NCBI RefSeq assembly: GCF_002289565.1
Contig: NZ_NTFY01000060.1
Span: 1 to 64,000, forward strand
Direction of reading: 5' to 3'
DNA from: Rhodopirellula sp. SM50
GTDB lineage: Bacteria > Planctomycetota > Planctomycetia > Pirellulales > Pirellulaceae
DNA: 64,000 bases
In this document: piece after piece, positions 1 to 64,000 of the stretch
Position numbering within the stretch: the first letter of the stretch is position 1
Layout of the letters: each line of letters begins with the position of its first letter
Translations under genes and position numbers: made by a program
Notes under the pieces: model-generated
The model's input: only the letters and a program-made list of their open reading frames with translations
The model's database searches: none
Told to the model about the DNA's origin: nothing

Positions 1-252
1 GATGGAGCATCAATGCCGGAAGCCCTCCCCTCGCTCCGCTCGACCCTCCCGCACACGGGAGGGTTGCTTCCTAACTTGGTGCGTATGCCCCGCGCTCCGC
101 TCGACCCTCCCGCACACGGGAGGGTTGCTTCCTAACTTGATGCCTATGCCCCTCGCTCCGCTCGACCCTCCCGCACACGGGAGGGTTGTTTCCTAACTTG
201 ATGCCTATGCCCCTCGCTGCGCTCGACCCTCCCTGCCAGGGTGGGTGACTTT
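1..252. repeat. Tandem array of 61-bp hairpin repeats (family A)
   Basis: Four head-to-tail copies with a period of exactly 61 bp begin at about 32, 93, 154 and 215; the last is partial and diverged. Each full copy holds a perfect palindrome in which ACCCTCCC and GGGAGGGT flank GCACAC. The first 64 bases resemble 14908-14970, so this is a dispersed family and not a local duplication. No gene is credible here. The array ends about 85 bases before lpxB. Confidence 0.85.
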
Positions 253-335
253 TTGACTTGATGCGTTTGTCTCTGAGTCGGTGGCCGGCGCGGGATCTGT
301 TGACGCAGCGGGGTGATTTGGACTATTTGGGGTGA

Positions 336-1559
336 ATGAATAAGACAATCTTCTTTTCGGTCGGTGAGCCCAGTGGCGATCAGCATGCGGCTCGGTTGAT
401 TCAGTCGCTGAAGGCCCGTGAACCGGAACTGCAGGTGCGGGGTTTTGGTGGCCAGGAGATGCGTCGGGCCGGCTGCACCGTGGACTTGGACCTGACCGAA
501 CACGCCGTCGTTGGAATCCTGGAGGTGCTGCCCAAGCTTCGCGAATTCTTCCGCTTTGCCGATCAGGCCGAGGCGATCTTCGCCGCCGGAGGCGTGGACG
601 CGGTCGTGTTGGTTGATTTTCCTGGGTTCAACTGGCACATCGCCAAGCGGGCAAAGAAGTACGGCATCCCGGTGATCTATTTCTGCCCCCCACAATTGTG
701 GGCTTGGGGCGCCTGGCGGGTCAAAAAAATGAAGGCGACGGTCGATCACGTGTTGGCCGTGCTACCGATCGAGGAACAGTTTTTCAGCGGCCACGGGATC
801 CCCACCAGCTTCGTCGGTCACCCGTTTTTCGACGCCGTCAGCGAATCAACCTTGGACACGGTGCGGATGCAAACCCTGCGGTCGGCGGCGTCGAGCTCGC
901 AAACCGTGGCGGTGCTGCCGGGCTCACGGACTCATGAAGTCCATCGGAACTGGCCGGTGATGCTCGATGCGATCGCCGAGTTGTCGGCGGCCAACCCGCA
1001 GGCTCGGTTTGCCGTCGCCGCGTATCGCGAAAAGCATTTCGAGTTTTGCCAGGCGACCGCGAAGGCCGCCGCGACCGAATCGGGCGAGCCGCTGCCGATC
1101 GATTTTTATCTGGGAGCGACCAGCGAGGTCGTCGAACATGCCGCCTGCGCGATGATGGTCAGCGGGTCGGTCAGTTTGGAGTTGATGGCCCGGCAAACCC
1201 CCGCCGCGGTGATCTATCGCGTCGGCCGATTCCTGTACGGGTTTGGAAAATGCGTGGTCAAAGTCGACAGCATGACACTGCCGAATTTGATGCCGGAAGC
1301 GTCGGCCCCGGGAAGCAGCAATGAACGCGTCTTCCCCGAAATCGTCTCGGTCGGCAACCCTGCCAAGGCGAGGGATTTTTTGGTGGCGACGGTCGGCCGC
1401 ATGATGAACGACGCCGATTATCTGGCAACGAAACGTCGGCAGTTGTCCGGATTGCAAGATCGGTACGCCAAGCCGGGGGCGAGCGACCGCGCCGCGGCCA
1501 AGATTCTGGAGCTGTTGCCGCAGGGCAGCGTCGCTGAATTGCCGAGGCGGGCGGCGTAG
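336..1559 (+). CDS. lpxB: Lipid-A-disaccharide synthase
   Basis: This 407-residue protein matches the GT19 glycosyltransferase family, which joins UDP-2,3-diacylglucosamine to lipid X (2,3-diacylglucosamine 1-phosphate) to make the lipid A disaccharide at the inner face of the cytoplasmic membrane. Visible family motifs are the N-terminal GEPSGDQHAARL, PPQLWAWGAWR near residue 120, VLPGSRTHEV near residue 193 and SGSVSLELMARQTPAAV near residue 278. The length is normal. The start is the ATG that gives the canonical MNKTIFFSVGEPSGD opening; a G-rich stretch lies very close upstream, so the ribosome site is not ideal. No other lipid A gene is adjacent. Its presence supports an LPS-type outer membrane in this organism. 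Confidence 0.95.
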   Translation: MNKTIFFSVGEPSGDQHAARLIQSLKAREPELQVRGFGGQEMRRAGCTVDLDLTEHAVVGILEVLPKLREFFRFADQAEAIFAAGGVDAVVLVDFPGFNWHIAKRAKKYGIPVIYFCPPQLWAWGAWRVKKMKATVDHVLAVLPIEEQFFSGHGIPTSFVGHPFFDAVSESTLDTVRMQTLRSAASSSQTVAVLPGSRTHEVHRNWPVMLDAIAELSAANPQARFAVAAYREKHFEFCQATAKAAATESGEPLPIDFYLGATSEVVEHAACAMMVSGSVSLELMARQTPAAVIYRVGRFLYGFGKCVVKVDSMTLPNLMPEASAPGSSNERVFPEIVSVGNPAKARDFLVATVGRMMNDADYLATKRRQLSGLQDRYAKPGASDRAAAKILELLPQGSVAELPRRAA

Positions 1560-1579
1560 TGGTTTTCTCCGGTATCACA

Positions 1580-1685
1580 GCAACGGAGACCCCCACGGAT
1601 AGCAAGGCGTACCCACGGATCTCTTTCCATCCGTATTGACAGCCTGGAAGCCGATCCCACTTGACCGCCTGGAAGCCGATCCCAC
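1580..1685. repeat. Dispersed intergenic repeats between lpxB and the next gene
   Basis: Two motifs are seen. A block around 1580-1620 containing ACGGATAGCAAGGCGTACCC has a relative at 39213-39250. Two direct copies of GCCTGGAAGCCGATCCCAC lie at 1642-1660 and 1667-1685, related to the hairpin at 2845-2905. A T-run follows at about 1701, but I see no good stem directly before it. The rest of 1560-1961 holds no convincing gene. Confidence 0.6.
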
Positions 1686-1961
1686 GGTGGTGGCCGGCCT
1701 TTTTTTGTGAATTCTTGGGGGTTGTGGGCAAACCGGTTGCCGCCGGAAACCGTACTGTTTCGACTGTGACTGCCGTTCCGGCCAGGCCAGCCGGCCTGTT
1801 GATTCAATCGATCCGCCCCAATCAGCGCGAGCGTGTTGGCCCGAATGCGAAATCGAGGGGCGGCGTGCTGCCCCTTGCTGACGCATGCGGGCTTTTATCA
1901 ACAGGCCGGCCGGCCTCCGGGTCTTGCCGAATTCCCCCACCGCATTGATCTTTTCATCCTG

Positions 1962-2753
1962 ATGACGACTGAAACGACTCCACCGCGTTCGCTCGGTGCT
2001 GTGATGAGCAGCGAGGCGGGCTATGAAGCCGATGTTGATGATGCTCCGCTGAGAATTTCCGGTTTCGTCGCGTTGTTGTTGTCGCTGTTGAGCGGATTCA
2101 CGATCGTGGCGTTACCGATGGTCGGGTTTGCGATCGCGGCGGTGCTGTTCGGCCTGTTTGCCTTACGGAAAAGCGACTCGCGGTCCGTGCCGGTTGGCAC
2201 GACAGCGGCGCGGATCGGGATTGTGTTGGCCGTGCTGTTTGGCACTTGGGGTGTCGGCCGTTACTCGCTCAAGCAGAACACGTTGGGCGACCAGGCCGAA
2301 TACTTTGCACGCCAGTTCGTGCGGGTGGCCAGCAGCGGAAACGAGATCTATGCCAAGGAGCTTCAAAAAAGTTACGTCAATCGTTACTTGAAGACGATGC
2401 CGCTGGAGGAAACCTACGAGCTGGAGCGATTGAAGCGGGAGCGTCAAATGAAAGAAGCCCGGGAGCGTGGCGAAGAGGTATCGCCTCCGGGAGACGAGGA
2501 CAGCTCCACGGTCACCGATCTGGTCAAGTATCCGGTCGACCACGAATGGGTGTTATGGCGGCCGGTGCGTGTCTTCAGCCATTACGGTCGCCAGAAGGCG
2601 GAAGTGGTCTTGGCGGCCGACCGCTCAGAAAAAGGATACAAGCTGCGGATCATATTGGAGTACCTGGTCCACAAGGACCGCGGCACGGCGGAATGGTACG
2701 TCGAAACGTGTTTGCCGTACCGTGACCGAATCGTTGCCGAGTCGGTGTTGTAG
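1962..2753 (+). CDS. Hypothetical protein with two N-terminal membrane helices
   Basis: I do not recognise this family. From the chosen ATG the product has 263 residues, beginning MTTETTPPRSLGAVMSSEAG. Two hydrophobic segments lie near residues 34-66 (FVALLLSLLSGFTIVALPMV and following) and 85-100 (ARIGIVLAVLFGTWGVG). A soluble, charged domain follows, with a highly charged stretch around residues 150-180 (ERLKRERQMKEARERGEE). The frame is open upstream to 1833, but that extension is rich in Cys, His and Pro and translates repeat-rich intergenic DNA, so I prefer the internal start although no strong ribosome site is visible. The helical hairpin followed by a soluble domain suggests a small DUF4190-like membrane anchor, which is only a resemblance. 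Confidence 0.7.
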   Translation: MTTETTPPRSLGAVMSSEAGYEADVDDAPLRISGFVALLLSLLSGFTIVALPMVGFAIAAVLFGLFALRKSDSRSVPVGTTAARIGIVLAVLFGTWGVGRYSLKQNTLGDQAEYFARQFVRVASSGNEIYAKELQKSYVNRYLKTMPLEETYELERLKRERQMKEARERGEEVSPPGDEDSSTVTDLVKYPVDHEWVLWRPVRVFSHYGRQKAEVVLAADRSEKGYKLRIILEYLVHKDRGTAEWYVETCLPYRDRIVAESVL

Positions 2754-2844
2754 CGAACGCCGTCGAGTCCGGCGGCGAAGTCGACGGCTTCGCCACCGCG
2801 ATGAAACGCTTGGCGGGCTGTTGATTTGATCGCCGCCGAACCAA

Positions 2845-2905
2845 GAGTGGGATAGGCTTGCAGCCTGTCGACGCTGGAATGACAGGCTGGAAGCCTATCC
2901 CACTC
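2845..2905. repeat. Long hairpin between convergent genes
   Basis: A 25-base left arm (2845-2869) pairs with 2881-2905 with one mismatch, leaving an 11-base loop. The core reads GTGGGATAGGCTTGCAGCC. It sits between a plus-strand gene ending at 2753 and dnaE2 ending at 2938 on the minus strand, so it could stop transcripts from both sides, but there is no T-run. It is related to the dispersed 'ggaagcctatcccac' repeats elsewhere in the window. Confidence 0.7.
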
Positions 2906-2937
2906 GCTAGATCCGACACTGATTTTCCGATCGGTTC

Positions 2938-5900
2938 TTAGCGGAAATCGCGGGTACGGAGTTGCAGGCCGCTGACTTGGGAGGAGAGATCGGTGATGCG
3001 GCCGGTGATCACGTGGATGACGCCGCTGCGGTTTTCCAGTTTTCCGTCGACGAGCCAGGCGTTGCTAGTCTTGGCGACTTTGAAAAATCGCTGCCAGACC
3101 TTGGGAAAAATCACCAGGTTGATCGAACCGGTTTCGTCTTCCAACGTGACGAAGGTGATGCCTTTGGCGGTGCTGGGCCGCTGACGCATCAACACCAAGC
3201 CGGCGACGCGGACGTGGCGTCCGTCGCGAAGTTCGGGAAGTTGTGCGGAGGTCACGCAGCGGAGCCGATCGAGTTCGTCACGGGCGAATGACATCGGATG
3301 AGCCTTCAGACTCAGTCCCGTCGTGTTGTAGTCCGCGTAGACTTCTTCCAGTGGTGACATCGGAACCAGGTCTGCGGGCAGTTCGTCGTCTTCATCCACG
3401 GCATCCAACAGCGGCGCCTCGCCGGGCTTGCTGGATTGACCGAGTGATTGCCAGATGGCCGCGCGGCGGTCTCCCGCGATGCTCGACAAAGCATCGGCAT
3501 CGGCGAGCAGTGAGATCACCGTCTGGCCGATCCCGGCGCGTCTGGCAAGATCCGCGATGTCGCGGAACGGTCCGGATTGCTGCCGTGCCGCGACGAGTGC
3601 TTCGGCGGCATCGGTGCGCAACCCGCGCACCGTCCCCAGCCCCAACCGGATTGCCGGGCCGCTGCGGTTGGGATCGGGCTCCAGCGTCGATTCCCAGTCG
3701 CTTTGGTTGACATCGACCGAGCGAACTTGCACGCCGTGCTGCTTGGCGTCGTTGATCAACTGTGCCGGTGCATAAAACCCCATCGGCTGGCTGTTGAGCA
3801 ATGCGCAGCAGAAGGCGGCGGGATAATGGCATTTCAGATAGCACGAGGCGTAGACCAGCAGCGCGAAACTGGCGGCATGTGATTCGGGGAAACCGTATTC
3901 GCCGAAGCCGCGAATCTGGTTGAACACCTGCTCGGCAAATTTGCCCGTCAAACCGTTGGCCTTCATTCCGTCGAGCAGCTTGATCCGGAACTTGTCGATC
4001 ACGCCGGGGCGCCGCCAGGCGGCCATCGCGCGGCGCAGTTGGTCGGCTTCGCCGGGGGTGAATCCCGCCGCGACGACGGCCAACCGCATCGCCTGTTCTT
4101 GAAAAATCGGGACGCCGAGTGTTCGTTTCAAGACGTCGCGGATCGCGTCGTTGGGGTAAACGACGGCATTGGGATTGTCACGGGCTTTCAAGAACGGGTG
4201 AACCATGTCGCCTTGAATCGGGCCTGGCCGCACGATCGCGACTTCGATCACCAAGTCATAAAAACAACGTGGTCGCAAACGCGGCAACATGCTCATCTGG
4301 GCACGGCTTTCGATCTGAAAAACGCCCATCGTGTCGGCTCGACAGATCATGTCGTAGGTCGGTTTGTCGCCGTGTGGCAACGTGGAAAGCGACCAGGTCT
4401 CGCCATAGTGATCGGCCACCAAGTCAAAACAACGATGGATCGCGGACAACATCCCGAGGGCGAGCACGTCGACTTTGAGGATGCCCAACTCATCCAGGTC
4501 GTCCTTGTCCCACTGAATCACCGTCCGCCCCGGCATCGCGGCGTTTTCGATCGGGCACAATTCACACAGCCGCCCGGCCGACATCACCATGCCCCCGACG
4601 TGTTGGGAGAGGTGACGAGGGAACCCGACCAAGGTGCGGACGAGATAGCCGAATCGCAGTCCGATCGGGGATTCCGGGTCCAGGCCGCATTCGGCCATCC
4701 CGGTCGGTAACGCATCGTCGCTGCGATAGCTGCTGGCGATCTTGGACAGCGAATCGATCAGATCGGCCGACAAGCCGAGCGACTTTCCGACTTCGCGGAT
4801 CGCGCTCTTGCTGCGGTAGGTCGTGACGGTGGCCGTCATCCCCGCCCGGTCGCGGCCGTATTTTTCGTACAGATACTGCAGCACCTCCTCGCGCCGTTGG
4901 TGTTCAAAGTCGACGTCGATGTCGGGTGCTTCATTGCGTTCACGGCTGATGAATCGCTCGAACAGCAAGTCGGTTTGACTGGGGTCGACGTTGGTAATTC
5001 CCAAGCAATAACAAACGGTTGAATTGGCGGCGCTGCCGCGGCCCTGGCACAAAATGTCGCGGCTGCGGGCGAAGCGAACCATGTCCCAAACGGTCAAGAA
5101 ATAGGCTTCGTAACGCAACTCCGCGATCAGTTCGAATTCATGCTTGAGAAGTTCAATCACGCGATCGGGCACCGCGCCGGGCCAACGCTGTTTGGCACCT
5201 TCCCAGGTCAGCCGCTTGAGATGCTCCAGCAACGTCATGCCTGGCGGAGCGATCTCCTGCGGATACTCGTACCGCAACTCGTCCAAACTGAACGTGCACC
5301 GCTGGGCGATTTGCAGGGTGCGCTCGATGGCTTCGGGGACGTCACGAAACAGCTCCGCGATTTCCGCGAGCGGGCGGAGATGGTGCTGGCTGTTGGCGAA
5401 ACGCTGTTGGTGCACTTGGTCGATGGTCGTGCCGTTGCGGATCGCGGTCACGCAGTCGTGCATCAACATCCGATCGGCGGTGTGGTAGTGCACGTCTCCG
5501 GAGGCGACCAGGGGCACCCCGGACTGCAGCGACAACGTGTGCATTTGCTTGATCGTCGCGCGGTCGTCGACGCCGTGATGGAGCGAACACAGCAAGTACG
5601 CCGAGTCACCAAACTGTTGTCGAAAATCATCGCGGAGGAATTCGAGATTCAGCTCGGGGCGTGCTTGGCCCGGATCGTTGTCCGCCGCTGCGGAATCGTC
5701 GCCGCGGGCAAGTTTGCTGGGCGAAGAAAACGCTCCGGCGATCAAGCCTTCGCTGAGTTCGACGATATCGGACCAGCTCAACTCGCATTGCCCTTTCTCG
5801 CACCGCAGACGACCGCGCGAAAGCAGTTGGCAGAGGCGTCCATAGGCGGCCCGATCGGTCGGCCAGAGGACCATCGACGGCGCATCGATCGGGTGAACTT

Positions 5901-6096
5901 CGGCACCGACGATGTACTTGAAATCCAGATCCCGCGCGGCGCCGAATCCACGTACCACACCGGCGAGGGTTTCCGAATCGGTCAGCGCGAGGGCGTCATA
6001 CCCGAGCTCGGCCGCCCGGGTGACGAGTTCGTCGGGATGCGAGGCCCCGCACAGGAACGAAAAATTGCTTTTGCAGTGGAGTTCGACGTATCGCAT
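2938..6096 (-). CDS. dnaE2: Error-prone DNA polymerase, DnaE2 type
   Basis: This is a C-family DNA polymerase alpha subunit of 1052 residues, used in translesion synthesis and damage-induced mutagenesis. An N-terminal PHP domain (about residues 1-200) opens MRYVELHCKSNFSFLCGASH. The catalytic palm carries PDIDVDF near residue 392. Further conserved blocks are GRGSAANSTVCYCLG, AMAAWRRPGVIDKF and FGEYGFPESHAASFALLVYA. A C-terminal OB-fold segment ends the protein (VRVAGLVLMRQRPSTAKG). The frame is open 23 codons further upstream, but MRYVELH is the family start. The shorter length and sequence features separate it from replicative DnaE. The usual partners ImuA and ImuB are not in the window, and a hairpin separates it from the exporter upstream on the same strand. 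Confidence 0.93.
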   Translation of the reverse strand: MRYVELHCKSNFSFLCGASHPDELVTRAAELGYDALALTDSETLAGVVRGFGAARDLDFKYIVGAEVHPIDAPSMVLWPTDRAAYGRLCQLLSRGRLRCEKGQCELSWSDIVELSEGLIAGAFSSPSKLARGDDSAAADNDPGQARPELNLEFLRDDFRQQFGDSAYLLCSLHHGVDDRATIKQMHTLSLQSGVPLVASGDVHYHTADRMLMHDCVTAIRNGTTIDQVHQQRFANSQHHLRPLAEIAELFRDVPEAIERTLQIAQRCTFSLDELRYEYPQEIAPPGMTLLEHLKRLTWEGAKQRWPGAVPDRVIELLKHEFELIAELRYEAYFLTVWDMVRFARSRDILCQGRGSAANSTVCYCLGITNVDPSQTDLLFERFISRERNEAPDIDVDFEHQRREEVLQYLYEKYGRDRAGMTATVTTYRSKSAIREVGKSLGLSADLIDSLSKIASSYRSDDALPTGMAECGLDPESPIGLRFGYLVRTLVGFPRHLSQHVGGMVMSAGRLCELCPIENAAMPGRTVIQWDKDDLDELGILKVDVLALGMLSAIHRCFDLVADHYGETWSLSTLPHGDKPTYDMICRADTMGVFQIESRAQMSMLPRLRPRCFYDLVIEVAIVRPGPIQGDMVHPFLKARDNPNAVVYPNDAIRDVLKRTLGVPIFQEQAMRLAVVAAGFTPGEADQLRRAMAAWRRPGVIDKFRIKLLDGMKANGLTGKFAEQVFNQIRGFGEYGFPESHAASFALLVYASCYLKCHYPAAFCCALLNSQPMGFYAPAQLINDAKQHGVQVRSVDVNQSDWESTLEPDPNRSGPAIRLGLGTVRGLRTDAAEALVAARQQSGPFRDIADLARRAGIGQTVISLLADADALSSIAGDRRAAIWQSLGQSSKPGEAPLLDAVDEDDELPADLVPMSPLEEVYADYNTTGLSLKAHPMSFARDELDRLRCVTSAQLPELRDGRHVRVAGLVLMRQRPSTAKGITFVTLEDETGSINLVIFPKVWQRFFKVAKTSNAWLVDGKLENRSGVIHVITGRITDLSSQVSGLQLRTRDFR

Positions 6097-6220
6097 GACG
6101 CAACGGTAGACGCCCGGCGGCGTTGGGGCAACGACCGGGCCGGACCGGAGGCGGCGTTCTGCCATCCCGTCTCGTCAAGACGCTGGTGCTTTGTCAACGC
6201 TAGTTTTTTGCGTCGGCAAG

Positions 6221-6292
6221 AAAGTGGCGTAAGCTTCCAGCTTGCGTTTCACGAGTGAAACGAGGCGGCAAGCTGGAAGCTTACCCCACTTT
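6221..6292. repeat. Perfectly nested hairpin repeat at the exporter 3' end
   Basis: Outer arms 6221-6245 and 6268-6292 pair over 25 bases with one mismatch. An inner palindrome CGTTTCAC/GTGAAACG (6245-6252 and 6255-6262) lies in the loop. The element reaches the stop codon of the minus-strand exporter gene and lies upstream of dnaE2, so it may act as a terminator between the two. A half copy of the same motif occurs near 36678-36705. Confidence 0.7.
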
Positions 6293-8514
6293 TAATCTTT
6301 GACGAAGCGCAAGGTTTTCGCGAGACGGCTGCACAGCAGGGCCGGCAACAACATCAGGTCGGCGACCAGGGCTGCGGTCAGTAGCAGGAACATCATCCAG
6401 GCGAATCGACGGGTCGGTTCAAAGTCGCTGAGTGCGAACACGAGCAATCCCAATCCACAAACGATCGTGGTTTGCGTGATCGCGCTGCCGCAGTGTTTGA
6501 TCGTTTTGGCGACCGCAGCTGCCGGCGGAGTGCCGCTGGCCGTTTCGCGACGGCAATAAAGTAGGAAATGGACGGTGTCGTCGACCGCGATTCCCAATGC
6601 GACGCTGGCCGTCATCATCACACCAATATCCAGTGACTGGTCCAGCCATCCCATCAGACCGAATAGCACGCAAATCGGGAACACGTTGGGAATCATCGCG
6701 ATCAGACCGAGACGCAGGCTGCCAAGCGAGACGATAATGACCACACCGATGACCAACATCGCCGTGAAGAAACTGCCGATCAAGTCCCTGAGCAACATCT
6801 GTTGAGCGCTCTCGATGACCGGCATCACGCCCGTCACCGTCACCGCGACATCCTGGCGGTCGACCGAGTCTCGATCGATGACGGCCTGGTGGGCGGCGGC
6901 CAAATCGGACAGGTATGCCGAAGCGTCGACGTGTTCAAAGGCAGGAACACGCGTGGTGATCCTCCAGAGCTGCGCGTCCGACGTTTCACGCAAGTAACCC
7001 AATTCCGCCAACCGGACACGATCCCGTTGGAACCGTTCCGTGATCACGCTCCGTCGCAGCGAATCTCGCAAGCTGTTGGATGTCGGCAATGACGGCAAAA
7101 ACGTCAGCGCCGACGTCGCGCCGCGAGCCGGCGGTTGACTGGCGGCGGAGGCATGGATCTCGCGGATCAGCCGCAGCCGATCGAACAACGTCAACGACGA
7201 CGTCGCGTCAAATCGGACGACCGTCTCCACCGGGATCAACGGTACGACCTCGGATTCCAACCAGCGGTGATCTCGGATGACCGGATGGTCGTCCGTCAGC
7301 AGATTGAACACTTCCACGGTCGTCCGCAACCGTGTCAGCCCCAGCGCCGCGAGCGTCATGATCGAGAGGCCGGCGACGGCAACCAGTGACCGGTGCCGGA
7401 CCACGACCGAGGCCAACGCGGCCAACGACGTTCCCGTCCAGCCTGACCGCTCCCGCCTGGCTTGGGGCCAACGTTGAAGCACGCCGGGAAGGGTCAGCAG
7501 CATCAGCACCGTGGTGAGCAAAACACACCCTGCCGAGATCAACGCGAATTGCCGCACCGCCGAGATCTCGCTGACCAACAGAGACAGCAATCCTGCGGCG
7601 GTTGTCGTCGCCGACAGCAGACACGGCTTCCAGCCGATGTTCAACATCCGTTCCGCCGCCCCGGCGACACCGCTCGCGTTGACTTCATCGCGGTAATAGT
7701 TGCACAGATGAATGCCGGTCGATGCCGAAAGAACGAACACCAGCGGCGACATCACCACGAAAACCGCGTTCATGTTGCGTCCGGTGAAGTGGACCAGCGA
7801 GAGCGCCAGTTGTTCGCCGAAGAACCCGACTCCCAAAACCAACACGATCATTCGCCACGAGCGGAGGAACAGACAGCACAGCAGAACGATCACTGCAGTC
7901 GACGGAAGCGAAAGCCAGAGCATCGAATCCACACTCGCGTCATCGATCGCTTGGCCGATCACCGGGGTTCCACCCAGGTGAGACTCATGGGCGGAGAGTT
8001 CGAGATCGTTTTGCAACACGGACCGGATCATGTGGATGGCCGAATCACGGCGGACCGCCCCGTTGGCCGTCAACACCGCGATCGCGCCACTCACCTCACG
8101 AGGGCCGATCAACGACCCGCGAAGCCGTTCGATCGCGCGCTCGCGACTCAGTTCCAGCGGCGGCGATTGCAGAGCGGCGACCGACGATCGGCCGGACAGG
8201 ACTCGATCAAACAGTGCCTCGGGATGGACACCGGCGTGCCCGCCGTCGGCGTGTGAGAGCGCGTCGGCAAATCGATCCAACCGCGGGTCGTCAACGGTGC
8301 AGCCGTCCCACGAGACCAGGATGACGTCGTGCGTGCGGAAGTCGTTGACGAACTGGAAAAACTGGCGTCGGTCTTCGCTGTCCGGCGGAATCCACATGAC
8401 CGGCGAGTTGAACATCGCCTCCAAACTGCGGCCGGCCCCCACGACGACCAGCGGTGCGAGCACGAGCATCAACCCGAGCGCGATCAGACTGCGACGAAAA
8501 AGAGTCAAACGCAT
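6292..8514 (-). CDS. MMPL/RND family exporter
   Basis: This 740-residue membrane protein has the RND/MMPL layout: one N-terminal helix (LFRRSLIALGLMLVLAPLVV), a large periplasmic loop, a five-helix block, a second periplasmic loop and a second block of helices ending LMLLPALLCSRLAK. The two halves each carry typical motifs (VFVVMSPLVFVLSASTGIHL and ASVALGIAVDDTVHFLLYCR). Such proteins move hydrophobic lipids or lipid-linked compounds using proton motive force. An upstream extension of 37 codons would translate a dispersed repeat, so I start at MRLTLFRRS. It is divergent from the PKS operon with about 350 bases between them. Export of the operon's lipid product is my inference from position, not shown by sequence. 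Confidence 0.85.
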   Translation of the reverse strand: MRLTLFRRSLIALGLMLVLAPLVVVGAGRSLEAMFNSPVMWIPPDSEDRRQFFQFVNDFRTHDVILVSWDGCTVDDPRLDRFADALSHADGGHAGVHPEALFDRVLSGRSSVAALQSPPLELSRERAIERLRGSLIGPREVSGAIAVLTANGAVRRDSAIHMIRSVLQNDLELSAHESHLGGTPVIGQAIDDASVDSMLWLSLPSTAVIVLLCCLFLRSWRMIVLVLGVGFFGEQLALSLVHFTGRNMNAVFVVMSPLVFVLSASTGIHLCNYYRDEVNASGVAGAAERMLNIGWKPCLLSATTTAAGLLSLLVSEISAVRQFALISAGCVLLTTVLMLLTLPGVLQRWPQARRERSGWTGTSLAALASVVVRHRSLVAVAGLSIMTLAALGLTRLRTTVEVFNLLTDDHPVIRDHRWLESEVVPLIPVETVVRFDATSSLTLFDRLRLIREIHASAASQPPARGATSALTFLPSLPTSNSLRDSLRRSVITERFQRDRVRLAELGYLRETSDAQLWRITTRVPAFEHVDASAYLSDLAAAHQAVIDRDSVDRQDVAVTVTGVMPVIESAQQMLLRDLIGSFFTAMLVIGVVIIVSLGSLRLGLIAMIPNVFPICVLFGLMGWLDQSLDIGVMMTASVALGIAVDDTVHFLLYCRRETASGTPPAAAVAKTIKHCGSAITQTTIVCGLGLLVFALSDFEPTRRFAWMMFLLLTAALVADLMLLPALLCSRLAKTLRFVKD

Positions 8515-8593
8515 TGCTCGGGTGGAGGGGGATGAACGAGACGGAACACTTGAGCTGAAGCTCAAAACCGCTAAGTCAAGACATGCGGAGGTG

Positions 8594-8662
8594 CCCGGAC
8601 GCTGGCGCGAACCGGCTGATATCAATCGATGATCAGCCGTTTGGCGCGAGCCTACGGGCTCC
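8594..8662. repeat. REP-like element, family B, intergenic copy
   Basis: The element has two related half-sites facing each other: CGGACGCTGGCGCGAACCGG (8597-8616) and ATCAGCCGTTTGGCGCGAGC (8632-8651), separated by about 12 bases, forming an imperfect palindrome. Other copies lie at 12359-12423, 20311-20377, 20419-20485 and 24762-24838. This copy lies between the exporter and the PKS promoter. Confidence 0.8.
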
Positions 8663-8797
8663 GACTTGAGGAAACCTCACTTCACTCAGCGGTATTGGGC
8701 TGAAGCCTGCACACCAGCGCTGACGCCCATGATTTTAGCGTCGCAGGCTCAAGCGGGAGCGGCCGGTGACGTGGCGACGCGCTGCCAGGAATTCTCA

Positions 8798-8825
8798 TTG
8801 ACGCGACCTGCCCCCCCATTATTAT
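8798..8825 (+). promoter_or_regulatory. Sigma70-like promoter of the lipid operon
   Basis: TTGACG (8798-8803) and TATTAT (8820-8825) match the -35 and -10 consensus at five of six bases each, with a 16-base spacer. Transcription would start about 30 bases before the PKS1 ATG at 8862. No operator is evident. Confidence 0.6.
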
Positions 8826-8861
8826 GGAGGCCAAGTTCGCTCGCAGACACACCGAGAGCCC

Positions 8862-11800
8862 ATGCAGACGTCGTCGCCAATCAAGCCAATCGCGTTGGTC
8901 GGCATGGCGTGTCGGCTGCCCGGGGCCGATGATCTGGACGGCTATTGGAGGGTGATTGGCGATGGCGTCGCGACCGCCCGCCCGCTTCCGCAAGCTCGCT
9001 TCGACCGATCTGTGTACTTTGATCCGCGGCGGGGAATCCCCAATCGCTCCTACTGCGACATCGGGTGTTTGGTCAATAAAAACGCCCGTGGCCGGCATTT
9101 CGACTCGCTGCCCGCATCGGTTCATGCCTGCCCCGAAGTGGCCTACCGGACGTTGTGCGATGTGGCGGCAGAGGCCTTGGACGATGCCGGAGTCGAACTT
9201 TGTCCGTCCGCGCGACGCGGCGGCGGCGTCTACCTGGGACACTCCCGAAGTAGCGGCTTGGCCGGCGATCTGGCGTATGGGACTTGCATCGCACAGTCGG
9301 CTCGTCTGCTCGGCAACGTGGAATCGTTTCGGGCGTTGAACGTCGATCATGCGCGGGTGATCGACGAATTGGTCACCGAAGTGCGTCGAGACATGCCGCA
9401 TCGAGACGAACAGGGGCGCCCCGCCTTGGGCCCGCACGTGGCCTCCGCGATGCTGGCGGACACGTTTGCGATGGGCGGTCCCTGCGTGACGTTCAATTCC
9501 GCCTGTGCGTCGTCGCTGAGCGCCCTCCATCAAGCGGTGTTGGCATTGCAGCAAGGTCGCATCGAGATGGCGATGGTCGGCGGGGCGTCGGTCTGTCACT
9601 TCGAAACCCTGGTGATGTTCTCCCAGGCTCAGTCGCTGAGCCGCGTGATGTCCCGCCCGTTCGACGAGGATGCCGACGGTCTGGTCGTCGGCGAAGGCTA
9701 CGCCGTGGTGATCCTTAAAACGCTTGAGCAAGCAGTCCGTGCCGGCGACAGGATTCACGGGGTCATTCGTGGCATCGGGGTCTCGTCCGATGGCAAAGGC
9801 AAAAGCCTGTGGGCGCCGCGCAAGGAAGGCCAAATCGTCGCGATCCGCCGGGCCTATGGCGATCACCTGAAGATCGGAAATCTGCAATACATCGAAGCGC
9901 ACGCCACGTCCACTCAGCTCGGTGATGCCACGGAAGTCACTGCGTTGGCCGAGGCATTGAGACTTCCCGCCGACCGTCGGATTCCGATCGGAAGCGTCAA
10001 AGCGAATATCGGCCACACGCTGGAGACCGCCGGTCTGGCGGGGCTGATCAAAGCCGTGCTCTGCATGCGTCACCAGACGATCGCACCGGCGGTCAACGTC
10101 CGTCAGTTGAACCGGTCGATCGACTGGGGATCGCTGCCCTTCTACGTGCCGATGCAAGCGGAGCACTGGCCCGAGCCGGCCGATGGCATGCCGCGTCGTG
10201 CCGCCGTCAACGCGTTCGGCATCGGCGGTTTGAATGTCCACGTGGTACTCGAAGAGTTCGTCGGCGATGGCTCCCGGGCGGCAATGCATGCCGGTGTGGA
10301 TGCCACGCAAGCGACCGAACGTCGGCAACACATCGACAACGTCTACGACCCCAGACGGTCATCCGGTGACGCCATCGCCGTTCTCGGACGGGGCACCGTG
10401 TTGCCAGGCGCGTTGAACGTCGACGCGTTTGCCAGGTTGTTGGTCAGCGGAGACGACCCCAAGGGGCCGATTCCCCAGCATCGCCTCGATCCCGAAATCT
10501 ACCTCGATCCCTCCGGGCCGAGACCTTGGCACTGTCTGAACAACCTGGCGGGAGTCGTGCGGGGATTTCAATACGATTGGCGCAAGCACAAGATTCCGCC
10601 CAAGCAGATCGCCAATGCCAACCCGCTGCAATTTATGATTTTGGATGCGGTCGACCAGGCCTTCCGTGAAGCCGGATTAGACCGTGAAGTGACCGATCGC
10701 ATCGGCGTGGTGGTCGGTTCGCCGTTCGGTGGCGAGTTTGCGACCCAGTTGCTGATGGGATTGCGATTACCCGAATTCCAACGGCGTCTGACGCGTTTGC
10801 TCGGCCGGCTCGGGTGTGATTCCCGGCAGTGCGAAGTGGTCAGCCGACAGTATGCCCAAACACTGATCCAGGCGATGCCGGCGCTGCTGGACGAAACCGG
10901 CAGCTTTACCAGCAGCAGTCTGGCGTCGCGAATCACCAAATCGTTCAACCTGATGGGCGGGGGCGTCGCCGTCGACGCCGGCAATTGTTCGTCAGCGGCG
11001 GCATTGATGTGCTGCGTCGATCAACTCGCCACCGGTGCCTGCGACATGATGGTCTGTGTCGGCGGGCAGGAAGATCTCAGTGCGACCTATTTGGAGCGGC
11101 TGGGGTTGACCGGTCTGCTCGCGAAAGGGACACCCCAATCGCCGCTGGACGCGGCGTCGCAAGGGTTGGTGCCGGCGGAGGGTTGCGGGGCGCTGCTGTT
11201 GATGCGGCTGGCCGACGCGAAACGACAAAAACGTGAGGTTTTGGGTATCATTCAAGGGGTGGGGGTCGCCACCGCCGCCAGCCAGTCCGACGCATCCGAA
11301 CGCGCGGTCGACGGCGCGTTGCGGCGGACAACGCGTCAGGGCCAATCGCTCGCAGCGGGTGACATCGCGCGGATCGAAACCACTTCGGTCGCCTGCCAAC
11401 GGCGAACCGCAGAGGAATTGGATGGGATCTACCACGCCTACGCCGAGCTCGCCCGGCAACGTCCCATTTCCCTCGATTGTCTGATGACACAAACTGGTCA
11501 CCTCGGAGCCGCCTCGGCGATCGTCGCGCTGATCAAGTCGACTCTGGAACTTCAACAACTGAAAACGACGGCCACGTTCGGACTGACTCGTGCGTTGCCG
11601 TTGATCGAATCCACCCCGTTGTTCGATGTCGCATCCCAGCCCCGGCCGCTGGAAGCGTCCGACCGCAGCGGACGCCTCGTCACCGCCGTTCACAATGCCG
11701 AACGTCGAACCGCCTATCACATCCTTCTCCAGCGAGATGCGAAAGTGCATGCTCCCAGCAAACCCCAGGCCCCAGTGACCGCCGACGCCTCGTACGACTC

Positions 11801-14132
11801 CCGGGTGATCGACGGCATCACCATCGTCGACGCGACGCGACGCCGAAAGGAATCGATGCGGGACAAGGCGATGCGTCAGTCCGTCACCGCGTCGGATTCG
11901 CCGTCGCGTGCTCCCGTGGCGGTTAGCGACGCTCGCCAGGGCATGTCCCCAGCGCCGATCACTCCAGCGCCGGCTCGCGGCAACGAGGTTGAATCGGCAA
12001 CGACAGAGACTGCCGCGACCGCAACTGCGGCGGCCGGTCTGTCCGACGAAGCACTGCAAGCGTTCTTGACGCGTTTTATCGTCGAACAAACCGGTTATCC
12101 GCCAGAGTTCATCGAGATGGACGCGGACTTGGAAGCGGATTTGGGAATCGATTCGATCAAAAAAGCTCAGATGTTCGGCGAACTGGGCGAACATTTTTCG
12201 ATCACCCCCGACGAATCCCTCACGCTGGACGACTTCCCCACGCTGCAGCACATTTTCGACTACCTCGCCACATCGGATCGATCATCGACTCCACCGGTCG
12301 AATCGAACCGTGACTCCGTTGCCACAACGGTCGCCCCACCCGATCCAGCGAAGCGTCCCAGCGCTGCGGCGAACCGATCGACGCCAACGGAAGATCAGCC
12401 GCTTGGCGCAAGCCTGCGGGCTCAGGATCAGCCTCCCCATGAACGCGATCGATCACCCCACATCCGATCCGACGGCGGGTCGACGAACGCAAATACTGAC
12501 CTACAGGATCGACCACTGGATCTGATCCCCGACGCCAAACGGATCAGCCGCACCAAGGACCTGTTGGACTTGGCGGGTCTGTCGATGCCGTATTTCGCCG
12601 AACACGAATGTGTCACCCAAGACACCACGCGAGTGGACGGAAAACCCGTGGTCACGTTCTGCAGTTCCAACTACCTGGGCATGTCCGGAGACCCCATCGT
12701 CTCGGCCGCCGCCAAAGACGCGATCGATCGCTACGGCACCAGTGTTTCGGCGAGCCGTCTGATCGCGGGCAAACCGTTGCACCGCGAACTGGAAGACGAA
12801 TTGGCGACGTTCCTGGGCGTCGAAGCGACTCTGGTTTTTTCGTCGGGCTATGCGGCGAACGAATCAATCATCGGGCATCTGTTCGGCCCCGGCGATTTGA
12901 TCATTCACGACTCGCTTGCCCACAATTGCATCATCCAAGGCGCTGAACTATCGGGGGCACAACGGCTGAGTTTTCCGCACAACGACAGCGGGGCACTGGA
13001 TCGCCAATTGCAAAACATTCGGCACAAGTATCGCCGCACGTTGATTGCGATCGAGGGTGCCTACAGCATGGACGGCGATCATCCGGATTTGCCGAAGTTT
13101 CTGGACATCAAGCGGCGGCACGACGCGTTTCTGTTGGTCGATGACGCCCACGCCATCGGCACGATGGGCTCGACGGGGCGCGGCAGCCCCGAGTTCTTCG
13201 ATCGTGATCCGAGCGAGATCGACTTGTGGGTCGGAACGCTCAGCAAGGCGCTGGGCAGTGGCGGAGGATTCGTCGCCGGCAGTCGCGAGCTGGTCGAGTA
13301 CCTCAAGTACAACACGCCCGGGTTCATCTACACGGTCGCTCTCTCACCGGCCAGCGCCGGAGCGGCCTTGGCGGCGCTGCGTCTGTTGCAGCAACAACCC
13401 CAGCGGATTGCCAAACTGCAACGCAACGCCCGGCTGTTGCTTGAACTGGCCAGGCAGCGTGGATTGGACACCGGTCCGGCGGGCGACACACCGGTCGTTC
13501 CGATCATGGTCGGAAACTCGCACACCGCGCTGCTGCTCTCACGTCGCTTGCTCAGCCGCGGCATTGACATCCAGCCGATCGTCTATCCGGCGGTGGAAAA
13601 CGACGCGGCGCGGTTGCGTTTCATGATCACCGCGCGGCACAGCGAGGAACAAATTCGCACGACGATTGATGCCCTGGCCGAAGACTTGCAAGCCGTGCGA
13701 GCCGAAAGTGTTCCGATCGACCAGTGGCAATCGCTGTTGACCGGCAAGAGCCCGATGCCGTTGGATCGAGATCGATCGCGGGAATCCGACGCGGCCGCGA
13801 ACCGGCAAATGCCAACCGAATTCCAGTCGTCTGACGCAAGCGGTCGGGCACCATCCATGTCGAACGGGCAACACGATTGGACGAAGGCGGACTTGCAGGA
13901 TTACCTGATCAATTTCATCGTCGAACAGACCGGCTACCCGCCGGAGTTCGTCGAGATGGACGCCGACATGGAAGCGGACCTGGGGATCGATTCGATCAAG
14001 AAGGCGCAGTTGTTCGGTGAACTGGGCCAACACTTTGAGATCACGCCGGATGAAAACCTGACGCTGGACGATTTCCCGAGCTTGCAAGAAGTCTTCGACT
14101 ACATCGCCGTCCGAGTAGGAATTCAGGCATGA
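8862..14132 (+). CDS. Hybrid polyketide/fatty-acid synthase with alpha-oxoamine synthase (PKS1)
   Basis: The product has 1756 residues. In order I see: a ketosynthase (about 5-470; Cys215 in NSACASSL, His347 in EAHATST, His385 in NIGHTLE); a second, degenerate ketosynthase resembling a chain-length factor (about 505-960; Cys709 in GNCSS kept, first active-site His lost); an ACP (about 1065-1140; Ser1098 in LGIDSIKK); a PLP alpha-oxoamine synthase (about 1220-1613; Lys1462 in GTLSKALGSGGG); and a second ACP (about 1675-1750; Ser1711). The ketosynthases resemble PfaA/HglE-type lipid synthases. Alpha-oxoamine synthases condense an acyl thioester with an amino acid, with loss of CO2, to a 2-amino ketone. 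The end overlaps the next gene in ATGA. A repeat element lies in the linker after the first ACP. The chain length and the amino acid used cannot be read from the sequence. Confidence 0.93.
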   Translation: MQTSSPIKPIALVGMACRLPGADDLDGYWRVIGDGVATARPLPQARFDRSVYFDPRRGIPNRSYCDIGCLVNKNARGRHFDSLPASVHACPEVAYRTLCDVAAEALDDAGVELCPSARRGGGVYLGHSRSSGLAGDLAYGTCIAQSARLLGNVESFRALNVDHARVIDELVTEVRRDMPHRDEQGRPALGPHVASAMLADTFAMGGPCVTFNSACASSLSALHQAVLALQQGRIEMAMVGGASVCHFETLVMFSQAQSLSRVMSRPFDEDADGLVVGEGYAVVILKTLEQAVRAGDRIHGVIRGIGVSSDGKGKSLWAPRKEGQIVAIRRAYGDHLKIGNLQYIEAHATSTQLGDATEVTALAEALRLPADRRIPIGSVKANIGHTLETAGLAGLIKAVLCMRHQTIAPAVNVRQLNRSIDWGSLPFYVPMQAEHWPEPADGMPRRAAVNAFGIGGLNVHVVLEEFVGDGSRAAMHAGVDATQATERRQHIDNVYDPRRSSGDAIAVLGRGTVLPGALNVDAFARLLVSGDDPKGPIPQHRLDPEIYLDPSGPRPWHCLNNLAGVVRGFQYDWRKHKIPPKQIANANPLQFMILDAVDQAFREAGLDREVTDRIGVVVGSPFGGEFATQLLMGLRLPEFQRRLTRLLGRLGCDSRQCEVVSRQYAQTLIQAMPALLDETGSFTSSSLASRITKSFNLMGGGVAVDAGNCSSAAALMCCVDQLATGACDMMVCVGGQEDLSATYLERLGLTGLLAKGTPQSPLDAASQGLVPAEGCGALLLMRLADAKRQKREVLGIIQGVGVATAASQSDASERAVDGALRRTTRQGQSLAAGDIARIETTSVACQRRTAEELDGIYHAYAELARQRPISLDCLMTQTGHLGAASAIVALIKSTLELQQLKTTATFGLTRALPLIESTPLFDVASQPRPLEASDRSGRLVTAVHNAERRTAYHILLQRDAKVHAPSKPQAPVTADASYDSRVIDGITIVDATRRRKESMRDKAMRQSVTASDSPSRAPVAVSDARQGMSPAPITPAPARGNEVESATTETAATATAAAGLSDEALQAFLTRFIVEQTGYPPEFIEMDADLEADLGIDSIKKAQMFGELGEHFSITPDESLTLDDFPTLQHIFDYLATSDRSSTPPVESNRDSVATTVAPPDPAKRPSAAANRSTPTEDQPLGASLRAQDQPPHERDRSPHIRSDGGSTNANTDLQDRPLDLIPDAKRISRTKDLLDLAGLSMPYFAEHECVTQDTTRVDGKPVVTFCSSNYLGMSGDPIVSAAAKDAIDRYGTSVSASRLIAGKPLHRELEDELATFLGVEATLVFSSGYAANESIIGHLFGPGDLIIHDSLAHNCIIQGAELSGAQRLSFPHNDSGALDRQLQNIRHKYRRTLIAIEGAYSMDGDHPDLPKFLDIKRRHDAFLLVDDAHAIGTMGSTGRGSPEFFDRDPSEIDLWVGTLSKALGSGGGFVAGSRELVEYLKYNTPGFIYTVALSPASAGAALAALRLLQQQPQRIAKLQRNARLLLELARQRGLDTGPAGDTPVVPIMVGNSHTALLLSRRLLSRGIDIQPIVYPAVENDAARLRFMITARHSEEQIRTTIDALAEDLQAVRAESVPIDQWQSLLTGKSPMPLDRDRSRESDAAANRQMPTEFQSSDASGRAPSMSNGQHDWTKADLQDYLINFIVEQTGYPPEFVEMDADMEADLGIDSIKKAQLFGELGQHFEITPDENLTLDDFPSLQEVFDYIAVRVGIQA
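12359..12423. repeat. Family B repeat inside the PKS1 linker
   Basis: A diverged copy of the family B element lies in frame just after the first ACP. The half GATCAGCCGCTTGGCGCAAG (12393-12412) is clear; a weaker opposite half (GCGGCGAACCGATCG) precedes it. It translates as DQPLGASLRA within a Pro/Ser/Asp-rich linker, at about residues 1178-1187. Confidence 0.65.
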
Positions 14133-14977
14133 GCAGTCGTGGCGATGAAATTGGGAAGTCGGTGAGCATGTGGCTGGATCAACGCGAGTCCACTCCGCCT
14201 TGGCCGTCAACGCTGCCGTCGTGGCTGGCGCCGTGCGAACTGGAAGAGCTGAATTGCTTTCGCGCGCCCAACCGGCGATGTGACTGGATCAGCGGACGGT
14301 GGTGCGCGAAACAACTGCTCAGACAAATGGTTTCCGACGCGACCGACTCGCCTCTCACGTGGCAGATCCTTTCACGCGCGTCGATGCGCCGCGGGTGCCG
14401 TCCCACCGTTTTTCGAAATGGGATTCAACAACCGATTGATCTGTCGCTCGCCCACTGTGCATCGATCACCGTTGCCGTCGCAGGTCAGCACCGCCCGTCA
14501 GTTGATCGACGCGATGTTCCTCGAATTGGGGTCGATGCGGTCGATCGGACTGAACTGCCCGACAGTTTTGCGCGGACCTGGTTCTCATCCGCCGAGCGCC
14601 GCCTGTTGCAAGACCATCGCTGGCCGATCGCCGCGGGATGGGCGGCGAAAGAGGCGGTGTTCAAAGCTTGCAACGGTGGCGAAGCGTTTCGGCCGGGGCG
14701 TGTGCGGATGATCGAAATCACAGCCGAGGGCTGCACCGTTGCATACACGAATCACTCTCTCGCCAACGTACACATCAACGTTGTTGACGACGCCATCATC
14801 GCCGTCGCCCTTTCGAATTCACTCTTCAGAAGTCCCCCGCAAAGCCCAGGGAGAAGTGTGCGCTCGGAGCGGGGAGGGTTTTGGCGGCGGCAAGATTGTT
14901 GGCATCGATGGGGCATCGACTGGGGAAACCCTCCCCTCGCTGCGCTCGACCCTCCCGCACACGGGAGGGTGACGTGA
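14129..14977 (+). CDS. 4'-phosphopantetheinyl transferase (Sfp/AcpS superfamily)
   Basis: This 282-residue protein should attach phosphopantetheine from CoA to the active-site serines of the two ACPs of PKS1. The superfamily motifs are present: LAHCASITVAVAG near residue 108, IGVDAVD near 133 and WAAKEAVFKA near 168, which hold the Mg-binding acidic residues and the catalytic Lys. The start overlaps the PKS1 stop (ATGA), so the two are translationally coupled. The last 50 or so residues (from about SPPQSPGRSVRSERGG) are not typical; the final part, PLAALDPPAHGRVT, is the translation of a family A hairpin repeat that also supplies the stop codon. The functional protein probably ends its fold near residue 225. 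Confidence 0.88.
   Translation: MSSRGDEIGKSVSMWLDQRESTPPWPSTLPSWLAPCELEELNCFRAPNRRCDWISGRWCAKQLLRQMVSDATDSPLTWQILSRASMRRGCRPTVFRNGIQQPIDLSLAHCASITVAVAGQHRPSVDRRDVPRIGVDAVDRTELPDSFARTWFSSAERRLLQDHRWPIAAGWAAKEAVFKACNGGEAFRPGRVRMIEITAEGCTVAYTNHSLANVHINVVDDAIIAVALSNSLFRSPPQSPGRSVRSERGGFWRRQDCWHRWGIDWGNPPLAALDPPAHGRVT
14908..14970. repeat. Family A hairpin at the end of the phosphopantetheinyl transferase gene
   Basis: The stretch matches bases 1-64 of the window closely, including the palindrome ACCCTCCCGCACACGGGAGG. It lies inside the last codons of the upstream gene. In position it could also attenuate transcription toward the reductase gene 300 bases downstream. Confidence 0.75.
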
Positions 14978-15029
14978 ATTCAAATTCAAGACATAGATAA
15001 CATTAGGCTCTGTCCCTAGAGTCCTGCGA

Positions 15030-15108
15030 GCGAAAAGGGGGTCAGGAGTCAATAGTGCAAAGCACCCGTAGGGCCGTTCCGGCTATTGACTCCTGACCCC
15101 GTTTTCGC
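15030..15108. repeat. 26-bp inverted repeat (large stem-loop)
   Basis: Arms 15030-15055 and 15083-15108 are complementary over 26 bases with one mismatch, with a 27-base loop. The arm core is GGGGTCAGGAGTCAATAG. It sits in the 298-base gap inside the lipid operon. It resembles dispersed REP-type elements; no transposase is near. The rest of the gap, to 15275, shows nothing I recognise. Confidence 0.75.
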
Positions 15109-15275
15109 GGTCACTCGCTCGGGCAGACGTGTTGGTGTGCAGGCTTTTGCCGCCCGTCGTCGCTGCGTCGCTGCGACCGGGAATCGCCTCAAGGCTAAAC
15201 ACCAACGGTTGCCGAATTCCAAATTACTGATACCCGTGTCATTCATTTCAAATCTCGAGTTACGCATCCCGCATC

Positions 15276-16040
15276 ATGATTGATCTCAACGAAAAAGTCG
15301 CATTGGTCACCGGAAGCTCGCGTGGGATCGGTCGCTCGGTGGCGATCACGTTGGCCGAGGCGGGCTGCGACGTGATCGTCAATTACGTCACCTCGCAGAA
15401 CGAGGCGTTGGCAACGGCCAAAGAGATTCAATCGCTGGGCCGCCGATGCTGGATTGTTCGCGCCGACGTCAGCGAAGAAGACGATGTTCAATCGATGTTT
15501 GAATTCATCGAGCAAGAAATCGGACAACTGGACATCTTGGTCAGCAACGCGGCGACCGGCGGATTTCGCCCCTTGCTGGATTCCAACCCCAAACACTTCG
15601 CCGCGGCGATGAACACCAATGTGCTCGCGCTGATTCACCTGGCCAAAGCAGCGGTGCCGCTGTTGGAAAAGGCTCAGGACCGCGGCAAAGTGATCGCGAT
15701 TTCCAGTCACGGATCCCACATGGCGCTTCCCATGTACGGCTTGATCGGCGGATCGAAAGCGGCGTTGGAAAGCATCACGCGACACTTGGCGTTGGAGCTG
15801 GGGGATCGTCGCATCAACGTCAACGTGGTTAAATCAGGACTCGTCGAAACGGATTCGACGCGTCGCATCCCGGGGGCGGAAAAAATGTTTGCCGCCCGAA
15901 CGGCCAAAACCATGATGGGAAAGCGACAGCTGGAGCCCTCCGACGTCGCCAACGCCGTCGCCTTTTTGGCCAGCCCGATCAGCGATTTGATTCAAGCGAC
16001 AACCATCACCGTTGACGGGGGAGCCGCCGCCCACGTGTAG
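15276..16040 (+). CDS. SDR oxidoreductase, enoyl-ACP reductase of FabL type
   Basis: The 254-residue protein has the SDR Rossmann motif TGSSRGIGR (residues 12-20) and NAATGG (91-96). Its catalytic spacing is Tyr154-x6-Lys161 (YGLIGGSK). The ketoreductase type has Y-x3-K, while Y-x6-K is the signature of the enoyl reductases FabI and FabL; B. subtilis FabL has the same spacing. I therefore call it the NAD(P)H-dependent enoyl-ACP reductase that saturates the chain made by the two synthases, both of which lack an obvious enoyl reductase domain. It lies between the phosphopantetheinyl transferase and PKS2 on the same strand, 59 bases before PKS2. Alternative: a ketoreductase of the same superfamily. 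Confidence 0.85.
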   Translation: MIDLNEKVALVTGSSRGIGRSVAITLAEAGCDVIVNYVTSQNEALATAKEIQSLGRRCWIVRADVSEEDDVQSMFEFIEQEIGQLDILVSNAATGGFRPLLDSNPKHFAAAMNTNVLALIHLAKAAVPLLEKAQDRGKVIAISSHGSHMALPMYGLIGGSKAALESITRHLALELGDRRINVNVVKSGLVETDSTRRIPGAEKMFAARTAKTMMGKRQLEPSDVANAVAFLASPISDLIQATTITVDGGAAAHV

Positions 16041-16099
16041 AGTCGCACACGTATCGCTGCGTGCCAGTGGCCGCGTGCCAGTCGCTGCGGAGTCGAACC

Positions 16100-19000
16100 A
16101 TGAACGTCCACCACCAACAAGACTCTGACACGCCGCTTGCCGTGATCGGCATGGCCTGTCGTTTGCCCGGCGCGGACGACTTGGATGAATACTGGTCGCT
16201 GATGATCGAAGGCCGCAGCGCGATCGCGGAATTGCCCCCCGAGCGGTTGGATCAACGACGTTACTACGATCCCGAAATCGGACGCTTCGGCAAAACGTAC
16301 TCCAAGATCGGCGGCATCGTCGGCAACCGCACGGCGCCGATGGAACCGTTTCGTCTCTCGGATCATGACATCGAAAACGCGGACCATTCGCATTTGGATT
16401 TATGTCAGGTCGCCGGTCAGGCGATTCGCGACGCCGGCCTCGATCCGCGCGCCACCGTGTCGACACGAGGCGGGGTGTTCGTCGGCCATCAACGCGGTTC
16501 CAACTTGATCGGCGAATTGACGCTCGGCGTGATGGCCAACCAGGCGATGGATTGTCTGCGGCAAACGGATTACGTTTCGCAAAGGTCCGCTCACGAGCAA
16601 GCCGCCTTGGTCGAGGAAATGGCCCGACGGGTGCGCCGTGATCTGCCCCAGCGACGTCCCGGCGGCGGCCCGTGGTTGGAAAGCTCTGAAGCGTCGCGGC
16701 TGATTTCCAAAGCGTTCGGGCTAGACGGCCCCTGTCTGTCGATCAACGCGGCGTGCAGTTCTTCGCTGGTCGCGCTGGCCGCCGGCGCCCATGCGCTCCA
16801 AATGGGTGACATCGACTTGGCCGTGATCGGCGGGCTGTCTTATTGCAAGCTGGACGCGTTGATCTTGTTTTCGCAAGCACAGACCGTCAGCGGAACCGGA
16901 TCACGTCCGTTTGATGCCGACGCGGACGGACTGGTCGCCGCGGAAGGCTACGTCGTCGCGGTGGTGAAAACGCTCGAACGTGCCTTGGCGGACAAGGATC
17001 CCATTCGCGCGGTGATCCGTGGAATCGGTGTTTCCTCCGACGGCAAAGGCAAGAGCCTCTGGGCGCCGCGGCGTGAAGGTCAGATTGCCGCCGTCCGCCG
17101 CGCCTATTCGGCCGGCGTCGCGCCGGGCTCGGTTCAGTATGTCGAGGCCCACGCGACGTCGACGCCGGTCGGTGATTCGACCGAGATCAACAGCTTGGCC
17201 GAAGCGTTTAACGAGTCGTTCGAGCGGCCCCTGGATCAAAAAATCCCGATCGGCAGCGTGAAAGCCAACATCGGACATACGCTGGAGGCCGCCGGGCTGG
17301 CCGGGCTGATCAAAACGGTCTTGGCGATGCAGCACCGGATGATTCCGCCGGTGATCAATTTGCATCAGCCGAACCCGAAGGTGGATTGGGCGGCTGCGCC
17401 GTTTCAATTGCCGACCAGCGCGATGCCCTGGCCGGATCCGCCGCCGGGCAGCCCCCGGCGGGCGGGCGTCAACGCGTTCGGAATTGGCGGATTGAACGTC
17501 CACGTCGTTCTGGAGGAACACTCGACCGCGACGCCAATCCATTTTCGCTCGCCCGACAACACGTCCTCGGAAGACCGATCGATCGCCGTGGTCGGCGCCG
17601 CACTGCTGACGCCCGGGGCGCGAACGATCACTCAGTTTTGGGATCTGCTGTCGACCCAGCAGGATCCCAAGGTGCCCGTACCGGACGATCGCTGGGATGT
17701 CAGACTGGATCACGGGGATGAAGCCAAGCATTGGGTGGGCGGGTTCATCCAGGATTACCAATACGATTGGCGACGGCATCGCATTCCGCCGAAACAGGTC
17801 GCCAACGCCGACCCACTTCAGTTCATGCTCCTGGACACGGTCGCCCAAGCGCTCGAAGACTCTGGATATGAGTCAAAGCTGGACCACGAACACACCGCGG
17901 TCATCGTCGGTAATCTCGTCGGCGGCGAGGCCAGTTCTCAGCTGCTGGTCGGACTGCGACTGCCGGCGCTCCGGGAGGTCATCGAAACGGTGCTGAGCGA
18001 GAAAGGCGTCCCCGCGGCGCAGATCGCCGAGACGTCTCGGGCGTTTGCCGAGGTGCTGCTCGAACGAATGCCGGCCTTGCTGGACGAAACCGGTGGATTC
18101 AGTAACAGTTCGTTGGCCTCGCGGATCACCAAGACCTATGACCTGATGGGCGGTGCGTTCGCCCTGGACAGCAGCGACAACTCTTCGATCATGGCGGTCA
18201 ACGCAGCCCGAGGGTTCCTGCTGCGGGGCGGGTGCAAGATGGTGATCGCTGCCGGAGCCCAACGTGACCTCGGCCCCCATGCGTTCGAATGTCTCCGCCT
18301 GGCATCGCGGCTGAGTCCGTCCGGTCGTGTCCGATCGCTCGACCAGCACTCCGACGGCATGGCGCCGGGCGAAGGCGTTGCGGTCGTGTTGCTGAAAACA
18401 TTGAGTGACGCGAAAGCCGACGGCGACGAAATTCTGTCGGTGATCCGTGAAATCGGTATCGCGCGTCACGACGATCAACAAACCGCACAGCGACTGGCCA
18501 TCGGCCGCGCCCTGTCGGGAGCGGAGGTCACTGCCGAACAAGTCTCCGCCGTCGAACTTTCCGCCGCCGGTGTTGCCGAGGAGGACCGTGACGAGTTTCA
18601 TGCGATCGCTGAGGCGTACGCCGTGCAGCGAGAGCGACCACTTCACTTGCGCTCACTCGCCGGGCAACTCGGTCACGCCGGCAGCGCAGCGGGAATGATC
18701 GCGCTCATCAAGTCGTCGTTGTCGTTGCAGCACCTCCAATCGCCGGTCGGTTTGCCTGCCGATCAGCCGGTCGACGCCTTGTCCAACCAAGCGTGGTGTG
18801 AGTTGCCTGCCGCGAACCAGGACTTGCCGCTGGTCGATCCCTCCGGTCGCGTCTATTCCGCCCTCAATTCCTACGCCAGGGGCATGGCATGTCACGTCGT
18901 GATCGAGCGGGGACAGCCCGTTTCAAGCACGTCGTCTCAATCCGATCGCGGCAACACGATTCGCTCCGTGTCCAATCCCGATCATGGCTTTCGAAGCTGG

Positions 19001-22000
19001 ATCGGTGAAGCCGACTGTCTGTCCGAACTGATCGACAACGCCAAACAGATTGCCGCGGGCGGGTCCATCGATTCGGCCGCCGCACGTCAGCGCACTGTTT
19101 CCGACGGCACTCTCCGGCACGGACTGGCGATCGTCTATCGATCCGACGACGAACTTCGCAAGCGTGCGGGGCTGTTTGTTTCCCGCCACTGCGACCCCAA
19201 ACGGGCTGCCCTATTTGAAAGCCAAGGCATCTACTGCGTCGAACGAACGCGGCGACCGATGGTGGCGTTCTTGTTTCCAGGTCAAGGATCGCAGTACCCG
19301 TCAATGCTGACGGATCTGGTCCGGGAAAATCCCGTCGCCGCCGCGGCCGCTGCACGCATGGATGACATCTTACAATCCTTGGACTTCCCGAGCTATCGAG
19401 ACCTGGTCGTCGATCATGCCGCTCGCCTTGGAACGGATGTCTGGCGCACACAACTTTCATTGCTGGTCGCCGACTCGATCCAGATGGAAGTCGTCGATGC
19501 GATGGGCATCAAGCCCGATCGAATCTCGGCGCACAGTTATGGAGAGTTCCCGGCATTGGTCGCAGCCGGTGCGTGGGATTTCCGAAACGCGGCGCTGGCG
19601 ACGTTTCATCGTTGTCGGTTGATCACCGAGTCCAAGCAAATCGACGGCGCGATGCTCGCAGTCGACTTGGATCGCAGTGAGACGCAGCAACACTGCAACG
19701 CCTATCCGGGCGAAGTCTTTGTCGCCAACTGCAACAGCGACCGACAAACCGTCATCGCCGGCAGTCGTGGCGCGATCGAGAAGTTAAAAACTCGAATGGT
19801 CGAAGCCGGGGTTCACGCCAAGATTCTGGACGTGCCCCGCCCCTATCACACACCGTTGATGGCGCCGATTCAACCCGCGTTTCGACAGATCCTCGACCAG
19901 CTGGAAATCGCCCCGCCGCGGACTCCGTTGCTGAGCAGTGTCGACAACCGCTACGTCGCCGAACCGGACGCGATCCGCGAAAACCTGGTCCAGCAGTTGG
20001 TGCAGCCGGTACTGTACACCGACCAGATCCGGCGACTGGCCGGCGAAGGCGTGAACGTGCTGTTGGAAATCGGCCCCAACCCGGTTTTGACACGGCTGCA
20101 CGAACAGATCGTCGGCCCAATCGTCGGCGACGAAGTGTTGTGGACCGCGACGGACCACAAAAAGCGTCACCATGGTGAGTCCATGACCCGGCTGGACGCC
20201 GCATTCCGAGCCGCCGGTGTCCCGACCGGCCGGTCGGACGGTATGGAAACGCGGTTGCGGATTGCGGGTGGCACGGATGACGTCCAGTCATCAGTCGGGA
20301 AGGTTGGTGGGCCCGTAGGCTCGCGCCAAACGGCTAATGCACAAACGACATCAGCCGGTTCGCGCCAGCGTCCGGGCAGCGAGAGTGATCTCCAGTCACC
20401 GGCGTCGAACGCCGAAGGGCCCGTAGGCTCGCGCCAAACGGCTGATGCACAAACGACATCAGCCGGTTCGCGCCAGCGTGCGGGCACTGGGGGTGACGTG
20501 CAGGCAACGGCGACGGATTCCGAAGCGGGGCTTCAGCTTTTGTTCTTGGAAGGTTCGCCTCGCGCGATCGGGGCCGCACACGGTCAAGCCATGGCGGTGG
20601 CGATACGCCGCATGCTGGATCGCTACCAAGAGATCGAAACGGGCAAGTTGGGCAGAACACTGCCGGATTTGTCGCTCGCCAAGTCGATGTTGGACAAGCT
20701 GGTCGACGAATCGGCGTCGGAGGAAATGCGTGGGATGGCCGATGCCGCGGGCGTCCCCCTCGGCGCGCTGCTGGAACACAACCTTTACGCCTATCCGGAG
20801 ATCGGCGCCGGTTGCACGCAAATCCTCGCCGGCCGACCATCGCCGACCTCGCGATCGGGCGGACAACCACGCCAGACGCAGTGGCTGCACGGGGCCAACG
20901 AAGACATGCCGCTGGGGCTATTCCTTCGCGACTCGATGCGACGCTGCGTTCAAGTCCGGCGACCGACCGATGGATTGCCGCACCTGCTGTTCTCCGCCGC
21001 AGGCCACGTTTTAGGGATCAACGGCGTCAATGCGGCCGGATTGGTGATCACCGGTTCGATGTTGTTGGACCGGCCCCGCCGCAGCGAAACCCTTGACGGA
21101 CTGCTTCACTCGATCGTCATCCGTCGCGTCCTGGAAACCGCCGAATCGGTCGACGACGCCGTCGACATACTGCGTCGCGCACGCACCACCGGCGGCTGGG
21201 GGATGTGCATTTCAGACGCGTGCGGGAGCGATCCCGCCTATGTCGAATACGATTGCGGAACGTTCCGATCCGAGCGGCTGACTGACCATCACCTGGTCAG
21301 CAATCATGCCCAACTGCTACCGCCCCTCATCGACAAACCCAAGCACTCGCTGTTGCGTCAACAACGGCTCGAATCACTATGGCGGCAGAAAGGCGACGAG
21401 GTTCCGTCGACCGCGATGCTGCAGCGATGGTTGAGGGATCAGTACGACGAAGGCCGTGGTCGGGAAGTCCGCTTTGCGACCATGAACACCATCCGGCGGG
21501 TCGACAACCAGGTCAGCGTTCTGTTTGATGTCCGTTCCGCACGGGCTTGGGCGACGCCGGGCAATCACGCGACCGGGGCGAACGCGAATCAGTTTTTCGA
21601 ACTCGACTTGCAGGCGTTGATCGGACTGCAACCGGGCGGTCGACAACCTCGACCTGTCGTTGCGAGGCCGAATGCCGCGAAGAAATCAGAGTCGACAACC
21701 GACCGAGTGATCTCCTGGCAAGAATTTTCGCAACGCTCCACCGGTGTCGACGACCGATCACCGCTCGATGATGCGGGCAAGGTCTGCAATCGATTCGCAT
21801 TGCGGTGCATCGAAGTTCCGCCCGCTCCCCGGACAGAGGCGTCGACGGCACTCCACGGCGGCGTCGTGTTGCTCGGTGACAACGCCGCTGCCGACACACT
21901 TGCCCAAACGCTGCAAGGTTCAGGCCTGCGCTGTCTGCACCTGCGCCGACTGGACGACGTGGCGGCCGCCGTGTCCGCACTGGAATCCTTTTGCCAGAGC

Positions 22001-24244
22001 GGTGTGCCGACGAACCTGTTCTTGCTGACCGCATGGGATGGAAACGCCGCCGAGGGTGTTTCGACGGAGTGTTGGCAACAACGCCGACAGAGCGGCATGT
22101 TGGCTCCGTATCAAATCTGCCAGCGTTGGCTGAAGCTGTTGGGCGACAACGAGTTAGTCGGCGAGGGAACGATCGTCGGCGGTGTCCGTCTGGGCGGACT
22201 GTTTGGATTTGACGACGGAGTGACCTCGCCCGAAGGTGGATTCTCGACAGGGCTGATCAAGGGTCTGTTGATTGAAATGGGTTTCGCCGCGCAGACTTCG
22301 TTTCGAGCCCGTGTCGTCGATTTTGATGCCGATGCCGAGCCGAGTTTTGTGGCGGCTCGATTGATCGACGAATCCGCCGCGGCAGCCGGACGGACGGCGG
22401 AAATCGCCTATCGCGGCGGCAAACGTCACGCCGTCGCGCCCGTGATCCTGCCCGTCAATCAATTACCCACCCTCAGCCAGGATTTCGGCCGGGTTTGGGT
22501 GATCACCGGCGGCGCCCGAGGCGTTACCGCCAAGATCGCTAAAGCCATCGGTCAGCAATTCGGCGTCAAGCTGCATCTGATCGGATCGAGTCCGATACCG
22601 GAAATCGACGACGGTTGGCGAAACTTGAACCCCGACCAGCGAAAGCAATTACGCGCGGAAGTCGTTCGCAAGGCGCTCGAGGCGGGTGAGGTCCCCATCG
22701 ATGCCTGGTCGCGCGTGGAAAAGGCCTTGGAGATCGACGAAAACCTCCGCGACTTCGCCGAGTCAGGACTGGACGTCAGCTACCACGCCTGTGACGTCAG
22801 CGACCATCGAGCGCTGTCACATTTGTTAGACCAGATCCGTCGAACGGACGGTTCAATCGACGGCATCGTACACGGTGCGGGCTATGAACAGGCGACCCGT
22901 TTTACCAAGAAGAATCTCTCCTCAGTCCAGCGGACGATCGCCTCGAAAGTCGACGGCGCGATCTCGCTGATGGAATTGACACGCCAAGACGACTTGAAAT
23001 TCTTTGCCGCGTTTGCATCCATTTCGGGTCGCTTCGGTGGCGTCGGCCAAACCGATTACTGCTTGGCCAACGAACTGTTGTGCAAACTGGTCAGCTGGTT
23101 TCGCAAGACGCGTCCCGAGGTTCATGCGGTCGCCTTTGATTGGCCCTCGTGGGATGAAGTCGGCATGGCCGTGCGTCCCGAATCTCGACTCGCCAAGACG
23201 CTCGTCGACGCCAAGTACATGCCCGTCGAGGAAGGCGTCGGACACTTCATCGACGAATTGCGACGCGGCTGCCCCGAAGCGGAGGTCTTGATCACCGACT
23301 GGGAACGCTACAAGCGATACTACACCGACCAATACGTCGCTTCCTTCAGCCCCTACCCGATGATCGACCGCGTCCAATGTGGGGATGATCAAAACGGCCG
23401 CAGTATCACGACCTCGCACGTGGTCGATCCTGTCAATAACAGCTTCCTTAGCCAGCACCTGTTGCGCGGCCGACCGATCTTGCCGTTCGTCGCCGCCGCG
23501 GAAGCCTGTGCCGAAGCGGCGAGTCTGCTGACCGGTGGCCGAACGGTGACAACAATCGAAAACTTTCGCATTGCCGAAGCGATGCGGTTCTTTACCGACC
23601 AGCCCCAGGAAATTCGTGTCCGCGCCGAGCGAACCGGTGACCAAGTCCGTTGCTCATTGCTCAGCGATTTTAAAAACCGCAAAGGACAGGTGCTCCGCAA
23701 AGATCGCGTACACGCCGACTGCACCATCCGATCGGACCGGCCCGATGATCGCACGGACGAACCGGTTGACTTTCCCGATGTCCCGTACATTCCGGTCCAC
23801 TACCTGGATCACAAATTGTCGGTGTATCACGGCCCGATCTATCGCCAGCTGGAACAGTTCTATTATTCCCAGCAGCAGTCGTGGGCGAAGATCAGAATTG
23901 CCGACCCGGCGGAGTTTCTTTCGGCCGAACCTGGCGATCGCATCATGCTGCCCTGTGTGCTGATCGATACCTGCGTGTTTTCGGCGGGAGTCCATGAATG
24001 GACGATTGACCGAACGGCGATCGCACTGCCGCATTCGATCGAGCGATTGCGGATGTTCACGCCACCGGTGGTCGGTGAGCAGGTCACCGCCCGGATCGTC
24101 CCGCTCGAATCGACCGACAAACACGCGACGTTCAACATCGACGTCTGGGACCAACACGGACAACCGGTGCTGCAGATCGAAAACTATCGCGCAAATGTGC
24201 TTGTTGCGACGATCCCACTCGATCGCGCACAATCCACAAATTGA
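16100..24244 (+). CDS. Multidomain polyketide/fatty-acid synthase with embedded Ntn-hydrolase (PKS2)
   Basis: From the ATG at 16100 (GCGGAG about 8 bases upstream; an in-frame GTG at 16061 is less likely) the protein has 2714 residues. Domains: ketosynthase (about 10-465; Cys219, His351, His393); chain-length-factor-like ketosynthase (about 494-885; nucleophile replaced, Asn694 in SSDNSS); acyltransferase (about 1054-1344; Ser1146 in AHSYGE); a linker with two repeat copies (about 1400-1465); a C45-type Ntn-hydrolase domain (about 1475-1830; Cys1572 in GAGCTQ, NED at 1600-1602); a structural plus catalytic ketoreductase (about 1890-2420; Ser2307, Tyr2320); and a C-terminal hotdog dehydratase (about 2430-2705; His2453 in HLLRGRPILP, Asp2623). 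No ACP is present, so it must act in trans on the ACPs of PKS1. Extension, ketoreduction and dehydration follow from family knowledge; the role of the Ntn domain is unknown. Confidence 0.92.
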   Translation: MNVHHQQDSDTPLAVIGMACRLPGADDLDEYWSLMIEGRSAIAELPPERLDQRRYYDPEIGRFGKTYSKIGGIVGNRTAPMEPFRLSDHDIENADHSHLDLCQVAGQAIRDAGLDPRATVSTRGGVFVGHQRGSNLIGELTLGVMANQAMDCLRQTDYVSQRSAHEQAALVEEMARRVRRDLPQRRPGGGPWLESSEASRLISKAFGLDGPCLSINAACSSSLVALAAGAHALQMGDIDLAVIGGLSYCKLDALILFSQAQTVSGTGSRPFDADADGLVAAEGYVVAVVKTLERALADKDPIRAVIRGIGVSSDGKGKSLWAPRREGQIAAVRRAYSAGVAPGSVQYVEAHATSTPVGDSTEINSLAEAFNESFERPLDQKIPIGSVKANIGHTLEAAGLAGLIKTVLAMQHRMIPPVINLHQPNPKVDWAAAPFQLPTSAMPWPDPPPGSPRRAGVNAFGIGGLNVHVVLEEHSTATPIHFRSPDNTSSEDRSIAVVGAALLTPGARTITQFWDLLSTQQDPKVPVPDDRWDVRLDHGDEAKHWVGGFIQDYQYDWRRHRIPPKQVANADPLQFMLLDTVAQALEDSGYESKLDHEHTAVIVGNLVGGEASSQLLVGLRLPALREVIETVLSEKGVPAAQIAETSRAFAEVLLERMPALLDETGGFSNSSLASRITKTYDLMGGAFALDSSDNSSIMAVNAARGFLLRGGCKMVIAAGAQRDLGPHAFECLRLASRLSPSGRVRSLDQHSDGMAPGEGVAVVLLKTLSDAKADGDEILSVIREIGIARHDDQQTAQRLAIGRALSGAEVTAEQVSAVELSAAGVAEEDRDEFHAIAEAYAVQRERPLHLRSLAGQLGHAGSAAGMIALIKSSLSLQHLQSPVGLPADQPVDALSNQAWCELPAANQDLPLVDPSGRVYSALNSYARGMACHVVIERGQPVSSTSSQSDRGNTIRSVSNPDHGFRSWIGEADCLSELIDNAKQIAAGGSIDSAAARQRTVSDGTLRHGLAIVYRSDDELRKRAGLFVSRHCDPKRAALFESQGIYCVERTRRPMVAFLFPGQGSQYPSMLTDLVRENPVAAAAAARMDDILQSLDFPSYRDLVVDHAARLGTDVWRTQLSLLVADSIQMEVVDAMGIKPDRISAHSYGEFPALVAAGAWDFRNAALATFHRCRLITESKQIDGAMLAVDLDRSETQQHCNAYPGEVFVANCNSDRQTVIAGSRGAIEKLKTRMVEAGVHAKILDVPRPYHTPLMAPIQPAFRQILDQLEIAPPRTPLLSSVDNRYVAEPDAIRENLVQQLVQPVLYTDQIRRLAGEGVNVLLEIGPNPVLTRLHEQIVGPIVGDEVLWTATDHKKRHHGESMTRLDAAFRAAGVPTGRSDGMETRLRIAGGTDDVQSSVGKVGGPVGSRQTANAQTTSAGSRQRPGSESDLQSPASNAEGPVGSRQTADAQTTSAGSRQRAGTGGDVQATATDSEAGLQLLFLEGSPRAIGAAHGQAMAVAIRRMLDRYQEIETGKLGRTLPDLSLAKSMLDKLVDESASEEMRGMADAAGVPLGALLEHNLYAYPEIGAGCTQILAGRPSPTSRSGGQPRQTQWLHGANEDMPLGLFLRDSMRRCVQVRRPTDGLPHLLFSAAGHVLGINGVNAAGLVITGSMLLDRPRRSETLDGLLHSIVIRRVLETAESVDDAVDILRRARTTGGWGMCISDACGSDPAYVEYDCGTFRSERLTDHHLVSNHAQLLPPLIDKPKHSLLRQQRLESLWRQKGDEVPSTAMLQRWLRDQYDEGRGREVRFATMNTIRRVDNQVSVLFDVRSARAWATPGNHATGANANQFFELDLQALIGLQPGGRQPRPVVARPNAAKKSESTTDRVISWQEFSQRSTGVDDRSPLDDAGKVCNRFALRCIEVPPAPRTEASTALHGGVVLLGDNAAADTLAQTLQGSGLRCLHLRRLDDVAAAVSALESFCQSGVPTNLFLLTAWDGNAAEGVSTECWQQRRQSGMLAPYQICQRWLKLLGDNELVGEGTIVGGVRLGGLFGFDDGVTSPEGGFSTGLIKGLLIEMGFAAQTSFRARVVDFDADAEPSFVAARLIDESAAAAGRTAEIAYRGGKRHAVAPVILPVNQLPTLSQDFGRVWVITGGARGVTAKIAKAIGQQFGVKLHLIGSSPIPEIDDGWRNLNPDQRKQLRAEVVRKALEAGEVPIDAWSRVEKALEIDENLRDFAESGLDVSYHACDVSDHRALSHLLDQIRRTDGSIDGIVHGAGYEQATRFTKKNLSSVQRTIASKVDGAISLMELTRQDDLKFFAAFASISGRFGGVGQTDYCLANELLCKLVSWFRKTRPEVHAVAFDWPSWDEVGMAVRPESRLAKTLVDAKYMPVEEGVGHFIDELRRGCPEAEVLITDWERYKRYYTDQYVASFSPYPMIDRVQCGDDQNGRSITTSHVVDPVNNSFLSQHLLRGRPILPFVAAAEACAEAASLLTGGRTVTTIENFRIAEAMRFFTDQPQEIRVRAERTGDQVRCSLLSDFKNRKGQVLRKDRVHADCTIRSDRPDDRTDEPVDFPDVPYIPVHYLDHKLSVYHGPIYRQLEQFYYSQQQSWAKIRIADPAEFLSAEPGDRIMLPCVLIDTCVFSAGVHEWTIDRTAIALPHSIERLRMFTPPVVGEQVTARIVPLESTDKHATFNIDVWDQHGQPVLQIENYRANVLVATIPLDRAQSTN
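20311..20485. repeat. Two family B repeats in tandem inside PKS2
   Basis: Copies at 20311-20377 and 20419-20485 are 108 bp apart, so the duplication keeps the frame (36 codons). Each is the reverse complement of the intergenic copy at 8594-8662. They translate as GPVGSRQTANAQTTSAGSRQ and a near-identical second unit, in the linker between the acyltransferase and the Ntn-hydrolase domain. Confidence 0.85.
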
Positions 24245-24335
24245 CGCGCGAACAGAGTTGCAGAGCTGCCGCTTTGCGGCAACCTGTTGTGGTCGGCTAG
24301 ACTGGTGATCAGACCGACCACCCACGGATGTTGCC

Positions 24336-24533
24336 ATGAATGATTTTGCGGGGCCAAACGAACATGAGATCGAAGTGGTCGGGATCGATGCCCGCGGGGG
24401 AGATGACCAGATCGTTGTCGACTTCGGGGAGAACGCGGCCATGCAAGTTCATCTCAACGGCGGATCAGTGGACCTGGGGTTACGCCCGGATTCGCTGGGG
24501 CTCATCCGGTCTCACCCCAGGCTATGTTGTTGA
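24336..24533 (+). CDS. Possible small hypothetical protein
   Basis: An open frame of 65 codons starts MNDFAGPNEHEIEVVGIDAR. The first 50 residues have a balanced, acidic, protein-like composition (GGDDQIVVDFGENAAMQVHL), unlike the translated repeats around it. No ribosome site and no family are recognised, and the C-terminus (RSHPRLCC) looks like read-through. It may be a small real gene or chance. Confidence 0.3.
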   Translation: MNDFAGPNEHEIEVVGIDARGGDDQIVVDFGENAAMQVHLNGGSVDLGLRPDSLGLIRSHPRLCC

Positions 24534-24637
24534 TCGCCTTTGGCGAACCGAACCGAGTGAATCTTGATCCACCACGGAACAAGAACGACCAAAGTCTTAA
24601 CCGGCACAACGCATGAAATCGCGGGCATTCTGCGCAG

Positions 24638-24910
24638 CCCAGGCTCCGCCTGGGAACACCTTGTCTTGGAGGCTCTGCCTGGGTTCTGCAAAATCTCTCC
24701 GTTGAAATGTGCATTCGTTCGCAGAATTTTGGCGGTTTCAATTCCCTTGGGGACTTCGTGGGATCAGCCGTTTGGCGCCAGCCTACGGGCCCTCCGTTGT
24801 TGCCGAGGCCCGAACGCTTGCGCGAATCGGCTGATGTCAATCGTGTTTTTGATTCCCAACCGCTCCATGTTCATCGTTGCACGTTCCCAGGCGGAGCCTG
24901 GGGACGAGTC
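24638..24910. repeat. Repeat-rich gap between the lipid operon and the kinase gene
   Basis: Dispersed motifs of the form AGGCTCCGCCTGGGAA occur at about 24641-24656 and, inverted, at about 24887-24905; a family B element lies between them. A related motif occurs at 41678-41790. I find no convincing gene in 24534-25046. Confidence 0.55.
24762..24838. repeat. Family B repeat, half-sites in the opposite order
   Basis: ATCAGCCGTTTGGCGCCAGC (24763-24782) comes first, then a spacer, then GAACGCTTGCGCGAATCGGC (24812-24831). The order is the reverse of the copy at 8594-8662, as expected if half-sites alternate in a longer array. Confidence 0.7.
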
Positions 24911-25046
24911 GCTTGGCCCGCGGTTAGCGCCGTCGGCACGCGAACTTGGCGGTATCGGGGACGCCGCGCGAAACGGCCAATGCCGTAGAAGGCACCCGTA
25001 AGTGGACAGTGGTTTCGGCGGTCGGGCGAACCTCCCGGCGCAAACG

Positions 25047-25074
25047 TTGGTCATGACAACCGGTTCGCTATAAT
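25047..25074 (+). promoter_or_regulatory. Sigma70-like promoter upstream of the kinase gene
   Basis: TTGGTC (25047-25052) and a perfect TATAAT (25069-25074) are separated by 16 bases. The start codon of the kinase gene is 23 bases after the -10 box, so the leader would be very short. Confidence 0.6.
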
Positions 25075-25097
25075 GGCTGCTGCGGGGGAATGCGAAG

Positions 25098-27998
25098 ATG
25101 GTTGAGGCCGGCCAGCGCGTGCTTGCGTTCGAAATACTCGGCACCTTGGGTGCCGGAGCCATGGGCACGGTCTATCTTGCCCACGATACGACGCTCGATC
25201 GCCGAGTTGCGATCAAGGTGCTGTCGGTCGATGTCGCCGACAACGCAGCAGTCTGCCAGCGATTCAAACGCGAAGCGCAAACGCTGGCCGCGCTGAATCA
25301 TCCTTGCGTGGCCCAGATTTACGGTTACCACCAGACCGATGAGCTGTGCTTTCTGTCGCTCGAGTACGTCGAGGGAAAGGATTTGTCGGAGTTTCTGGCC
25401 GACGGCCCCATGCCGGTCGACGACGCAGTTCGATTCGCGGAAAACGTCTGTGAAGGGCTTGGTGCGGCGCATGCCAAGGGAATCATTCATCGCGACCTGA
25501 AGCCGGGCAACATCCGCATCGGAGCGGGCGGCGGCGTCAAAATTCTCGATTTCGGCTTGGCGCGGTTCGTTGCCTCGACGGACCCGGAATCGTTCGCCGC
25601 GACGTCGTCCACGACAACATGTCTACCACTGACGGTTTACGGAGCGATCTTGGGGACACCGGCGTACATGAGTCCCGAACAGGCCCAGGGGTTGCCGGTC
25701 GATCATCGCACCGACATCTGGTCCTTGGGCTGTGTGCTGTACGAATGTCTTACCGGCATGCCCGTCTTTGATGGCCGGTCGCTGCCGCAAGTGATGGCCG
25801 CCGTGCTGCAGCGTGAACCGGACTGGCAGGCACTTCCCGAGACGACGCCTGAGTCGCTGCGTGCACTGCTGAAGCGTTGTTTGCAAAAAGACCGCGAGCA
25901 TCGTTTTGACAGTATCACGGAACTTCGGTCGCGATTGTTGCGGTTGGATGACGGCGCAGCATCCGCGGGTTCCGCCGCCGTCGCGCTGGCTCAGCAAGCG
26001 GAGAGCCGTCGTGATTGGCCGGCCGCCTACGAAATCCTTTGTCAAGCCGATCAGCGTGGCGAGTTGTGCCCGGCAGGCTTGGAGATGCTCGGCGAGTGTG
26101 CTCGGTGGACCGGCCGGTTTGACGAAATCGTCGACCCGATCGAACGGGCGCATGAAGCCTACGTCGCTCGGGCCGACCAGCGCGGCGCGGTGCGGACTGC
26201 ATTGGAGTTGTCCCACGCCAATGACGACGCCGGTCGAAAGGCACTGGCGACGGCGTGGCTGGGGCGCGCCGATGAATTGATCGCGGATTTGCCCGAAGGC
26301 CCCGAACACGCGTGGCAGGCGTGGTTCCACAATCGATGCTGCATGACCGAGGGCGATCTGGATGCCCAGGAACGCCACGCCCATCGCGCCCTGGAACTTG
26401 CCCGTCGTTATGAAGAACGCAACGTCGAAGCACTCGCGCTGATTGACCTCAGCCACGTCGCCACGACGCGGGGCGAGAGTCAAGCGACGTTGGACCTGAT
26501 CCAACGCGCGACGTCGATGGCATTGGGCGGCGAAATCGATCTGTTCGCGACCGGCATGGTGTTCTGTAACGCGATCTGGGCGTGTCGCTGTCGCGGCGAA
26601 TGGCGGCGCGCGCAAGAATGGACCGAACCGGCAACACGTTGGGTCAATCGCCAGCAGGTCGAGTACTTTCCCGGCATGTGCCGTGTTCACCGCAGCGAGG
26701 TGCTGCGAGTGCGTGGCGATCTGATCGCGGCGGAATCCGAAAGCGAAGCCGCGACGCGACAGGTTTCGCAATCCCTACCCGCCTATGCGACGTTCCCGTG
26801 GAGCGAACTTGGTGAAGTGCGTCGTCGCCGCGGCAATTTCGATGGCGCGATGACGGCGTTTCAGCACGCCATTTCACTCGGCTGGGATCCACAACCCGGG
26901 CTGGCGTTGCTGCTGATGCAGCGTGGCGATGCGGCGTCCGCCCACCGCTCGATCGAACGCACCTTTCACGAACCGCGCCCCACCATGGTCTGCGAAGATC
27001 GAGTCAATCTGCTCGTCGCGCGGACCATGATCGCCATCGAAGTCGACGAATTAGCGATTGCCAAATCGGCGGTCGCCGAACTGGCGGACATGGCGGACCG
27101 CAACAACACCGCGTGGGACAACGCCGCCGCCGCACACGCCCGCGGACTTCTGCATCTGGCCAGCGGCGAGTTCGGCCAAGCCGTCGAACAACTGACGCAG
27201 GCGCGGCGGTGGTGGATCGAACTCAATACCCCCTACGAACTGGCCAGTACCTGCGTGTTATTGGCCAAGGCACTGCAAGCCGATGGTGACCACACGCGGG
27301 CCACGATCGAATTTTCCGCTGCCCGCGATGGGTTTGCCCGCATCGGAGCGGAATTCGATCGCGATCAAACGCAGGCTTTGTTGGACACGGTTGAGGGACG
27401 GGCATCGCGACCCGATCGTCCGAAAACACCATCCACGCCGCGCCAGGCCCGCCTGACACGGCGCGGAGACACATGGACGTTCGCGTTCGATGGCCGGACA
27501 TTGCAGCTACGCAACAGCCGCGGGTTGGAACATCTATCCAAACTGCTGCGGCAGCCCGGCGTCGACCGCTGGGCCGTCGATCTGGCCGGTTCCGGTGGAG
27601 CGTTCGATCGCGGCGACGCGGGCGAGATGCTGGACGCCACCGCCCGCGAGGCTTACCGCCGCCGCGCCGAAGAACTGCAATCCGAACTGGCGGACCTGGA
27701 CGCTGCGGCGGATCCGCTCAACGCCGAACGCATTCGTACCGAATTGGATTCCATCGCCCAGACGCTCGCCGCCGCCGTCGGCCTCGGCGGCCGGCCCCGC
27801 CGTGCCGGAAGCCCCGTCGAACGTGCCCGTCAAAGCGTGACCAAGGGCATCCGAAGTGCCATCCGCAAGATCACCGAGGCTGACGCCGAACTGGGACGCT
27901 ACCTGGAAGTCACGATCAAGACCGGTACGGCGTGTCGCTTCGACGCCCACCTGCGTGAAGTCGTCGACTGGGTCGTCGAGGATTCAAGTTCCCAATGA
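25098..27998 (+). CDS. Ser/Thr protein kinase with TPR region
   Basis: The 966-residue protein starts with a Hanks-type kinase domain (about residues 10-285): P-loop GTLGAGAMGTVYLA, Lys40 in VAIKVL, HRDLKPGN near 131, DFGLA near 153 and GTPAYMSPEQA near 183. A long helical tetratricopeptide-like region follows (about 295-770). The last 190 residues form a separate module (LQLRNSRGLEHLSKLLRQPG to GTACRFDAHLREVVDWVVED), a type I know from the ends of bacterial TPR/ATPase and kinase regulators. No transmembrane segment is evident, so it is probably cytoplasmic. It signals through phosphorylation of unknown targets. Downstream genes are on the other strand, so it is likely a single transcription unit. 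Confidence 0.93.
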   Translation: MVEAGQRVLAFEILGTLGAGAMGTVYLAHDTTLDRRVAIKVLSVDVADNAAVCQRFKREAQTLAALNHPCVAQIYGYHQTDELCFLSLEYVEGKDLSEFLADGPMPVDDAVRFAENVCEGLGAAHAKGIIHRDLKPGNIRIGAGGGVKILDFGLARFVASTDPESFAATSSTTTCLPLTVYGAILGTPAYMSPEQAQGLPVDHRTDIWSLGCVLYECLTGMPVFDGRSLPQVMAAVLQREPDWQALPETTPESLRALLKRCLQKDREHRFDSITELRSRLLRLDDGAASAGSAAVALAQQAESRRDWPAAYEILCQADQRGELCPAGLEMLGECARWTGRFDEIVDPIERAHEAYVARADQRGAVRTALELSHANDDAGRKALATAWLGRADELIADLPEGPEHAWQAWFHNRCCMTEGDLDAQERHAHRALELARRYEERNVEALALIDLSHVATTRGESQATLDLIQRATSMALGGEIDLFATGMVFCNAIWACRCRGEWRRAQEWTEPATRWVNRQQVEYFPGMCRVHRSEVLRVRGDLIAAESESEAATRQVSQSLPAYATFPWSELGEVRRRRGNFDGAMTAFQHAISLGWDPQPGLALLLMQRGDAASAHRSIERTFHEPRPTMVCEDRVNLLVARTMIAIEVDELAIAKSAVAELADMADRNNTAWDNAAAAHARGLLHLASGEFGQAVEQLTQARRWWIELNTPYELASTCVLLAKALQADGDHTRATIEFSAARDGFARIGAEFDRDQTQALLDTVEGRASRPDRPKTPSTPRQARLTRRGDTWTFAFDGRTLQLRNSRGLEHLSKLLRQPGVDRWAVDLAGSGGAFDRGDAGEMLDATAREAYRRRAEELQSELADLDAAADPLNAERIRTELDSIAQTLAAAVGLGGRPRRAGSPVERARQSVTKGIRSAIRKITEADAELGRYLEVTIKTGTACRFDAHLREVVDWVVEDSSSQ

Positions 27999-28014
27999 GC
28001 CTCATCGTGGGCGG

Positions 28015-29778
28015 CTACTTCGCGGAGTTCACCGGGGCCTGATCCAGAATCACCGCCCCCGGTTCGCAGTAGCAGGACGAGGTCGGCTCGACGTCCGCAC
28101 GGAACCAGGCGCGGGAACGTTGCCGAACGAGCTGATCAAGACCTTCCGTCTTCCGCTGCGCGCGCCGTGCTTTCTCAAGCCCCAGAAGGGCCCAGCCGTT
28201 CCCCGGATTCCGCTCTAAATCCGATTCGTAAACCGACTCCGCGCGGGCGTAGTTTCCCGAAGCCATCAGCAGCGCCCCGAGTGCATGGCGAACCGGCTGC
28301 AACCAACTCGGCGGTTCGTCATACAGCAATCGGTCTTCCAGTTCCGCCGCTTCTTGCAGCACGCCGAACGCCTCGTCATGATCGCCTTTGCGAAACGCCA
28401 ACTCGCCGTGCATCATTTTGCGAGCCAACGGGAACACCGCATGGGCTGGGTTGAATCCGATTTTCCAATCGGTCGGCACGGTCGCGGCGATCTTATTGAA
28501 GGCTTTGATCTCCCGCTCGGCTTCATCGATTCGCCCCAGTGCCGAAAACGCAATGCTGCGGGCGTAACGTCTCATCGCCCGGCTGACCGGTCGCTCGGCC
28601 GGGTAGTCCTCCAGCTTGAGAATCTCCTGCCAGCGGCCGAAACGAACCAGGACGTGCGGCAGGGCGGCCGCCCATCCGTCGGCGACTTGCGGGTAGCGTT
28701 GCATGAACGTCTTCGGCACGTGCGTCTCGATCTCCCGCGCCGCCTGGATCGCTTGTTCATAGCGGCCTTCCATCATCGCCGGGTACGCGAGAAAGTGCAG
28801 GTTGTGGGAAATGTACAGCCCGTAATAATCTTGTTCGTCGGCCGAGGCCAGATAGCGCCGATCGGCCGCGACGGCTCGAACGTTCGCATCGGCCGCGTCC
28901 GAATATCGCCCCACTCGTCCGTAGATATGCGACGGCATGTGAGCCAGGTGACCGGAGCCGGGAACCAAGAACGCCAGCCGATCGGCAGCCGCTTCGCCAC
29001 GCTCGGGTGATCCCGATGCCTCGATCGCGTGAATGTAGTAATGCAGCGCACCGGGATGGTCGGGGTTCAATTCGAACACCGTCTCGAGCACCTGGACGAT
29101 TTCGGTGGCACGTCCTTTGGGTTCTCCATCTTCGGTCCAATAATCCCAGGGCTGCAGATTCATCAATGCTTCGGCATACAGCGTGCCCACGTCGGCATCC
29201 TCGGGGAACTGCTGCCAAGCTTTCTGCATGGCGTCGGCATACTTCTGTTCGAGTTCTGCCGGATCCTCGGGGGCTGGCCAGGTGTAGCGTACAGCGACGG
29301 CCTCGACGAGTGCTTGCTCGACCGGCGTGGCATGGTCCAGACGCTCCAGCGCGGCGTTTCGAGCCTCCCATGCGGTCCGCGATTCCTGTTCGGTCATCGT
29401 CGGGTCATTGATGTTGATGCCGCTGGCATAAGCAATGCCCCACCAGGGAAGCACGCACTGCGGGTCGAGCTGAGCGGCTTCTCGGAAACACCGAATCGCT
29501 TCGTCGTCGTTGAAACCGTACAGCCACTGCATCCCCTGATCGATGTACTTTTGCGCAGGGGGCGATGTCGTTACGGTCTCTCGCGAGTAGTTCTCGAATC
29601 CGTCAAACAGAATCGCCGAGGTGGCGTCCGGTGCCGGCGACGCGACGTCCGATGCCGGTGACTCGGTGACCGCGTCCGGGGAACCGCGGGTGATCACATC
29701 GTGGGTATCACAGCCACCGGGCACGAGGAATGCGAGCGACGTCAGAGCCGCATTCAAATAGTTTCTTCTCGTTGGCAT
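28015..29778 (-). CDS. TPR-containing putative lipoprotein
   Basis: The 587-residue product starts MPTRRNYLNAALTSLAFLVP and continues GGCDTHD, a signal sequence with a plausible lipobox (Cys at about 23), so it is probably anchored on the outside of a membrane. A ribosome site AGGAAA lies about 8 bases upstream; an extension of 31 codons is open but lacks these features. The body consists of tetratricopeptide-like helices with aromatic motifs such as LYGFNDDEAIRCFREAAQLD and HMPSHIYGRVGRYSDAADAN, a pattern of a family of conserved secreted TPR proteins without a known reaction. It converges with the kinase gene with 16 bases between the stops. Confidence 0.8.
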   Translation of the reverse strand: MPTRRNYLNAALTSLAFLVPGGCDTHDVITRGSPDAVTESPASDVASPAPDATSAILFDGFENYSRETVTTSPPAQKYIDQGMQWLYGFNDDEAIRCFREAAQLDPQCVLPWWGIAYASGININDPTMTEQESRTAWEARNAALERLDHATPVEQALVEAVAVRYTWPAPEDPAELEQKYADAMQKAWQQFPEDADVGTLYAEALMNLQPWDYWTEDGEPKGRATEIVQVLETVFELNPDHPGALHYYIHAIEASGSPERGEAAADRLAFLVPGSGHLAHMPSHIYGRVGRYSDAADANVRAVAADRRYLASADEQDYYGLYISHNLHFLAYPAMMEGRYEQAIQAAREIETHVPKTFMQRYPQVADGWAAALPHVLVRFGRWQEILKLEDYPAERPVSRAMRRYARSIAFSALGRIDEAEREIKAFNKIAATVPTDWKIGFNPAHAVFPLARKMMHGELAFRKGDHDEAFGVLQEAAELEDRLLYDEPPSWLQPVRHALGALLMASGNYARAESVYESDLERNPGNGWALLGLEKARRAQRKTEGLDQLVRQRSRAWFRADVEPTSSCYCEPGAVILDQAPVNSAK

Positions 29779-29984
29779 GAGAGTTTCCTGTTGAGTGGGG
29801 CGGGAAAACAGGCCGATACACGCAAGTCGATGATTGGCCAGCCACAAAGGGGGCGTGAATTCCGTTGTCACAGTGTGAATCTGGCGTCCTCATCGGATCA
29901 TGAGACGACAACGCGTGATGCGACGTCCTCAGGTGAACTAAAATCGGTTCCTGATCCAATCGCTCACCCCCCACGGACACGATC

Positions 29985-30992
29985 ATGATGCTCCGATCAC
30001 TCCTTTGCTGTCTCGCCTTTTGCGCTGTCGTGTCAAACGTCGTGGCCGGCGAAATCTCGATCGGCAACGACTCGGGAACCCAGGTTTTTACGCTGCGGCA
30101 GGGAACAACGGTGGTCAAATTTGCTCCCGGCGCGGGCGCCAACGCGTACTCGATCCGCGTCGATAACGTCGAATACCTGCGACAACCGGATTCGCTGGAC
30201 AAGCTGCCCGGCGTCGGATTCGGAAACCCCGTCTTGTATCCGACTCCAAATCGAGTCAAGGATGCGGCGTTCAAATTTGACGGCAAGACGGTTCGTTTCC
30301 AGCCCAACGCGGGTGGCAATTTTATTCACGGACTGGTCAATCGGCATGCGTGGCAATTCGTTCGATCCAGTTCCGATTCAACGCATGCGGCGATCACCTG
30401 CGTGGCTGATTTTCGTGATGGTACCGCGTTGCACGCGCAGTTCCCGTTTCCGCATCAGCTTTACTTGACCGTGACGGTCCGAGAGGGTGCGGTCCGCTGG
30501 ACGTACGAGGTTGACAACACCGCCGGCACGTCCGCGGTGCCCTTCGGATTTGCACTGCATCCGTATTTCGTTTACCAGGGTCGGCGTGACAACACGTACC
30601 TGAAAATCCCGGCGACGCATTGGATGGAATCGGACAAGCAGCTGCCATCGGGAAAGCTGGTTCCCAACGACCAGTTGGATTATCCGCTCGGCGAGTTCAT
30701 GTCGCTTGAGGGAACGACGTTTGATGACGTGTTCTGGGGCATGAAACCGGATCAGCCCACCGTGATCGAATACCGCGACGTGAATCGAACGATCACCATC
30801 GCTGCATCCGAAGCGTTCACGCACCTGGTGGTCTGGACTCCGGACCGACCGTATTTCGGAGTGGAAAGCCAGACCTGCAGCACCGACGCGCACAATTTGC
30901 ACGCAGCGGGCAAGACGAGCGAAGCGCACCTGCAGATCTGCCAACCCGGCCAAACCCTCAGCGGCTGGGTCGAATACCAATTCGGCGAGTGA
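29985..30992 (+). CDS. Secreted aldose 1-epimerase (mutarotase) family protein
   Basis: A Sec signal peptide (MMLRSLLCCLAFCAVVSNVV, cleavage likely near AG) precedes a galactose-mutarotase-like beta sandwich, 335 residues in all. Family features are NFIHGLVNRHAWQF near 105 with a conserved His, VPFGFALHPYFVY near 185 and the catalytic-type Glu in PYFGVESQTCSTDAHN near 293. The expected reaction is interconversion of sugar anomers, but exported members may bind or modify other sugars. The 206-base gap to the divergent lipoprotein gene has an AT-rich TAAAAT at 29939-29944 as a possible -10 box; no clear -35. The fucosidase follows on the same strand after 100 bases, which suggests related carbohydrate use. 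Confidence 0.85.
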   Translation: MMLRSLLCCLAFCAVVSNVVAGEISIGNDSGTQVFTLRQGTTVVKFAPGAGANAYSIRVDNVEYLRQPDSLDKLPGVGFGNPVLYPTPNRVKDAAFKFDGKTVRFQPNAGGNFIHGLVNRHAWQFVRSSSDSTHAAITCVADFRDGTALHAQFPFPHQLYLTVTVREGAVRWTYEVDNTAGTSAVPFGFALHPYFVYQGRRDNTYLKIPATHWMESDKQLPSGKLVPNDQLDYPLGEFMSLEGTTFDDVFWGMKPDQPTVIEYRDVNRTITIAASEAFTHLVVWTPDRPYFGVESQTCSTDAHNLHAAGKTSEAHLQICQPGQTLSGWVEYQFGE

Positions 30993-31092
30993 ATCAATCC
31001 AGGCGTTTGGACACAGCCGGCTGAGGGATGAGGGTCGGAATCTCGGCTACAATGTCAACGTTCTTGAACCTGTCCGATAGAGGTCGATCAAT

Positions 31093-32439
31093 ATGTCCTT
31101 CAGACGCCGCCGATTCCTCCAGCAGACCGCGGCGGGCTGCGCTGTGGCAATGGGTCCCGCTGGTCTGCTTATCGACCGCACTTTTGCCACCGCCGATGAA
31201 GGTGGTGCGATTCCCGTTCCCGAACCGCGGATCGCCCGATTCGAGCGAATGGCGTATGGGATGTTCATCCATTGGGGCCTCTACTCGCAACTGGGACGCG
31301 GCGAATGGGTCATGCACCGCGAGAAGATTCCCAAAGCCGACTATCGCAAGCTGCGAAACACGTTTACGGCGAAAGACTTCGATGGACGAAAGCTTGCGAG
31401 AACGGCACGCTTGGCGGGCATGAAGTACATCACGCTGACCGCACGACACCATGACGGCTTCAGCCTCTATGACACGCGAGGATTGTCCGAACACGACGCA
31501 ATGCACACGCCGGCCGGACGCGATCTCATTCTGGATTTCGTCTCAGGATGCCGCGCCGAAGGGATCACTCCGTTTCTCTACCACACGACGCTCGACTGGT
31601 GGCAGGAGAGCTTCAATACGGATTTCGACGCCTACCTGGAGTATCTGAAAAAATCAGTCGAGATCCTCTGCACGGGTTATGGCCCGATCGGCGGATTCTG
31701 GTTCGATGGCAATTGGAGTAAGAAGAACGCGGACTGGAAAGAAGGTGAGCTGTACGACACGATCCGGCGGCACCAACCCGAAGCGATCATTGTGAACAAT
31801 ACCGGCCTCAGCCATCGCGGGGCTCTAGGGCATCCCGAAATCGACTCGGTGACGTTCGAGCAGGGCCGTCCCACCCCGCGGGATCACCGTGGAAAGCCGA
31901 AGTACGTGGCCGGCGAAATGTGCCAAACCATGAACCGGCACTGGGGCCTGGGAAAGAACGATTTTGCCTACATGGGCCCACCGCAAATCATCGAGAACCT
32001 CTGTGCGTGCCGCAAAGTCGGGGCCAACTATCTGCTGAACGTCGGACCGACGGCGGAGGGCGCGATACCGGACTATGAGGCCGCCACGCTTCGCCGGAGT
32101 GGTGACTGGGTGGGCCTGCACGCCGAGGCCGTTTACCAAGGTCGACCGGCGGGGCTCAAGGGCGAGGGCGACGACTTTGGCCTCGATGCCGACGGCACCA
32201 CGTACTTGTTCGTTCATCACTTGGGTACGCGTGGTGATGCAAACGTCGCGGTGGGGCCAACCGGCGCTGGACCGCGGACGTTCACAGGCATCAAGACAAG
32301 CATTGAATCCGCCGTCTGGGTCGACAACGGGGAGAAGCTGAAGTTTGAACAAGACCTGGATGCCGGCACGCTCACCGTCCGCTGCACCGGATTCCCTTAC
32401 GGCACCAACACGGTCGTGCGGTTGGTGCGACTCGCATGA
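31093..32439 (+). CDS. Alpha-L-fucosidase, GH29, Tat-exported
   Basis: The 448-residue protein opens with a twin-arginine type signal (MSFRRRRFLQQTAAGCAVAM). The GH29 core follows: GMFIHWGLYSQLGRGEW near 56, TARHHDGFSLYDT near 116, GGFWFDGNW with the likely nucleophile Asp205, and NYLLNVGPTAEG near 315. A short C-terminal beta domain ends it. It would remove alpha-linked fucose from sulfated or plain fucans and glycoproteins outside the cytoplasm, typical of marine planctomycetes that eat algal polysaccharides. A GAGG ribosome site lies about 8 bases upstream. It ends just before an intrinsic terminator. Confidence 0.92.
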   Translation: MSFRRRRFLQQTAAGCAVAMGPAGLLIDRTFATADEGGAIPVPEPRIARFERMAYGMFIHWGLYSQLGRGEWVMHREKIPKADYRKLRNTFTAKDFDGRKLARTARLAGMKYITLTARHHDGFSLYDTRGLSEHDAMHTPAGRDLILDFVSGCRAEGITPFLYHTTLDWWQESFNTDFDAYLEYLKKSVEILCTGYGPIGGFWFDGNWSKKNADWKEGELYDTIRRHQPEAIIVNNTGLSHRGALGHPEIDSVTFEQGRPTPRDHRGKPKYVAGEMCQTMNRHWGLGKNDFAYMGPPQIIENLCACRKVGANYLLNVGPTAEGAIPDYEAATLRRSGDWVGLHAEAVYQGRPAGLKGEGDDFGLDADGTTYLFVHHLGTRGDANVAVGPTGAGPRTFTGIKTSIESAVWVDNGEKLKFEQDLDAGTLTVRCTGFPYGTNTVVRLVRLA

Positions 32440-32442
32440 CCT

Positions 32443-32473
32443 GCGTCCCATTCGGAGCGGACGCCTTTTTTTG
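32443..32473 (+). terminator. Intrinsic terminator after the fucosidase gene
   Basis: A perfect 7-bp stem GCGTCCC/GGGACGC (32443-32449 and 32459-32465) with a 9-base loop is followed at once by C and seven T residues. It lies four bases after the stop codon. Confidence 0.85.
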
Positions 32474-32549
32474 AGGCAATGGGGGCGTGCCGTCGAGATG
32501 GGTTAGAATCCAGCCATGATTTCTTCGCTCTTCGTCAACGGTAGGTTTT

Positions 32550-33971
32550 ATGTTTCGAGCACTCAGCCTTGTCACGGTTGTCTGGATGGCTAGCGCGTTG
32601 ATCGAGTCGCCGACGGCCCGTCCGGTTCACGCCGAAACCGCAGGGGCGAAACGCTGGGCGATTGTGATCCATGGCGGTGCGGGCGGGGATCCGTCGAAGT
32701 GGAGTGATGAAAAACGCAAGGCGCGTCTGGATGGACTGGAGGCGGCCCTGAAAATCGGCCGCGACCTGCTCGTCGGCGGCGGATCGTCCCTCGATGCGGT
32801 GGAAGCGGTGATCCGCTCGTTGGAAGACAACGCCAGCTTCAACGCCGGCCGCGGTGCGGTGCTGACCCAAGCAGGAAACGCGGAGCTGGATGCGTCGATC
32901 ATGGACGGACGCAACCGTGCCTGTGGTGCGATCGCCGGCGTGACGACCATCAAGAACCCGATCATGACGGCGCGATTGGTCATGACCGACACCAAACATG
33001 TGTTGCTGGTCGGCCGCGGCGCCGAGGCCTTCGCGGCGTCTCAAAACGTGCCGCTGGTCGATCCGAAGTATTTTTTGAGCCGGCGTGGGCGGACGCCGCA
33101 GGAACCGGATCCGTCGGAGCATCCGCACCTGGGCACCGTGGGCTGCGCCGCGCTCGATTCCGAGGGGAACCTGGCCGCGGGAACCAGTACCGGTGGCACG
33201 CCGAAAAAACTGCCCGGCCGTGTCGGCGATTCGCCGATCGTGGGCGCCGGCACGTTCGCCGACAATGCGTCCTGCGCCGTTTCGGGAACCGGCGTCGGCG
33301 AGGAATACATCCGCAACGCCGTGGCCTATGACATCGCCGCTCAGATGCTGTATGCCGATCGGTCGCTGGAAACCGCCATCACGGAGATCATGACCGAGCG
33401 ACTTCAGCCGGGGATCGGCGGTCTGATCGGCGTCTCCCACGACGGCCAAATCGTGATGCAGCACAACACGCCGGGGATGAGTTGTGCGGCGGCCGATAGC
33501 AACGGTCGATTCGAAACCCACCTGGTGCTCGACCACGGCGGTCGCCCCGCAGCCGACGCCGCGAAGCCGATCGACGCCGTGAAGTCAGCCGACGTCGACG
33601 AGGCTGAGATTCGTCGTCTGATCGGCCAACAAGCCGACGCCTGGAACGCCGGCGACATCGATCGCTTCATGGACGTGTATTGGAACGACGACGCATTGAC
33701 GTTCTGCTCCGCTGGTAGCGTCACCCGCGGCTGGACGGCGACCCTCGAACGCTACAAACGACGTTATCCCGACAAAGCGACGATGGGCAACCTCTCGTTC
33801 TCGGACCTCGAGTTTCTGCGTCTCGGCGACGACGCCTTTCAAGTGCTGGGCGTTTGGCAACTGACACGCGACGCCACTCCGATCGGCGGTCGTTTCACCC
33901 TGGTGCTCCGTCGATTCGACGAAGCCTGGCGAATCGTGCACGACCACACCTCGGTCCGTGACGCGCCCTGA
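32550..33971 (+). CDS. Secreted isoaspartyl peptidase/L-asparaginase fused to a SnoaL-like domain
   Basis: After a Sec signal (about residues 1-28) comes a plant-type asparaginase/isoaspartyl aminopeptidase of the Ntn-hydrolase superfamily (about 35-330). The self-cleaving nucleophile is Thr196 in HLGTVGCAAL, with GNLAAGTSTGG and GRVGDSPIVGAG downstream as in the family. The last 130 residues (EIRRLIGQQADAWNAGDIDR to WRIVHDHTS) form a separate SnoaL/DUF4440-like alpha+beta barrel. Fusion of the two in one exported protein is not the usual layout. It would release aspartate from isoaspartyl dipeptides or ammonia from asparagine outside the cytoplasm. The role of the second domain is unknown. 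Confidence 0.9.
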   Translation: MFRALSLVTVVWMASALIESPTARPVHAETAGAKRWAIVIHGGAGGDPSKWSDEKRKARLDGLEAALKIGRDLLVGGGSSLDAVEAVIRSLEDNASFNAGRGAVLTQAGNAELDASIMDGRNRACGAIAGVTTIKNPIMTARLVMTDTKHVLLVGRGAEAFAASQNVPLVDPKYFLSRRGRTPQEPDPSEHPHLGTVGCAALDSEGNLAAGTSTGGTPKKLPGRVGDSPIVGAGTFADNASCAVSGTGVGEEYIRNAVAYDIAAQMLYADRSLETAITEIMTERLQPGIGGLIGVSHDGQIVMQHNTPGMSCAAADSNGRFETHLVLDHGGRPAADAAKPIDAVKSADVDEAEIRRLIGQQADAWNAGDIDRFMDVYWNDDALTFCSAGSVTRGWTATLERYKRRYPDKATMGNLSFSDLEFLRLGDDAFQVLGVWQLTRDATPIGGRFTLVLRRFDEAWRIVHDHTSVRDAP

Positions 33972-33977
33972 GCGTCC

Positions 33978-34009
33978 CAATCTTTTGACCCATCAATCTT
34001 TTGACCCAT
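33978..34009. repeat. 16-bp tandem duplication between convergent genes
   Basis: CAATCTTTTGACCCAT occurs twice back to back (33978-33993 and 33994-34009). The second copy touches the stop codon of the minus-strand GTPase gene. Confidence 0.8.
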
Positions 34010-36057
34010 CAATCGTCGTCTTGACGAGGTCGATAGGTGGCGATCACTTCCTCTTGAACGTTGGGTGGCGCAGGTTCTTCGTGGCTATGCTCCACTGAGA
34101 ATGCCCCCGCTCCACCGGCGATGCTTTTCAACTGGTTGGAGTACGCCTGCAACTCGCTCAACGGCGCGATGGCCTTGATCACGCAACTGTCTTCTTGCAT
34201 TTGTGTATCGGTGACACGGGCGCGGCGAACGGACAAGTCGCTGGTGACGTCACCGAGATATTGACCGGGCACATGGACTTCCACCTGACCGTAAGGTTCC
34301 AGCAAAACCGGTTTGGCTTTTAAGACGGCATCGATGAACGCCTTTCTTCCCGCGGTCATGAAAGCGATCTCCTTGCTGTCGACCTCGTGGTGTTTGCCAT
34401 CGTAGACTTCGACACGGACGCCGGTCATCGGGTATCCGGCGACGGCGCCGTCGTCGAGCACTTGTCGGATTCCTTTTTCGATCGACGACATGAACTGTTT
34501 CGGGATCGATCCGCCGACGGTCTTGTTCTCGAACTCAAACCCCGTCGGGTGATCTTCCGGCAGCGGCGCGACGCGCAAGTAGACTTCACCGAACTGCCCC
34601 GCACCGCCGGTTTGCTTTTTGTGGCGATAGTGGCCCTCGGCGGGAAGCGTGATCGTCTCTTTGTACGCGACCTTGGGCTCTGAGGTATCCAGATCAATCC
34701 CGTACTGGTTGGACAACTTCTCGAGCGTGATCCTGAGATGCAACTCTCCCAATCCGCGCAACACCGTCTGCTTGGTGGCGGCCACACGCTCGAGTACCAG
34801 ACAGGGGTCTTCGTCTTGCAGCTTGTGCATCGCGGCGGAAAACTTGGCTTCGTCGGCGTGGCTTTTCAGTTCCACCGCCAATCCGTACATCGGCTTGGGC
34901 AATTGCAGCGGCAGCAACAGTGGCGGGTCTTCGGGAGTCGCCCCGTCATGCAGGACGCCGTCGAAATGGATCTCATCGATTTTTGAGATCGCGCCGATCT
35001 CACCGGGTCCGATCGCCTCGGTTTCCTTGTGCTCTTTTCCTTGCAGACGCATCACGTGGCTGATGCGAAGCGGTTTGCGGCCGTCATCGATGAACAGCTC
35101 CGATTTTTGACGCACGATGCCCTGGTGCACGCGGAAGATGCCCAGCTTTCCGACGTGTTTGTCGGTGGCGACTTGGAACACATGCGCGATCGTGGGCTTG
35201 CTCGCGTCGAATTCCGTTTTCAGCGGTTGGCCGCCTTGGACAAAGGGCCGCGGGTTTCCTTCCAAGGGACTTGGCAACAACGAGGCGGTGACGTGGAGCA
35301 GGTGCTCGATCCCCGCACCGGTCTTGGCCGACGCGTACACGATCGGGACCAAATGACCCTCGCGAAGGGCGCATTCGAAGGCATCGTGCAATCGGTTCGG
35401 GTCGAGTTGTTCGGCACCGGCGTCGAGATACGTCTCGGTCAGCTGCTCGTCGACCTCGACCACCTGTTCGACGATTTGGGTGTGGGCCGCTTCGGCCGAA
35501 CTGAACGCGGTCACATCGTGTGCATCGGTCTCGAACACTTCGACCACGCCCGACAAATCGGGTTTGGGCAGGTTGATCGGCAGACAGACGTTCCCGAACA
35601 CCGATCGAATCTGCTTCGTCAGTTTCTCCAGATCGGCCTCCTGGACGTCGATCTTGTTGACCAGAATCATCCGCGGCAGGTTTCGGTCCGTTGCCACGTT
35701 CATCAGCCGCCGCGTTTCACTTTCGATCCCTTTGACCGCATCGATCACGATGACCACCGTTTCGACGGCGGGGAAGCAGGCGATCGCGTGGCCGATGAAA
35801 TCCGACATGCCCGGCGTGTCGATCAAATTGACGCGGTGATGTTCATGATCAAAATGAACGATGCTCGGGGCGAGCGAATGCTGGTATCGATGCTCCTCTT
35901 CGGCGAAGTCGCTGACCGTGTTGCCTTCTTCAACCGTGCCGAGTCGGCTGATTTCGCCGGCGGCAAACAAAAGTCGTTCACAAAGCGTGGTCTTGCCAGA
36001 TCCAGTCTGACCACAAAAGCAAAGGTTTCGAATCAGTTCTGGCTTGGGGACGGCCAT
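34009..36057 (-). CDS. Elongation factor G-like translational GTPase (EF-G2 type)
   Basis: The 682-residue protein has the five-domain layout of EF-G. The GTPase motifs are GQTGSGKTTL (P-loop, near residue 17), DTPGMSDF near 84 and VNKID near 135. The C-terminal domains IV and V are complete (GGSIPKQFMSSIEKGIRQVL, GDVTSDLSVRRARV). The P-loop differs from the housekeeping GHIDAGKTT, and the catalytic His of DTPGH is replaced by Met, as in EF-G-like paralogues of unknown role. I start at MAVPKPELIRNL, which has AAGGAG about 8 bases upstream, and not 28 codons earlier. It is a stand-alone unit, not next to ribosomal genes, so it is not the main EF-G. Confidence 0.88.
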   Translation of the reverse strand: MAVPKPELIRNLCFCGQTGSGKTTLCERLLFAAGEISRLGTVEEGNTVSDFAEEEHRYQHSLAPSIVHFDHEHHRVNLIDTPGMSDFIGHAIACFPAVETVVIVIDAVKGIESETRRLMNVATDRNLPRMILVNKIDVQEADLEKLTKQIRSVFGNVCLPINLPKPDLSGVVEVFETDAHDVTAFSSAEAAHTQIVEQVVEVDEQLTETYLDAGAEQLDPNRLHDAFECALREGHLVPIVYASAKTGAGIEHLLHVTASLLPSPLEGNPRPFVQGGQPLKTEFDASKPTIAHVFQVATDKHVGKLGIFRVHQGIVRQKSELFIDDGRKPLRISHVMRLQGKEHKETEAIGPGEIGAISKIDEIHFDGVLHDGATPEDPPLLLPLQLPKPMYGLAVELKSHADEAKFSAAMHKLQDEDPCLVLERVAATKQTVLRGLGELHLRITLEKLSNQYGIDLDTSEPKVAYKETITLPAEGHYRHKKQTGGAGQFGEVYLRVAPLPEDHPTGFEFENKTVGGSIPKQFMSSIEKGIRQVLDDGAVAGYPMTGVRVEVYDGKHHEVDSKEIAFMTAGRKAFIDAVLKAKPVLLEPYGQVEVHVPGQYLGDVTSDLSVRRARVTDTQMQEDSCVIKAIAPLSELQAYSNQLKSIAGGAGAFSVEHSHEEPAPPNVQEEVIATYRPRQDDD

Positions 36058-36157
36058 CGAAGAGCTCCTTATCAAGTAGGGCCGCACAGGTTTGAACGTG
36101 CGCGCCGGGGGTCGACAATCTATCGCAAGCAATGAGATCACGCAGGCCTGTTACGAT

Positions 36158-36297
36158 CACTTCGACACCCGAGACGAAGTGTCACTGCAACGCTGTGCGT
36201 CATGTGCACCAACACCGATTCCCAAGGCATCTAAAGCGTGTGGATACGTCACGCCTTGTGCGATAACGCGCGCCCTTTGTTTTCAAGAGCAAAGGGC
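36158..36297. other. Two small hairpins in the gap upstream of the EF-G-like gene
   Basis: CACTTCG/CGAAGTG pair at 36158-36164 and 36175-36181. GCCCTTTG/CAAAGGGC pair perfectly at 36272-36279 and 36290-36297, with TTTTT a few bases downstream. A third palindrome, GGCTAGA/TCTAGCC, surrounds a TAGAAT at about 36400. The region 36058-36470 otherwise shows no gene. Confidence 0.5.
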
Positions 36298-36470
36298 AGA
36301 ACGTTTTTCGCGGCGGTCGAACCGACTCCCTCAGACGCAACAGACCTGGTCACGGGGTTCCCCTGCACGCGGTGTGCCTCTTTGTCGCGCAAATTGGCTA
36401 GAATGCTGTCTAGCCATCAGCTTGACGCCACATGCGTTGATTCCCTTTCGTGCGTTGAACGAGTTTTTCC

Positions 36471-36638
36471 ATGACTTTGATCGTTGATCCGATTGGAGAG
36501 ACGGTCGAACGGATCCAACGGAGCGATCCTGAGTGCATCTCCATCGCGACTTCGCAGACGCTCCGGTTGTCGGTCTGCGAAACCTGTGAAATCGAAGTCG
36601 AGCCCAGTCGTTTTTTTCCCAAACGTCGGAAAGCGTGA
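36471..36638 (+). CDS. Possible 55-residue small protein
   Basis: This short frame begins MTLIVDPIGETVERIQRSDP and ends with RKA; its middle contains a CETC motif (SVCETCEIEVEPSRFFPKRR). Composition is protein-like and the frame starts 7 bases after a weak GAACGAG. A TAGAAT-like -10 box lies about 65 bases upstream. I do not recognise a family. The C-x2-C pair could bind metal, which is a guess. Confidence 0.35.
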   Translation: MTLIVDPIGETVERIQRSDPECISIATSQTLRLSVCETCEIEVEPSRFFPKRRKA

Positions 36639-36721
36639 GGGCGGATGCCGGCGGGCCGCTAGAATTCGGACGCATCGCAAGTTGGAAGCGTACGCCACTT
36701 TTTTTCAACTAGAAAACCGAC

Positions 36722-38101
36722 ATGAAACCAAATCGTCTCAATCGACGCCGTGCGCTTGCCAGTTCCCTTTCGTTTGCCGGGGCGGCGGTACTTGCCGGTC
36801 GCGATCAACGCGCCCTCGGATTCGCCGCGGCCAACGAGCGGCCTCGTGTCGGTGCGGTGGGAACCGGCAGTCGCTGGTGCATCAAGGCGACCGGGATCGA
36901 CAGACCTTATGGATCGGCGCCGGATTTTCGCAAGTACGGGGACTACGTGGCGATCTGCGATGCCGACGCGAATCGACTGGCGATGGCATCGGACCTCGTC
37001 AAAAATTGGACGGGAACGAAACCCACGGCCTCGGCCGATTATCGATCGATTTTGGACGACGACCGCATCGACATCGTTCACATTTCGACACCCGAGCACT
37101 GGCACGCCAAGGTCGCCATCGAAGCGATGTTGGCGGGCAAAGATGTGTACTGCGAAAAACCGATGACGCTGACGATCGAAGAAGGTCGGTTGATGAGCGA
37201 CGTCTGCAAGAAGACCGGACGGGTTGTGCAAATCGGCACGCAGCAACGCAGCAGTCGACAGTTTATCCAAGCGATCGCGCTGATCCGCGCCGGGCGTCTC
37301 GGCGAACTCAAAAAGGCGACGTGCAGTATTGGTGGCGCACCGACAAGCCCAACGCTACCCGCGGTCGCGCCGCCGAAACACTTCGACTGGAACCTCTGGC
37401 AGGGTCCGGTGGCGAAATCCGAGTTCCACTATCTGGCCGGCGACTATGGAGAAACCAAGAGCTGGTCACGCGGCCACTACGAGTTCCGCTGGTGGTACGA
37501 GTATTCCGGTGGCAAGCTGACCGACTGGGGCGCCCATCACGTGGACATCGCAACTTGGGGGCTGGGGTTGACCGAAACCGGACCGATTTCCGTCGAACCG
37601 GTGCATGTAAAACACCCGGTCGAATTCAAAGACGGCTACCCGGTCGATCACACGCGTTACAACACCGCAACAGAGTTTCTGATGACGGCAACGTTTGCCG
37701 ACGGCAAAGAGATCGAAATCCGCCATGACGGCGACAACGGCATTCTGTTCGAAGGGACCGAGGGTCGGTTGTTCGTCAATCGCGGACGGATCACCGGCAA
37801 ACCCGTCGAAGATTTAAAAACCAATCCGTTGCCCGCCCAGGCACTCGAAGAAGCTTACAAGAACCGGCCGTTGACAGACCACTTCCGCAACTTCTTCGAA
37901 GCCGCACGCGACAAGACCGAACCGATCTCGGATGTCTTCAGTCACCACCGCGCCTTGTCAACGTGCCATCTGGCAGGCATCGCCGCACGACTTGACCGTA
38001 CCATCCACTGGGATCCGAAACAGGAGCAGGTCGTGGGCGATCCATTGGCCCAGAGTTTGGTCGCCCGCGACCGACGCAAGGGTTTTGAGATCGAAATGTG
38101 A
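36722..38101 (+). CDS. Gfo/Idh/MocA family oxidoreductase, Tat-exported
   Basis: The 459-residue protein begins with a twin-arginine signal (LNRRRALASSLSFAGAAVLA). A Rossmann fold follows (VGAVGTGSRW near 41), with HISTPEHWHAKVAIEAMLAG and the family motif CEKPMTLTIEEG near 140. The C-terminal half is the alpha/beta dimerisation and substrate domain (HYEFRWWYEYSGGKLTDWGA). Members oxidise or reduce sugar hydroxyls with NAD(P) and are greatly expanded and often exported in Planctomycetes. The neighbouring minus-strand DUF1080 gene fits the link between these dehydrogenases and 3-keto-glycoside processing. A half copy of the 6221-6292 repeat lies just upstream near 36678-36705; I see no strong ribosome site. 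Confidence 0.9.
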   Translation: MKPNRLNRRRALASSLSFAGAAVLAGRDQRALGFAAANERPRVGAVGTGSRWCIKATGIDRPYGSAPDFRKYGDYVAICDADANRLAMASDLVKNWTGTKPTASADYRSILDDDRIDIVHISTPEHWHAKVAIEAMLAGKDVYCEKPMTLTIEEGRLMSDVCKKTGRVVQIGTQQRSSRQFIQAIALIRAGRLGELKKATCSIGGAPTSPTLPAVAPPKHFDWNLWQGPVAKSEFHYLAGDYGETKSWSRGHYEFRWWYEYSGGKLTDWGAHHVDIATWGLGLTETGPISVEPVHVKHPVEFKDGYPVDHTRYNTATEFLMTATFADGKEIEIRHDGDNGILFEGTEGRLFVNRGRITGKPVEDLKTNPLPAQALEEAYKNRPLTDHFRNFFEAARDKTEPISDVFSHHRALSTCHLAGIAARLDRTIHWDPKQEQVVGDPLAQSLVARDRRKGFEIEM

Positions 38102-38140
38102 CCCGTTCAAGGCCCGATCTATCAGACTGACGATCAATGT

Positions 38141-39109
38141 TTACTTTTTCACGACCCAGATGTTGCGATAGTAGACCGGGTTGCCGTGGCCTTGCAGATA
38201 CAGGGCATCCGGCTCGGGGCCTTCCTGATGACGACCGGGCGTGTGCTTGGGCAGTTCCAGGTCGTCGTGAATGACCACCCCGTTGTGCTTGACGGTGACC
38301 CGGGCGTTGGCGATCTTTTTACCCTCGGCATCGTATCGCGCGGCGGTGAAATCGATGTCATAGGTTTGCCACTGCAGCGGCGGCAGACACATGTTGACCC
38401 TGGGTTCGGCGATCTGGTAGATCCCGCCGCACTCGTTGCTCTTGCCGGCCAGGGCGAACGAATCGAGGACCTGGATTTCGTACCGGCTTTGCACATAGAC
38501 GCCGCTGTTGCCCCGTCCTTGACCACGGCCACTGGGCTTGAACGGCGTGCGGAATTCCAGGTGCAACGTGTGGTCCGCGAACTTCTCTTTGCTGAACGTG
38601 TCGGCCAGCAACAATCCATCGTCGACTTGGGCGCCTTCGAACGCGTCACCGTTGCTGCCGTCAAACAACACCAAAGCGCCCTTGGGCGGCTTGGCGCCGA
38701 GCGTCGGACTCTTGCGGACGATGCGTTCCAGCGTCGCGACTTGCTTTCCATCGGCATTGATGACACGCAATTCGCCGCCGGAAACGGAGATTGTGAACTC
38801 CTCATGCTGGAACGTGGCATCGTCGCCTTCGAGCGTTCCATCGGTTTCAAAGAAGATGTCTTTGTGGCTCTGGTTGTTGCCGGGTAGTCCACCCTTGTAG
38901 GCCACCAGATGGAACTGGTCATTGCCCAACGCGATGATCTGCGCGGCGTACGTGTCGCCGTTGTCACCGGCTTGCCCCTCGTATTCGCCCTGCAATTTGT
39001 ACGATCGGGGTGTCGCGTCGGGGTCGGTGTAAACGTCTTGGCCGTCCTCTTTCGCGATCGATGCGGTCGCGATCGCCATCACGATCAAAAGGCTGAGTGC
39101 TGATTTCAT
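38141..39109 (-). CDS. Secreted DUF1080 protein (3-keto-disaccharide hydrolase domain)
   Basis: From MKSALSLLIVMAIATASIAK (signal peptide, GAGG ribosome site 5 bases upstream) the product has 322 residues. The N-terminal third is a beta-rich segment of unknown role. The second part is a DUF1080 concanavalin-like domain: GALVLFDGSNGDAFEGAQVD, HLEFRTPFKPSGRGQGRGNS, GVYVQSRYEIQVLDSFALAG and the terminal GNPVYYRNIWVVKK. Proteins with this domain cleave 3-keto-glycosides or bind sugars. The frame is open upstream of the chosen start, but that part has no signal and translates the divergent promoter region. It converges with the Gfo/Idh/MocA gene 39 bases away. Confidence 0.88.
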   Translation of the reverse strand: MKSALSLLIVMAIATASIAKEDGQDVYTDPDATPRSYKLQGEYEGQAGDNGDTYAAQIIALGNDQFHLVAYKGGLPGNNQSHKDIFFETDGTLEGDDATFQHEEFTISVSGGELRVINADGKQVATLERIVRKSPTLGAKPPKGALVLFDGSNGDAFEGAQVDDGLLLADTFSKEKFADHTLHLEFRTPFKPSGRGQGRGNSGVYVQSRYEIQVLDSFALAGKSNECGGIYQIAEPRVNMCLPPLQWQTYDIDFTAARYDAEGKKIANARVTVKHNGVVIHDDLELPKHTPGRHQEGPEPDALYLQGHGNPVYYRNIWVVKK

Positions 39110-39212
39110 GGTATCCTCGAAAAACAAAAAGGTTTGGTGCCAGGGGAGAACGTGAGAGTTTATCGTGCCGATCTCGGTCCGTGTGTTTTTTCGTGGTGGC
39201 GTGGCGGCGATC

Positions 39213-39250
39213 CGCAGGAACGCCTCCGGATAGCAAGCCGTCCCCGCGGA
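39213..39250. repeat. Dispersed repeat upstream of hypF
   Basis: The block around CTCCGGATAGCAAGCCGTCC resembles the one at 1580-1620. It sits in the 183-base divergent gap between the DUF1080 gene and hypF. Confidence 0.5.
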
Positions 39251-39292
39251 TACCACCTACATTGGAACGGAAGAGGTTAGCGACGAAGCACC

Positions 39293-41647
39293 GTGAATGA
39301 GCACTTGAAACGAATCCGCATTCGCCTGACCGGGCGCATCCAAGGGGTCGGATTCCGACCGTTCGTGTGGAACCGTGCAAGCGCCGCGGGGCTGACCGGC
39401 TGGGTCCAAAACGACTCCCAGGGCGTCACGATCGAGGCCCAAGGGGAGCGACACAAACTGGCAACATTCTTGCGCGGGTTCGATCAGAGCTTGCCGCCCC
39501 TGGCGACCCTCGATTCGCTCGAGACTACTGACGTGCCGGCGATCGAGGAATCTCGATTCACGATCCGGGACAGCGCCACATCGCCACACGCAAGCACTGC
39601 GGTGATGGCCGACATCTCCGTCTGTCTGGATTGCCTGGGGGAGATGCAAGACGCGCACAATCGCCGCCATCGCTACCCGTTTATCAACTGCACCAATTGC
39701 GGCCCACGGTTCACGATCATCGAAGCCATTCCCTACGACCGTGCCTTGACGACGATGAAGTCGTTCAAAATGTGTGGGCGGTGTCGCAAAGAATACAACG
39801 ATCCGTCGGACCGACGTTTTCACGCCCAACCCAACGCCTGCCCGGAATGCGGACCGCAGATCTGGTTTGTTGCCTCGGAGGGTTTGACGCCCGATGCCCA
39901 AATCCGCGCATCAAAGCGCGACGATCCATCACGCGTGATCGAATCGTTCACGGCATGCATCCTTGACGGAGGCATCGTCGCCGTCAAAGGCGTCGGGGGC
40001 TTTCACTTGGCTTGCGATGCGACCAACGTCGATGCGATCAGAAAACTTCGCGTGCGAAAAGGCCGCATCGCTAAACCCTTTGCGATCATGGTTGCCGACA
40101 CCGAGCACGCCGAGTCGTTCGCGGAAGTCGACAGCAGTGAACGATACTTGTTGGAAAGCAAGGAGCGGCCGATTGTGCTGTTGCAGAAACGAAAGCCCGA
40201 CGTTAACAACGCCGGATACTCCAACATGCTCGACGCGGTTGCACCAGGAAATCATTGCGTCGGCGTGATGCTGCCCTATTCTCCACTGCATCATCTGTTG
40301 ATCGAAGCATGTTCCCCTTTGTTGATGACCTCGGGCAACCTCTCGGATGAACCGATCGCTCGAACGAATGAAGAAGCCATCGAGCGTCTCGGCCTGCTGG
40401 TCGAAGGGTTCCTCTTTCACGACCGGGACATCCACGTCGTTTGTGACGACTCTGTCACCCGACCACTCGGTGCGTCCCCGCTGCCGATCCGGCGTTCGCG
40501 TGGTTTCGCCCCAATACCGATCAAGCTCAGCCAGAACGGTCCGAGCGTGGTGGCGGTCGGCGGGGAAATGAAGTCGACGTTCTGCATCACACAGGGACAG
40601 AACGCATACATCAGCCAACACATCGGTGATGTCGGCAATCTGGAGACGCTCGGTGCCCTGCAGCGGAACGTCGATCACTACTTGCAACTGTTCCGCATCG
40701 ACGTGGATGCCGTCGCCGCCGACTTGCACCCCTCGTATCTCTCTGGACAGTTTGCCGAAGACCTCGCCAAATCGCTGCGGGTGCCGTTGATTCGCGTTCA
40801 GCACCACGTTGCCCACGCGGTGTCCTTGATCGCTGAACATCAGCTCGACGCCGATCAATCCATCATCGCCTGCTGTTTGGACGGCACCGGATATGGAACC
40901 GACGGCGCGATCTGGGGCGGAGAATTCTTGACCGCCAATTGCAAGGGCTTCGAACGGTTCGCCCACTTGGAATACTTTCCACTGCCTGGCGGCGACACCA
41001 GCATCAGGCGGCCGTATCGCACGGCACTGGCCTTATTGAGTGCCCATGGATTGTCGTGGGACCAACGACTGCCCTGCGTTTCATTTTGTCCGGCCGGCGT
41101 GCGGCGTCCGTTGGAGCAACAACTCCGTTCGAACCTCAACTGTTTTCCGACCAGCAGCGCCGGGCGACTCTTTGATGCGGTGGCTTCGCTGATCGGCATT
41201 CGCCACGAAGTCAGTTTTGAAGCCCAGGCGGCGATCGAGTTGGAAACACTGGCAGCCGAGGTGATCGACCAGGTGGATTCCAATGCGTACCCCTTTCAGA
41301 TCGCCGAAGCAGCGGACCACACGCCGATACAAATCCGATCTCACGATCTGATCGAATTGATTTGCCGTGACGTCATCGCCGGAGTGGACCGACGCCAGAT
41401 TGCCGCACAATTCCATCATGCCGTCGCGGGGATGATCACCACGGTGTGCCAGGCGGGACAAAAGCAATCCGGCATCGACGTCGTCGGTTTGACCGGCGGT
41501 GTTTTTCAAAACGTCTTGCTCACCACGTTGCTGATCAAGCGGCTGGAAACATCCGGATTCAACGTGCTGGTTCATCGACAGGTTCCGCCCAACGATGGCG
41601 GACTTTCGCTCGGCCAAGCGGTCGTCGCCAGGCAGCGTCTGGATTGA
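39293..41647 (+). CDS. hypF: Hydrogenase maturation carbamoyltransferase
   Basis: The 784-residue protein shows the full HypF order: an acylphosphatase domain (GRIQGVGFRPFVWNRA, residues 14-29), a double zinc-finger segment with paired CxxC (CLDCLGEM, CTNCGPRF, CGRCRKEY, CPECGP), a YrdC-like nucleotide domain (GGIVAVKGVGGFHLACDATN near 224) and a Kae1-like domain with VQHHVAHAV near 504. HypF turns carbamoyl phosphate into a carbamoyl group that HypE makes into the cyanide ligand of [NiFe] hydrogenases. The start is GTG; the codons after it (NEHLKRIRIRLTGRI) lead directly into the first domain. It is separated from hypC by about 520 bases of repeats, yet all four hyp genes run the same way. 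Confidence 0.95.
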   Translation: MNEHLKRIRIRLTGRIQGVGFRPFVWNRASAAGLTGWVQNDSQGVTIEAQGERHKLATFLRGFDQSLPPLATLDSLETTDVPAIEESRFTIRDSATSPHASTAVMADISVCLDCLGEMQDAHNRRHRYPFINCTNCGPRFTIIEAIPYDRALTTMKSFKMCGRCRKEYNDPSDRRFHAQPNACPECGPQIWFVASEGLTPDAQIRASKRDDPSRVIESFTACILDGGIVAVKGVGGFHLACDATNVDAIRKLRVRKGRIAKPFAIMVADTEHAESFAEVDSSERYLLESKERPIVLLQKRKPDVNNAGYSNMLDAVAPGNHCVGVMLPYSPLHHLLIEACSPLLMTSGNLSDEPIARTNEEAIERLGLLVEGFLFHDRDIHVVCDDSVTRPLGASPLPIRRSRGFAPIPIKLSQNGPSVVAVGGEMKSTFCITQGQNAYISQHIGDVGNLETLGALQRNVDHYLQLFRIDVDAVAADLHPSYLSGQFAEDLAKSLRVPLIRVQHHVAHAVSLIAEHQLDADQSIIACCLDGTGYGTDGAIWGGEFLTANCKGFERFAHLEYFPLPGGDTSIRRPYRTALALLSAHGLSWDQRLPCVSFCPAGVRRPLEQQLRSNLNCFPTSSAGRLFDAVASLIGIRHEVSFEAQAAIELETLAAEVIDQVDSNAYPFQIAEAADHTPIQIRSHDLIELICRDVIAGVDRRQIAAQFHHAVAGMITTVCQAGQKQSGIDVVGLTGGVFQNVLLTTLLIKRLETSGFNVLVHRQVPPNDGGLSLGQAVVARQRLD

Positions 41648-41677
41648 TAGGCTGAAAGCCAATCCCACATCAACTCG

Positions 41678-41970
41678 TTCCAGGGCTCTGCCTTGGAACG
41701 CACGGCCGGTGTGGCTCCCGCCACACACCGATGGTGGCCGGGAGGCGGGAGCCTCTTGGACGGTGTTTCCCCAGGCGGACCCCTACGCCGTGAACGATTT
41801 GTTAGCGGCAGGGCGCGAGCCCTCCGGTGTGTTGGCAAAGATGCGTTAGCCCAATGCCATCTACTTTGACGCTAAGCGGGGTGTTTTTGATAGCGGTAGG
41901 GCGCGAGCCCTCCGGTCTTTTACGGTATTTTTGAAGCGCGACCGGACGGCTCGCGCCGTTCCGCTAACAC
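41678..41970. repeat. Repeat cluster in the hypF-hypC gap
   Basis: A motif TTAGCGGCAGGGCGCGAGCC occurs at about 41800-41820, again at about 41890-41920 and inverted at about 41940-41968 (GGACGGCTCGCGCCGTTCCG), so the last two can form a hairpin. Upstream, GTTCCAGGG/TTGGAAC and GTGTGG/CCACAC palindromes lie at 41678-41730. I find no gene in 41650-42170. Confidence 0.65.
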
Positions 41971-42170
41971 CTTTAGAGCCAAAGGACGTGACATTGGACG
42001 CAAGCCCAATGCCAAAACAAACGTTCACGGCGCAGGGCGGAGCCGGGGAACAAGGGAAACGATGAAAAACCGCCGCCACATCGAAAACCCGCTATGCTGG
42101 ACGAGGCGATGCGGATGAAGGACGAAGCAGAATCAACCGCACGAACTCCCCTCAACGACGGTGTGAATTG

Positions 42171-42404
42171 ATGTGCCTGGCCGTGCCCGGAAAAGTGGAA
42201 TCGATCTTCGACGAAAACCAGATGCGAATGGGAAAAATTAATTTCGGCGGCGTCGTCAAAGAGGTCTGTTTGGCGTTTCTGCCCGACATCGAAGTGGGGG
42301 ACTACGCGATCGTCCACGCCGGGTTTGCGATCAGCCAGATCGACGAAGCGTCGGCGGAGGAAACGTTGCGAACGTTTGATGCGTTGGAGCAATTCGAACC
42401 ATGA
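42171..42404 (+). CDS. hypC: Hydrogenase maturation chaperone HypC
   Basis: The 77-residue protein starts [20 protein letters not shown]. The second-position Cys is essential in HypC: after removal of Met it binds the Fe(CN)2CO unit with HypD and delivers it to the hydrogenase large subunit. This requirement fixes the ATG at 42171; an in-frame TTG one codon earlier would mask the Cys. The stop overlaps the hypD start in ATGA, so the two partners are translationally coupled. Confidence 0.95.
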
Positions 42405-43528
42405 AACACTTGACCGAATACCGCGATGGCGAAAAAGCCAAACGCCTTGCCGGCGAAATTGCGCGTCGGGTGACTCGGCCCTGGGCGATCATGGAAGTTT
42501 GCGGCGGGCAAACCCATTCGATCATCCGCAACGGAATCGACCAGATCCTGCCGAACCAGGTCGAAATGATTCATGGTCCCGGCTGCCCGGTCTGTGTGAC
42601 ACCGCTGGACGTGATCGACAAAGCCCTGGCGATCGCGTCCCGCCCCGACGTCATCTTTTGTTCCTTCGGTGACATGTTGCGGGTTCCGGGATCGCAGGGA
42701 GACTTGTTTCAAGTCAAAGCGGATGGCGGAGACGTGCGTGTCGTCTATTCCCCACTGGATGCCGTCAAGATTGCTCGCGAGAACCCAGATCGTGAAGTGG
42801 TGTTTCTGGCGATCGGCTTCGAAACGACGGCTCCCGCCAATGCCATGGCCGTCAAGCTGGCCCACGATCAGCGTGTCGAAAACTTCTCCGCGTTGGTCTC
42901 GCACGTGTTGGTGCCACCGGCGATCGAAGCGATCATGAACTCACCGGGAAACCGCGTCAACGCGTTTCTCGCCGCCGGCCACGTTTGCTCGGTGACCGGG
43001 TTCGACCACTATCGGCCCCTTTGCGATCGTTACAAGGTTCCGATCGTGATTACCGGTTTCGAACCGCTGGACTTGCTCGAAGGCATCCGCCGCTGTGTCA
43101 TCCAGTTGGAATCGGGATCCGCTGCGGTCGAAAACGCGTATCCCCGTGTCGTGTCCGAGCAAGGCAACGTGGCGGCACGAGCGATATTGGACGAAGTGTT
43201 CGAGACGACCGATCGAAACTGGCGTGGGATTGGATTGATCCCGCAGAGCGGTTGGCGTCTGCGTGACGCGTATCGACAACTTGATGCGGAATCCAAGTTC
43301 GACGTTTCGACCATCCGCACGCAAGAGTCGTCGCTGTGCCGTGCCGGCGACGTGCTCAAGGGGGCGATCAAACCGAATCAGTGTGCCGCCTTTGGAACCC
43401 AATGCACCCCACGAAGCCCGCTCGGCGCGACAATGGTTTCCGCCGAAGGCGCCTGCGCGGCCTACTACAACTACGGCCGTTTGGTGCCGTTGGAAGCGCC
43501 CAACAAGAATGTGGCAAAGCAAGCTTGA
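42401..43528 (+). CDS. hypD: Hydrogenase maturation protein HypD
   Basis: The 375-residue protein carries the HypD motifs: [13 protein letters not shown] near 35, [10 protein letters not shown] near 59, [13 protein letters not shown] near 86, GFETTAPAN near 129 and the Cys-rich end [20 protein letters not shown]. HypD holds a [4Fe-4S] cluster and, with HypC, is the scaffold on which the Fe(CN)2CO group is built. Its length is normal. It overlaps hypC by four bases and hypE by one base (TGATG), a tight operon. Confidence 0.96.
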
Positions 43529-44640
43529 TGGAGGACGGCACACCCGAGAAACGAAGGCATGACAGTACCGCGAATCCGATCGAGTTCGGCGGGGCGGTTT
43601 GTCCGGTGCCGCTGCAAGACTACCCAAAGATCGTGCTCGGCCATGGCGGGGGAGGAAAACTGTCGAGCGAATTGGTCGAGCATGTTTTTCTGCCGGCGTT
43701 TCAAAATGATCATCTGAATCGGCTGGGTGATTCCGCCGTTTTCCAGGCCACCCATCTCCAGGCGATCGGCCAACGTTTGGCGATGTCGACGGATTCTTAT
43801 GTCGTTCGGCCGCTGTTTTTTCCGGGCGGATCGATCGGCGATCTGGCGATCAACGGGACCGTCAACGACCTGGCAATGAGCGGCGCCAAACCGCTGTACT
43901 TGAGTGCGGCGTACATCATCGAAGAAGGCTTTCCGATCGCCGAGCTCAAACGCATCGCCGACGCGATGGGCGCGGCCGCCCGCAACGCGGGGGTGACCGT
44001 CATCACCGGTGATACCAAAGTCGTCGAGCAGGGGCACGGTGACGGATGTTACATCAACACCGCCGGAGTCGGGGTGGTGCCCGACGGAATCGACATCGCC
44101 CCCAACAACGCACGTCCCGGCGATGCCGTGATCGTCAGTGGCACGCTCGGCGACCACGGCATGGCGATCATGAGTGTCCGCGAGGGGCTGGAGTTCGAAG
44201 CGGAGATTCAAAGCGATTCGGCTCCCCTGGCTGACATGGTTGCGGCGATCCTCCGGGTTTGCCCCGACGCCCACGTGCTGCGCGACCCGACCCGCGGCGG
44301 GCTTGCCGCATCCCTGAACGAAATCGCGGCATCGAGCGAGTGCGGGATCGTGATCGAAGAAACCAGAGTGCCGATCCATCCGATCGTCCAATCGGCCTGC
44401 GAAATTTTGGGTTTCGACCCGATGTTGGTGGCCAACGAAGGCAAGCTGGTCTGCATGGTGCCGGCGGAAGATGCCGACGCAGTCTTAACCGTGATACGAG
44501 CCGACCGCCATGGATCAGCCGCCGCCATCATCGGCCACGTCGTGGCCGAACACCCCGGCGTCGTCGTCGCCAAAACCGCGATCGGAGCCTCCCGAGTGGT
44601 CATCACCGCGATCGGCGAACAGTTGCCGCGGATCTGTTGA
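43528..44640 (+). CDS. hypE: Hydrogenase maturation protein HypE
   Basis: Starting at the ATG that overlaps the hypD stop, the protein has 370 residues. An ATP-binding AIR-synthase-like fold is visible in LGHGGGGKLSSELVEHV, LFFPGGSIGDLAINGTVNDL and ITGDTKVVEQGHGDG. The C-terminal PRIC tetrapeptide holds the Cys that HypF carbamoylates and HypE dehydrates to a thiocyanate, the source of the cyanide ligands. An upstream frame extension lies inside hypD and is not a start. Neither HypA, HypB nor hydrogenase subunits are in the window. Confidence 0.95.
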   Translation: MEDGTPEKRRHDSTANPIEFGGAVCPVPLQDYPKIVLGHGGGGKLSSELVEHVFLPAFQNDHLNRLGDSAVFQATHLQAIGQRLAMSTDSYVVRPLFFPGGSIGDLAINGTVNDLAMSGAKPLYLSAAYIIEEGFPIAELKRIADAMGAAARNAGVTVITGDTKVVEQGHGDGCYINTAGVGVVPDGIDIAPNNARPGDAVIVSGTLGDHGMAIMSVREGLEFEAEIQSDSAPLADMVAAILRVCPDAHVLRDPTRGGLAASLNEIAASSECGIVIEETRVPIHPIVQSACEILGFDPMLVANEGKLVCMVPAEDADAVLTVIRADRHGSAAAIIGHVVAEHPGVVVAKTAIGASRVVITAIGEQLPRIC

Positions 44641-45423
44641 TGATAGATCCGCCCTGGCATCCGTTTTCCTGGGATCGCTTGACACCCTGTTGCCTCGCCG
44701 TCCCTAGGTGACTACTTCCGATCACAGCATTTTCATCTGCGGACCGACGCTGCCAGAGTGTCCACCAATCAAGGTTGCAGTCGCGTGGCTGGACGTTCCC
44801 TTCACTCCAGCCAAAGACCCGCAGAAACTGCGGCGAATCCTTCGATTCAACTCGGCGGAGGTCGATGCGTCCCTCCGCGCGCCAGCCATCCAATGGCTGG
44901 CATGGCCAAGGACAACCTGCACTCCATTGGGGGTGTTGCCGACCGTTACGATCGACAACTGAAAAGGCGTGACTTTGGATCGGATGACTGTGCAAATGTG
45001 CGCGTTGAACAGGTGAACCGCACACATCAGGCAATCAGGTTGTGTTATTTCAGGAGCCAAATTGCCCATCCAGGCCCCGAAGAGGTTGTTTCGATCCGGT
45101 GGAATGCATTTTGCACGTCGAATGGATTGTTGGGATGGTATTGGGTCCAACCGCAGAATTTCTTCCTGAGGTGTAGCGTGCGCACGAGGTGTGGGTGCAT
45201 CGGACCATGGAGGACGCTGCAATTGCGGTGTCGGCAGCACGATGCGCTCTTTTACTTTTGTCGTCGCGATCGGCACCTTTGCCCACCTGGATGAGCGCTC
45301 TCTCGCTCCCTTTCCCCCTGCGATTTCCCCTACGCGACCAGGCGATAGGGACGTTCGCAAATTCTTTTTGGCAGACTCCCAACGAATGCCAGTTTTGACA
45401 GACCTTTGGCGAGGAACACTCTG
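44641..45423. other. Gap between hypE and the giant gene, no confident gene
   Basis: Several open frames on both strands compete here (for example 44708-44962 plus, 44722-45516 minus) and none resembles a protein family. A perfect 9-bp hairpin GCCAGCCAT/ATGGCTGGC lies at 44881-44901. The last bases hold the ribosome site GAGGA at 45411-45415 for the giant gene. A decayed gene cannot be excluded. Confidence 0.5.
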
Positions 45424-48400
45424 ATGTCCACAGCAAGCGCAACGCGAAGCCACCGACTCAGCGACAAGACCAAGAAGCGAAGGCAGCATTACTATCGCGA
45501 GACCCGTCGCCGTCATTTGCTCGCGGCGCTGGAGTGCCTTGAGCAGCGATTGGTGCTCAGTGGAGACGATCCGTGGGATGTCTGCGATCAGGAGTCGATC
45601 GGACCGGATCCGAGCACGTTATCGGAGTACCGAAGCGTCATCGACTCGATCGTCCCCGAGATGCAATTGGTCGACACCGATCTCTCCAACATCCAAGGCC
45701 AAGTCGTCTATCTCGACTTCGACGGTGCCGAGGGAGTGACCTACAACGGCCCGATCACTGTGACCGATATCAACGTACCCGCATTCGACGCCAGTCACGT
45801 GGGTCTGGGCGGCCAGGAGCAACAGATCATCAACTCAATTGTTGCATCGCTCAACGCACGATTCGAGCCCCTCGCAGTTACCTTCACTCAGCAAAGGCCA
45901 CCAGATGAACCGTACTCCACAATCTACATTGGCGGCGATGATTCCGCTTTCCGCAAGTTCGGCTCTTTCCTCGGGCTTGCGGAGCAAGTCGATGTTGGCA
46001 ATCACAATCGAGCCGATGATGGATTTGTCTTTGCTCTGAATCTCACGGGTCGCAGTGACCACTTTAGTGAAGTATCTGAACGAATAAGAGATGTAGTTGG
46101 GCATGAGACGCTCCACCTTTTCGGTATCGACCATGAAGTGTCGCCGCAATCCGCCAACGGAATTCTCTCAGAGGTTGGCTTTGCAAACGATCATCCTCTC
46201 GCTCACGTATTTGCAGCGGTTGGTGCGCCCGTCCATGAGGACATCGCCGCTGCCGCCTTCGAAGAGATAAACCCGGAGGTGCTAATTAAGATCCAAGATG
46301 CCAACGTCGATATCGATATACAACATGTGTTTGACGCCAGTTTCCACTTTGATGATTCAAACTTTGTCGGGGGTCTTGGAGTCATCAACGCTCTTTATGA
46401 CGTAGCCGTCGCCTATGCGAACCCAGACGGATTTGACAGCGAGGCAAGCCTAAATTTGGCTGAGTCATTCGGAGGATTATTGCACGTAGTTCAAGATTTC
46501 TACTCGCACAGCAACTGGAGCAATCATGGTCTCGATTCACTCGCGGAGACTGGTCTCGGCTTGTGGGATCTACCAATCTATGAGGTATCAGAAACCGCCA
46601 AAGCCGTGTTCATTGAGGGCGCAATAACCTCGACGCCCGCGCAGAGAGGCTGGGAGTTTAGCGTAGAGGAAAATGACCTCAGCCGAGTATATGTGCGGAT
46701 TTTGGACACGGGGACGACGATCCCCGCAATTATCACCGGCCTATTTGGGGGTGTCGAGGACTATGCTAACAATCGCGCGCCCATCGCAACGATCGCACAG
46801 GAAGCAGGCGTCGATTTGAACGCTCTTAGCTTGGCGTTGAACCATGATGGCACTGACAAGGACCTCGCGGACGGTCTTAATCACGATCATGAAGGTGATC
46901 ACAACACAGAAGCGAGACCGTTGTTCGCAGAGGCCTATTCTCTTGCGGTAGAGCAGTCACGTCACGAACTGCGACGATTGCTAAGTCTCGTAGAAGGAGC
47001 GTATGACACGGCCAGCCATTTGGTTTCTGCTTGGCAGCTCGACGTTCTCGACCCCCAAATCAGATGGGTCCGCGCACAGCCAAAAGTCTGGAGTGCATCG
47101 CAGCCTGGAATGCTGCCGACAACGAAGGTCACAGCATCGATAAAAGATGGACTGATCAGTAGCGGTGTCGACGTTTTTCGATTCGATTACCAGCAGCGCG
47201 ATATTGTTGGAGAATGGTCGCCCTGGATTCTCTGGGATAGAAGCCCTGACGTCCAGCGAGAGCGCGATGGAAGCACGACTGTCTCGACTGATTTCGTCGG
47301 ATTCCTCGGTAATGACTTCAACGTCCGCCTCACTGCGGAAGACGGCGCCGGCAATGAGGCAACGCGTGCTTTCCACGTTGAGTTTGTCGATATCGAGCTC
47401 GAAAACGGCACGCACAGTGTTCCCGCTGATTCCCGTGTGACGGCGAACCCGGAGATTGTGTTGCACACTACGATTTCCAATGACTTCTCCTCTTCGATTG
47501 CCGGAGACTTTTTCTTGCAATCGCGACAGCGTCCGAAGGACGGGGCATGGTCGTCTTGGGTGGACGTTCCACAATCGACTGATGTCGTGACGGATCCGCA
47601 CAACATCCCCAATCCAAACAACGTTCCGGAATTGTTGCCATTCAGTTGGTCCGCGCTGAAGACGACATTCACGGGTAATCCCAACGTTGAGTATGGCTTT
47701 CGGTGGCGCGGTATCGACACGACCAATGCGCCGTGGCTAAGCGACGAAACCTACGTCAGTGTGACGGGTTCGACCAGCAACAAAGGCCGCAACCTGGTCC
47801 TGCTCGATTTCACACCAGATGACAATATCAATGACGAAATCGTGCCGGATCCGTTTCGATCGATGTTCGCTCCTGTGCTCGAATCCGGGTTCTCGGCATC
47901 AACCCATCCGTGGCTGAACACGGACGGTAACCACACGCTGGATCCGCAAGATGCCGATGCTCTGATCGAAAAGATTACGGAGGACGTCCGTCGCCGGCTA
48001 AAACCGTTTGTAGAATTAACCGATTTGGAAGTTCGCGTACAACGCCTCGCCGACGCCGATCCGCAGAACGGTGGGCAGGTCTTGCTGAATGGAGAAGAAC
48101 AAGAAGATGGGGAAGGCTTTAAAGGTGGTGTGAATCGCGAAGACCTTAACGTTTTTGTAATCTATCTGGGTGGAGACCTCAACAAGGTCGACGAAGTTGC
48201 CAACATCGCTGACCCGGATACGCTCAATGCATTTGGCGTATCACGCTATCTTGCGGCCAGCGAAGAAAACGCCGAATCATATGCCTACGTTTTCACCGAC
48301 CGCATCGCCCAAGCACTTAAGCCGGCCGTGCGGAGCGTCTATGGCAAGTCACAAAACGACGGTCAGCTTGCGACGGCAAAGTTAGAAAAGAATCCACCGA

Positions 48401-51400
48401 ATCCCGATGTGCGAACAGTCACTTTGGCGGCGGGTAACGCCGCGTTGCCAAGCATCCCATCCGGCGCGCCGCTGAAGTTGCAGGTGCGCTATTTCGACGA
48501 AGCTTCTCAAACCTATCTTGTAGAGGATTTGTTCAACACTCGGGTGGTTGACGGCACGACGCTTGAATTCCCCATCCCCTCGCCGGAATTCGAACCGGTC
48601 AAGGCAGCGCGGTTCACTCGGTTGGTCAACGATTGGGAGAATCATGATCGAAAGATTCTGCTTCTTGAACTCGTCCAGCCAACCCAGCAGGACTTCGTCA
48701 AGCAGGTGGGGCACGTAGTCCAGCATGAGCTCGGGCATCTGCTGGGACTTGGCCATGTTCAAAACAAGGTCGTCGATGGGCAGGGCAATGTCAAGGAATC
48801 GGAAAACAACCCGCCGGGCGACTTGAACGTGATGAACTACAGTTCTCCCTATCAGGTCAGTCGATATTGGAACAAGACGACGCCACACGTGACGCAAGCG
48901 GTCTCATTCCCGTTTGGAGCTCCTTTTCCGAAGGACGGCGTGAACCACTACCAGGAGGTGCTGGCATCCTTTCAATTCGACCCTTCGGCTCAGCAGTTCC
49001 AGCAGTTGGCCCGCGACCAGGTCTACAATGACCTGACCGTCAAGCAGCAAATCGAGTCCACTACGATTGGAGCCACCGATTACGGCGCGCCTGTTGATTT
49101 TCTCGAGCAGAATGCGCCAGCCCGTCCGACACCCCCGATATCTACCAGCGGGACGAAAGGAACGACCACGCCCGCGGATGTGTCCAGGGACTTCAGCACT
49201 GGTTTCGACGGCTTTCGCCTCAACCTGCTCGACGATATCTCCGGTGTGGTTGATTTGCCGCAAGGGGCGTTGCCGCTGGTCCCGACCGAACTTTCAAGCC
49301 TTTTGGACTTCGGGGAGACCTTTGAAGATCTGATCAGCCAAGTTGACATCTCTGCGGCAACCAGCATGGTCGAACTTCAGTCGGCGCTTGAGACCATTGG
49401 GTTTTCGATTGACCACATTCTCACCGACCTACAGTTCGGCACGCTGGAGCCGAATGAAGCGGCTGACTTCATTCGTGCCACCCGTACCTATCGCATCGCC
49501 GATCTCGCGCAAAGCACGACGCTGACGCCCGACGCTCTTTCGGCGATCGGCGATCTCAACGGGCTTGACTTCAGCGGCACGTTGGATGTCGAAAGCGATA
49601 TCCTGTTCTCGGTCACGGTTGGCGTCGATACCGGTGGATTCTATCTGCTGCCCGGCGAATTGATGCGGACCAATATCGTCGCCCGAGGAGATGCCAATGC
49701 GAGTGTCGCGGGTGCCGCCACGGTCAGTGGGCAGGTGCATCTGTCGCTTGTCCCGTTTCTGAATCTGATGACCAGCAATCGTGATGGTCGAATCCGATTG
49801 AGTGAGGTCTCCAGTGCGGAGTCATTCGCAAGTCACACGGAATTAAACATCGTGGGGTCGGCCGGTGTCGGCTTGGACTTTCAATTGGATGTCCTACCAA
49901 CCAACGATCCTATTGAGTTCGGCGGTCAATGGTTCTGGGACATCGACGAGAATGGTTTTGCCTTAGACGCAGAGTATTCAGGGTTCCACAGTGAGGAATT
50001 ATTGGACGCCTTTACGGAGCTGATCGGAGCTGGAGTTAACGAAGTCGGCAAGTCCGCCTCGAAGATTGCTAGCCTAACCAAGTCGCTCCCGTTGGTTGGC
50101 GAAGAGATCTCGGCCGCTCTGGAGGGAACGATTGGCGAAACGCTCTCATTCGACAACAGCTTTGCATTTGCGCGAGACTATCTAGAGGAACGCGGGTTCG
50201 AAGTTCTTTCGATGATCGAGCCAGAGAATCTCGTCGAGTTTGCGACCGGTGGTGCTTCGCCCGGTGAAGTGTTTCGACTGCGCTACGTAAATCATGTCAA
50301 TGCCGCGATTTCCGAGTCGACCAATGGCAGCGCGGATTTCGGAATCGATTTCAACCTTCAAGGGCAAATCGAAGGTACTGCTGAGCTCGGAGTCGACCTT
50401 ACATTTGGACTTGATGCCACTGACGGTGTTTTCGTTGAAGAAGGCTCGGGAATCGATACTGACATGCTGATCAATGGCCAATTGGACGGTAGCGCCGAAA
50501 TTTTCAAATTGGCGAATGCAACCGCTTCTGCAACAGGTACGTTTGACGCCGATGCTACATTTACGATCGATGATGGAGACAGCGATCAAACCGAACGATT
50601 GTATATCTTCGATGGTGATTTGAACGCGGTCTTTGAGAATTCGGATGCGTTTTCTCTCGGCGGCAAAGTCCGACTCGACGACCTGACGATCACGGCCAGT
50701 ATCCCCGGTTTGTCGGACGTCTTGCCGGACGTCAGCTTTTCTGGGTCGGCTTACTACGACCTGGATACCGGCGAATCAGAGATCATCATCGATGACGATG
50801 CGATGATCGATGCCTTGGCGGGATTGGTGATCGGGGGTGTCAACGCGTTGGGCAATCAGGCAGGGTCGCTCGCCGATGTCACACGGAAAATACCAGTCAT
50901 TGGCAAAAGCGTCGCTGATGGGCTGACCACCGCCATCGCCGATCCGCTGCAAAACATCCAGCTTCCTTCGGTCGGTGACCGGAGGTGTGTCCCCCAATCC
51001 ACGGAGGGTTTGTGTGTCGTTGATGTCATCACCTGGGAAGAATTCATCGCCGAGGATATTTCCCAGGAAGACCTGCTGGTCCTGAGATATCTGGGACCGT
51101 CCGGCGCAGCGCATCGGTTCATGATCGACGCGAAAGACTCGTTCGAGGCCGGACCGGCGCGATTGGAATTGGACGGACGCCTGAGCGTTGAGCCTCAACT
51201 GGACTTTGACGTGACTTTTGGCGTTAACCTGAACCGCGGCCCCTTCATCCAAGAAGGGGCAACATTCAACGTGGGCTTGCCGGTCGACGGCCATCTTACC
51301 GGAAAAGCCTATCTGGGAAGTTTGGGACAAATCGGTGCGAGCGCGAGTGCCGATTTCAACGCCGGTGCGAGTCTGACGTTCAGCGATTTCGATTCCCAAC

Positions 51401-54400
51401 CCAGGGAGCATTTCTATCTGTTCGGATCCGATCCAGACACGACTTTGGACGTCTCCGATTTTCTCGATCACCCCGAAGCGTTAACGTACTCCGGCGACGC
51501 GTCCTTGACGACGACGTTGACGGCGACGAACCCGATCGGCCAGATTCCATTCGTCGGTGAGTTTCTTCCCAGCGAATTCAGTTGGGGCGTTGATGTCTAC
51601 TATGACCTCTTGGACGTCCGAAACAACTCATTCACGATTCGAGAAGACCAAGCGTTTAACGACTTGTTGAATCTATTTCGGGGCACCGAACAGAGTGTCA
51701 TCGAGAAGTTCTTTGGCTTGGTCGACAAGTACAATCCGCTACCGCAACCGCTGCGGACACTGCTGACGGTTCAATTGCCTATCATCGACACCTCCGCCCT
51801 GGACTTGCTCGGCGCGCCCGAGGGGATCGATGTGCTGTTGAACCCGAAAACTTACGCGCAGGGTCGGACCGCGGAACAGATTAGCGATCCCGGCGGGGAT
51901 GAGAGTCTCATTGACTTTCGGCTGGACGTGTTCGAAACCGAAAACATCATCGCGTTGCTGTCAGGCGAAACGGCAAATCTGGTGAGTGTCGAAATCGCGC
52001 AGCAATTTGGCGCTCCCGAAGCTGCGATTCCCGTGGTCCCACAGACTCCGATCTGGACCTTCTTCGGGTTGGTGACCGTGTCGGGCGGAATCGACGTCAC
52101 ACCAAGGTTCTTTTTCAACACGCACGTCCAATTGGGTTTGGATACGAACGGATTCTATGTCGGGGTTTTGCCGGGCAATGCGTTTGAGCTGACTGGCGGG
52201 ATCGATGTCAGCATCTACGCGAAGGGGGATCTTCTGGGCCTTGATTTTGCCGAATTGCGAGGCACCCCCGGACTGTCGTTGACCGGCGGCATCCAAATCG
52301 TCGAAACAGCCGCACCGATCGACAACAAGCTCCGTGTGAATGAAGTCGCGAACCTCAATAATTTCAGAATCAACGTCGGCGCGGACATCAGTCTCGAACT
52401 GAGCGCAAAGATCGGTTTTCCGGACTTGGGAAGTTTGTTTGTCAAGGAGCTAAGTAGTGGGCGAAAAGAGTTTCCGATCTTCCAGCAAGACGTTGGATCG
52501 GTTGCGGATGTGACGCAGAAGCTGGATTCGTTCAAGCAAAAGATGCAGCGTGAAGCAAAACGGCTTACAGATGCTGCCATCGGAGTGGTCGTCTGCTCGC
52601 CAGGCGGTCCGGTCGTTCAGGTCGTCTGTGGAGCAGTTGGTTACTTTCTCCCCGAGGTCGAGCAAGGATTGAAGGATGCCGCCAAGTGGGTTGGCGATCA
52701 GGCACAAGCGGTCGGTGAAACCGCGGAGCGAGTTTTCAATGATGCCGGACGTGAACTCGGAAACGCGGCACAGGCCGCCCAAGACGCCGGCGCGCGATTT
52801 GATCGAGAAGTCTTGCAACCGATCAGTCAGGGGATCAATCGCATTGGCAACGCGATTGCGGATGAACTGGGATGGGGCGGATGGACGAACGAAACCATTC
52901 CAACACGACGCACGCTAGGGGCCTATCAAGAGGGCTCGGTGCTGATTGTCAATTGGGACGTTGGAGCATCCCAGCATTACCTCAAAGGATTGTCCGCGGC
53001 CGACATTACCGTCGACATCATCGCCGGGCAAATCATCGTTGACGGCCCCGACTTCTTGGTCGACGAGCTGGTTGCCACGAAAAAGATCTGGACGTCTCGG
53101 GGCCGCAAGACCAAAGAACGCTGGCGATATGTAACGCACACGAACCAGATTCAATGGGGTCTCGCGGGAATCACCACCGTCAAGGTAATTGGCACGGAAG
53201 AGGATGACAAAATCCTCGTCCGCGAATCTGTGCCACTACGTGCTAACTTGCTCGGCAACGGCGGCAACGATCTGATCGTTGGAGGTGGCGGCGACGATGA
53301 ACTCGACGGTGGGATCGGCGATGATACGCTGATCGGAAACGCGGGCGCCGACCTTCTTCAGGGCGATGATAACGATGATCATCTCGTTGGTGGTGATGGC
53401 AACGATACGCTGGAAGGCGGATTCGGTGGTGATACGCTCGACGGGGGTAACGACGCCGATCAACTGCGTGGCGGCAATGACAATGACACCCTATTTGGCC
53501 GCTCCGGCAACGACATGCTCGACGGCGGGCTTGGCGATGACACGCTCCGAGGCGGTGCGGACGACGACACGCTTTCTGGCGGCGATCATGCGGACACCTT
53601 GTTCGGTGATAGCGGAAACGATTTATTGAAGGGCGACGACGGCGGTGACACGCTGGTCGGCGGACTGGACAATGACACGCTTTATGGTGGATTCCAGGAC
53701 GACTCGCTGATCGGAGACTTGGAAAATGGAAGTGGTGATGGGCGAGACATTCTCCATGGTGATCGCGGCAACGATTCGCTCGCCGGCGGTGGCGGCAACG
53801 ATGAACTTTATGGCGGAGTCGGCAGCGACATTCTTTACGGCCAGGCGGGGGCAGACCTCGTCGTGGGCGCATCCTTCGGCAGCGAAGTCGGTGATCTCCG
53901 GGATAGCGTTTTTGGTGGGGCTGGCCAGGACACCCTTCTGGGAGGCCTCGGCGATGACGTCCTTGGTGGTGGAGACGACAACGATTCGATCGAAGGCGGA
54001 TTGGGGCGTGATGAAATTGAGGGCGGCTTCGGCAATGATACATTACGCGGCGGCGAAGACGATGACACACTGGTCGGCTTTGCGGGCGCCGACACGATCT
54101 TCGGTGGCGCCGGTGCCGATACGATCTACGCCAGTGACGAAGCAAGCACGGGCAAGGGTTCCGAGATCGAGGGTGAGGGAGGAGACGACACGATCTTTGG
54201 AAGCGCTGGCAGAGATCGCATCATTGGAGGAATCGACAACGACACCCTCTACGGGTATCTAGGCAAAGACACGATCGAAGGCAGCAGCGGAGTCGACACG
54301 ATCTTTGGGGGAAGCGGCGACGACAGCCTCCTGGGGGGATCCGGCGGCGACATTCTCGTTGGGGGTGAAGGATACGACGTCGTGCGTGGGGGGAGCGGTC

Positions 54401-57400
54401 GGGACTTGATCGTCGGTGACCTGGTCGATGTCAGCACACTCGCGTTTCCCCCGTTGTCGAATCCAGCGGCCGGTGAATTCAACGCTCCGCTGGCCCCGAC
54501 CACGATCAGTGATTTCGCACTCGGCGACAACGCATCCGATAGCTCAAACGCTAGTGATTCAATCGTTGACCGCGAAAACCTCTATCACAATCAGTTGATG
54601 CGTCATGACGTCAATGATAGCGCGACGGTAACGCCGCTCGATGCCCTGCTCGTCATCAATTCCCTCGGTCGCAGCGAAAGCAGTCAAATCATGTTGAACG
54701 TGCTTCCGCCGCCATCTGACTTGCCGCCGTTCCCAGACGTCTCCAACGACGGAATGGTCAGCACGTTGGACGCCCTGCAAGTAATCAACATTCTGGGATA
54801 CGAGGCAAGCTCGAGCGCTAATTCGGCGGATTTGAATCTGCCCATCGTAACGCTAATCGCGTCTTCCAACTCTGGCACGGACTTCCTCTATGGAGATGAT
54901 AATGCCGATTGGATCTATGGCGGTCAAAAGGGAGACTTTATCTATGGCGGGGCAAGCCGTGACTACATCGAAGGCAACGAAGGAAATGACTCGCTCTACG
55001 GCGGCGTCGAAAAAGACATCATCCACGGGGGCGAGGACGATGATCGGCTTTACGGCGAAGAAGGAGATGACGAACTGCACGGCGATGACTCGGCCGGTGC
55101 TGCGGGACAGGATCATTTAGAAGGTGGGTTCGGCAAAGATGTTCTTCATGGCTGGGGCGGCGATGACACACTCTTGGGTGGCGGTGATGATGATGAGTTA
55201 TATGGAGACTCGGGAGAAGACCAACTGGAGGGCCAGGAAGGCGCCGATGAGTTGTATGGAGGCGACGATGTCGATCGATTGCTGGGAGGTGCCGGCGACG
55301 ACACGATCTACGGAGAGAGAGGCGACGACGTCATCCACGGAAACGCCGGGGAAGACCGGATTTTTGGTGGCTTGGATGGTGATGTCATTTACGCCGGTTC
55401 AGGCATGGATATCATCGACGGCGATCGCGGAGCCGATCTCAACGACTACGCCGGTGCAGATGCCGCGGCGACACTGATCACTCCGGGCGTGGATACGATT
55501 TATGGTGACTCCGGTGACGATCAAATTCGCGGCAATGAAGGAGACGACTGGCTCTACGGCAGCAGTTTCCAAGCCGGCGTAACGGGTTCTGACAAAGACA
55601 CGATTTTCGGCAATGAAGGGCATGACCATCTCTTCGGCGGATTCCAGATCGACATGCTCTATGGGGGCGAAGGCGACGATACGATTCGAGGTGGCGACGA
55701 CGACGACATCCTTTACGGCGAAGCTGGAGACGACACGCTGTTCGGCGATGGCGGCGCGGACGTCGCCTACGGCGGCCTGGACAATGACACGCTGTACGGC
55801 GGCGACCCGACTGATGGTGTGGGTGGCCCGACAGACGATGTGTTGATCGGCGAAGAGGGCAACGATTCGCTTTATGGAGACAAGGGTCGGGATATTCTTT
55901 TCGGCGGAACGTGGACTCCGGCGCTGGATCGTCAGCAATTCTTCGTCGCTAATCTGGTCGAACACCACGAGTACGACCCTCGGGACGCAATCTCCTACCA
56001 ATTGATTCCCAGTGCCGTCGATGGTCTTTCAGTGAAAGGTGTCGTCTTCACTGGCTACAGCGATGACGACACGCTTCAGGGCGGCGCGCACACCGACTGG
56101 CTTTTCGGAGGCGCCGGTGTTGATAACTTGGACGGCAACGACGGCGCAGACTACGTCGACGGCGGTCGCGACGGGGACATGGTTCATGGCGGACCCGGAC
56201 ATGATGTCGTGCGTGGTGGTGACGGCGCCGATACCCTGCACGGCAACGACGGCATCGACCAGTTGTACGGCGATGACGGCGGCGACTATCTGTTCGGGGA
56301 TGCGAGAGAAGATGATGCGGACAGCAGTGGGTTGACGGGGCAGAGGATTCAGCGGCTGTTGGGAGGCGATGATGGTGACAATCTTCACGCCTACGCCCCC
56401 GCCGTGGGCGACTCGAGTAACGAAGAGAGACTTTACGGCGAAGCGGGCGAAGACCGGCTGTATGGCAACCGCGGAAACGATTTCCTCTACGGCGGTGACG
56501 GTCGCGATCATCTGTTTGGCGATTACTTGCAGGGGCCGAATTACGTTTTGAGTCAGACTGCGAGCATCTTCGGCGGAGCGGATTATTTGTATGGCGAGCG
56601 GGGGGATGACAGTCTGTTTGGCGGCGGCGGTGACGATCTGCTCGACGGCGGTGGTGACTCGGATCGGTTGGAAGGCGAGAATGGAACCGACACGCTTTAC
56701 GGTGGTTCGGCGATCGATACCCTGGTCGTTGATGTGAGCCCCAGCTATGACGATGTGACCACGCCCGACCAGATCAACGGGCACTATCCGAGTCACGCTA
56801 CGGAAGTACCGGTAGACGACAACGCCACCGACATTCTGTTGATCAATGGGGACCAGGCTGGCACACTGAACGATCAGATCCTAGTCGGTCAAAATTCCGA
56901 CGGCGAACTTGAGGTCCACTACACCGATCGATCGGAACCGGTTCTCGTCACTTGGCGAGACGACCATGGTGTCCCCGTGGTTGAGCAGTTCCAGGTCGCT
57001 GGTCTGTCGGGACATGATTACATCGAGTTTGTGTCCGGACCCAATGCACTAAATCTCGGCGATCTTGAAGAACGGAGCAACGACTGGATCGGTGTGATCG
57101 ATGGCGGAGACGGTGACGACACGCTGATGGGGAGTCCGGGACGTGACCGAATTGACGGCGGTTTTGGAAGCGACGTGCTCTACGGCCTCAGCGGCGACGA
57201 CCGTCTCTGGGGCAATGCTCCCAACGAGGGCAACGACGGCGATTTTGACCGGCTGTACGCGGGGGCCGGTTTTGATGACCTGATCGGCGGACAGGGGAGG
57301 AATAAAATGTTCGCCTGGTCGGTCAACCCGGGCGGAGAATTCGATCCGATTGTCAAGCAATTCGGATTTGTGAACGGCCAACGTGCCATCCCGGATTCCC

Positions 57401-60400
57401 TTGGCCAGTCGCTGCTCACTGGCACAATGACCTTGCCGACGGAAGGCGTGCTTGAGACCGACAGTCGATTCGCCATCGCACTGGCCGGATCGTCATCTGC
57501 GGAACTCGGCTTTGCCGACGGGCAATTTGCGGAGGCGGGCACGAACGGCCGGGCCTTCGTGTCGGCCCAATACGATGCGCCCGCAGATGGAAAACTCACG
57601 CGTGACATCACCTTCGCCGTCGCTCTCAACGCCGCAGTGCCGGTCAGCGTCCGGCTGTCGTCGGATGAAACGCAAGACAATACCGGTTTGGAAGATCTTG
57701 CTGCTGATGTCCATGCCGCGCTCGTGGTCGCGGGCATCAGCAACCAAGTGGTTGCCGGCGTCAATGGAAATCGCTTGACGCTGGCTACTAACACGGGCAG
57801 TGAGGCATCGCTGCAAGTGCGCACTGACCCTGTCGTCACGCAGCTGCACTTCGACTACATCGACGATGCTCAGCCGAATGCGTCCGGACAAGCCACGCTT
57901 ACCGCTGCCGGCGTGCTGCCAGCTGACGGTGTATTGCATGCAGACGTCGCCTTTTCCTTGGTGATCGGGAACGCTTCTCCTGTACTCATCCACGTTGACG
58001 CAGATGACACCAGTGACAACGCCGACTTGGATAACTCCGCCGCCAGTCGAGAGAACTTGCGAAGCGACATTGCGCAAGTTCTCGATACCGCGGACTTGAC
58101 CGAGCCGATCTCGGTTGAGCTGGACGAATCGGGAAGGCTTCTCCTGGCAGTATCCGCCGACAAGGCCTTGCAAGTCACTCGGGCCTACGCCGACGTGCAT
58201 GTTCCAAGGAAGGCGGGCAACAAAGACCAGCCGGCTCCAGCGGATGTGTTGGCTGCTGACGTGATGGACGCGATCCAAGATTCGGCGGTTGCCGGGCTTG
58301 TCACCGCTGCGAAAGACAACAGCGACCAACTCACGTTGACGACCCCCGCTGGCAGCAATTTGTCAATGGAAGTCATCAGCCAATTTGGAGTCTTTGTCGA
58401 CGGCAGCGGAGTCTTGCGCTATAGCGATGGTGGTGACTTGTTCGAGCATGAAGACACCGGACTGAACCGCATGCTGGGTGGTTCGCAAGACGATGAGCTC
58501 TTTGGCGGAACAGGGCTTGATTTTCTGTATGGCCGCGAAGGAGATGACTCGCTCTACACGCGTCACGGTGAACGATTTGGCACCAACACAACGGCAATGA
58601 GCAGTGATGAAGAGAACGAATGGAAAGAGTACGCCAAATCGACTGACCGAATTTGGTATGTCAGTGGCTCCAACATCGACGATGTGATCACGGTTGATTA
58701 CATCACAGAGCCCGGCCTTCTCTCTGAGCATCATCTTGTAACCCGGCTGACCAACAACAACGGCAATTACTCATTCGCCGCGCAGCTTCAACTCTCCTTT
58801 GACGCCGTTGATCAAGACGGCAATCTGATTTGGAAACGCGATGACGTTGTGGTCGATCCCGAGACGTTCCAGACGGTCAATACCGAACTGCCCGGACCGT
58901 TATTGCCCGAAGAAAGCGATTTCCTGGCGATCATCGTTGATTCGCTGGCCGGTGATGATCAGATCACGATCGGGCCGACGGTTCAGAAGACGGTTTGGGT
59001 GGATGCCGGCCCCGGCGATGACCATGTCGAAATCGTCGAGGGCAATGCGATCCTGGCCGACAAGACGGAGCCCGACAACAACACCACGCCAACGGACCGA
59101 TTCACCCTTCCTGAATTCAGCGGAAACGTCACCTTCACCGGTCTGACGATCCACAGCCCGACAGATGAAGACTGGTACACGATCGATTTCCCGCAGACGC
59201 CACAAGTCGGCGATCTTCTGTCCGTGACAAGTCTTTCGGCTGCAGATGGGATGTTGCTGGAACTCTATGAACCAGATGCTCTTGAGACGCCGAGAATACA
59301 GTCGGATCCGGCGGGACGGATTCAACTCGACGACTCGTTGGATCAAACGGAGTACGTGCTGCACGTCAAATCAGATCATGTTCCCACGATCTACGAGTTG
59401 TCGTATTTCAGTCCGTCGATGACAGATCAGTCAACCATCGATCTCTCGGCGCAAACCGATGTGATCCGTCGCGACGTGCTGCTCGGCGGCTCCGGCAACG
59501 ATGTGCTCGATGGCGGCGGTGGTGAAGAGTGGATTTTCGGAGGCAGCGGTAACGATGTGCTCACCGGCGGTTTCGACCTCCAAGCCAGCGACCTGCTGTT
59601 CGGAGAGGCGGGCGACGATATTTTCCAACTGACGCCGGATGGCCTGCCGTTGATTAAAGGCACCAGCAAAACGTACATCCCCACGCTCACCGATGTTTTC
59701 CATGGAGATGAGGGCAACGACCAGGTGTTATTCATGGGAGGAGACTTGGATCGGTACGGCCAACCGGTCTCGGACCACGTCGCGATCACGTACGCGGCCG
59801 ACCAAGGCCGCTACGAAGTCGGGGCCAAGGTTTGGGATGTCGCCAATCAGCGATTCGTTGTCGACGAGGTTACCGGTCCCGAAATCAGATACCAGTACTA
59901 TCAACTCCACTCCGTGGAGGAAACCGTCTTCGACGTTCGGGCTGGGAATGATGAAGTCCGGGCGGACTCTGGAGTTCATTTCGGTTACGGCGGTGAGACT
60001 TGGGGCATCACGCACGGCATGTTGCGAGAAGGCGCAATATCTTCGATCGAGATTCGTGGTGGTGAGGGCATCGATCGACTGTTCGGCAGCGCCGGAGATG
60101 ACATCATCGATGGTGGTCCCGGCGTTGATGTCATCCAGGGCGGTGGGGGGAACGACACGATTCACGGCGGAACGGGCGACGACTACCTCAGCGGCGACGA
60201 TACCGAAATCATCGACGACTACGAGGTTGTCACACGAGGTGGCACGACTGAAAGCAATGACAGCCCCAACTTCGCGTCGATGCTCACATGGGATGCATTA
60301 GCCGCCGGAGTGACAGCGTCGCATCGCGTTACAGACCCGGGAGACTGGTATCTGATCCCGACGCCAAGCATTAATGGACCCTTCGCCGGTTCGCGCTTAG

Positions 60401-63400
60401 CCCATCTGACACCAGACATGGTCACCGTGAAGGACGCGAATGGCTCGGACATGGATTTTCTATTCCTCCCTGCCGCGGTCGATGGGGATTTCATCACTCC
60501 CATCGAGAATCCAACGGGCGCAACGTCCCATTTTGTGCTATTCGTGCCCAATCCCAATAGGTTTAAGATTATCGGCAACGAACCTACGGACGCAAATTGC
60601 GACGAGAATGTTAACGATTGTTCGCCCGACTACCAGTTCTCGGAAAACGCAAGTTTCACACTCAGCGTTGATGGACAAACACCACGCGAGATCACAATCT
60701 ATGGATTCATCACGGCTGGCAATAACGGCATCGATGACCTAATTGAAGACATCAATCGCTCCATTTATTGGGCCAACGATGAGCAGCTGATCGGCGTGGT
60801 TGCCGAAGCGGATCAGGGTCGCGTTGCGCTTCGCAGAACGGATTACCCTTACTCGACAGACGGTTCGATCGCAGTGGTTTCAGCGGATTCGACGGTGCAA
60901 GACGAACTGGGGTTGTGGCCAGGGCTCAGTTCGGACCGGCCAACGATTCCCGAGCCCTATTCGATCAGTTTGGAGTCCCCCACGAACTCGCAGACGGCGG
61001 ACGTGTCAGTCGATACGGCCCGATTTGAGATAGGTTCGGGGGAGCTTGGATATCAACCCACCGTCATTCCGTTAGGCGATATCGACGGTGATGGTACCAG
61101 CGACTTCATTGCCGCTGTTCAAGACAACCCAGGGATCCCTTCGGACGTCTTGCCGCCGGGGCATCCAGCCGGAAACATTGGTCCAAGCTATGCTCGTATC
61201 TTCTTTGGCACAGACTCGGGAATGGACCAGTCCTTCGGCCCTGATTCCGTGACGTTGCAGTTGCCTGCCCCGATCTTGGAGAGCTCCATTTTTGATTCAC
61301 GCACGACGATAGCATCGCCTTCCGGCTTTGACGGAAACGGAATCCTTCGCGGCGGAGACTTTGACGGGGATGGAATCGCCGACATCTCGATAGCGGTAAG
61401 CCTCGATGAGGAGAGTGGTACACCGGCATACGAGCAGCAAGGAGTCTACATTCTCTTTGGCGGCAGCAATCGTTGGACAGGAACCATTGATGTGATTGCC
61501 GATGCTGATGTGATCATCAAGGGCCTCTCGGGCCCCATCTCTCTGGCTGCTGCTGGAAACGTTGATGGCGACACCAATGGTGTAGATGGCGGAGGCCGTG
61601 ACGAGCTCCTCATCGGAGCCGAAGGTGTGGCCGATGGCGTGGGCACAGCATACCTGTTTAAAGGGAGGAGTAGAGAGGACTGGACAAACCGAAGCCTCTG
61701 GTCTGTGCCGGGCCAGCATATGACCGCAATTGACGATGCGGAGCGTGTCTTTTTCGGTGCTTTGAATCATGGTGGTGTCGGAAGTAGCGTCGCGGGCATC
61801 GGACGATACAACGATGATGCGTACGCGGACTTCGCGATCATGCGACGCGGATTTGCCAACCAACCCGGGAATGAAGGACAGATCGATATTTTCCTGGGGA
61901 CCGACAACCTCGCAGCAGTTGGCCCCGATGTCACCTTCAGCTACCGAACACCCGACGGGCCGTCTCAAGGCCCCGTTTTCGACACGCTCAACGGCTTTGC
62001 AATCTTGCCTGCGGGAGACATCAACCAAGACGGACTCGATGACTTTGTGCTCAGCGACGTTGGTGGATACGGCCGCGAGAACATGATTGTCTTCGGTGGT
62101 AACCAAAGCGGGAGCGAACTGCCGCTGGTGGCCCCCTATGCGCAACGAATCGAGAATCCTGTTTCATACTCCTTCACCGAGATCGCCAGTACGAGACAAT
62201 CGTTTTCTTCGTTTGACGACATCCATGTTTCGATCAATGAATTTGGCGAGGTCGCATTCAATGCGGAATTCGAAACGCGTGATCCAGTCGCACCAACCGG
62301 AGCGGGCATTTTTGTTGGCGATGGAGGCCCCGCAAGACGAGTCTTTGCGACCTCATCAACGGACGTTTACCTTGATGAATGGTCGTCGATCAACGATTTG
62401 GGCGACGCCGTCTACACCCAATACATAGACGTCGCCGGTTCTCGTATTGGTGCGTCGATCGATGGCGATTATGCACTGTTAGCATCTTCGTTCGAAACAA
62501 GTTGGGACAGTTTTGCGTCAGCGCAGATCAACCACGATCGCTGGGTTGCGTTCTGGGCAGAATCGTGGGATGGATCAGACCTCTCGCATTATATCCTCGG
62601 ACGTCCGGCCACCGAAAGCGGCGCAGCTTGGACGTACTACGCACATTCGACGACACCCGACGACCAAACCACCAATTTTAGTTGGTTCAGTCCTAACTTC
62701 GCCTTGAACAACGATGGAACGGTTGCCTTTGTAGCGAACGATCACGCCAATGCAAGCGGTGTTTACATAAGCCAAGGTACTAGCGATCCAGTCAACCAAG
62801 ATGCTGTCATAACGCAAATTGCACTCGAAACTAATTTCGACGTCGGGCCAACGACCCAAGTGCGCCTACGCGATCCGTCGATTAATGACCGTGGTTCCGT
62901 TGTGTTCACGGCGGAACACTTCGACAATCCGGAATACTACGACACGGTGTATGCTCAATCCGACTCGTCGCTCGTTGAAGTACCGTCTCTCGAACACGGC
63001 TTCGACTCCGCTTCCGGTGCCAGCATAGACGATTTTGGAGGTGTTGCATTCGGAGCCTCAATGGATGACGGCACATGGGCTGTATTCGCCGGTGGGCACG
63101 AGACCAGGGATCGGTTATTCGTCGCGAATGGGCTTGCTCAGCATGACACAATCCAATCGTTCGCTTCACCTCTGCTTGCGATCTATAGCCTTGCGGCCAA
63201 CGATACCGGTCAGATCGCATTTGCGCTGAGGTTTGCAGACGGCGAGGTGCTCTACCGCGCGGATCCACTTGCGACGCCGTTGTTGCCACTCGGTAACATC
63301 AGTGGTCAGGGCGGGGCCGACCTTGCCAGGGTAAACGGGGAACGCTGGCGGTCCTTCACCGCCTCAGAGATCATCCCAGTTTACCGAAGCAATCAGGTTT

Positions 63401-64000
63401 TCTTGGCCGATGAGGGGATCCCAGATTTCGAGCAAGCCGACGCGGTGCTGAATCCCGTTCGCCGTGACGGACCCGATTCAGGGTTTGACCGCCCCTATCT
63501 AATCGGACCGGCTGGGGATGTCGATGGTGACGGGATCGCAGATTATGTCCTTGCCGATCACGGAAGCGGCAACGCCTACGTGTATTTAGGCGCCGACCTT
63601 CGAGAAGAAGTCACGCAGGATGGGAACACTCAGAGGATGCAATCACCAGAGCGTTTTTCTGTTAACGATTTTGCGACACCTCTCCCCGTGGCTGAGCAGA
63701 TTAACGTCGATTCTGATCAATTCTGGGTGACTACGAAGCTTACGGACGCACCCACATTGGAGGGAGACATTGCCGATGGCCGTTTGTCCAACTCCATGGG
63801 CATTGGTGATTTCAACGAAGACGGTTATGAAGACTTCCTGATCGCGAGCGAGACGAATAGCTATGTTTTCTTTGGCCCCGTCGCGTTGGATCGACTATCC
63901 AATATCGCCGACCGTGCTGACGTGATCGTAGATGTTCAATCGATCGGTCGCCCTGCTACGCGAATGGGAAATGTTGATGGGCTGGCCGGAGACGATCTCG
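45424..64000 (+). CDS. Giant secreted protein: metzincin motifs, Het-C-like, RTX, dockerin, FG-GAP (3' end outside window)
   Basis: One frame stays open from the ATG at 45424 (GAGGA 8 bases upstream) to the window end, more than 6190 codons. The basic N-terminus holds LLAALECLEQRLVLSGDD, the planctomycete motif at the start of large exported proteins. Seen in order: a zinc-protease motif HETLHLFGIDH (227-237); a Het-C-like segment (FGGLLHVVQDFYSHSNW, 349-365); a second motif HELGHLLGLGH (1101-1111) with a Met-turn NVMNY; three tandem beta-rich modules (about 1378-2119); a first RTX block (2610-2999); a dockerin (about 3060-3127); a second RTX block (3153-3765); RTX patches alternating with hook-IN-like modules and a PPC-like domain (TDEDWYTIDF); and FG-GAP propeller repeats (GDIDGDGTSDF and others) interrupted by NxxGxVAF repeats. 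The role is probably surface attachment or matrix building; the protease activity is inferred only from motifs. Confidence 0.9.
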   Translation, partial: MSTASATRSHRLSDKTKKRRQHYYRETRRRHLLAALECLEQRLVLSGDDPWDVCDQESIGPDPSTLSEYRSVIDSIVPEMQLVDTDLSNIQGQVVYLDFDGAEGVTYNGPITVTDINVPAFDASHVGLGGQEQQIINSIVASLNARFEPLAVTFTQQRPPDEPYSTIYIGGDDSAFRKFGSFLGLAEQVDVGNHNRADDGFVFALNLTGRSDHFSEVSERIRDVVGHETLHLFGIDHEVSPQSANGILSEVGFANDHPLAHVFAAVGAPVHEDIAAAAFEEINPEVLIKIQDANVDIDIQHVFDASFHFDDSNFVGGLGVINALYDVAVAYANPDGFDSEASLNLAESFGGLLHVVQDFYSHSNWSNHGLDSLAETGLGLWDLPIYEVSETAKAVFIEGAITSTPAQRGWEFSVEENDLSRVYVRILDTGTTIPAIITGLFGGVEDYANNRAPIATIAQEAGVDLNALSLALNHDGTDKDLADGLNHDHEGDHNTEARPLFAEAYSLAVEQSRHELRRLLSLVEGAYDTASHLVSAWQLDVLDPQIRWVRAQPKVWSASQPGMLPTTKVTASIKDGLISSGVDVFRFDYQQRDIVGEWSPWILWDRSPDVQRERDGSTTVSTDFVGFLGNDFNVRLTAEDGAGNEATRAFHVEFVDIELENGTHSVPADSRVTANPEIVLHTTISNDFSSSIAGDFFLQSRQRPKDGAWSSWVDVPQSTDVVTDPHNIPNPNNVPELLPFSWSALKTTFTGNPNVEYGFRWRGIDTTNAPWLSDETYVSVTGSTSNKGRNLVLLDFTPDDNINDEIVPDPFRSMFAPVLESGFSASTHPWLNTDGNHTLDPQDADALIEKITEDVRRRLKPFVELTDLEVRVQRLADADPQNGGQVLLNGEEQEDGEGFKGGVNREDLNVFVIYLGGDLNKVDEVANIADPDTLNAFGVSRYLAASEENAESYAYVFTDRIAQALKPAVRSVYGKSQNDGQLATAKLEKNPPNPDVRTVTLAAGNAALPSIPSGAPLKLQVRYFDEASQTYLVEDLFNTRVVDGTTLEFPIPSPEFEPVKAARFTRLVNDWENHDRKILLLELVQPTQQDFVKQVGHVVQHELGHLLGLGHVQNKVVDGQGNVKESENNPPGDLNVMNYSSPYQVSRYWNKTTPHVTQAVSFPFGAPFPKDGVNHYQEVLASFQFDPSAQQFQQLARDQVYNDLTVKQQIESTTIGATDYGAPVDFLEQNAPARPTPPISTSGTKGTTTPADVSRDFSTGFDGFRLNLLDDISGVVDLPQGALPLVPTELSSLLDFGETFEDLISQVDISAATSMVELQSALETIGFSIDHILTDLQFGTLEPNEAADFIRATRTYRIADLAQSTTLTPDALSAIGDLNGLDFSGTLDVESDILFSVTVGVDTGGFYLLPGELMRTNIVARGDANASVAGAATVSGQVHLSLVPFLNLMTSNRDGRIRLSEVSSAESFASHTELNIVGSAGVGLDFQLDVLPTNDPIEFGGQWFWDIDENGFALDAEYSGFHSEELLDAFTELIGAGVNEVGKSASKIASLTKSLPLVGEEISAALEGTIGETLSFDNSFAFARDYLEERGFEVLSMIEPENLVEFATGGASPGEVFRLRYVNHVNAAISESTNGSADFGIDFNLQGQIEGTAELGVDLTFGLDATDGVFVEEGSGIDTDMLINGQLDGSAEIFKLANATASATGTFDADATFTIDDGDSDQTERLYIFDGDLNAVFENSDAFSLGGKVRLDDLTITASIPGLSDVLPDVSFSGSAYYDLDTGESEIIIDDDAMIDALAGLVIGGVNALGNQAGSLADVTRKIPVIGKSVADGLTTAIADPLQNIQLPSVGDRRCVPQSTEGLCVVDVITWEEFIAEDISQEDLLVLRYLGPSGAAHRFMIDAKDSFEAGPARLELDGRLSVEPQLDFDVTFGVNLNRGPFIQEGATFNVGLPVDGHLTGKAYLGSLGQIGASASADFNAGASLTFSDFDSQPREHFYLFGSDPDTTLDVSDFLDHPEALTYSGDASLTTTLTATNPIGQIPFVGEFLPSEFSWGVDVYYDLLDVRNNSFTIREDQAFNDLLNLFRGTEQSVIEKFFGLVDKYNPLPQPLRTLLTVQLPIIDTSALDLLGAPEGIDVLLNPKTYAQGRTAEQISDPGGDESLIDFRLDVFETENIIALLSGETANLVSVEIAQQFGAPEAAIPVVPQTPIWTFFGLVTVSGGIDVTPRFFFNTHVQLGLDTNGFYVGVLPGNAFELTGGIDVSIYAKGDLLGLDFAELRGTPGLSLTGGIQIVETAAPIDNKLRVNEVANLNNFRINVGADISLELSAKIGFPDLGSLFVKELSSGRKEFPIFQQDVGSVADVTQKLDSFKQKMQREAKRLTDAAIGVVVCSPGGPVVQVVCGAVGYFLPEVEQGLKDAAKWVGDQAQAVGETAERVFNDAGRELGNAAQAAQDAGARFDREVLQPISQGINRIGNAIADELGWGGWTNETIPTRRTLGAYQEGSVLIVNWDVGASQHYLKGLSAADITVDIIAGQIIVDGPDFLVDELVATKKIWTSRGRKTKERWRYVTHTNQIQWGLAGITTVKVIGTEEDDKILVRESVPLRANLLGNGGNDLIVGGGGDDELDGGIGDDTLIGNAGADLLQGDDNDDHLVGGDGNDTLEGGFGGDTLDGGNDADQLRGGNDNDTLFGRSGNDMLDGGLGDDTLRGGADDDTLSGGDHADTLFGDSGNDLLKGDDGGDTLVGGLDNDTLYGGFQDDSLIGDLENGSGDGRDILHGDRGNDSLAGGGGNDELYGGVGSDILYGQAGADLVVGASFGSEVGDLRDSVFGGAGQDTLLGGLGDDVLGGGDDNDSIEGGLGRDEIEGGFGNDTLRGGEDDDTLVGFAGADTIFGGAGADTIYASDEASTGKGSEIEGEGGDDTIFGSAGRDRIIGGIDNDTLYGYLGKDTIEGSSGVDTIFGGSGDDSLLGGSGGDILVGGEGYDVVRGGSGRDLIVGDLVDVSTLAFPPLSNPAAGEFNAPLAPTTISDFALGDNASDSSNASDSIVDRENLYHNQLMRHDVNDSATVTPLDALLVINSLGRSESSQIMLNVLPPPSDLPPFPDVSNDGMVSTLDALQVINILGYEASSSANSADLNLPIVTLIASSNSGTDFLYGDDNADWIYGGQKGDFIYGGASRDYIEGNEGNDSLYGGVEKDIIHGGEDDDRLYGEEGDDELHGDDSAGAAGQDHLEGGFGKDVLHGWGGDDTLLGGGDDDELYGDSGEDQLEGQEGADELYGGDDVDRLLGGAGDDTIYGERGDDVIHGNAGEDRIFGGLDGDVIYAGSGMDIIDGDRGADLNDYAGADAAATLITPGVDTIYGDSGDDQIRGNEGDDWLYGSSFQAGVTGSDKDTIFGNEGHDHLFGGFQIDMLYGGEGDDTIRGGDDDDILYGEAGDDTLFGDGGADVAYGGLDNDTLYGGDPTDGVGGPTDDVLIGEEGNDSLYGDKGRDILFGGTWTPALDRQQFFVANLVEHHEYDPRDAISYQLIPSAVDGLSVKGVVFTGYSDDDTLQGGAHTDWLFGGAGVDNLDGNDGADYVDGGRDGDMVHGGPGHDVVRGGDGADTLHGNDGIDQLYGDDGGDYLFGDAREDDADSSGLTGQRIQRLLGGDDGDNLHAYAPAVGDSSNEERLYGEAGEDRLYGNRGNDFLYGGDGRDHLFGDYLQGPNYVLSQTASIFGGADYLYGERGDDSLFGGGGDDLLDGGGDSDRLEGENGTDTLYGGSAIDTLVVDVSPSYDDVTTPDQINGHYPSHATEVPVDDNATDILLINGDQAGTLNDQILVGQNSDGELEVHYTDRSEPVLVTWRDDHGVPVVEQFQVAGLSGHDYIEFVSGPNALNLGDLEERSNDWIGVIDGGDGDDTLMGSPGRDRIDGGFGSDVLYGLSGDDRLWGNAPNEGNDGDFDRLYAGAGFDDLIGGQGRNKMFAWSVNPGGEFDPIVKQFGFVNGQRAIPDSLGQSLLTGTMTLPTEGVLETDSRFAIALAGSSSAELGFADGQFAEAGTNGRAFVSAQYDAPADGKLTRDITFAVALNAAVPVSVRLSSDETQDNTGLEDLAADVHAALVVAGISNQVVAGVNGNRLTLATNTGSEASLQVRTDPVVTQLHFDYIDDAQPNASGQATLTAAGVLPADGVLHADVAFSLVIGNASPVLIHVDADDTSDNADLDNSAASRENLRSDIAQVLDTADLTEPISVELDESGRLLLAVSADKALQVTRAYADVHVPRKAGNKDQPAPADVLAADVMDAIQDSAVAGLVTAAKDNSDQLTLTTPAGSNLSMEVISQFGVFVDGSGVLRYSDGGDLFEHEDTGLNRMLGGSQDDELFGGTGLDFLYGREGDDSLYTRHGERFGTNTTAMSSDEENEWKEYAKSTDRIWYVSGSNIDDVITVDYITEPGLLSEHHLVTRLTNNNGNYSFAAQLQLSFDAVDQDGNLIWKRDDVVVDPETFQTVNTELPGPLLPEESDFLAIIVDSLAGDDQITIGPTVQKTVWVDAGPGDDHVEIVEGNAILADKTEPDNNTTPTDRFTLPEFSGNVTFTGLTIHSPTDEDWYTIDFPQTPQVGDLLSVTSLSAADGMLLELYEPDALETPRIQSDPAGRIQLDDSLDQTEYVLHVKSDHVPTIYELSYFSPSMTDQSTIDLSAQTDVIRRDVLLGGSGNDVLDGGGGEEWIFGGSGNDVLTGGFDLQASDLLFGEAGDDIFQLTPDGLPLIKGTSKTYIPTLTDVFHGDEGNDQVLFMGGDLDRYGQPVSDHVAITYAADQGRYEVGAKVWDVANQRFVVDEVTGPEIRYQYYQLHSVEETVFDVRAGNDEVRADSGVHFGYGGETWGITHGMLREGAISSIEIRGGEGIDRLFGSAGDDIIDGGPGVDVIQGGGGNDTIHGGTGDDYLSGDDTEIIDDYEVVTRGGTTESNDSPNFASMLTWDALAAGVTASHRVTDPGDWYLIPTPSINGPFAGSRLAHLTPDMVTVKDANGSDMDFLFLPAAVDGDFITPIENPTGATSHFVLFVPNPNRFKIIGNEPTDANCDENVNDCSPDYQFSENASFTLSVDGQTPREITIYGFITAGNNGIDDLIEDINRSIYWANDEQLIGVVAEADQGRVALRRTDYPYSTDGSIAVVSADSTVQDELGLWPGLSSDRPTIPEPYSISLESPTNSQTADVSVDTARFEIGSGELGYQPTVIPLGDIDGDGTSDFIAAVQDNPGIPSDVLPPGHPAGNIGPSYARIFFGTDSGMDQSFGPDSVTLQLPAPILESSIFDSRTTIASPSGFDGNGILRGGDFDGDGIADISIAVSLDEESGTPAYEQQGVYILFGGSNRWTGTIDVIADADVIIKGLSGPISLAAAGNVDGDTNGVDGGGRDELLIGAEGVADGVGTAYLFKGRSREDWTNRSLWSVPGQHMTAIDDAERVFFGALNHGGVGSSVAGIGRYNDDAYADFAIMRRGFANQPGNEGQIDIFLGTDNLAAVGPDVTFSYRTPDGPSQGPVFDTLNGFAILPAGDINQDGLDDFVLSDVGGYGRENMIVFGGNQSGSELPLVAPYAQRIENPVSYSFTEIASTRQSFSSFDDIHVSINEFGEVAFNAEFETRDPVAPTGAGIFVGDGGPARRVFATSSTDVYLDEWSSINDLGDAVYTQYIDVAGSRIGASIDGDYALLASSFETSWDSFASAQINHDRWVAFWAESWDGSDLSHYILGRPATESGAAWTYYAHSTTPDDQTTNFSWFSPNFALNNDGTVAFVANDHANASGVYISQGTSDPVNQDAVITQIALETNFDVGPTTQVRLRDPSINDRGSVVFTAEHFDNPEYYDTVYAQSDSSLVEVPSLEHGFDSASGASIDDFGGVAFGASMDDGTWAVFAGGHETRDRLFVANGLAQHDTIQSFASPLLAIYSLAANDTGQIAFALRFADGEVLYRADPLATPLLPLGNISGQGGADLARVNGERWRSFTASEIIPVYRSNQVFLADEGIPDFEQADAVLNPVRRDGPDSGFDRPYLIGPAGDVDGDGIADYVLADHGSGNAYVYLGADLREEVTQDGNTQRMQSPERFSVNDFATPLPVAEQINVDSDQFWVTTKLTDAPTLEGDIADGRLSNSMGIGDFNEDGYEDFLIASETNSYVFFGPVALDRLSNIADRADVIVDVQSIGRPATRMGNVDGLAGDDL
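49555..51780 (+). repeat. Three tandem beta-rich modules in the giant protein
   Basis: Modules begin at about 49555, 50338 and 51151, each 200-215 codons. Each opens with a pattern like LDxxLxFxVTxGVDxxxGxF (for example DVTFGVNLNRGPFIQEG) and later has IPFVGEFLPSEFSW or similar followed by a Tyr-Asp-rich strand (YYDLLDV). They are diverged, so the duplication is old. I do not recognise the fold. Confidence 0.6.
53251..54420 (+). repeat. RTX calcium-binding repeat block 1
   Basis: About 390 codons of nonapeptide repeats of the type GGxGxDxLx (for example GGGGDDELDGGIGDDTLIGN). These form parallel beta-roll turns that fold on binding Ca2+ outside the cell, as in proteins secreted by type I systems. 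Confidence 0.92.
54598..54813 (+). other. Internal dockerin type I-like domain
   Basis: Two EF-hand-like loops with following helices are visible: DVNDSATVTPLDALLVINSL (from about residue 3062) and DVSNDGMVSTLDALQVINIL (from 3105). Dockerins in Planctomycetes usually close a protein; this one lies between two RTX blocks. Confidence 0.85.
54883..56720 (+). repeat. RTX calcium-binding repeat block 2
   Basis: About 610 codons of GGxGxDxLY-type repeats (for example GGEGDDTIRGGDDDDILYGE), interrupted by short insertions near 55470, 55900-56040 and 56330-56400. Smaller patches follow at 57112-57300, 58470-58560, 59480-59620 and 60060-60210. Confidence 0.92.
61060..64000 (+). repeat. FG-GAP-like propeller repeats with an inserted NxxGxVAF block
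   Basis: Blades carry Ca-binding loops such as GDIDGDGTSDFIAAV (61075), GDFDGDGIADISIAV (61356), GDINQDGLDDFVLSD (62014), GDVDGDGIADYVLAD (63517) and GDFNEDGYEDFLIAS (63808). From about 62200 to 63300 a different repeat takes over (SINEFGEVAFNAEF, SINDRGSVVFTAEH), as in DUF7453-type proteins. The set continues past the window. Confidence 0.75.

Follow-up and report, generated by a model that had tools for sequence, protein, structure and literature searches.

Sphingolipids whose chains are supplied by a polyketide synthase (PKS) are already known, and the machine described here is a variant of these systems. In Pseudomonas fluorescens MYb115, as far as the excerpts of PMC12134224 describe PfSgaAB, a separate AOS, PfSgaB, turns the acyl chains of an iterative PKS into C24-C28 sphinganines. 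Common to both systems are a chain from an iterative PKS, type I in PfSgaAB, and an alpha-oxoamine synthase (AONS), here putatively of the serine palmitoyltransferase (SPT) kind, which joins, or in our case is predicted to join, an amino acid to it. According to the same excerpts, however, the PKS of PfSgaAB is monomodular and its AOS is a separate gene, whereas here the AONS is flanked by two ACPs within a dual KS-CLF synthase; an Ntn-hydrolase domain, a separate FabL-type enoyl reductase (ER) and an MMPL transporter further set the present cluster apart from what is described there.

Several other systems come close in part. Among the Pfa-type (PUFA) synthases treated by Shulse and Allen are those of the planctomycetes Gemmata (type I) and Planctomyces limnophilus (type J); they share with our locus the KS, CLF, AT, tandem ACPs, KR, DH, separate ER and PPTase, but the text of that paper mentions neither "oxoamine" nor "aminotransferase" (PMC3098273). 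In zeamine-type secondary lipid synthases, a Pfa-like synthase has likewise recruited a PLP domain, and amino lipids are made; there, in contrast, the parts are an aminotransferase and a thioester reductase, and neither oxoamine nor Ntn is mentioned in that paper (PMC13291983). An AONS fused behind an ACP is found in FAAL-ACP-AONS-type proteins, for which A-CP-PLP2 of Blastopirellula marina A3ZWL3 is the example given in the excerpts of Milano et al. 2013 (PMC3870968). Their acyl supply comes from an AMP-binding domain of the fatty-acyl-AMP ligase-like kind instead of a resident chain-building synthase, and their ACP is of another type. Finally, HR-PKS-ACP-AONS proteins of a genus in the same bacterial family (g3, L041-L043) also combine a chain-building PKS with a final AONS. 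Searches give the order KS-AT-KR-AONS for them, to which inspection of the sequence by eye adds DH, ER and ACP; unlike in our cluster, the protein has neither a CLF nor an Ntn match and there is no MMPL homologue within 20 kb, and their AONS forms a separate clade (100/100). In open-licence papers, a limited selection and hence weak evidence, no account was found of an Ntn domain within such a synthase, nor of the order KS-CLF-ACP-AONS-ACP. A role in the formation of stieleriacine, an N-acyl tyrosine, was rejected; the work on it names N-acyl amino acid synthases and does not mention polyketide, PKS, oxoamine or Ntn (PMC12479983).

The window is the whole analysed stretch of 64,000 nucleotides from Rhodopirellula sp. 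SM50. Its synthase operon occupies positions 8862-24244 of the forward strand, which also carries all features below unless stated otherwise, and comprises P0001, P0002, P0003 and P0004 in long uninterrupted open reading frames. An earlier note on this DNA had set the start at 8798, slightly 5' of the open frame (8802), whose first ATG lies at 8862. Searches with Pfam and NCBIfam profiles recovered every domain that it had named: KS, CLF-like, ACP, AONS and ACP on one protein (P0001), KS, CLF-like, AT, Ntn, KR and DH on another (P0004), and between the two genes a stand-alone ER (P0003) and a phosphopantetheinyl transferase (P0002). To these we add a LINK segment of about 260 aa between Ntn and KR and the MMPL gene which accompanies the cluster. 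Catalytic residues were placed by motif, those of AONS and Ntn additionally by alignment to solved structures, and all residues sought were present; the catalytic functions named are those usually ascribed to these motifs.

The megasynthase subunit P0001 (8862..14132, 1756 aa) begins with the ketosynthase KS1 (8862..10301; C215, H347, H385), followed by a CLF-like second KS domain (10332..11741) in which the usual Cys/His set is absent by direct sequence reading. ACP a (12048..12281; PF00550, Ser1098) and ACP b (13887..14129; Ser1711), both with the motif LGIDSIKKAQ, enclose the AONS domain (12540..13709; PF00155 5.6e-45, TIGR00858 8.5e-107). In the linker between ACP a and the AONS, a diverged arm of a genome-wide REP-like element lies on the reverse strand (12397..12420, 3 mismatches). 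As a fold-type I domain, the AONS possesses the PLP lysine, the stacking histidine, the D-x-H motif with its aspartate and histidine, and the C-terminal arginine, and H1354, D1428, H1430, K1462 and R1586 align with 3a2b and 1fc4. The earlier note had regarded a lack of PLP residues beyond Lys1462 as fatal to its reading; motifs and structure alignment reveal such further residues. The best solved structures are the serine palmitoyltransferases 3a2b and 8guh (3.8e-69). Profile scores are nearly equal for SPT (236.9 bits), KBL (230.1) and the AONS/KBL structure 8s1y (229.1), so that the amino acid cannot be read from the score. Among the best 25 matches listed, every AONS model stays below its NCBIfam cut-off; the SPT models score 308.5 against a cut-off of 640, and on these cut-offs an assignment as SPT proper was set aside.

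P0002 (14129..14977; PF01648 3.4e-11) encodes a 4'-phosphopantetheinyl transferase (PPTase). It is separated from the ER gene by a palindromic repeat (15038..15100, without assigned strand) with 27 + 26 arm matches genome-wide. P0003 (15276..16040) is an ER of the FabL-type SDR kind with the pair Y154-x6-K161, 93-97% identical in five orthologues; its best NCBIfam model is the FabL enoyl-ACP reductase NF005975 (4.3e-82), where 275 bits stay below the cut-off of 328. The usual ER of Pfa synthases is of the PfaD type instead. Divergent from the operon, the MMPL-family transporter (6292..8625, reverse strand, 777 aa; PF03176 5e-14) adjoins five of the six same-genus clusters, the sixth being interrupted by a contig end. 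MMPL homologues were also found in the fetched stretches of other Ntn-bearing synthases (L053, L069, L070, L176, L177 and L179).

The second subunit, P0004 (16061..24244, 2727 aa), has the order KS-CLF-AT-Ntn-LINK-KR-DH. It comprises the ketosynthase KS2 (16106..17545; C232, H364, H406), a CLF-like second KS domain (17561..18940; profile match, residues read directly), the acyltransferase AT (19241..20200; PF00698 5.3e-39, S1159, H1263), the ketoreductase KR (22481..23260; PF08659 2.5e-30, S2322, Y2333, N2337) and the dehydratase DH (23321..24241; PF14765, PF21089, H2466, D2636). A sequence repeat forms the AT-Ntn linker, with two (1.9) in-frame units of 108 bp that carry a REP-like element (20309..20512). 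LINK (21701..22480), located before KR and with the highest dN/dS of P0004, is probably a structural pseudo-KR half. With KS plus CLF, AT, more than one ACP, KR, DH, ER and PPTase in one cluster, the locus qualifies as a Pfa-type secondary lipid synthase. PfaA proper was rejected, as 416.9 and 614.2 bits do not reach the curated TIGR02813 cut-off of 1010.1, and the Pfam/NCBIfam scan found neither a second AT of the PfaB type nor a thioesterase at the cluster.

The Ntn domain (20501..21609; PF03417 2.1e-10) classifies as a C45-type Ntn-hydrolase by NF040521 (2e-31; 109.6 bits against a cut-off of 85) and by its Gly-Cys nucleophile; motif and structure alignment place the nucleophile C1585 after G1584, together with N1613, D1615 and N1748. 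The best profile match is isopenicillin N acyltransferase (2x1d, 3.8e-16), which shares the Gly-Cys nucleophile and the Asn-x-Asp and Asn-His motifs, but is a separate enzyme, whereas here the domain is lodged between AT and KR of a megasynthase. The domain is probably an active C45 enzyme that transfers or hydrolyses acyl groups; its step may be N-acylation, hydrolysis or self-cleavage.

Six of 14 genomes of the genus contain the cluster. Orthologues of P0001 in five genomes are 82-95% identical over KS-CLF, and the AONS domains of the same-genus clusters are 93-97% identical. With a median dN/dS of 0.073, the AONS ranks among the most constrained domains of the cluster, next to its flanking ACPs (0.049 and 0.083) and the ER (0.075); the remaining synthase domains range from 0.10 to 0.26. 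Chance is excluded because the arrangement is kept in five further genomes. An artefact or decayed gene is likewise excluded by open frames and by purifying selection on the cluster in six genomes, and so is an assembly error behind the AONS fusion, which is repeated in five more assemblies, three of them single-contig.

The chassis including the embedded Ntn domain recurs in other genomes, with Ntn matches in 22 of 246 genomes of the order. Sister synthases were collected via these matches, hence Ntn is present in all of them. This domain constitutes a second possible release route throughout the sisters, and we counted it against release by the AONS. Left out of the counts were the stand-alone Ntn genes L060, L061, L185 and L186, two weak or extra matches (G182 and the second match of G205) and the possible duplicates of otherwise searched genomes, L073 and L074. 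The latter two, a Blastopirellula marina MAG and a Planctomycetaceae MAG, carry synthases without AONS on short contigs; among 80 loci kept from the matches listed, a contig scan with the Ntn alignment, one weak pattern, found a synthase only there. A KS-CLF match was obtained in 38 genomes, part of which the reading for AONS covered.

Sister synthases have tandem ACPs, and a fatty-acyl reductase adjoins 18 of the 28 embedded loci. No AONS was seen in any of the 28 fetched stretches, several of which are cut by contig ends. In the synthase most similar outside the genus in the KS-CLF search (G156, 56%), the reductase lies beside the synthase, and ACP-ACP-ACP takes the place of the ACP-AONS-ACP of P0001. 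Genome-wide, the reductase had no match at E<=1e-20 in any of the six AONS genomes. Since sisters often have the reductase and no visible AONS, and the AONS genomes lack the reductase, the AONS probably took over from reductive release, with acyl-ACP and an amino acid yielding a 2-amino-3-ketone. The reductase is absent from 10 of the 28 sister stretches, eight of which are cut near the synthase by contig or locus ends and two of which (L182 and L183) are not, so that the replacement is a pattern rather than a proof. This comparison favours what the earlier note had proposed, a self-contained reducing lipid synthase with off-loading by the AONS. A close homologue with a product of another class, which it had named as a counter-argument, did not turn up: our searches yielded no homologue of the same architecture with a known product of any class.

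As for the origin of the AONS, its nearest relatives are the FAAL-ACP-AONS proteins of the same order, with 52-62% identity of the AONS in those read. The six cluster domains form one clade (96/80); in this tree, which has two very long outgroups and a bootstrap that had not stabilised, the FAAL, HR-PKS and Pfa-type groups branch in no firm order. All six clusters have flanking ACPs with the Pfa-type motif LGIDSIKKAQ, unlike the LGLDSLER type seen in the FAAL-ACP-AONS proteins that a motif search matched (7 of 9). A single recruitment of the AONS, in an ancestor within the genus, is probable, and the domain would derive from a protein of the FAAL-ACP-AONS kind, which is common in these bacteria.

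Taking all facts together, we read the locus, with a probability of roughly 70%, as an iterative, reducing lipid synthase of the Pfa-like, dual KS-CLF design, from which the embedded AONS off-loads the product. We infer the substrates, including the amino acid, as well as step order, product and export as follows. The PPTase would arm both ACPs and the AT would load malonyl units; on the ACPs, both KS-CLF pairs would then work with KR, DH and the stand-alone ER to assemble an acyl chain that is mostly reduced. The AONS would accept the finished acyl-ACP and, under loss of CO2, condense it with a small amino acid bound to PLP, be it serine, alanine or glycine, releasing a long-chain 2-amino-3-ketone, i.e., a 3-keto-sphingoid-like base, which, perhaps further processed, the MMPL protein may carry across the membrane. 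A precedent for the acyl donor is the Caulobacter SPT, which according to the excerpts of PMC9386255 prefers the acyl group on a dedicated ACP.

The rival explanations mostly concern the Ntn domain. It might act after the AONS in a ceramide-like manner, moving a second chain, made by the same synthase, from an ACP onto the amino group of the released 2-amino-3-ketone, so that an N-acylated two-chain lipid results. The profile neighbours fit this, with an N-acyl transferase nearest and, behind it, the N-acyl lipid enzymes acid ceramidase and NAAA, and so does the catalytic set of Cys, Asn, Asp and Asn-His, which every one of the six AONS clusters has kept. The latter two matches are weak, however (best E 0.0013 and 0.0038), and the domain is intact in 26 of 34 embedded copies, 20 of which (26 minus six) have no AONS in the fetched stretches, such that its general function does not lie in forming amides with an AONS product; we consider this explanation unlikely. 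With no AONS seen in the fetched stretches of the 28 other embedded loci, the Ntn domain as an obligate AONS partner was rejected, and its role needs explaining for the whole synthase family.

Somewhat less probable still is that the Ntn domain serves as a release or editing hydrolase that sets the chain free as a fatty acid, while the AONS makes some other or only a minor product. In known Pfa synthases, off-loading is ascribed to PfaB, an enzyme of the AT type that acts as an acyl hydrolase (excerpts of PMC12895367); the profile scan found neither a second AT nor a thioesterase at our cluster, and Ntn is common to all sisters, although these were collected by it. On the other hand, few parts are as constrained as the AONS and its two ACPs, and 8 of the 34 Ntn copies have lost at least the Cys while their synthases persist, so that release in this family does not strictly require the domain. 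We hold it similarly doubtful that the megasynthase nicks itself: Ntn would cut the 2727-aa subunit at Gly1584/Cys1585, and the freed Cys would take an acyl chain from the ACPs and N-acylate the amino ketone made by the AONS from another chain of the same synthase, giving a two-chain ceramide-like lipid. More broadly, this would be a planctomycete lipid synthase family split post-translationally by a built-in Ntn domain.

An early-acting AONS, which makes a short amino-ketone starter for extension by the KS domains, would suit its position, which is within the ACP array and not at the extreme C-terminus, and the SxtA-type systems, where an AONS couples a short acyl-ACP with an amino acid, but it is very improbable, as an AONS product is not known to be ACP-bound and would need reloading, no adenylating enzyme was found among the neighbouring genes scanned, and the AONS sits at the C-terminal end in the FAAL and HR-PKS relatives read.

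With release by the AONS as the preferred reading, one lipid-synthase chassis with two swapped release routes, fatty-acyl reductase and AONS, would represent a natural experiment. The embedded Ntn domains, mostly with intact catalytic residues, also prompt one to ask if such megasynthases undergo self-cleavage and then employ the Cys at the new N-terminus in acyl transfer. The putative product of this one self-contained machine is probably an amino lipid like the backbone of sphingolipids. If it is an amino ketone or sphingoid base, these bacteria would synthesise a sphingolipid-like compound de novo by a path other than the customary SPT route, perhaps alongside another that depends on their FAAL-ACP-AONS-like proteins.

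The four synthase genes follow one another in the same direction on the plus strand, overlapping or separated by short gaps, with the exception of approximately 300 bp between the genes for the phosphopantetheinyl transferase (PPTase; 14129-14977) and the FabL-type enoyl reductase (ER; 15276-16040). Pfam and NCBIfam return the same domain order that the earlier note had stated for the large subunits P0001 (8862-14132), carrying the alpha-oxoamine synthase (AONS), and P0004 (16061-24244), carrying the embedded Ntn-hydrolase domain; the positions of the catalytic-domain motifs were computed on the sequence. Alignment of the AONS with solved serine palmitoyltransferases (SPT) and KBL spans nearly the whole domain, and the PLP lysine, the D-x-H motif, the stacking histidine and the C-terminal arginine are all in place. 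The Ntn domain exceeds the curated threshold set for the C45 autoproteolytic family, and its profile matches isopenicillin N acyltransferase with the nucleophile cysteine aligned.

Within the family, an Ntn search of 241 genomes gave matches in 12, six of them from the same genus (G000, G412, G413, G414, G415 and G417, out of 14 listed). All six keep the order KS-CLF-ACP-AONS-ACP, PPTase, ER and KS-CLF-AT-Ntn-LINK-KR-DH, LINK being the segment between Ntn and KR. Among these six AONS genomes (15 pairs, Nei-Gojobori counting), the median dN/dS is 0.073 in the AONS, 0.049 and 0.083 in the two ACPs and 0.075 in the ER; KS, CLF, AT and KR have 0.10-0.17, Ntn and DH 0.18, LINK 0.26 and the PPTase 0.34. 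An MMPL transporter gene, in the window at 6292-8625 and divergent from the synthase genes, adjoins the cluster in five of the six genomes; in the sixth its position would fall past the contig end. Further upstream lie LpxB-like and DNA polymerase III alpha genes; on the downstream side are genes for a Ser/Thr kinase and a TPR protein, along with unrelated metabolic genes. In G412 and G413, the 12 kb that follow the synthase gave no match to the kinase or to the other query proteins, which suggests that the conserved unit extends from the MMPL gene through P0004. The window also holds a giant open frame (45406-64000 and beyond), no shorter than 6198 aa, with many RTX calcium-binding repeats, a VWA7-like domain and a dockerin-like domain; it probably encodes a very large protein that is secreted or located at the surface.

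Outside the genus, the same chassis occurs without the AONS. At the level of the order, 22 of 246 genomes have Ntn matches, and at that of the phylum 8 of 392; these counts take in the own genome and stand-alone Ntn genes. We examined 28 embedded copies outside the genus in surrounding stretches of up to 20 kb; each stretch holds a synthase, or the remnant left by a contig end, and none holds an AONS. An NAD_binding_4-type fatty-acyl reductase adjoins 18 of these 28 synthases (loci L053/L194, L056-L058, L062, L063, L065-L071, L175/L192, L176, L179, L181 and L184, the match in L176 being weak and partial). It was not seen in the other ten stretches. Eight of these (L054, L055, L059, L064, L072, L177, L178 and L180) are truncated near the synthase, on one side or both, by a contig or locus end; L182 and L183 are not, with about 4 kb visible on each side of the synthase. 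Several sister loci also carry an MMPL homologue and a protein weakly matching a condensation domain. A genome-wide search with a single reductase query, taken from genome G166, recovered matches in that genome and in G156, and none at E<=1e-20 in any of the six AONS genomes. G156 has the highest KS-CLF similarity of the genomes outside the genus in the KS-CLF comparison (56%), and its reductase lies immediately upstream of a KS-CLF-ACP-ACP-ACP subunit. The reductase in many sister loci and in G156, and its absence where the AONS is present, form the main argument that release is probably reductive in the sister synthases, whereas it would proceed through the AONS in the six genomes.

Going by their known families, KS-CLF, AT, KR, DH and ER would be responsible for chain building, and the AONS would perform a decarboxylative condensation with acyl thioesters. 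For this mechanism, the parts, their residues, their conservation and the release-enzyme pattern are read from the sequences themselves. Degree of reduction, amino acid, export and the role of the Ntn domain are predicted. According to the available text of the respective papers, acyl-ACP serves as an SPT substrate (PMC9386255) and PKS-made sphinganines have precedent (PMC12134224). The pieces of the synthase have precedents, except for the Ntn domain inside a lipid megasynthase, for which we met none in the literature searched; the present domain combination was not found there either. A survey from 2026 that treats Pfa-like hybrid synthases uses, in its accessible part, none of the terms planctomycet, oxoamine, Ntn and sphing (PMC13291983).

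Of 34 embedded Ntn copies compared (28 from outside the genus and six from within), 26 keep Cys, Asn, Asp and Asn-His. Seven (L062, L067, L069, L070, L071, L072 and L179) have jointly lost Cys, Asn and Asp, and in L184 Cys alone appears lost, possibly an alignment matter. That these seven synthases retain a dead domain suggests a structural role. C45 enzymes require the cysteine as N-terminus, so an active Ntn domain would imply a cut inside the megasynthase. Stand-alone relatives with intact catalytic residues (L060:381-1424, L061:8482-9564, L185:9956-11458 and L186:5529-6812) have no synthase matches in their surrounding stretches.

The AT-Ntn linker (20309-20512) consists of two (1.9) in-frame units of 108 bp containing both arms of a REP-like palindromic element with zero mismatches. 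One arm has 420 matches genome-wide (208 + 212, <=3 mismatches), and a reversed-pattern control has 0. Further sites lie at 8600-8658, 12397-12420, 13790-13807 and 24766-24832, and in L173 at 4148-4746. The same arm search with up to 4 mismatches finds one linker unit each in the orthologues of G412 and G414, six in G413, none in G415 and one diverged unit in G417. On the two sides of the AONS, the ACP-AONS linker contains a diverged arm and the AONS-ACP linker a less certain copy of the other arm (3 mismatches in 18). Speculatively, such repeats may be a source of synthase linkers, and perhaps recombination points too. A second palindromic repeat (15038-15100), whose arm matches the genome 27 times in forward and 26 times in reverse orientation, lies between the PPTase and ER genes; in G412 the two open frames overlap at this place.

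As to the origin of the AONS, 232 of 246 genomes of the order have a match at E<=1e-60, the weaker ones probably being BioF/KBL-type proteins. Each of the six AONS genomes has two additional AONS: one lies in a 1186-1242-aa frame, presumably of the fatty-acyl-AMP ligase-like (FAAL) kind judged by size, and the other in a frame of roughly 380 aa. Three genomes of another genus, g3 (L041, L042 and L043), encode a single-module highly reducing PKS (HR-PKS) with an AONS at its end, which corresponds to the PfSgaAB pair in fused form. A 44-row tree unites the six Pfa-type AONS in a single clade (96/80) and places those of the HR-PKS in a clade of their own (100/100); the order of both among the FAAL type is unresolved, with unsettled bootstrap and two very long outgroups. 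Since all six genomes have Pfa-type ACPs on either side of the AONS, this domain seems to have been acquired without its own ACP. Besides A-CP-PLP2 of Blastopirellula marina, the accessible text of Milano et al. gives six further layouts with an embedded AOS, and KS-CLF-ACP-AONS-ACP resembles none of them (PMC3870968); that of a Black Sea survey reports Spt-like proteins in 138 Planctomycetota MAGs (PMC11334938). Nine long proteins (L044-L052) combine an AMP-ligase motif and an AONS on a single chain; an LGLDSLER-type ACP motif occurs in seven of the nine, L052 having no motif match and L046 being left out of this reading. Such proteins, usually with the ACP motif, are apparently very common in the order, which suggests an amino-ketone or sphingoid-like lipid as a core lipid of these bacteria.
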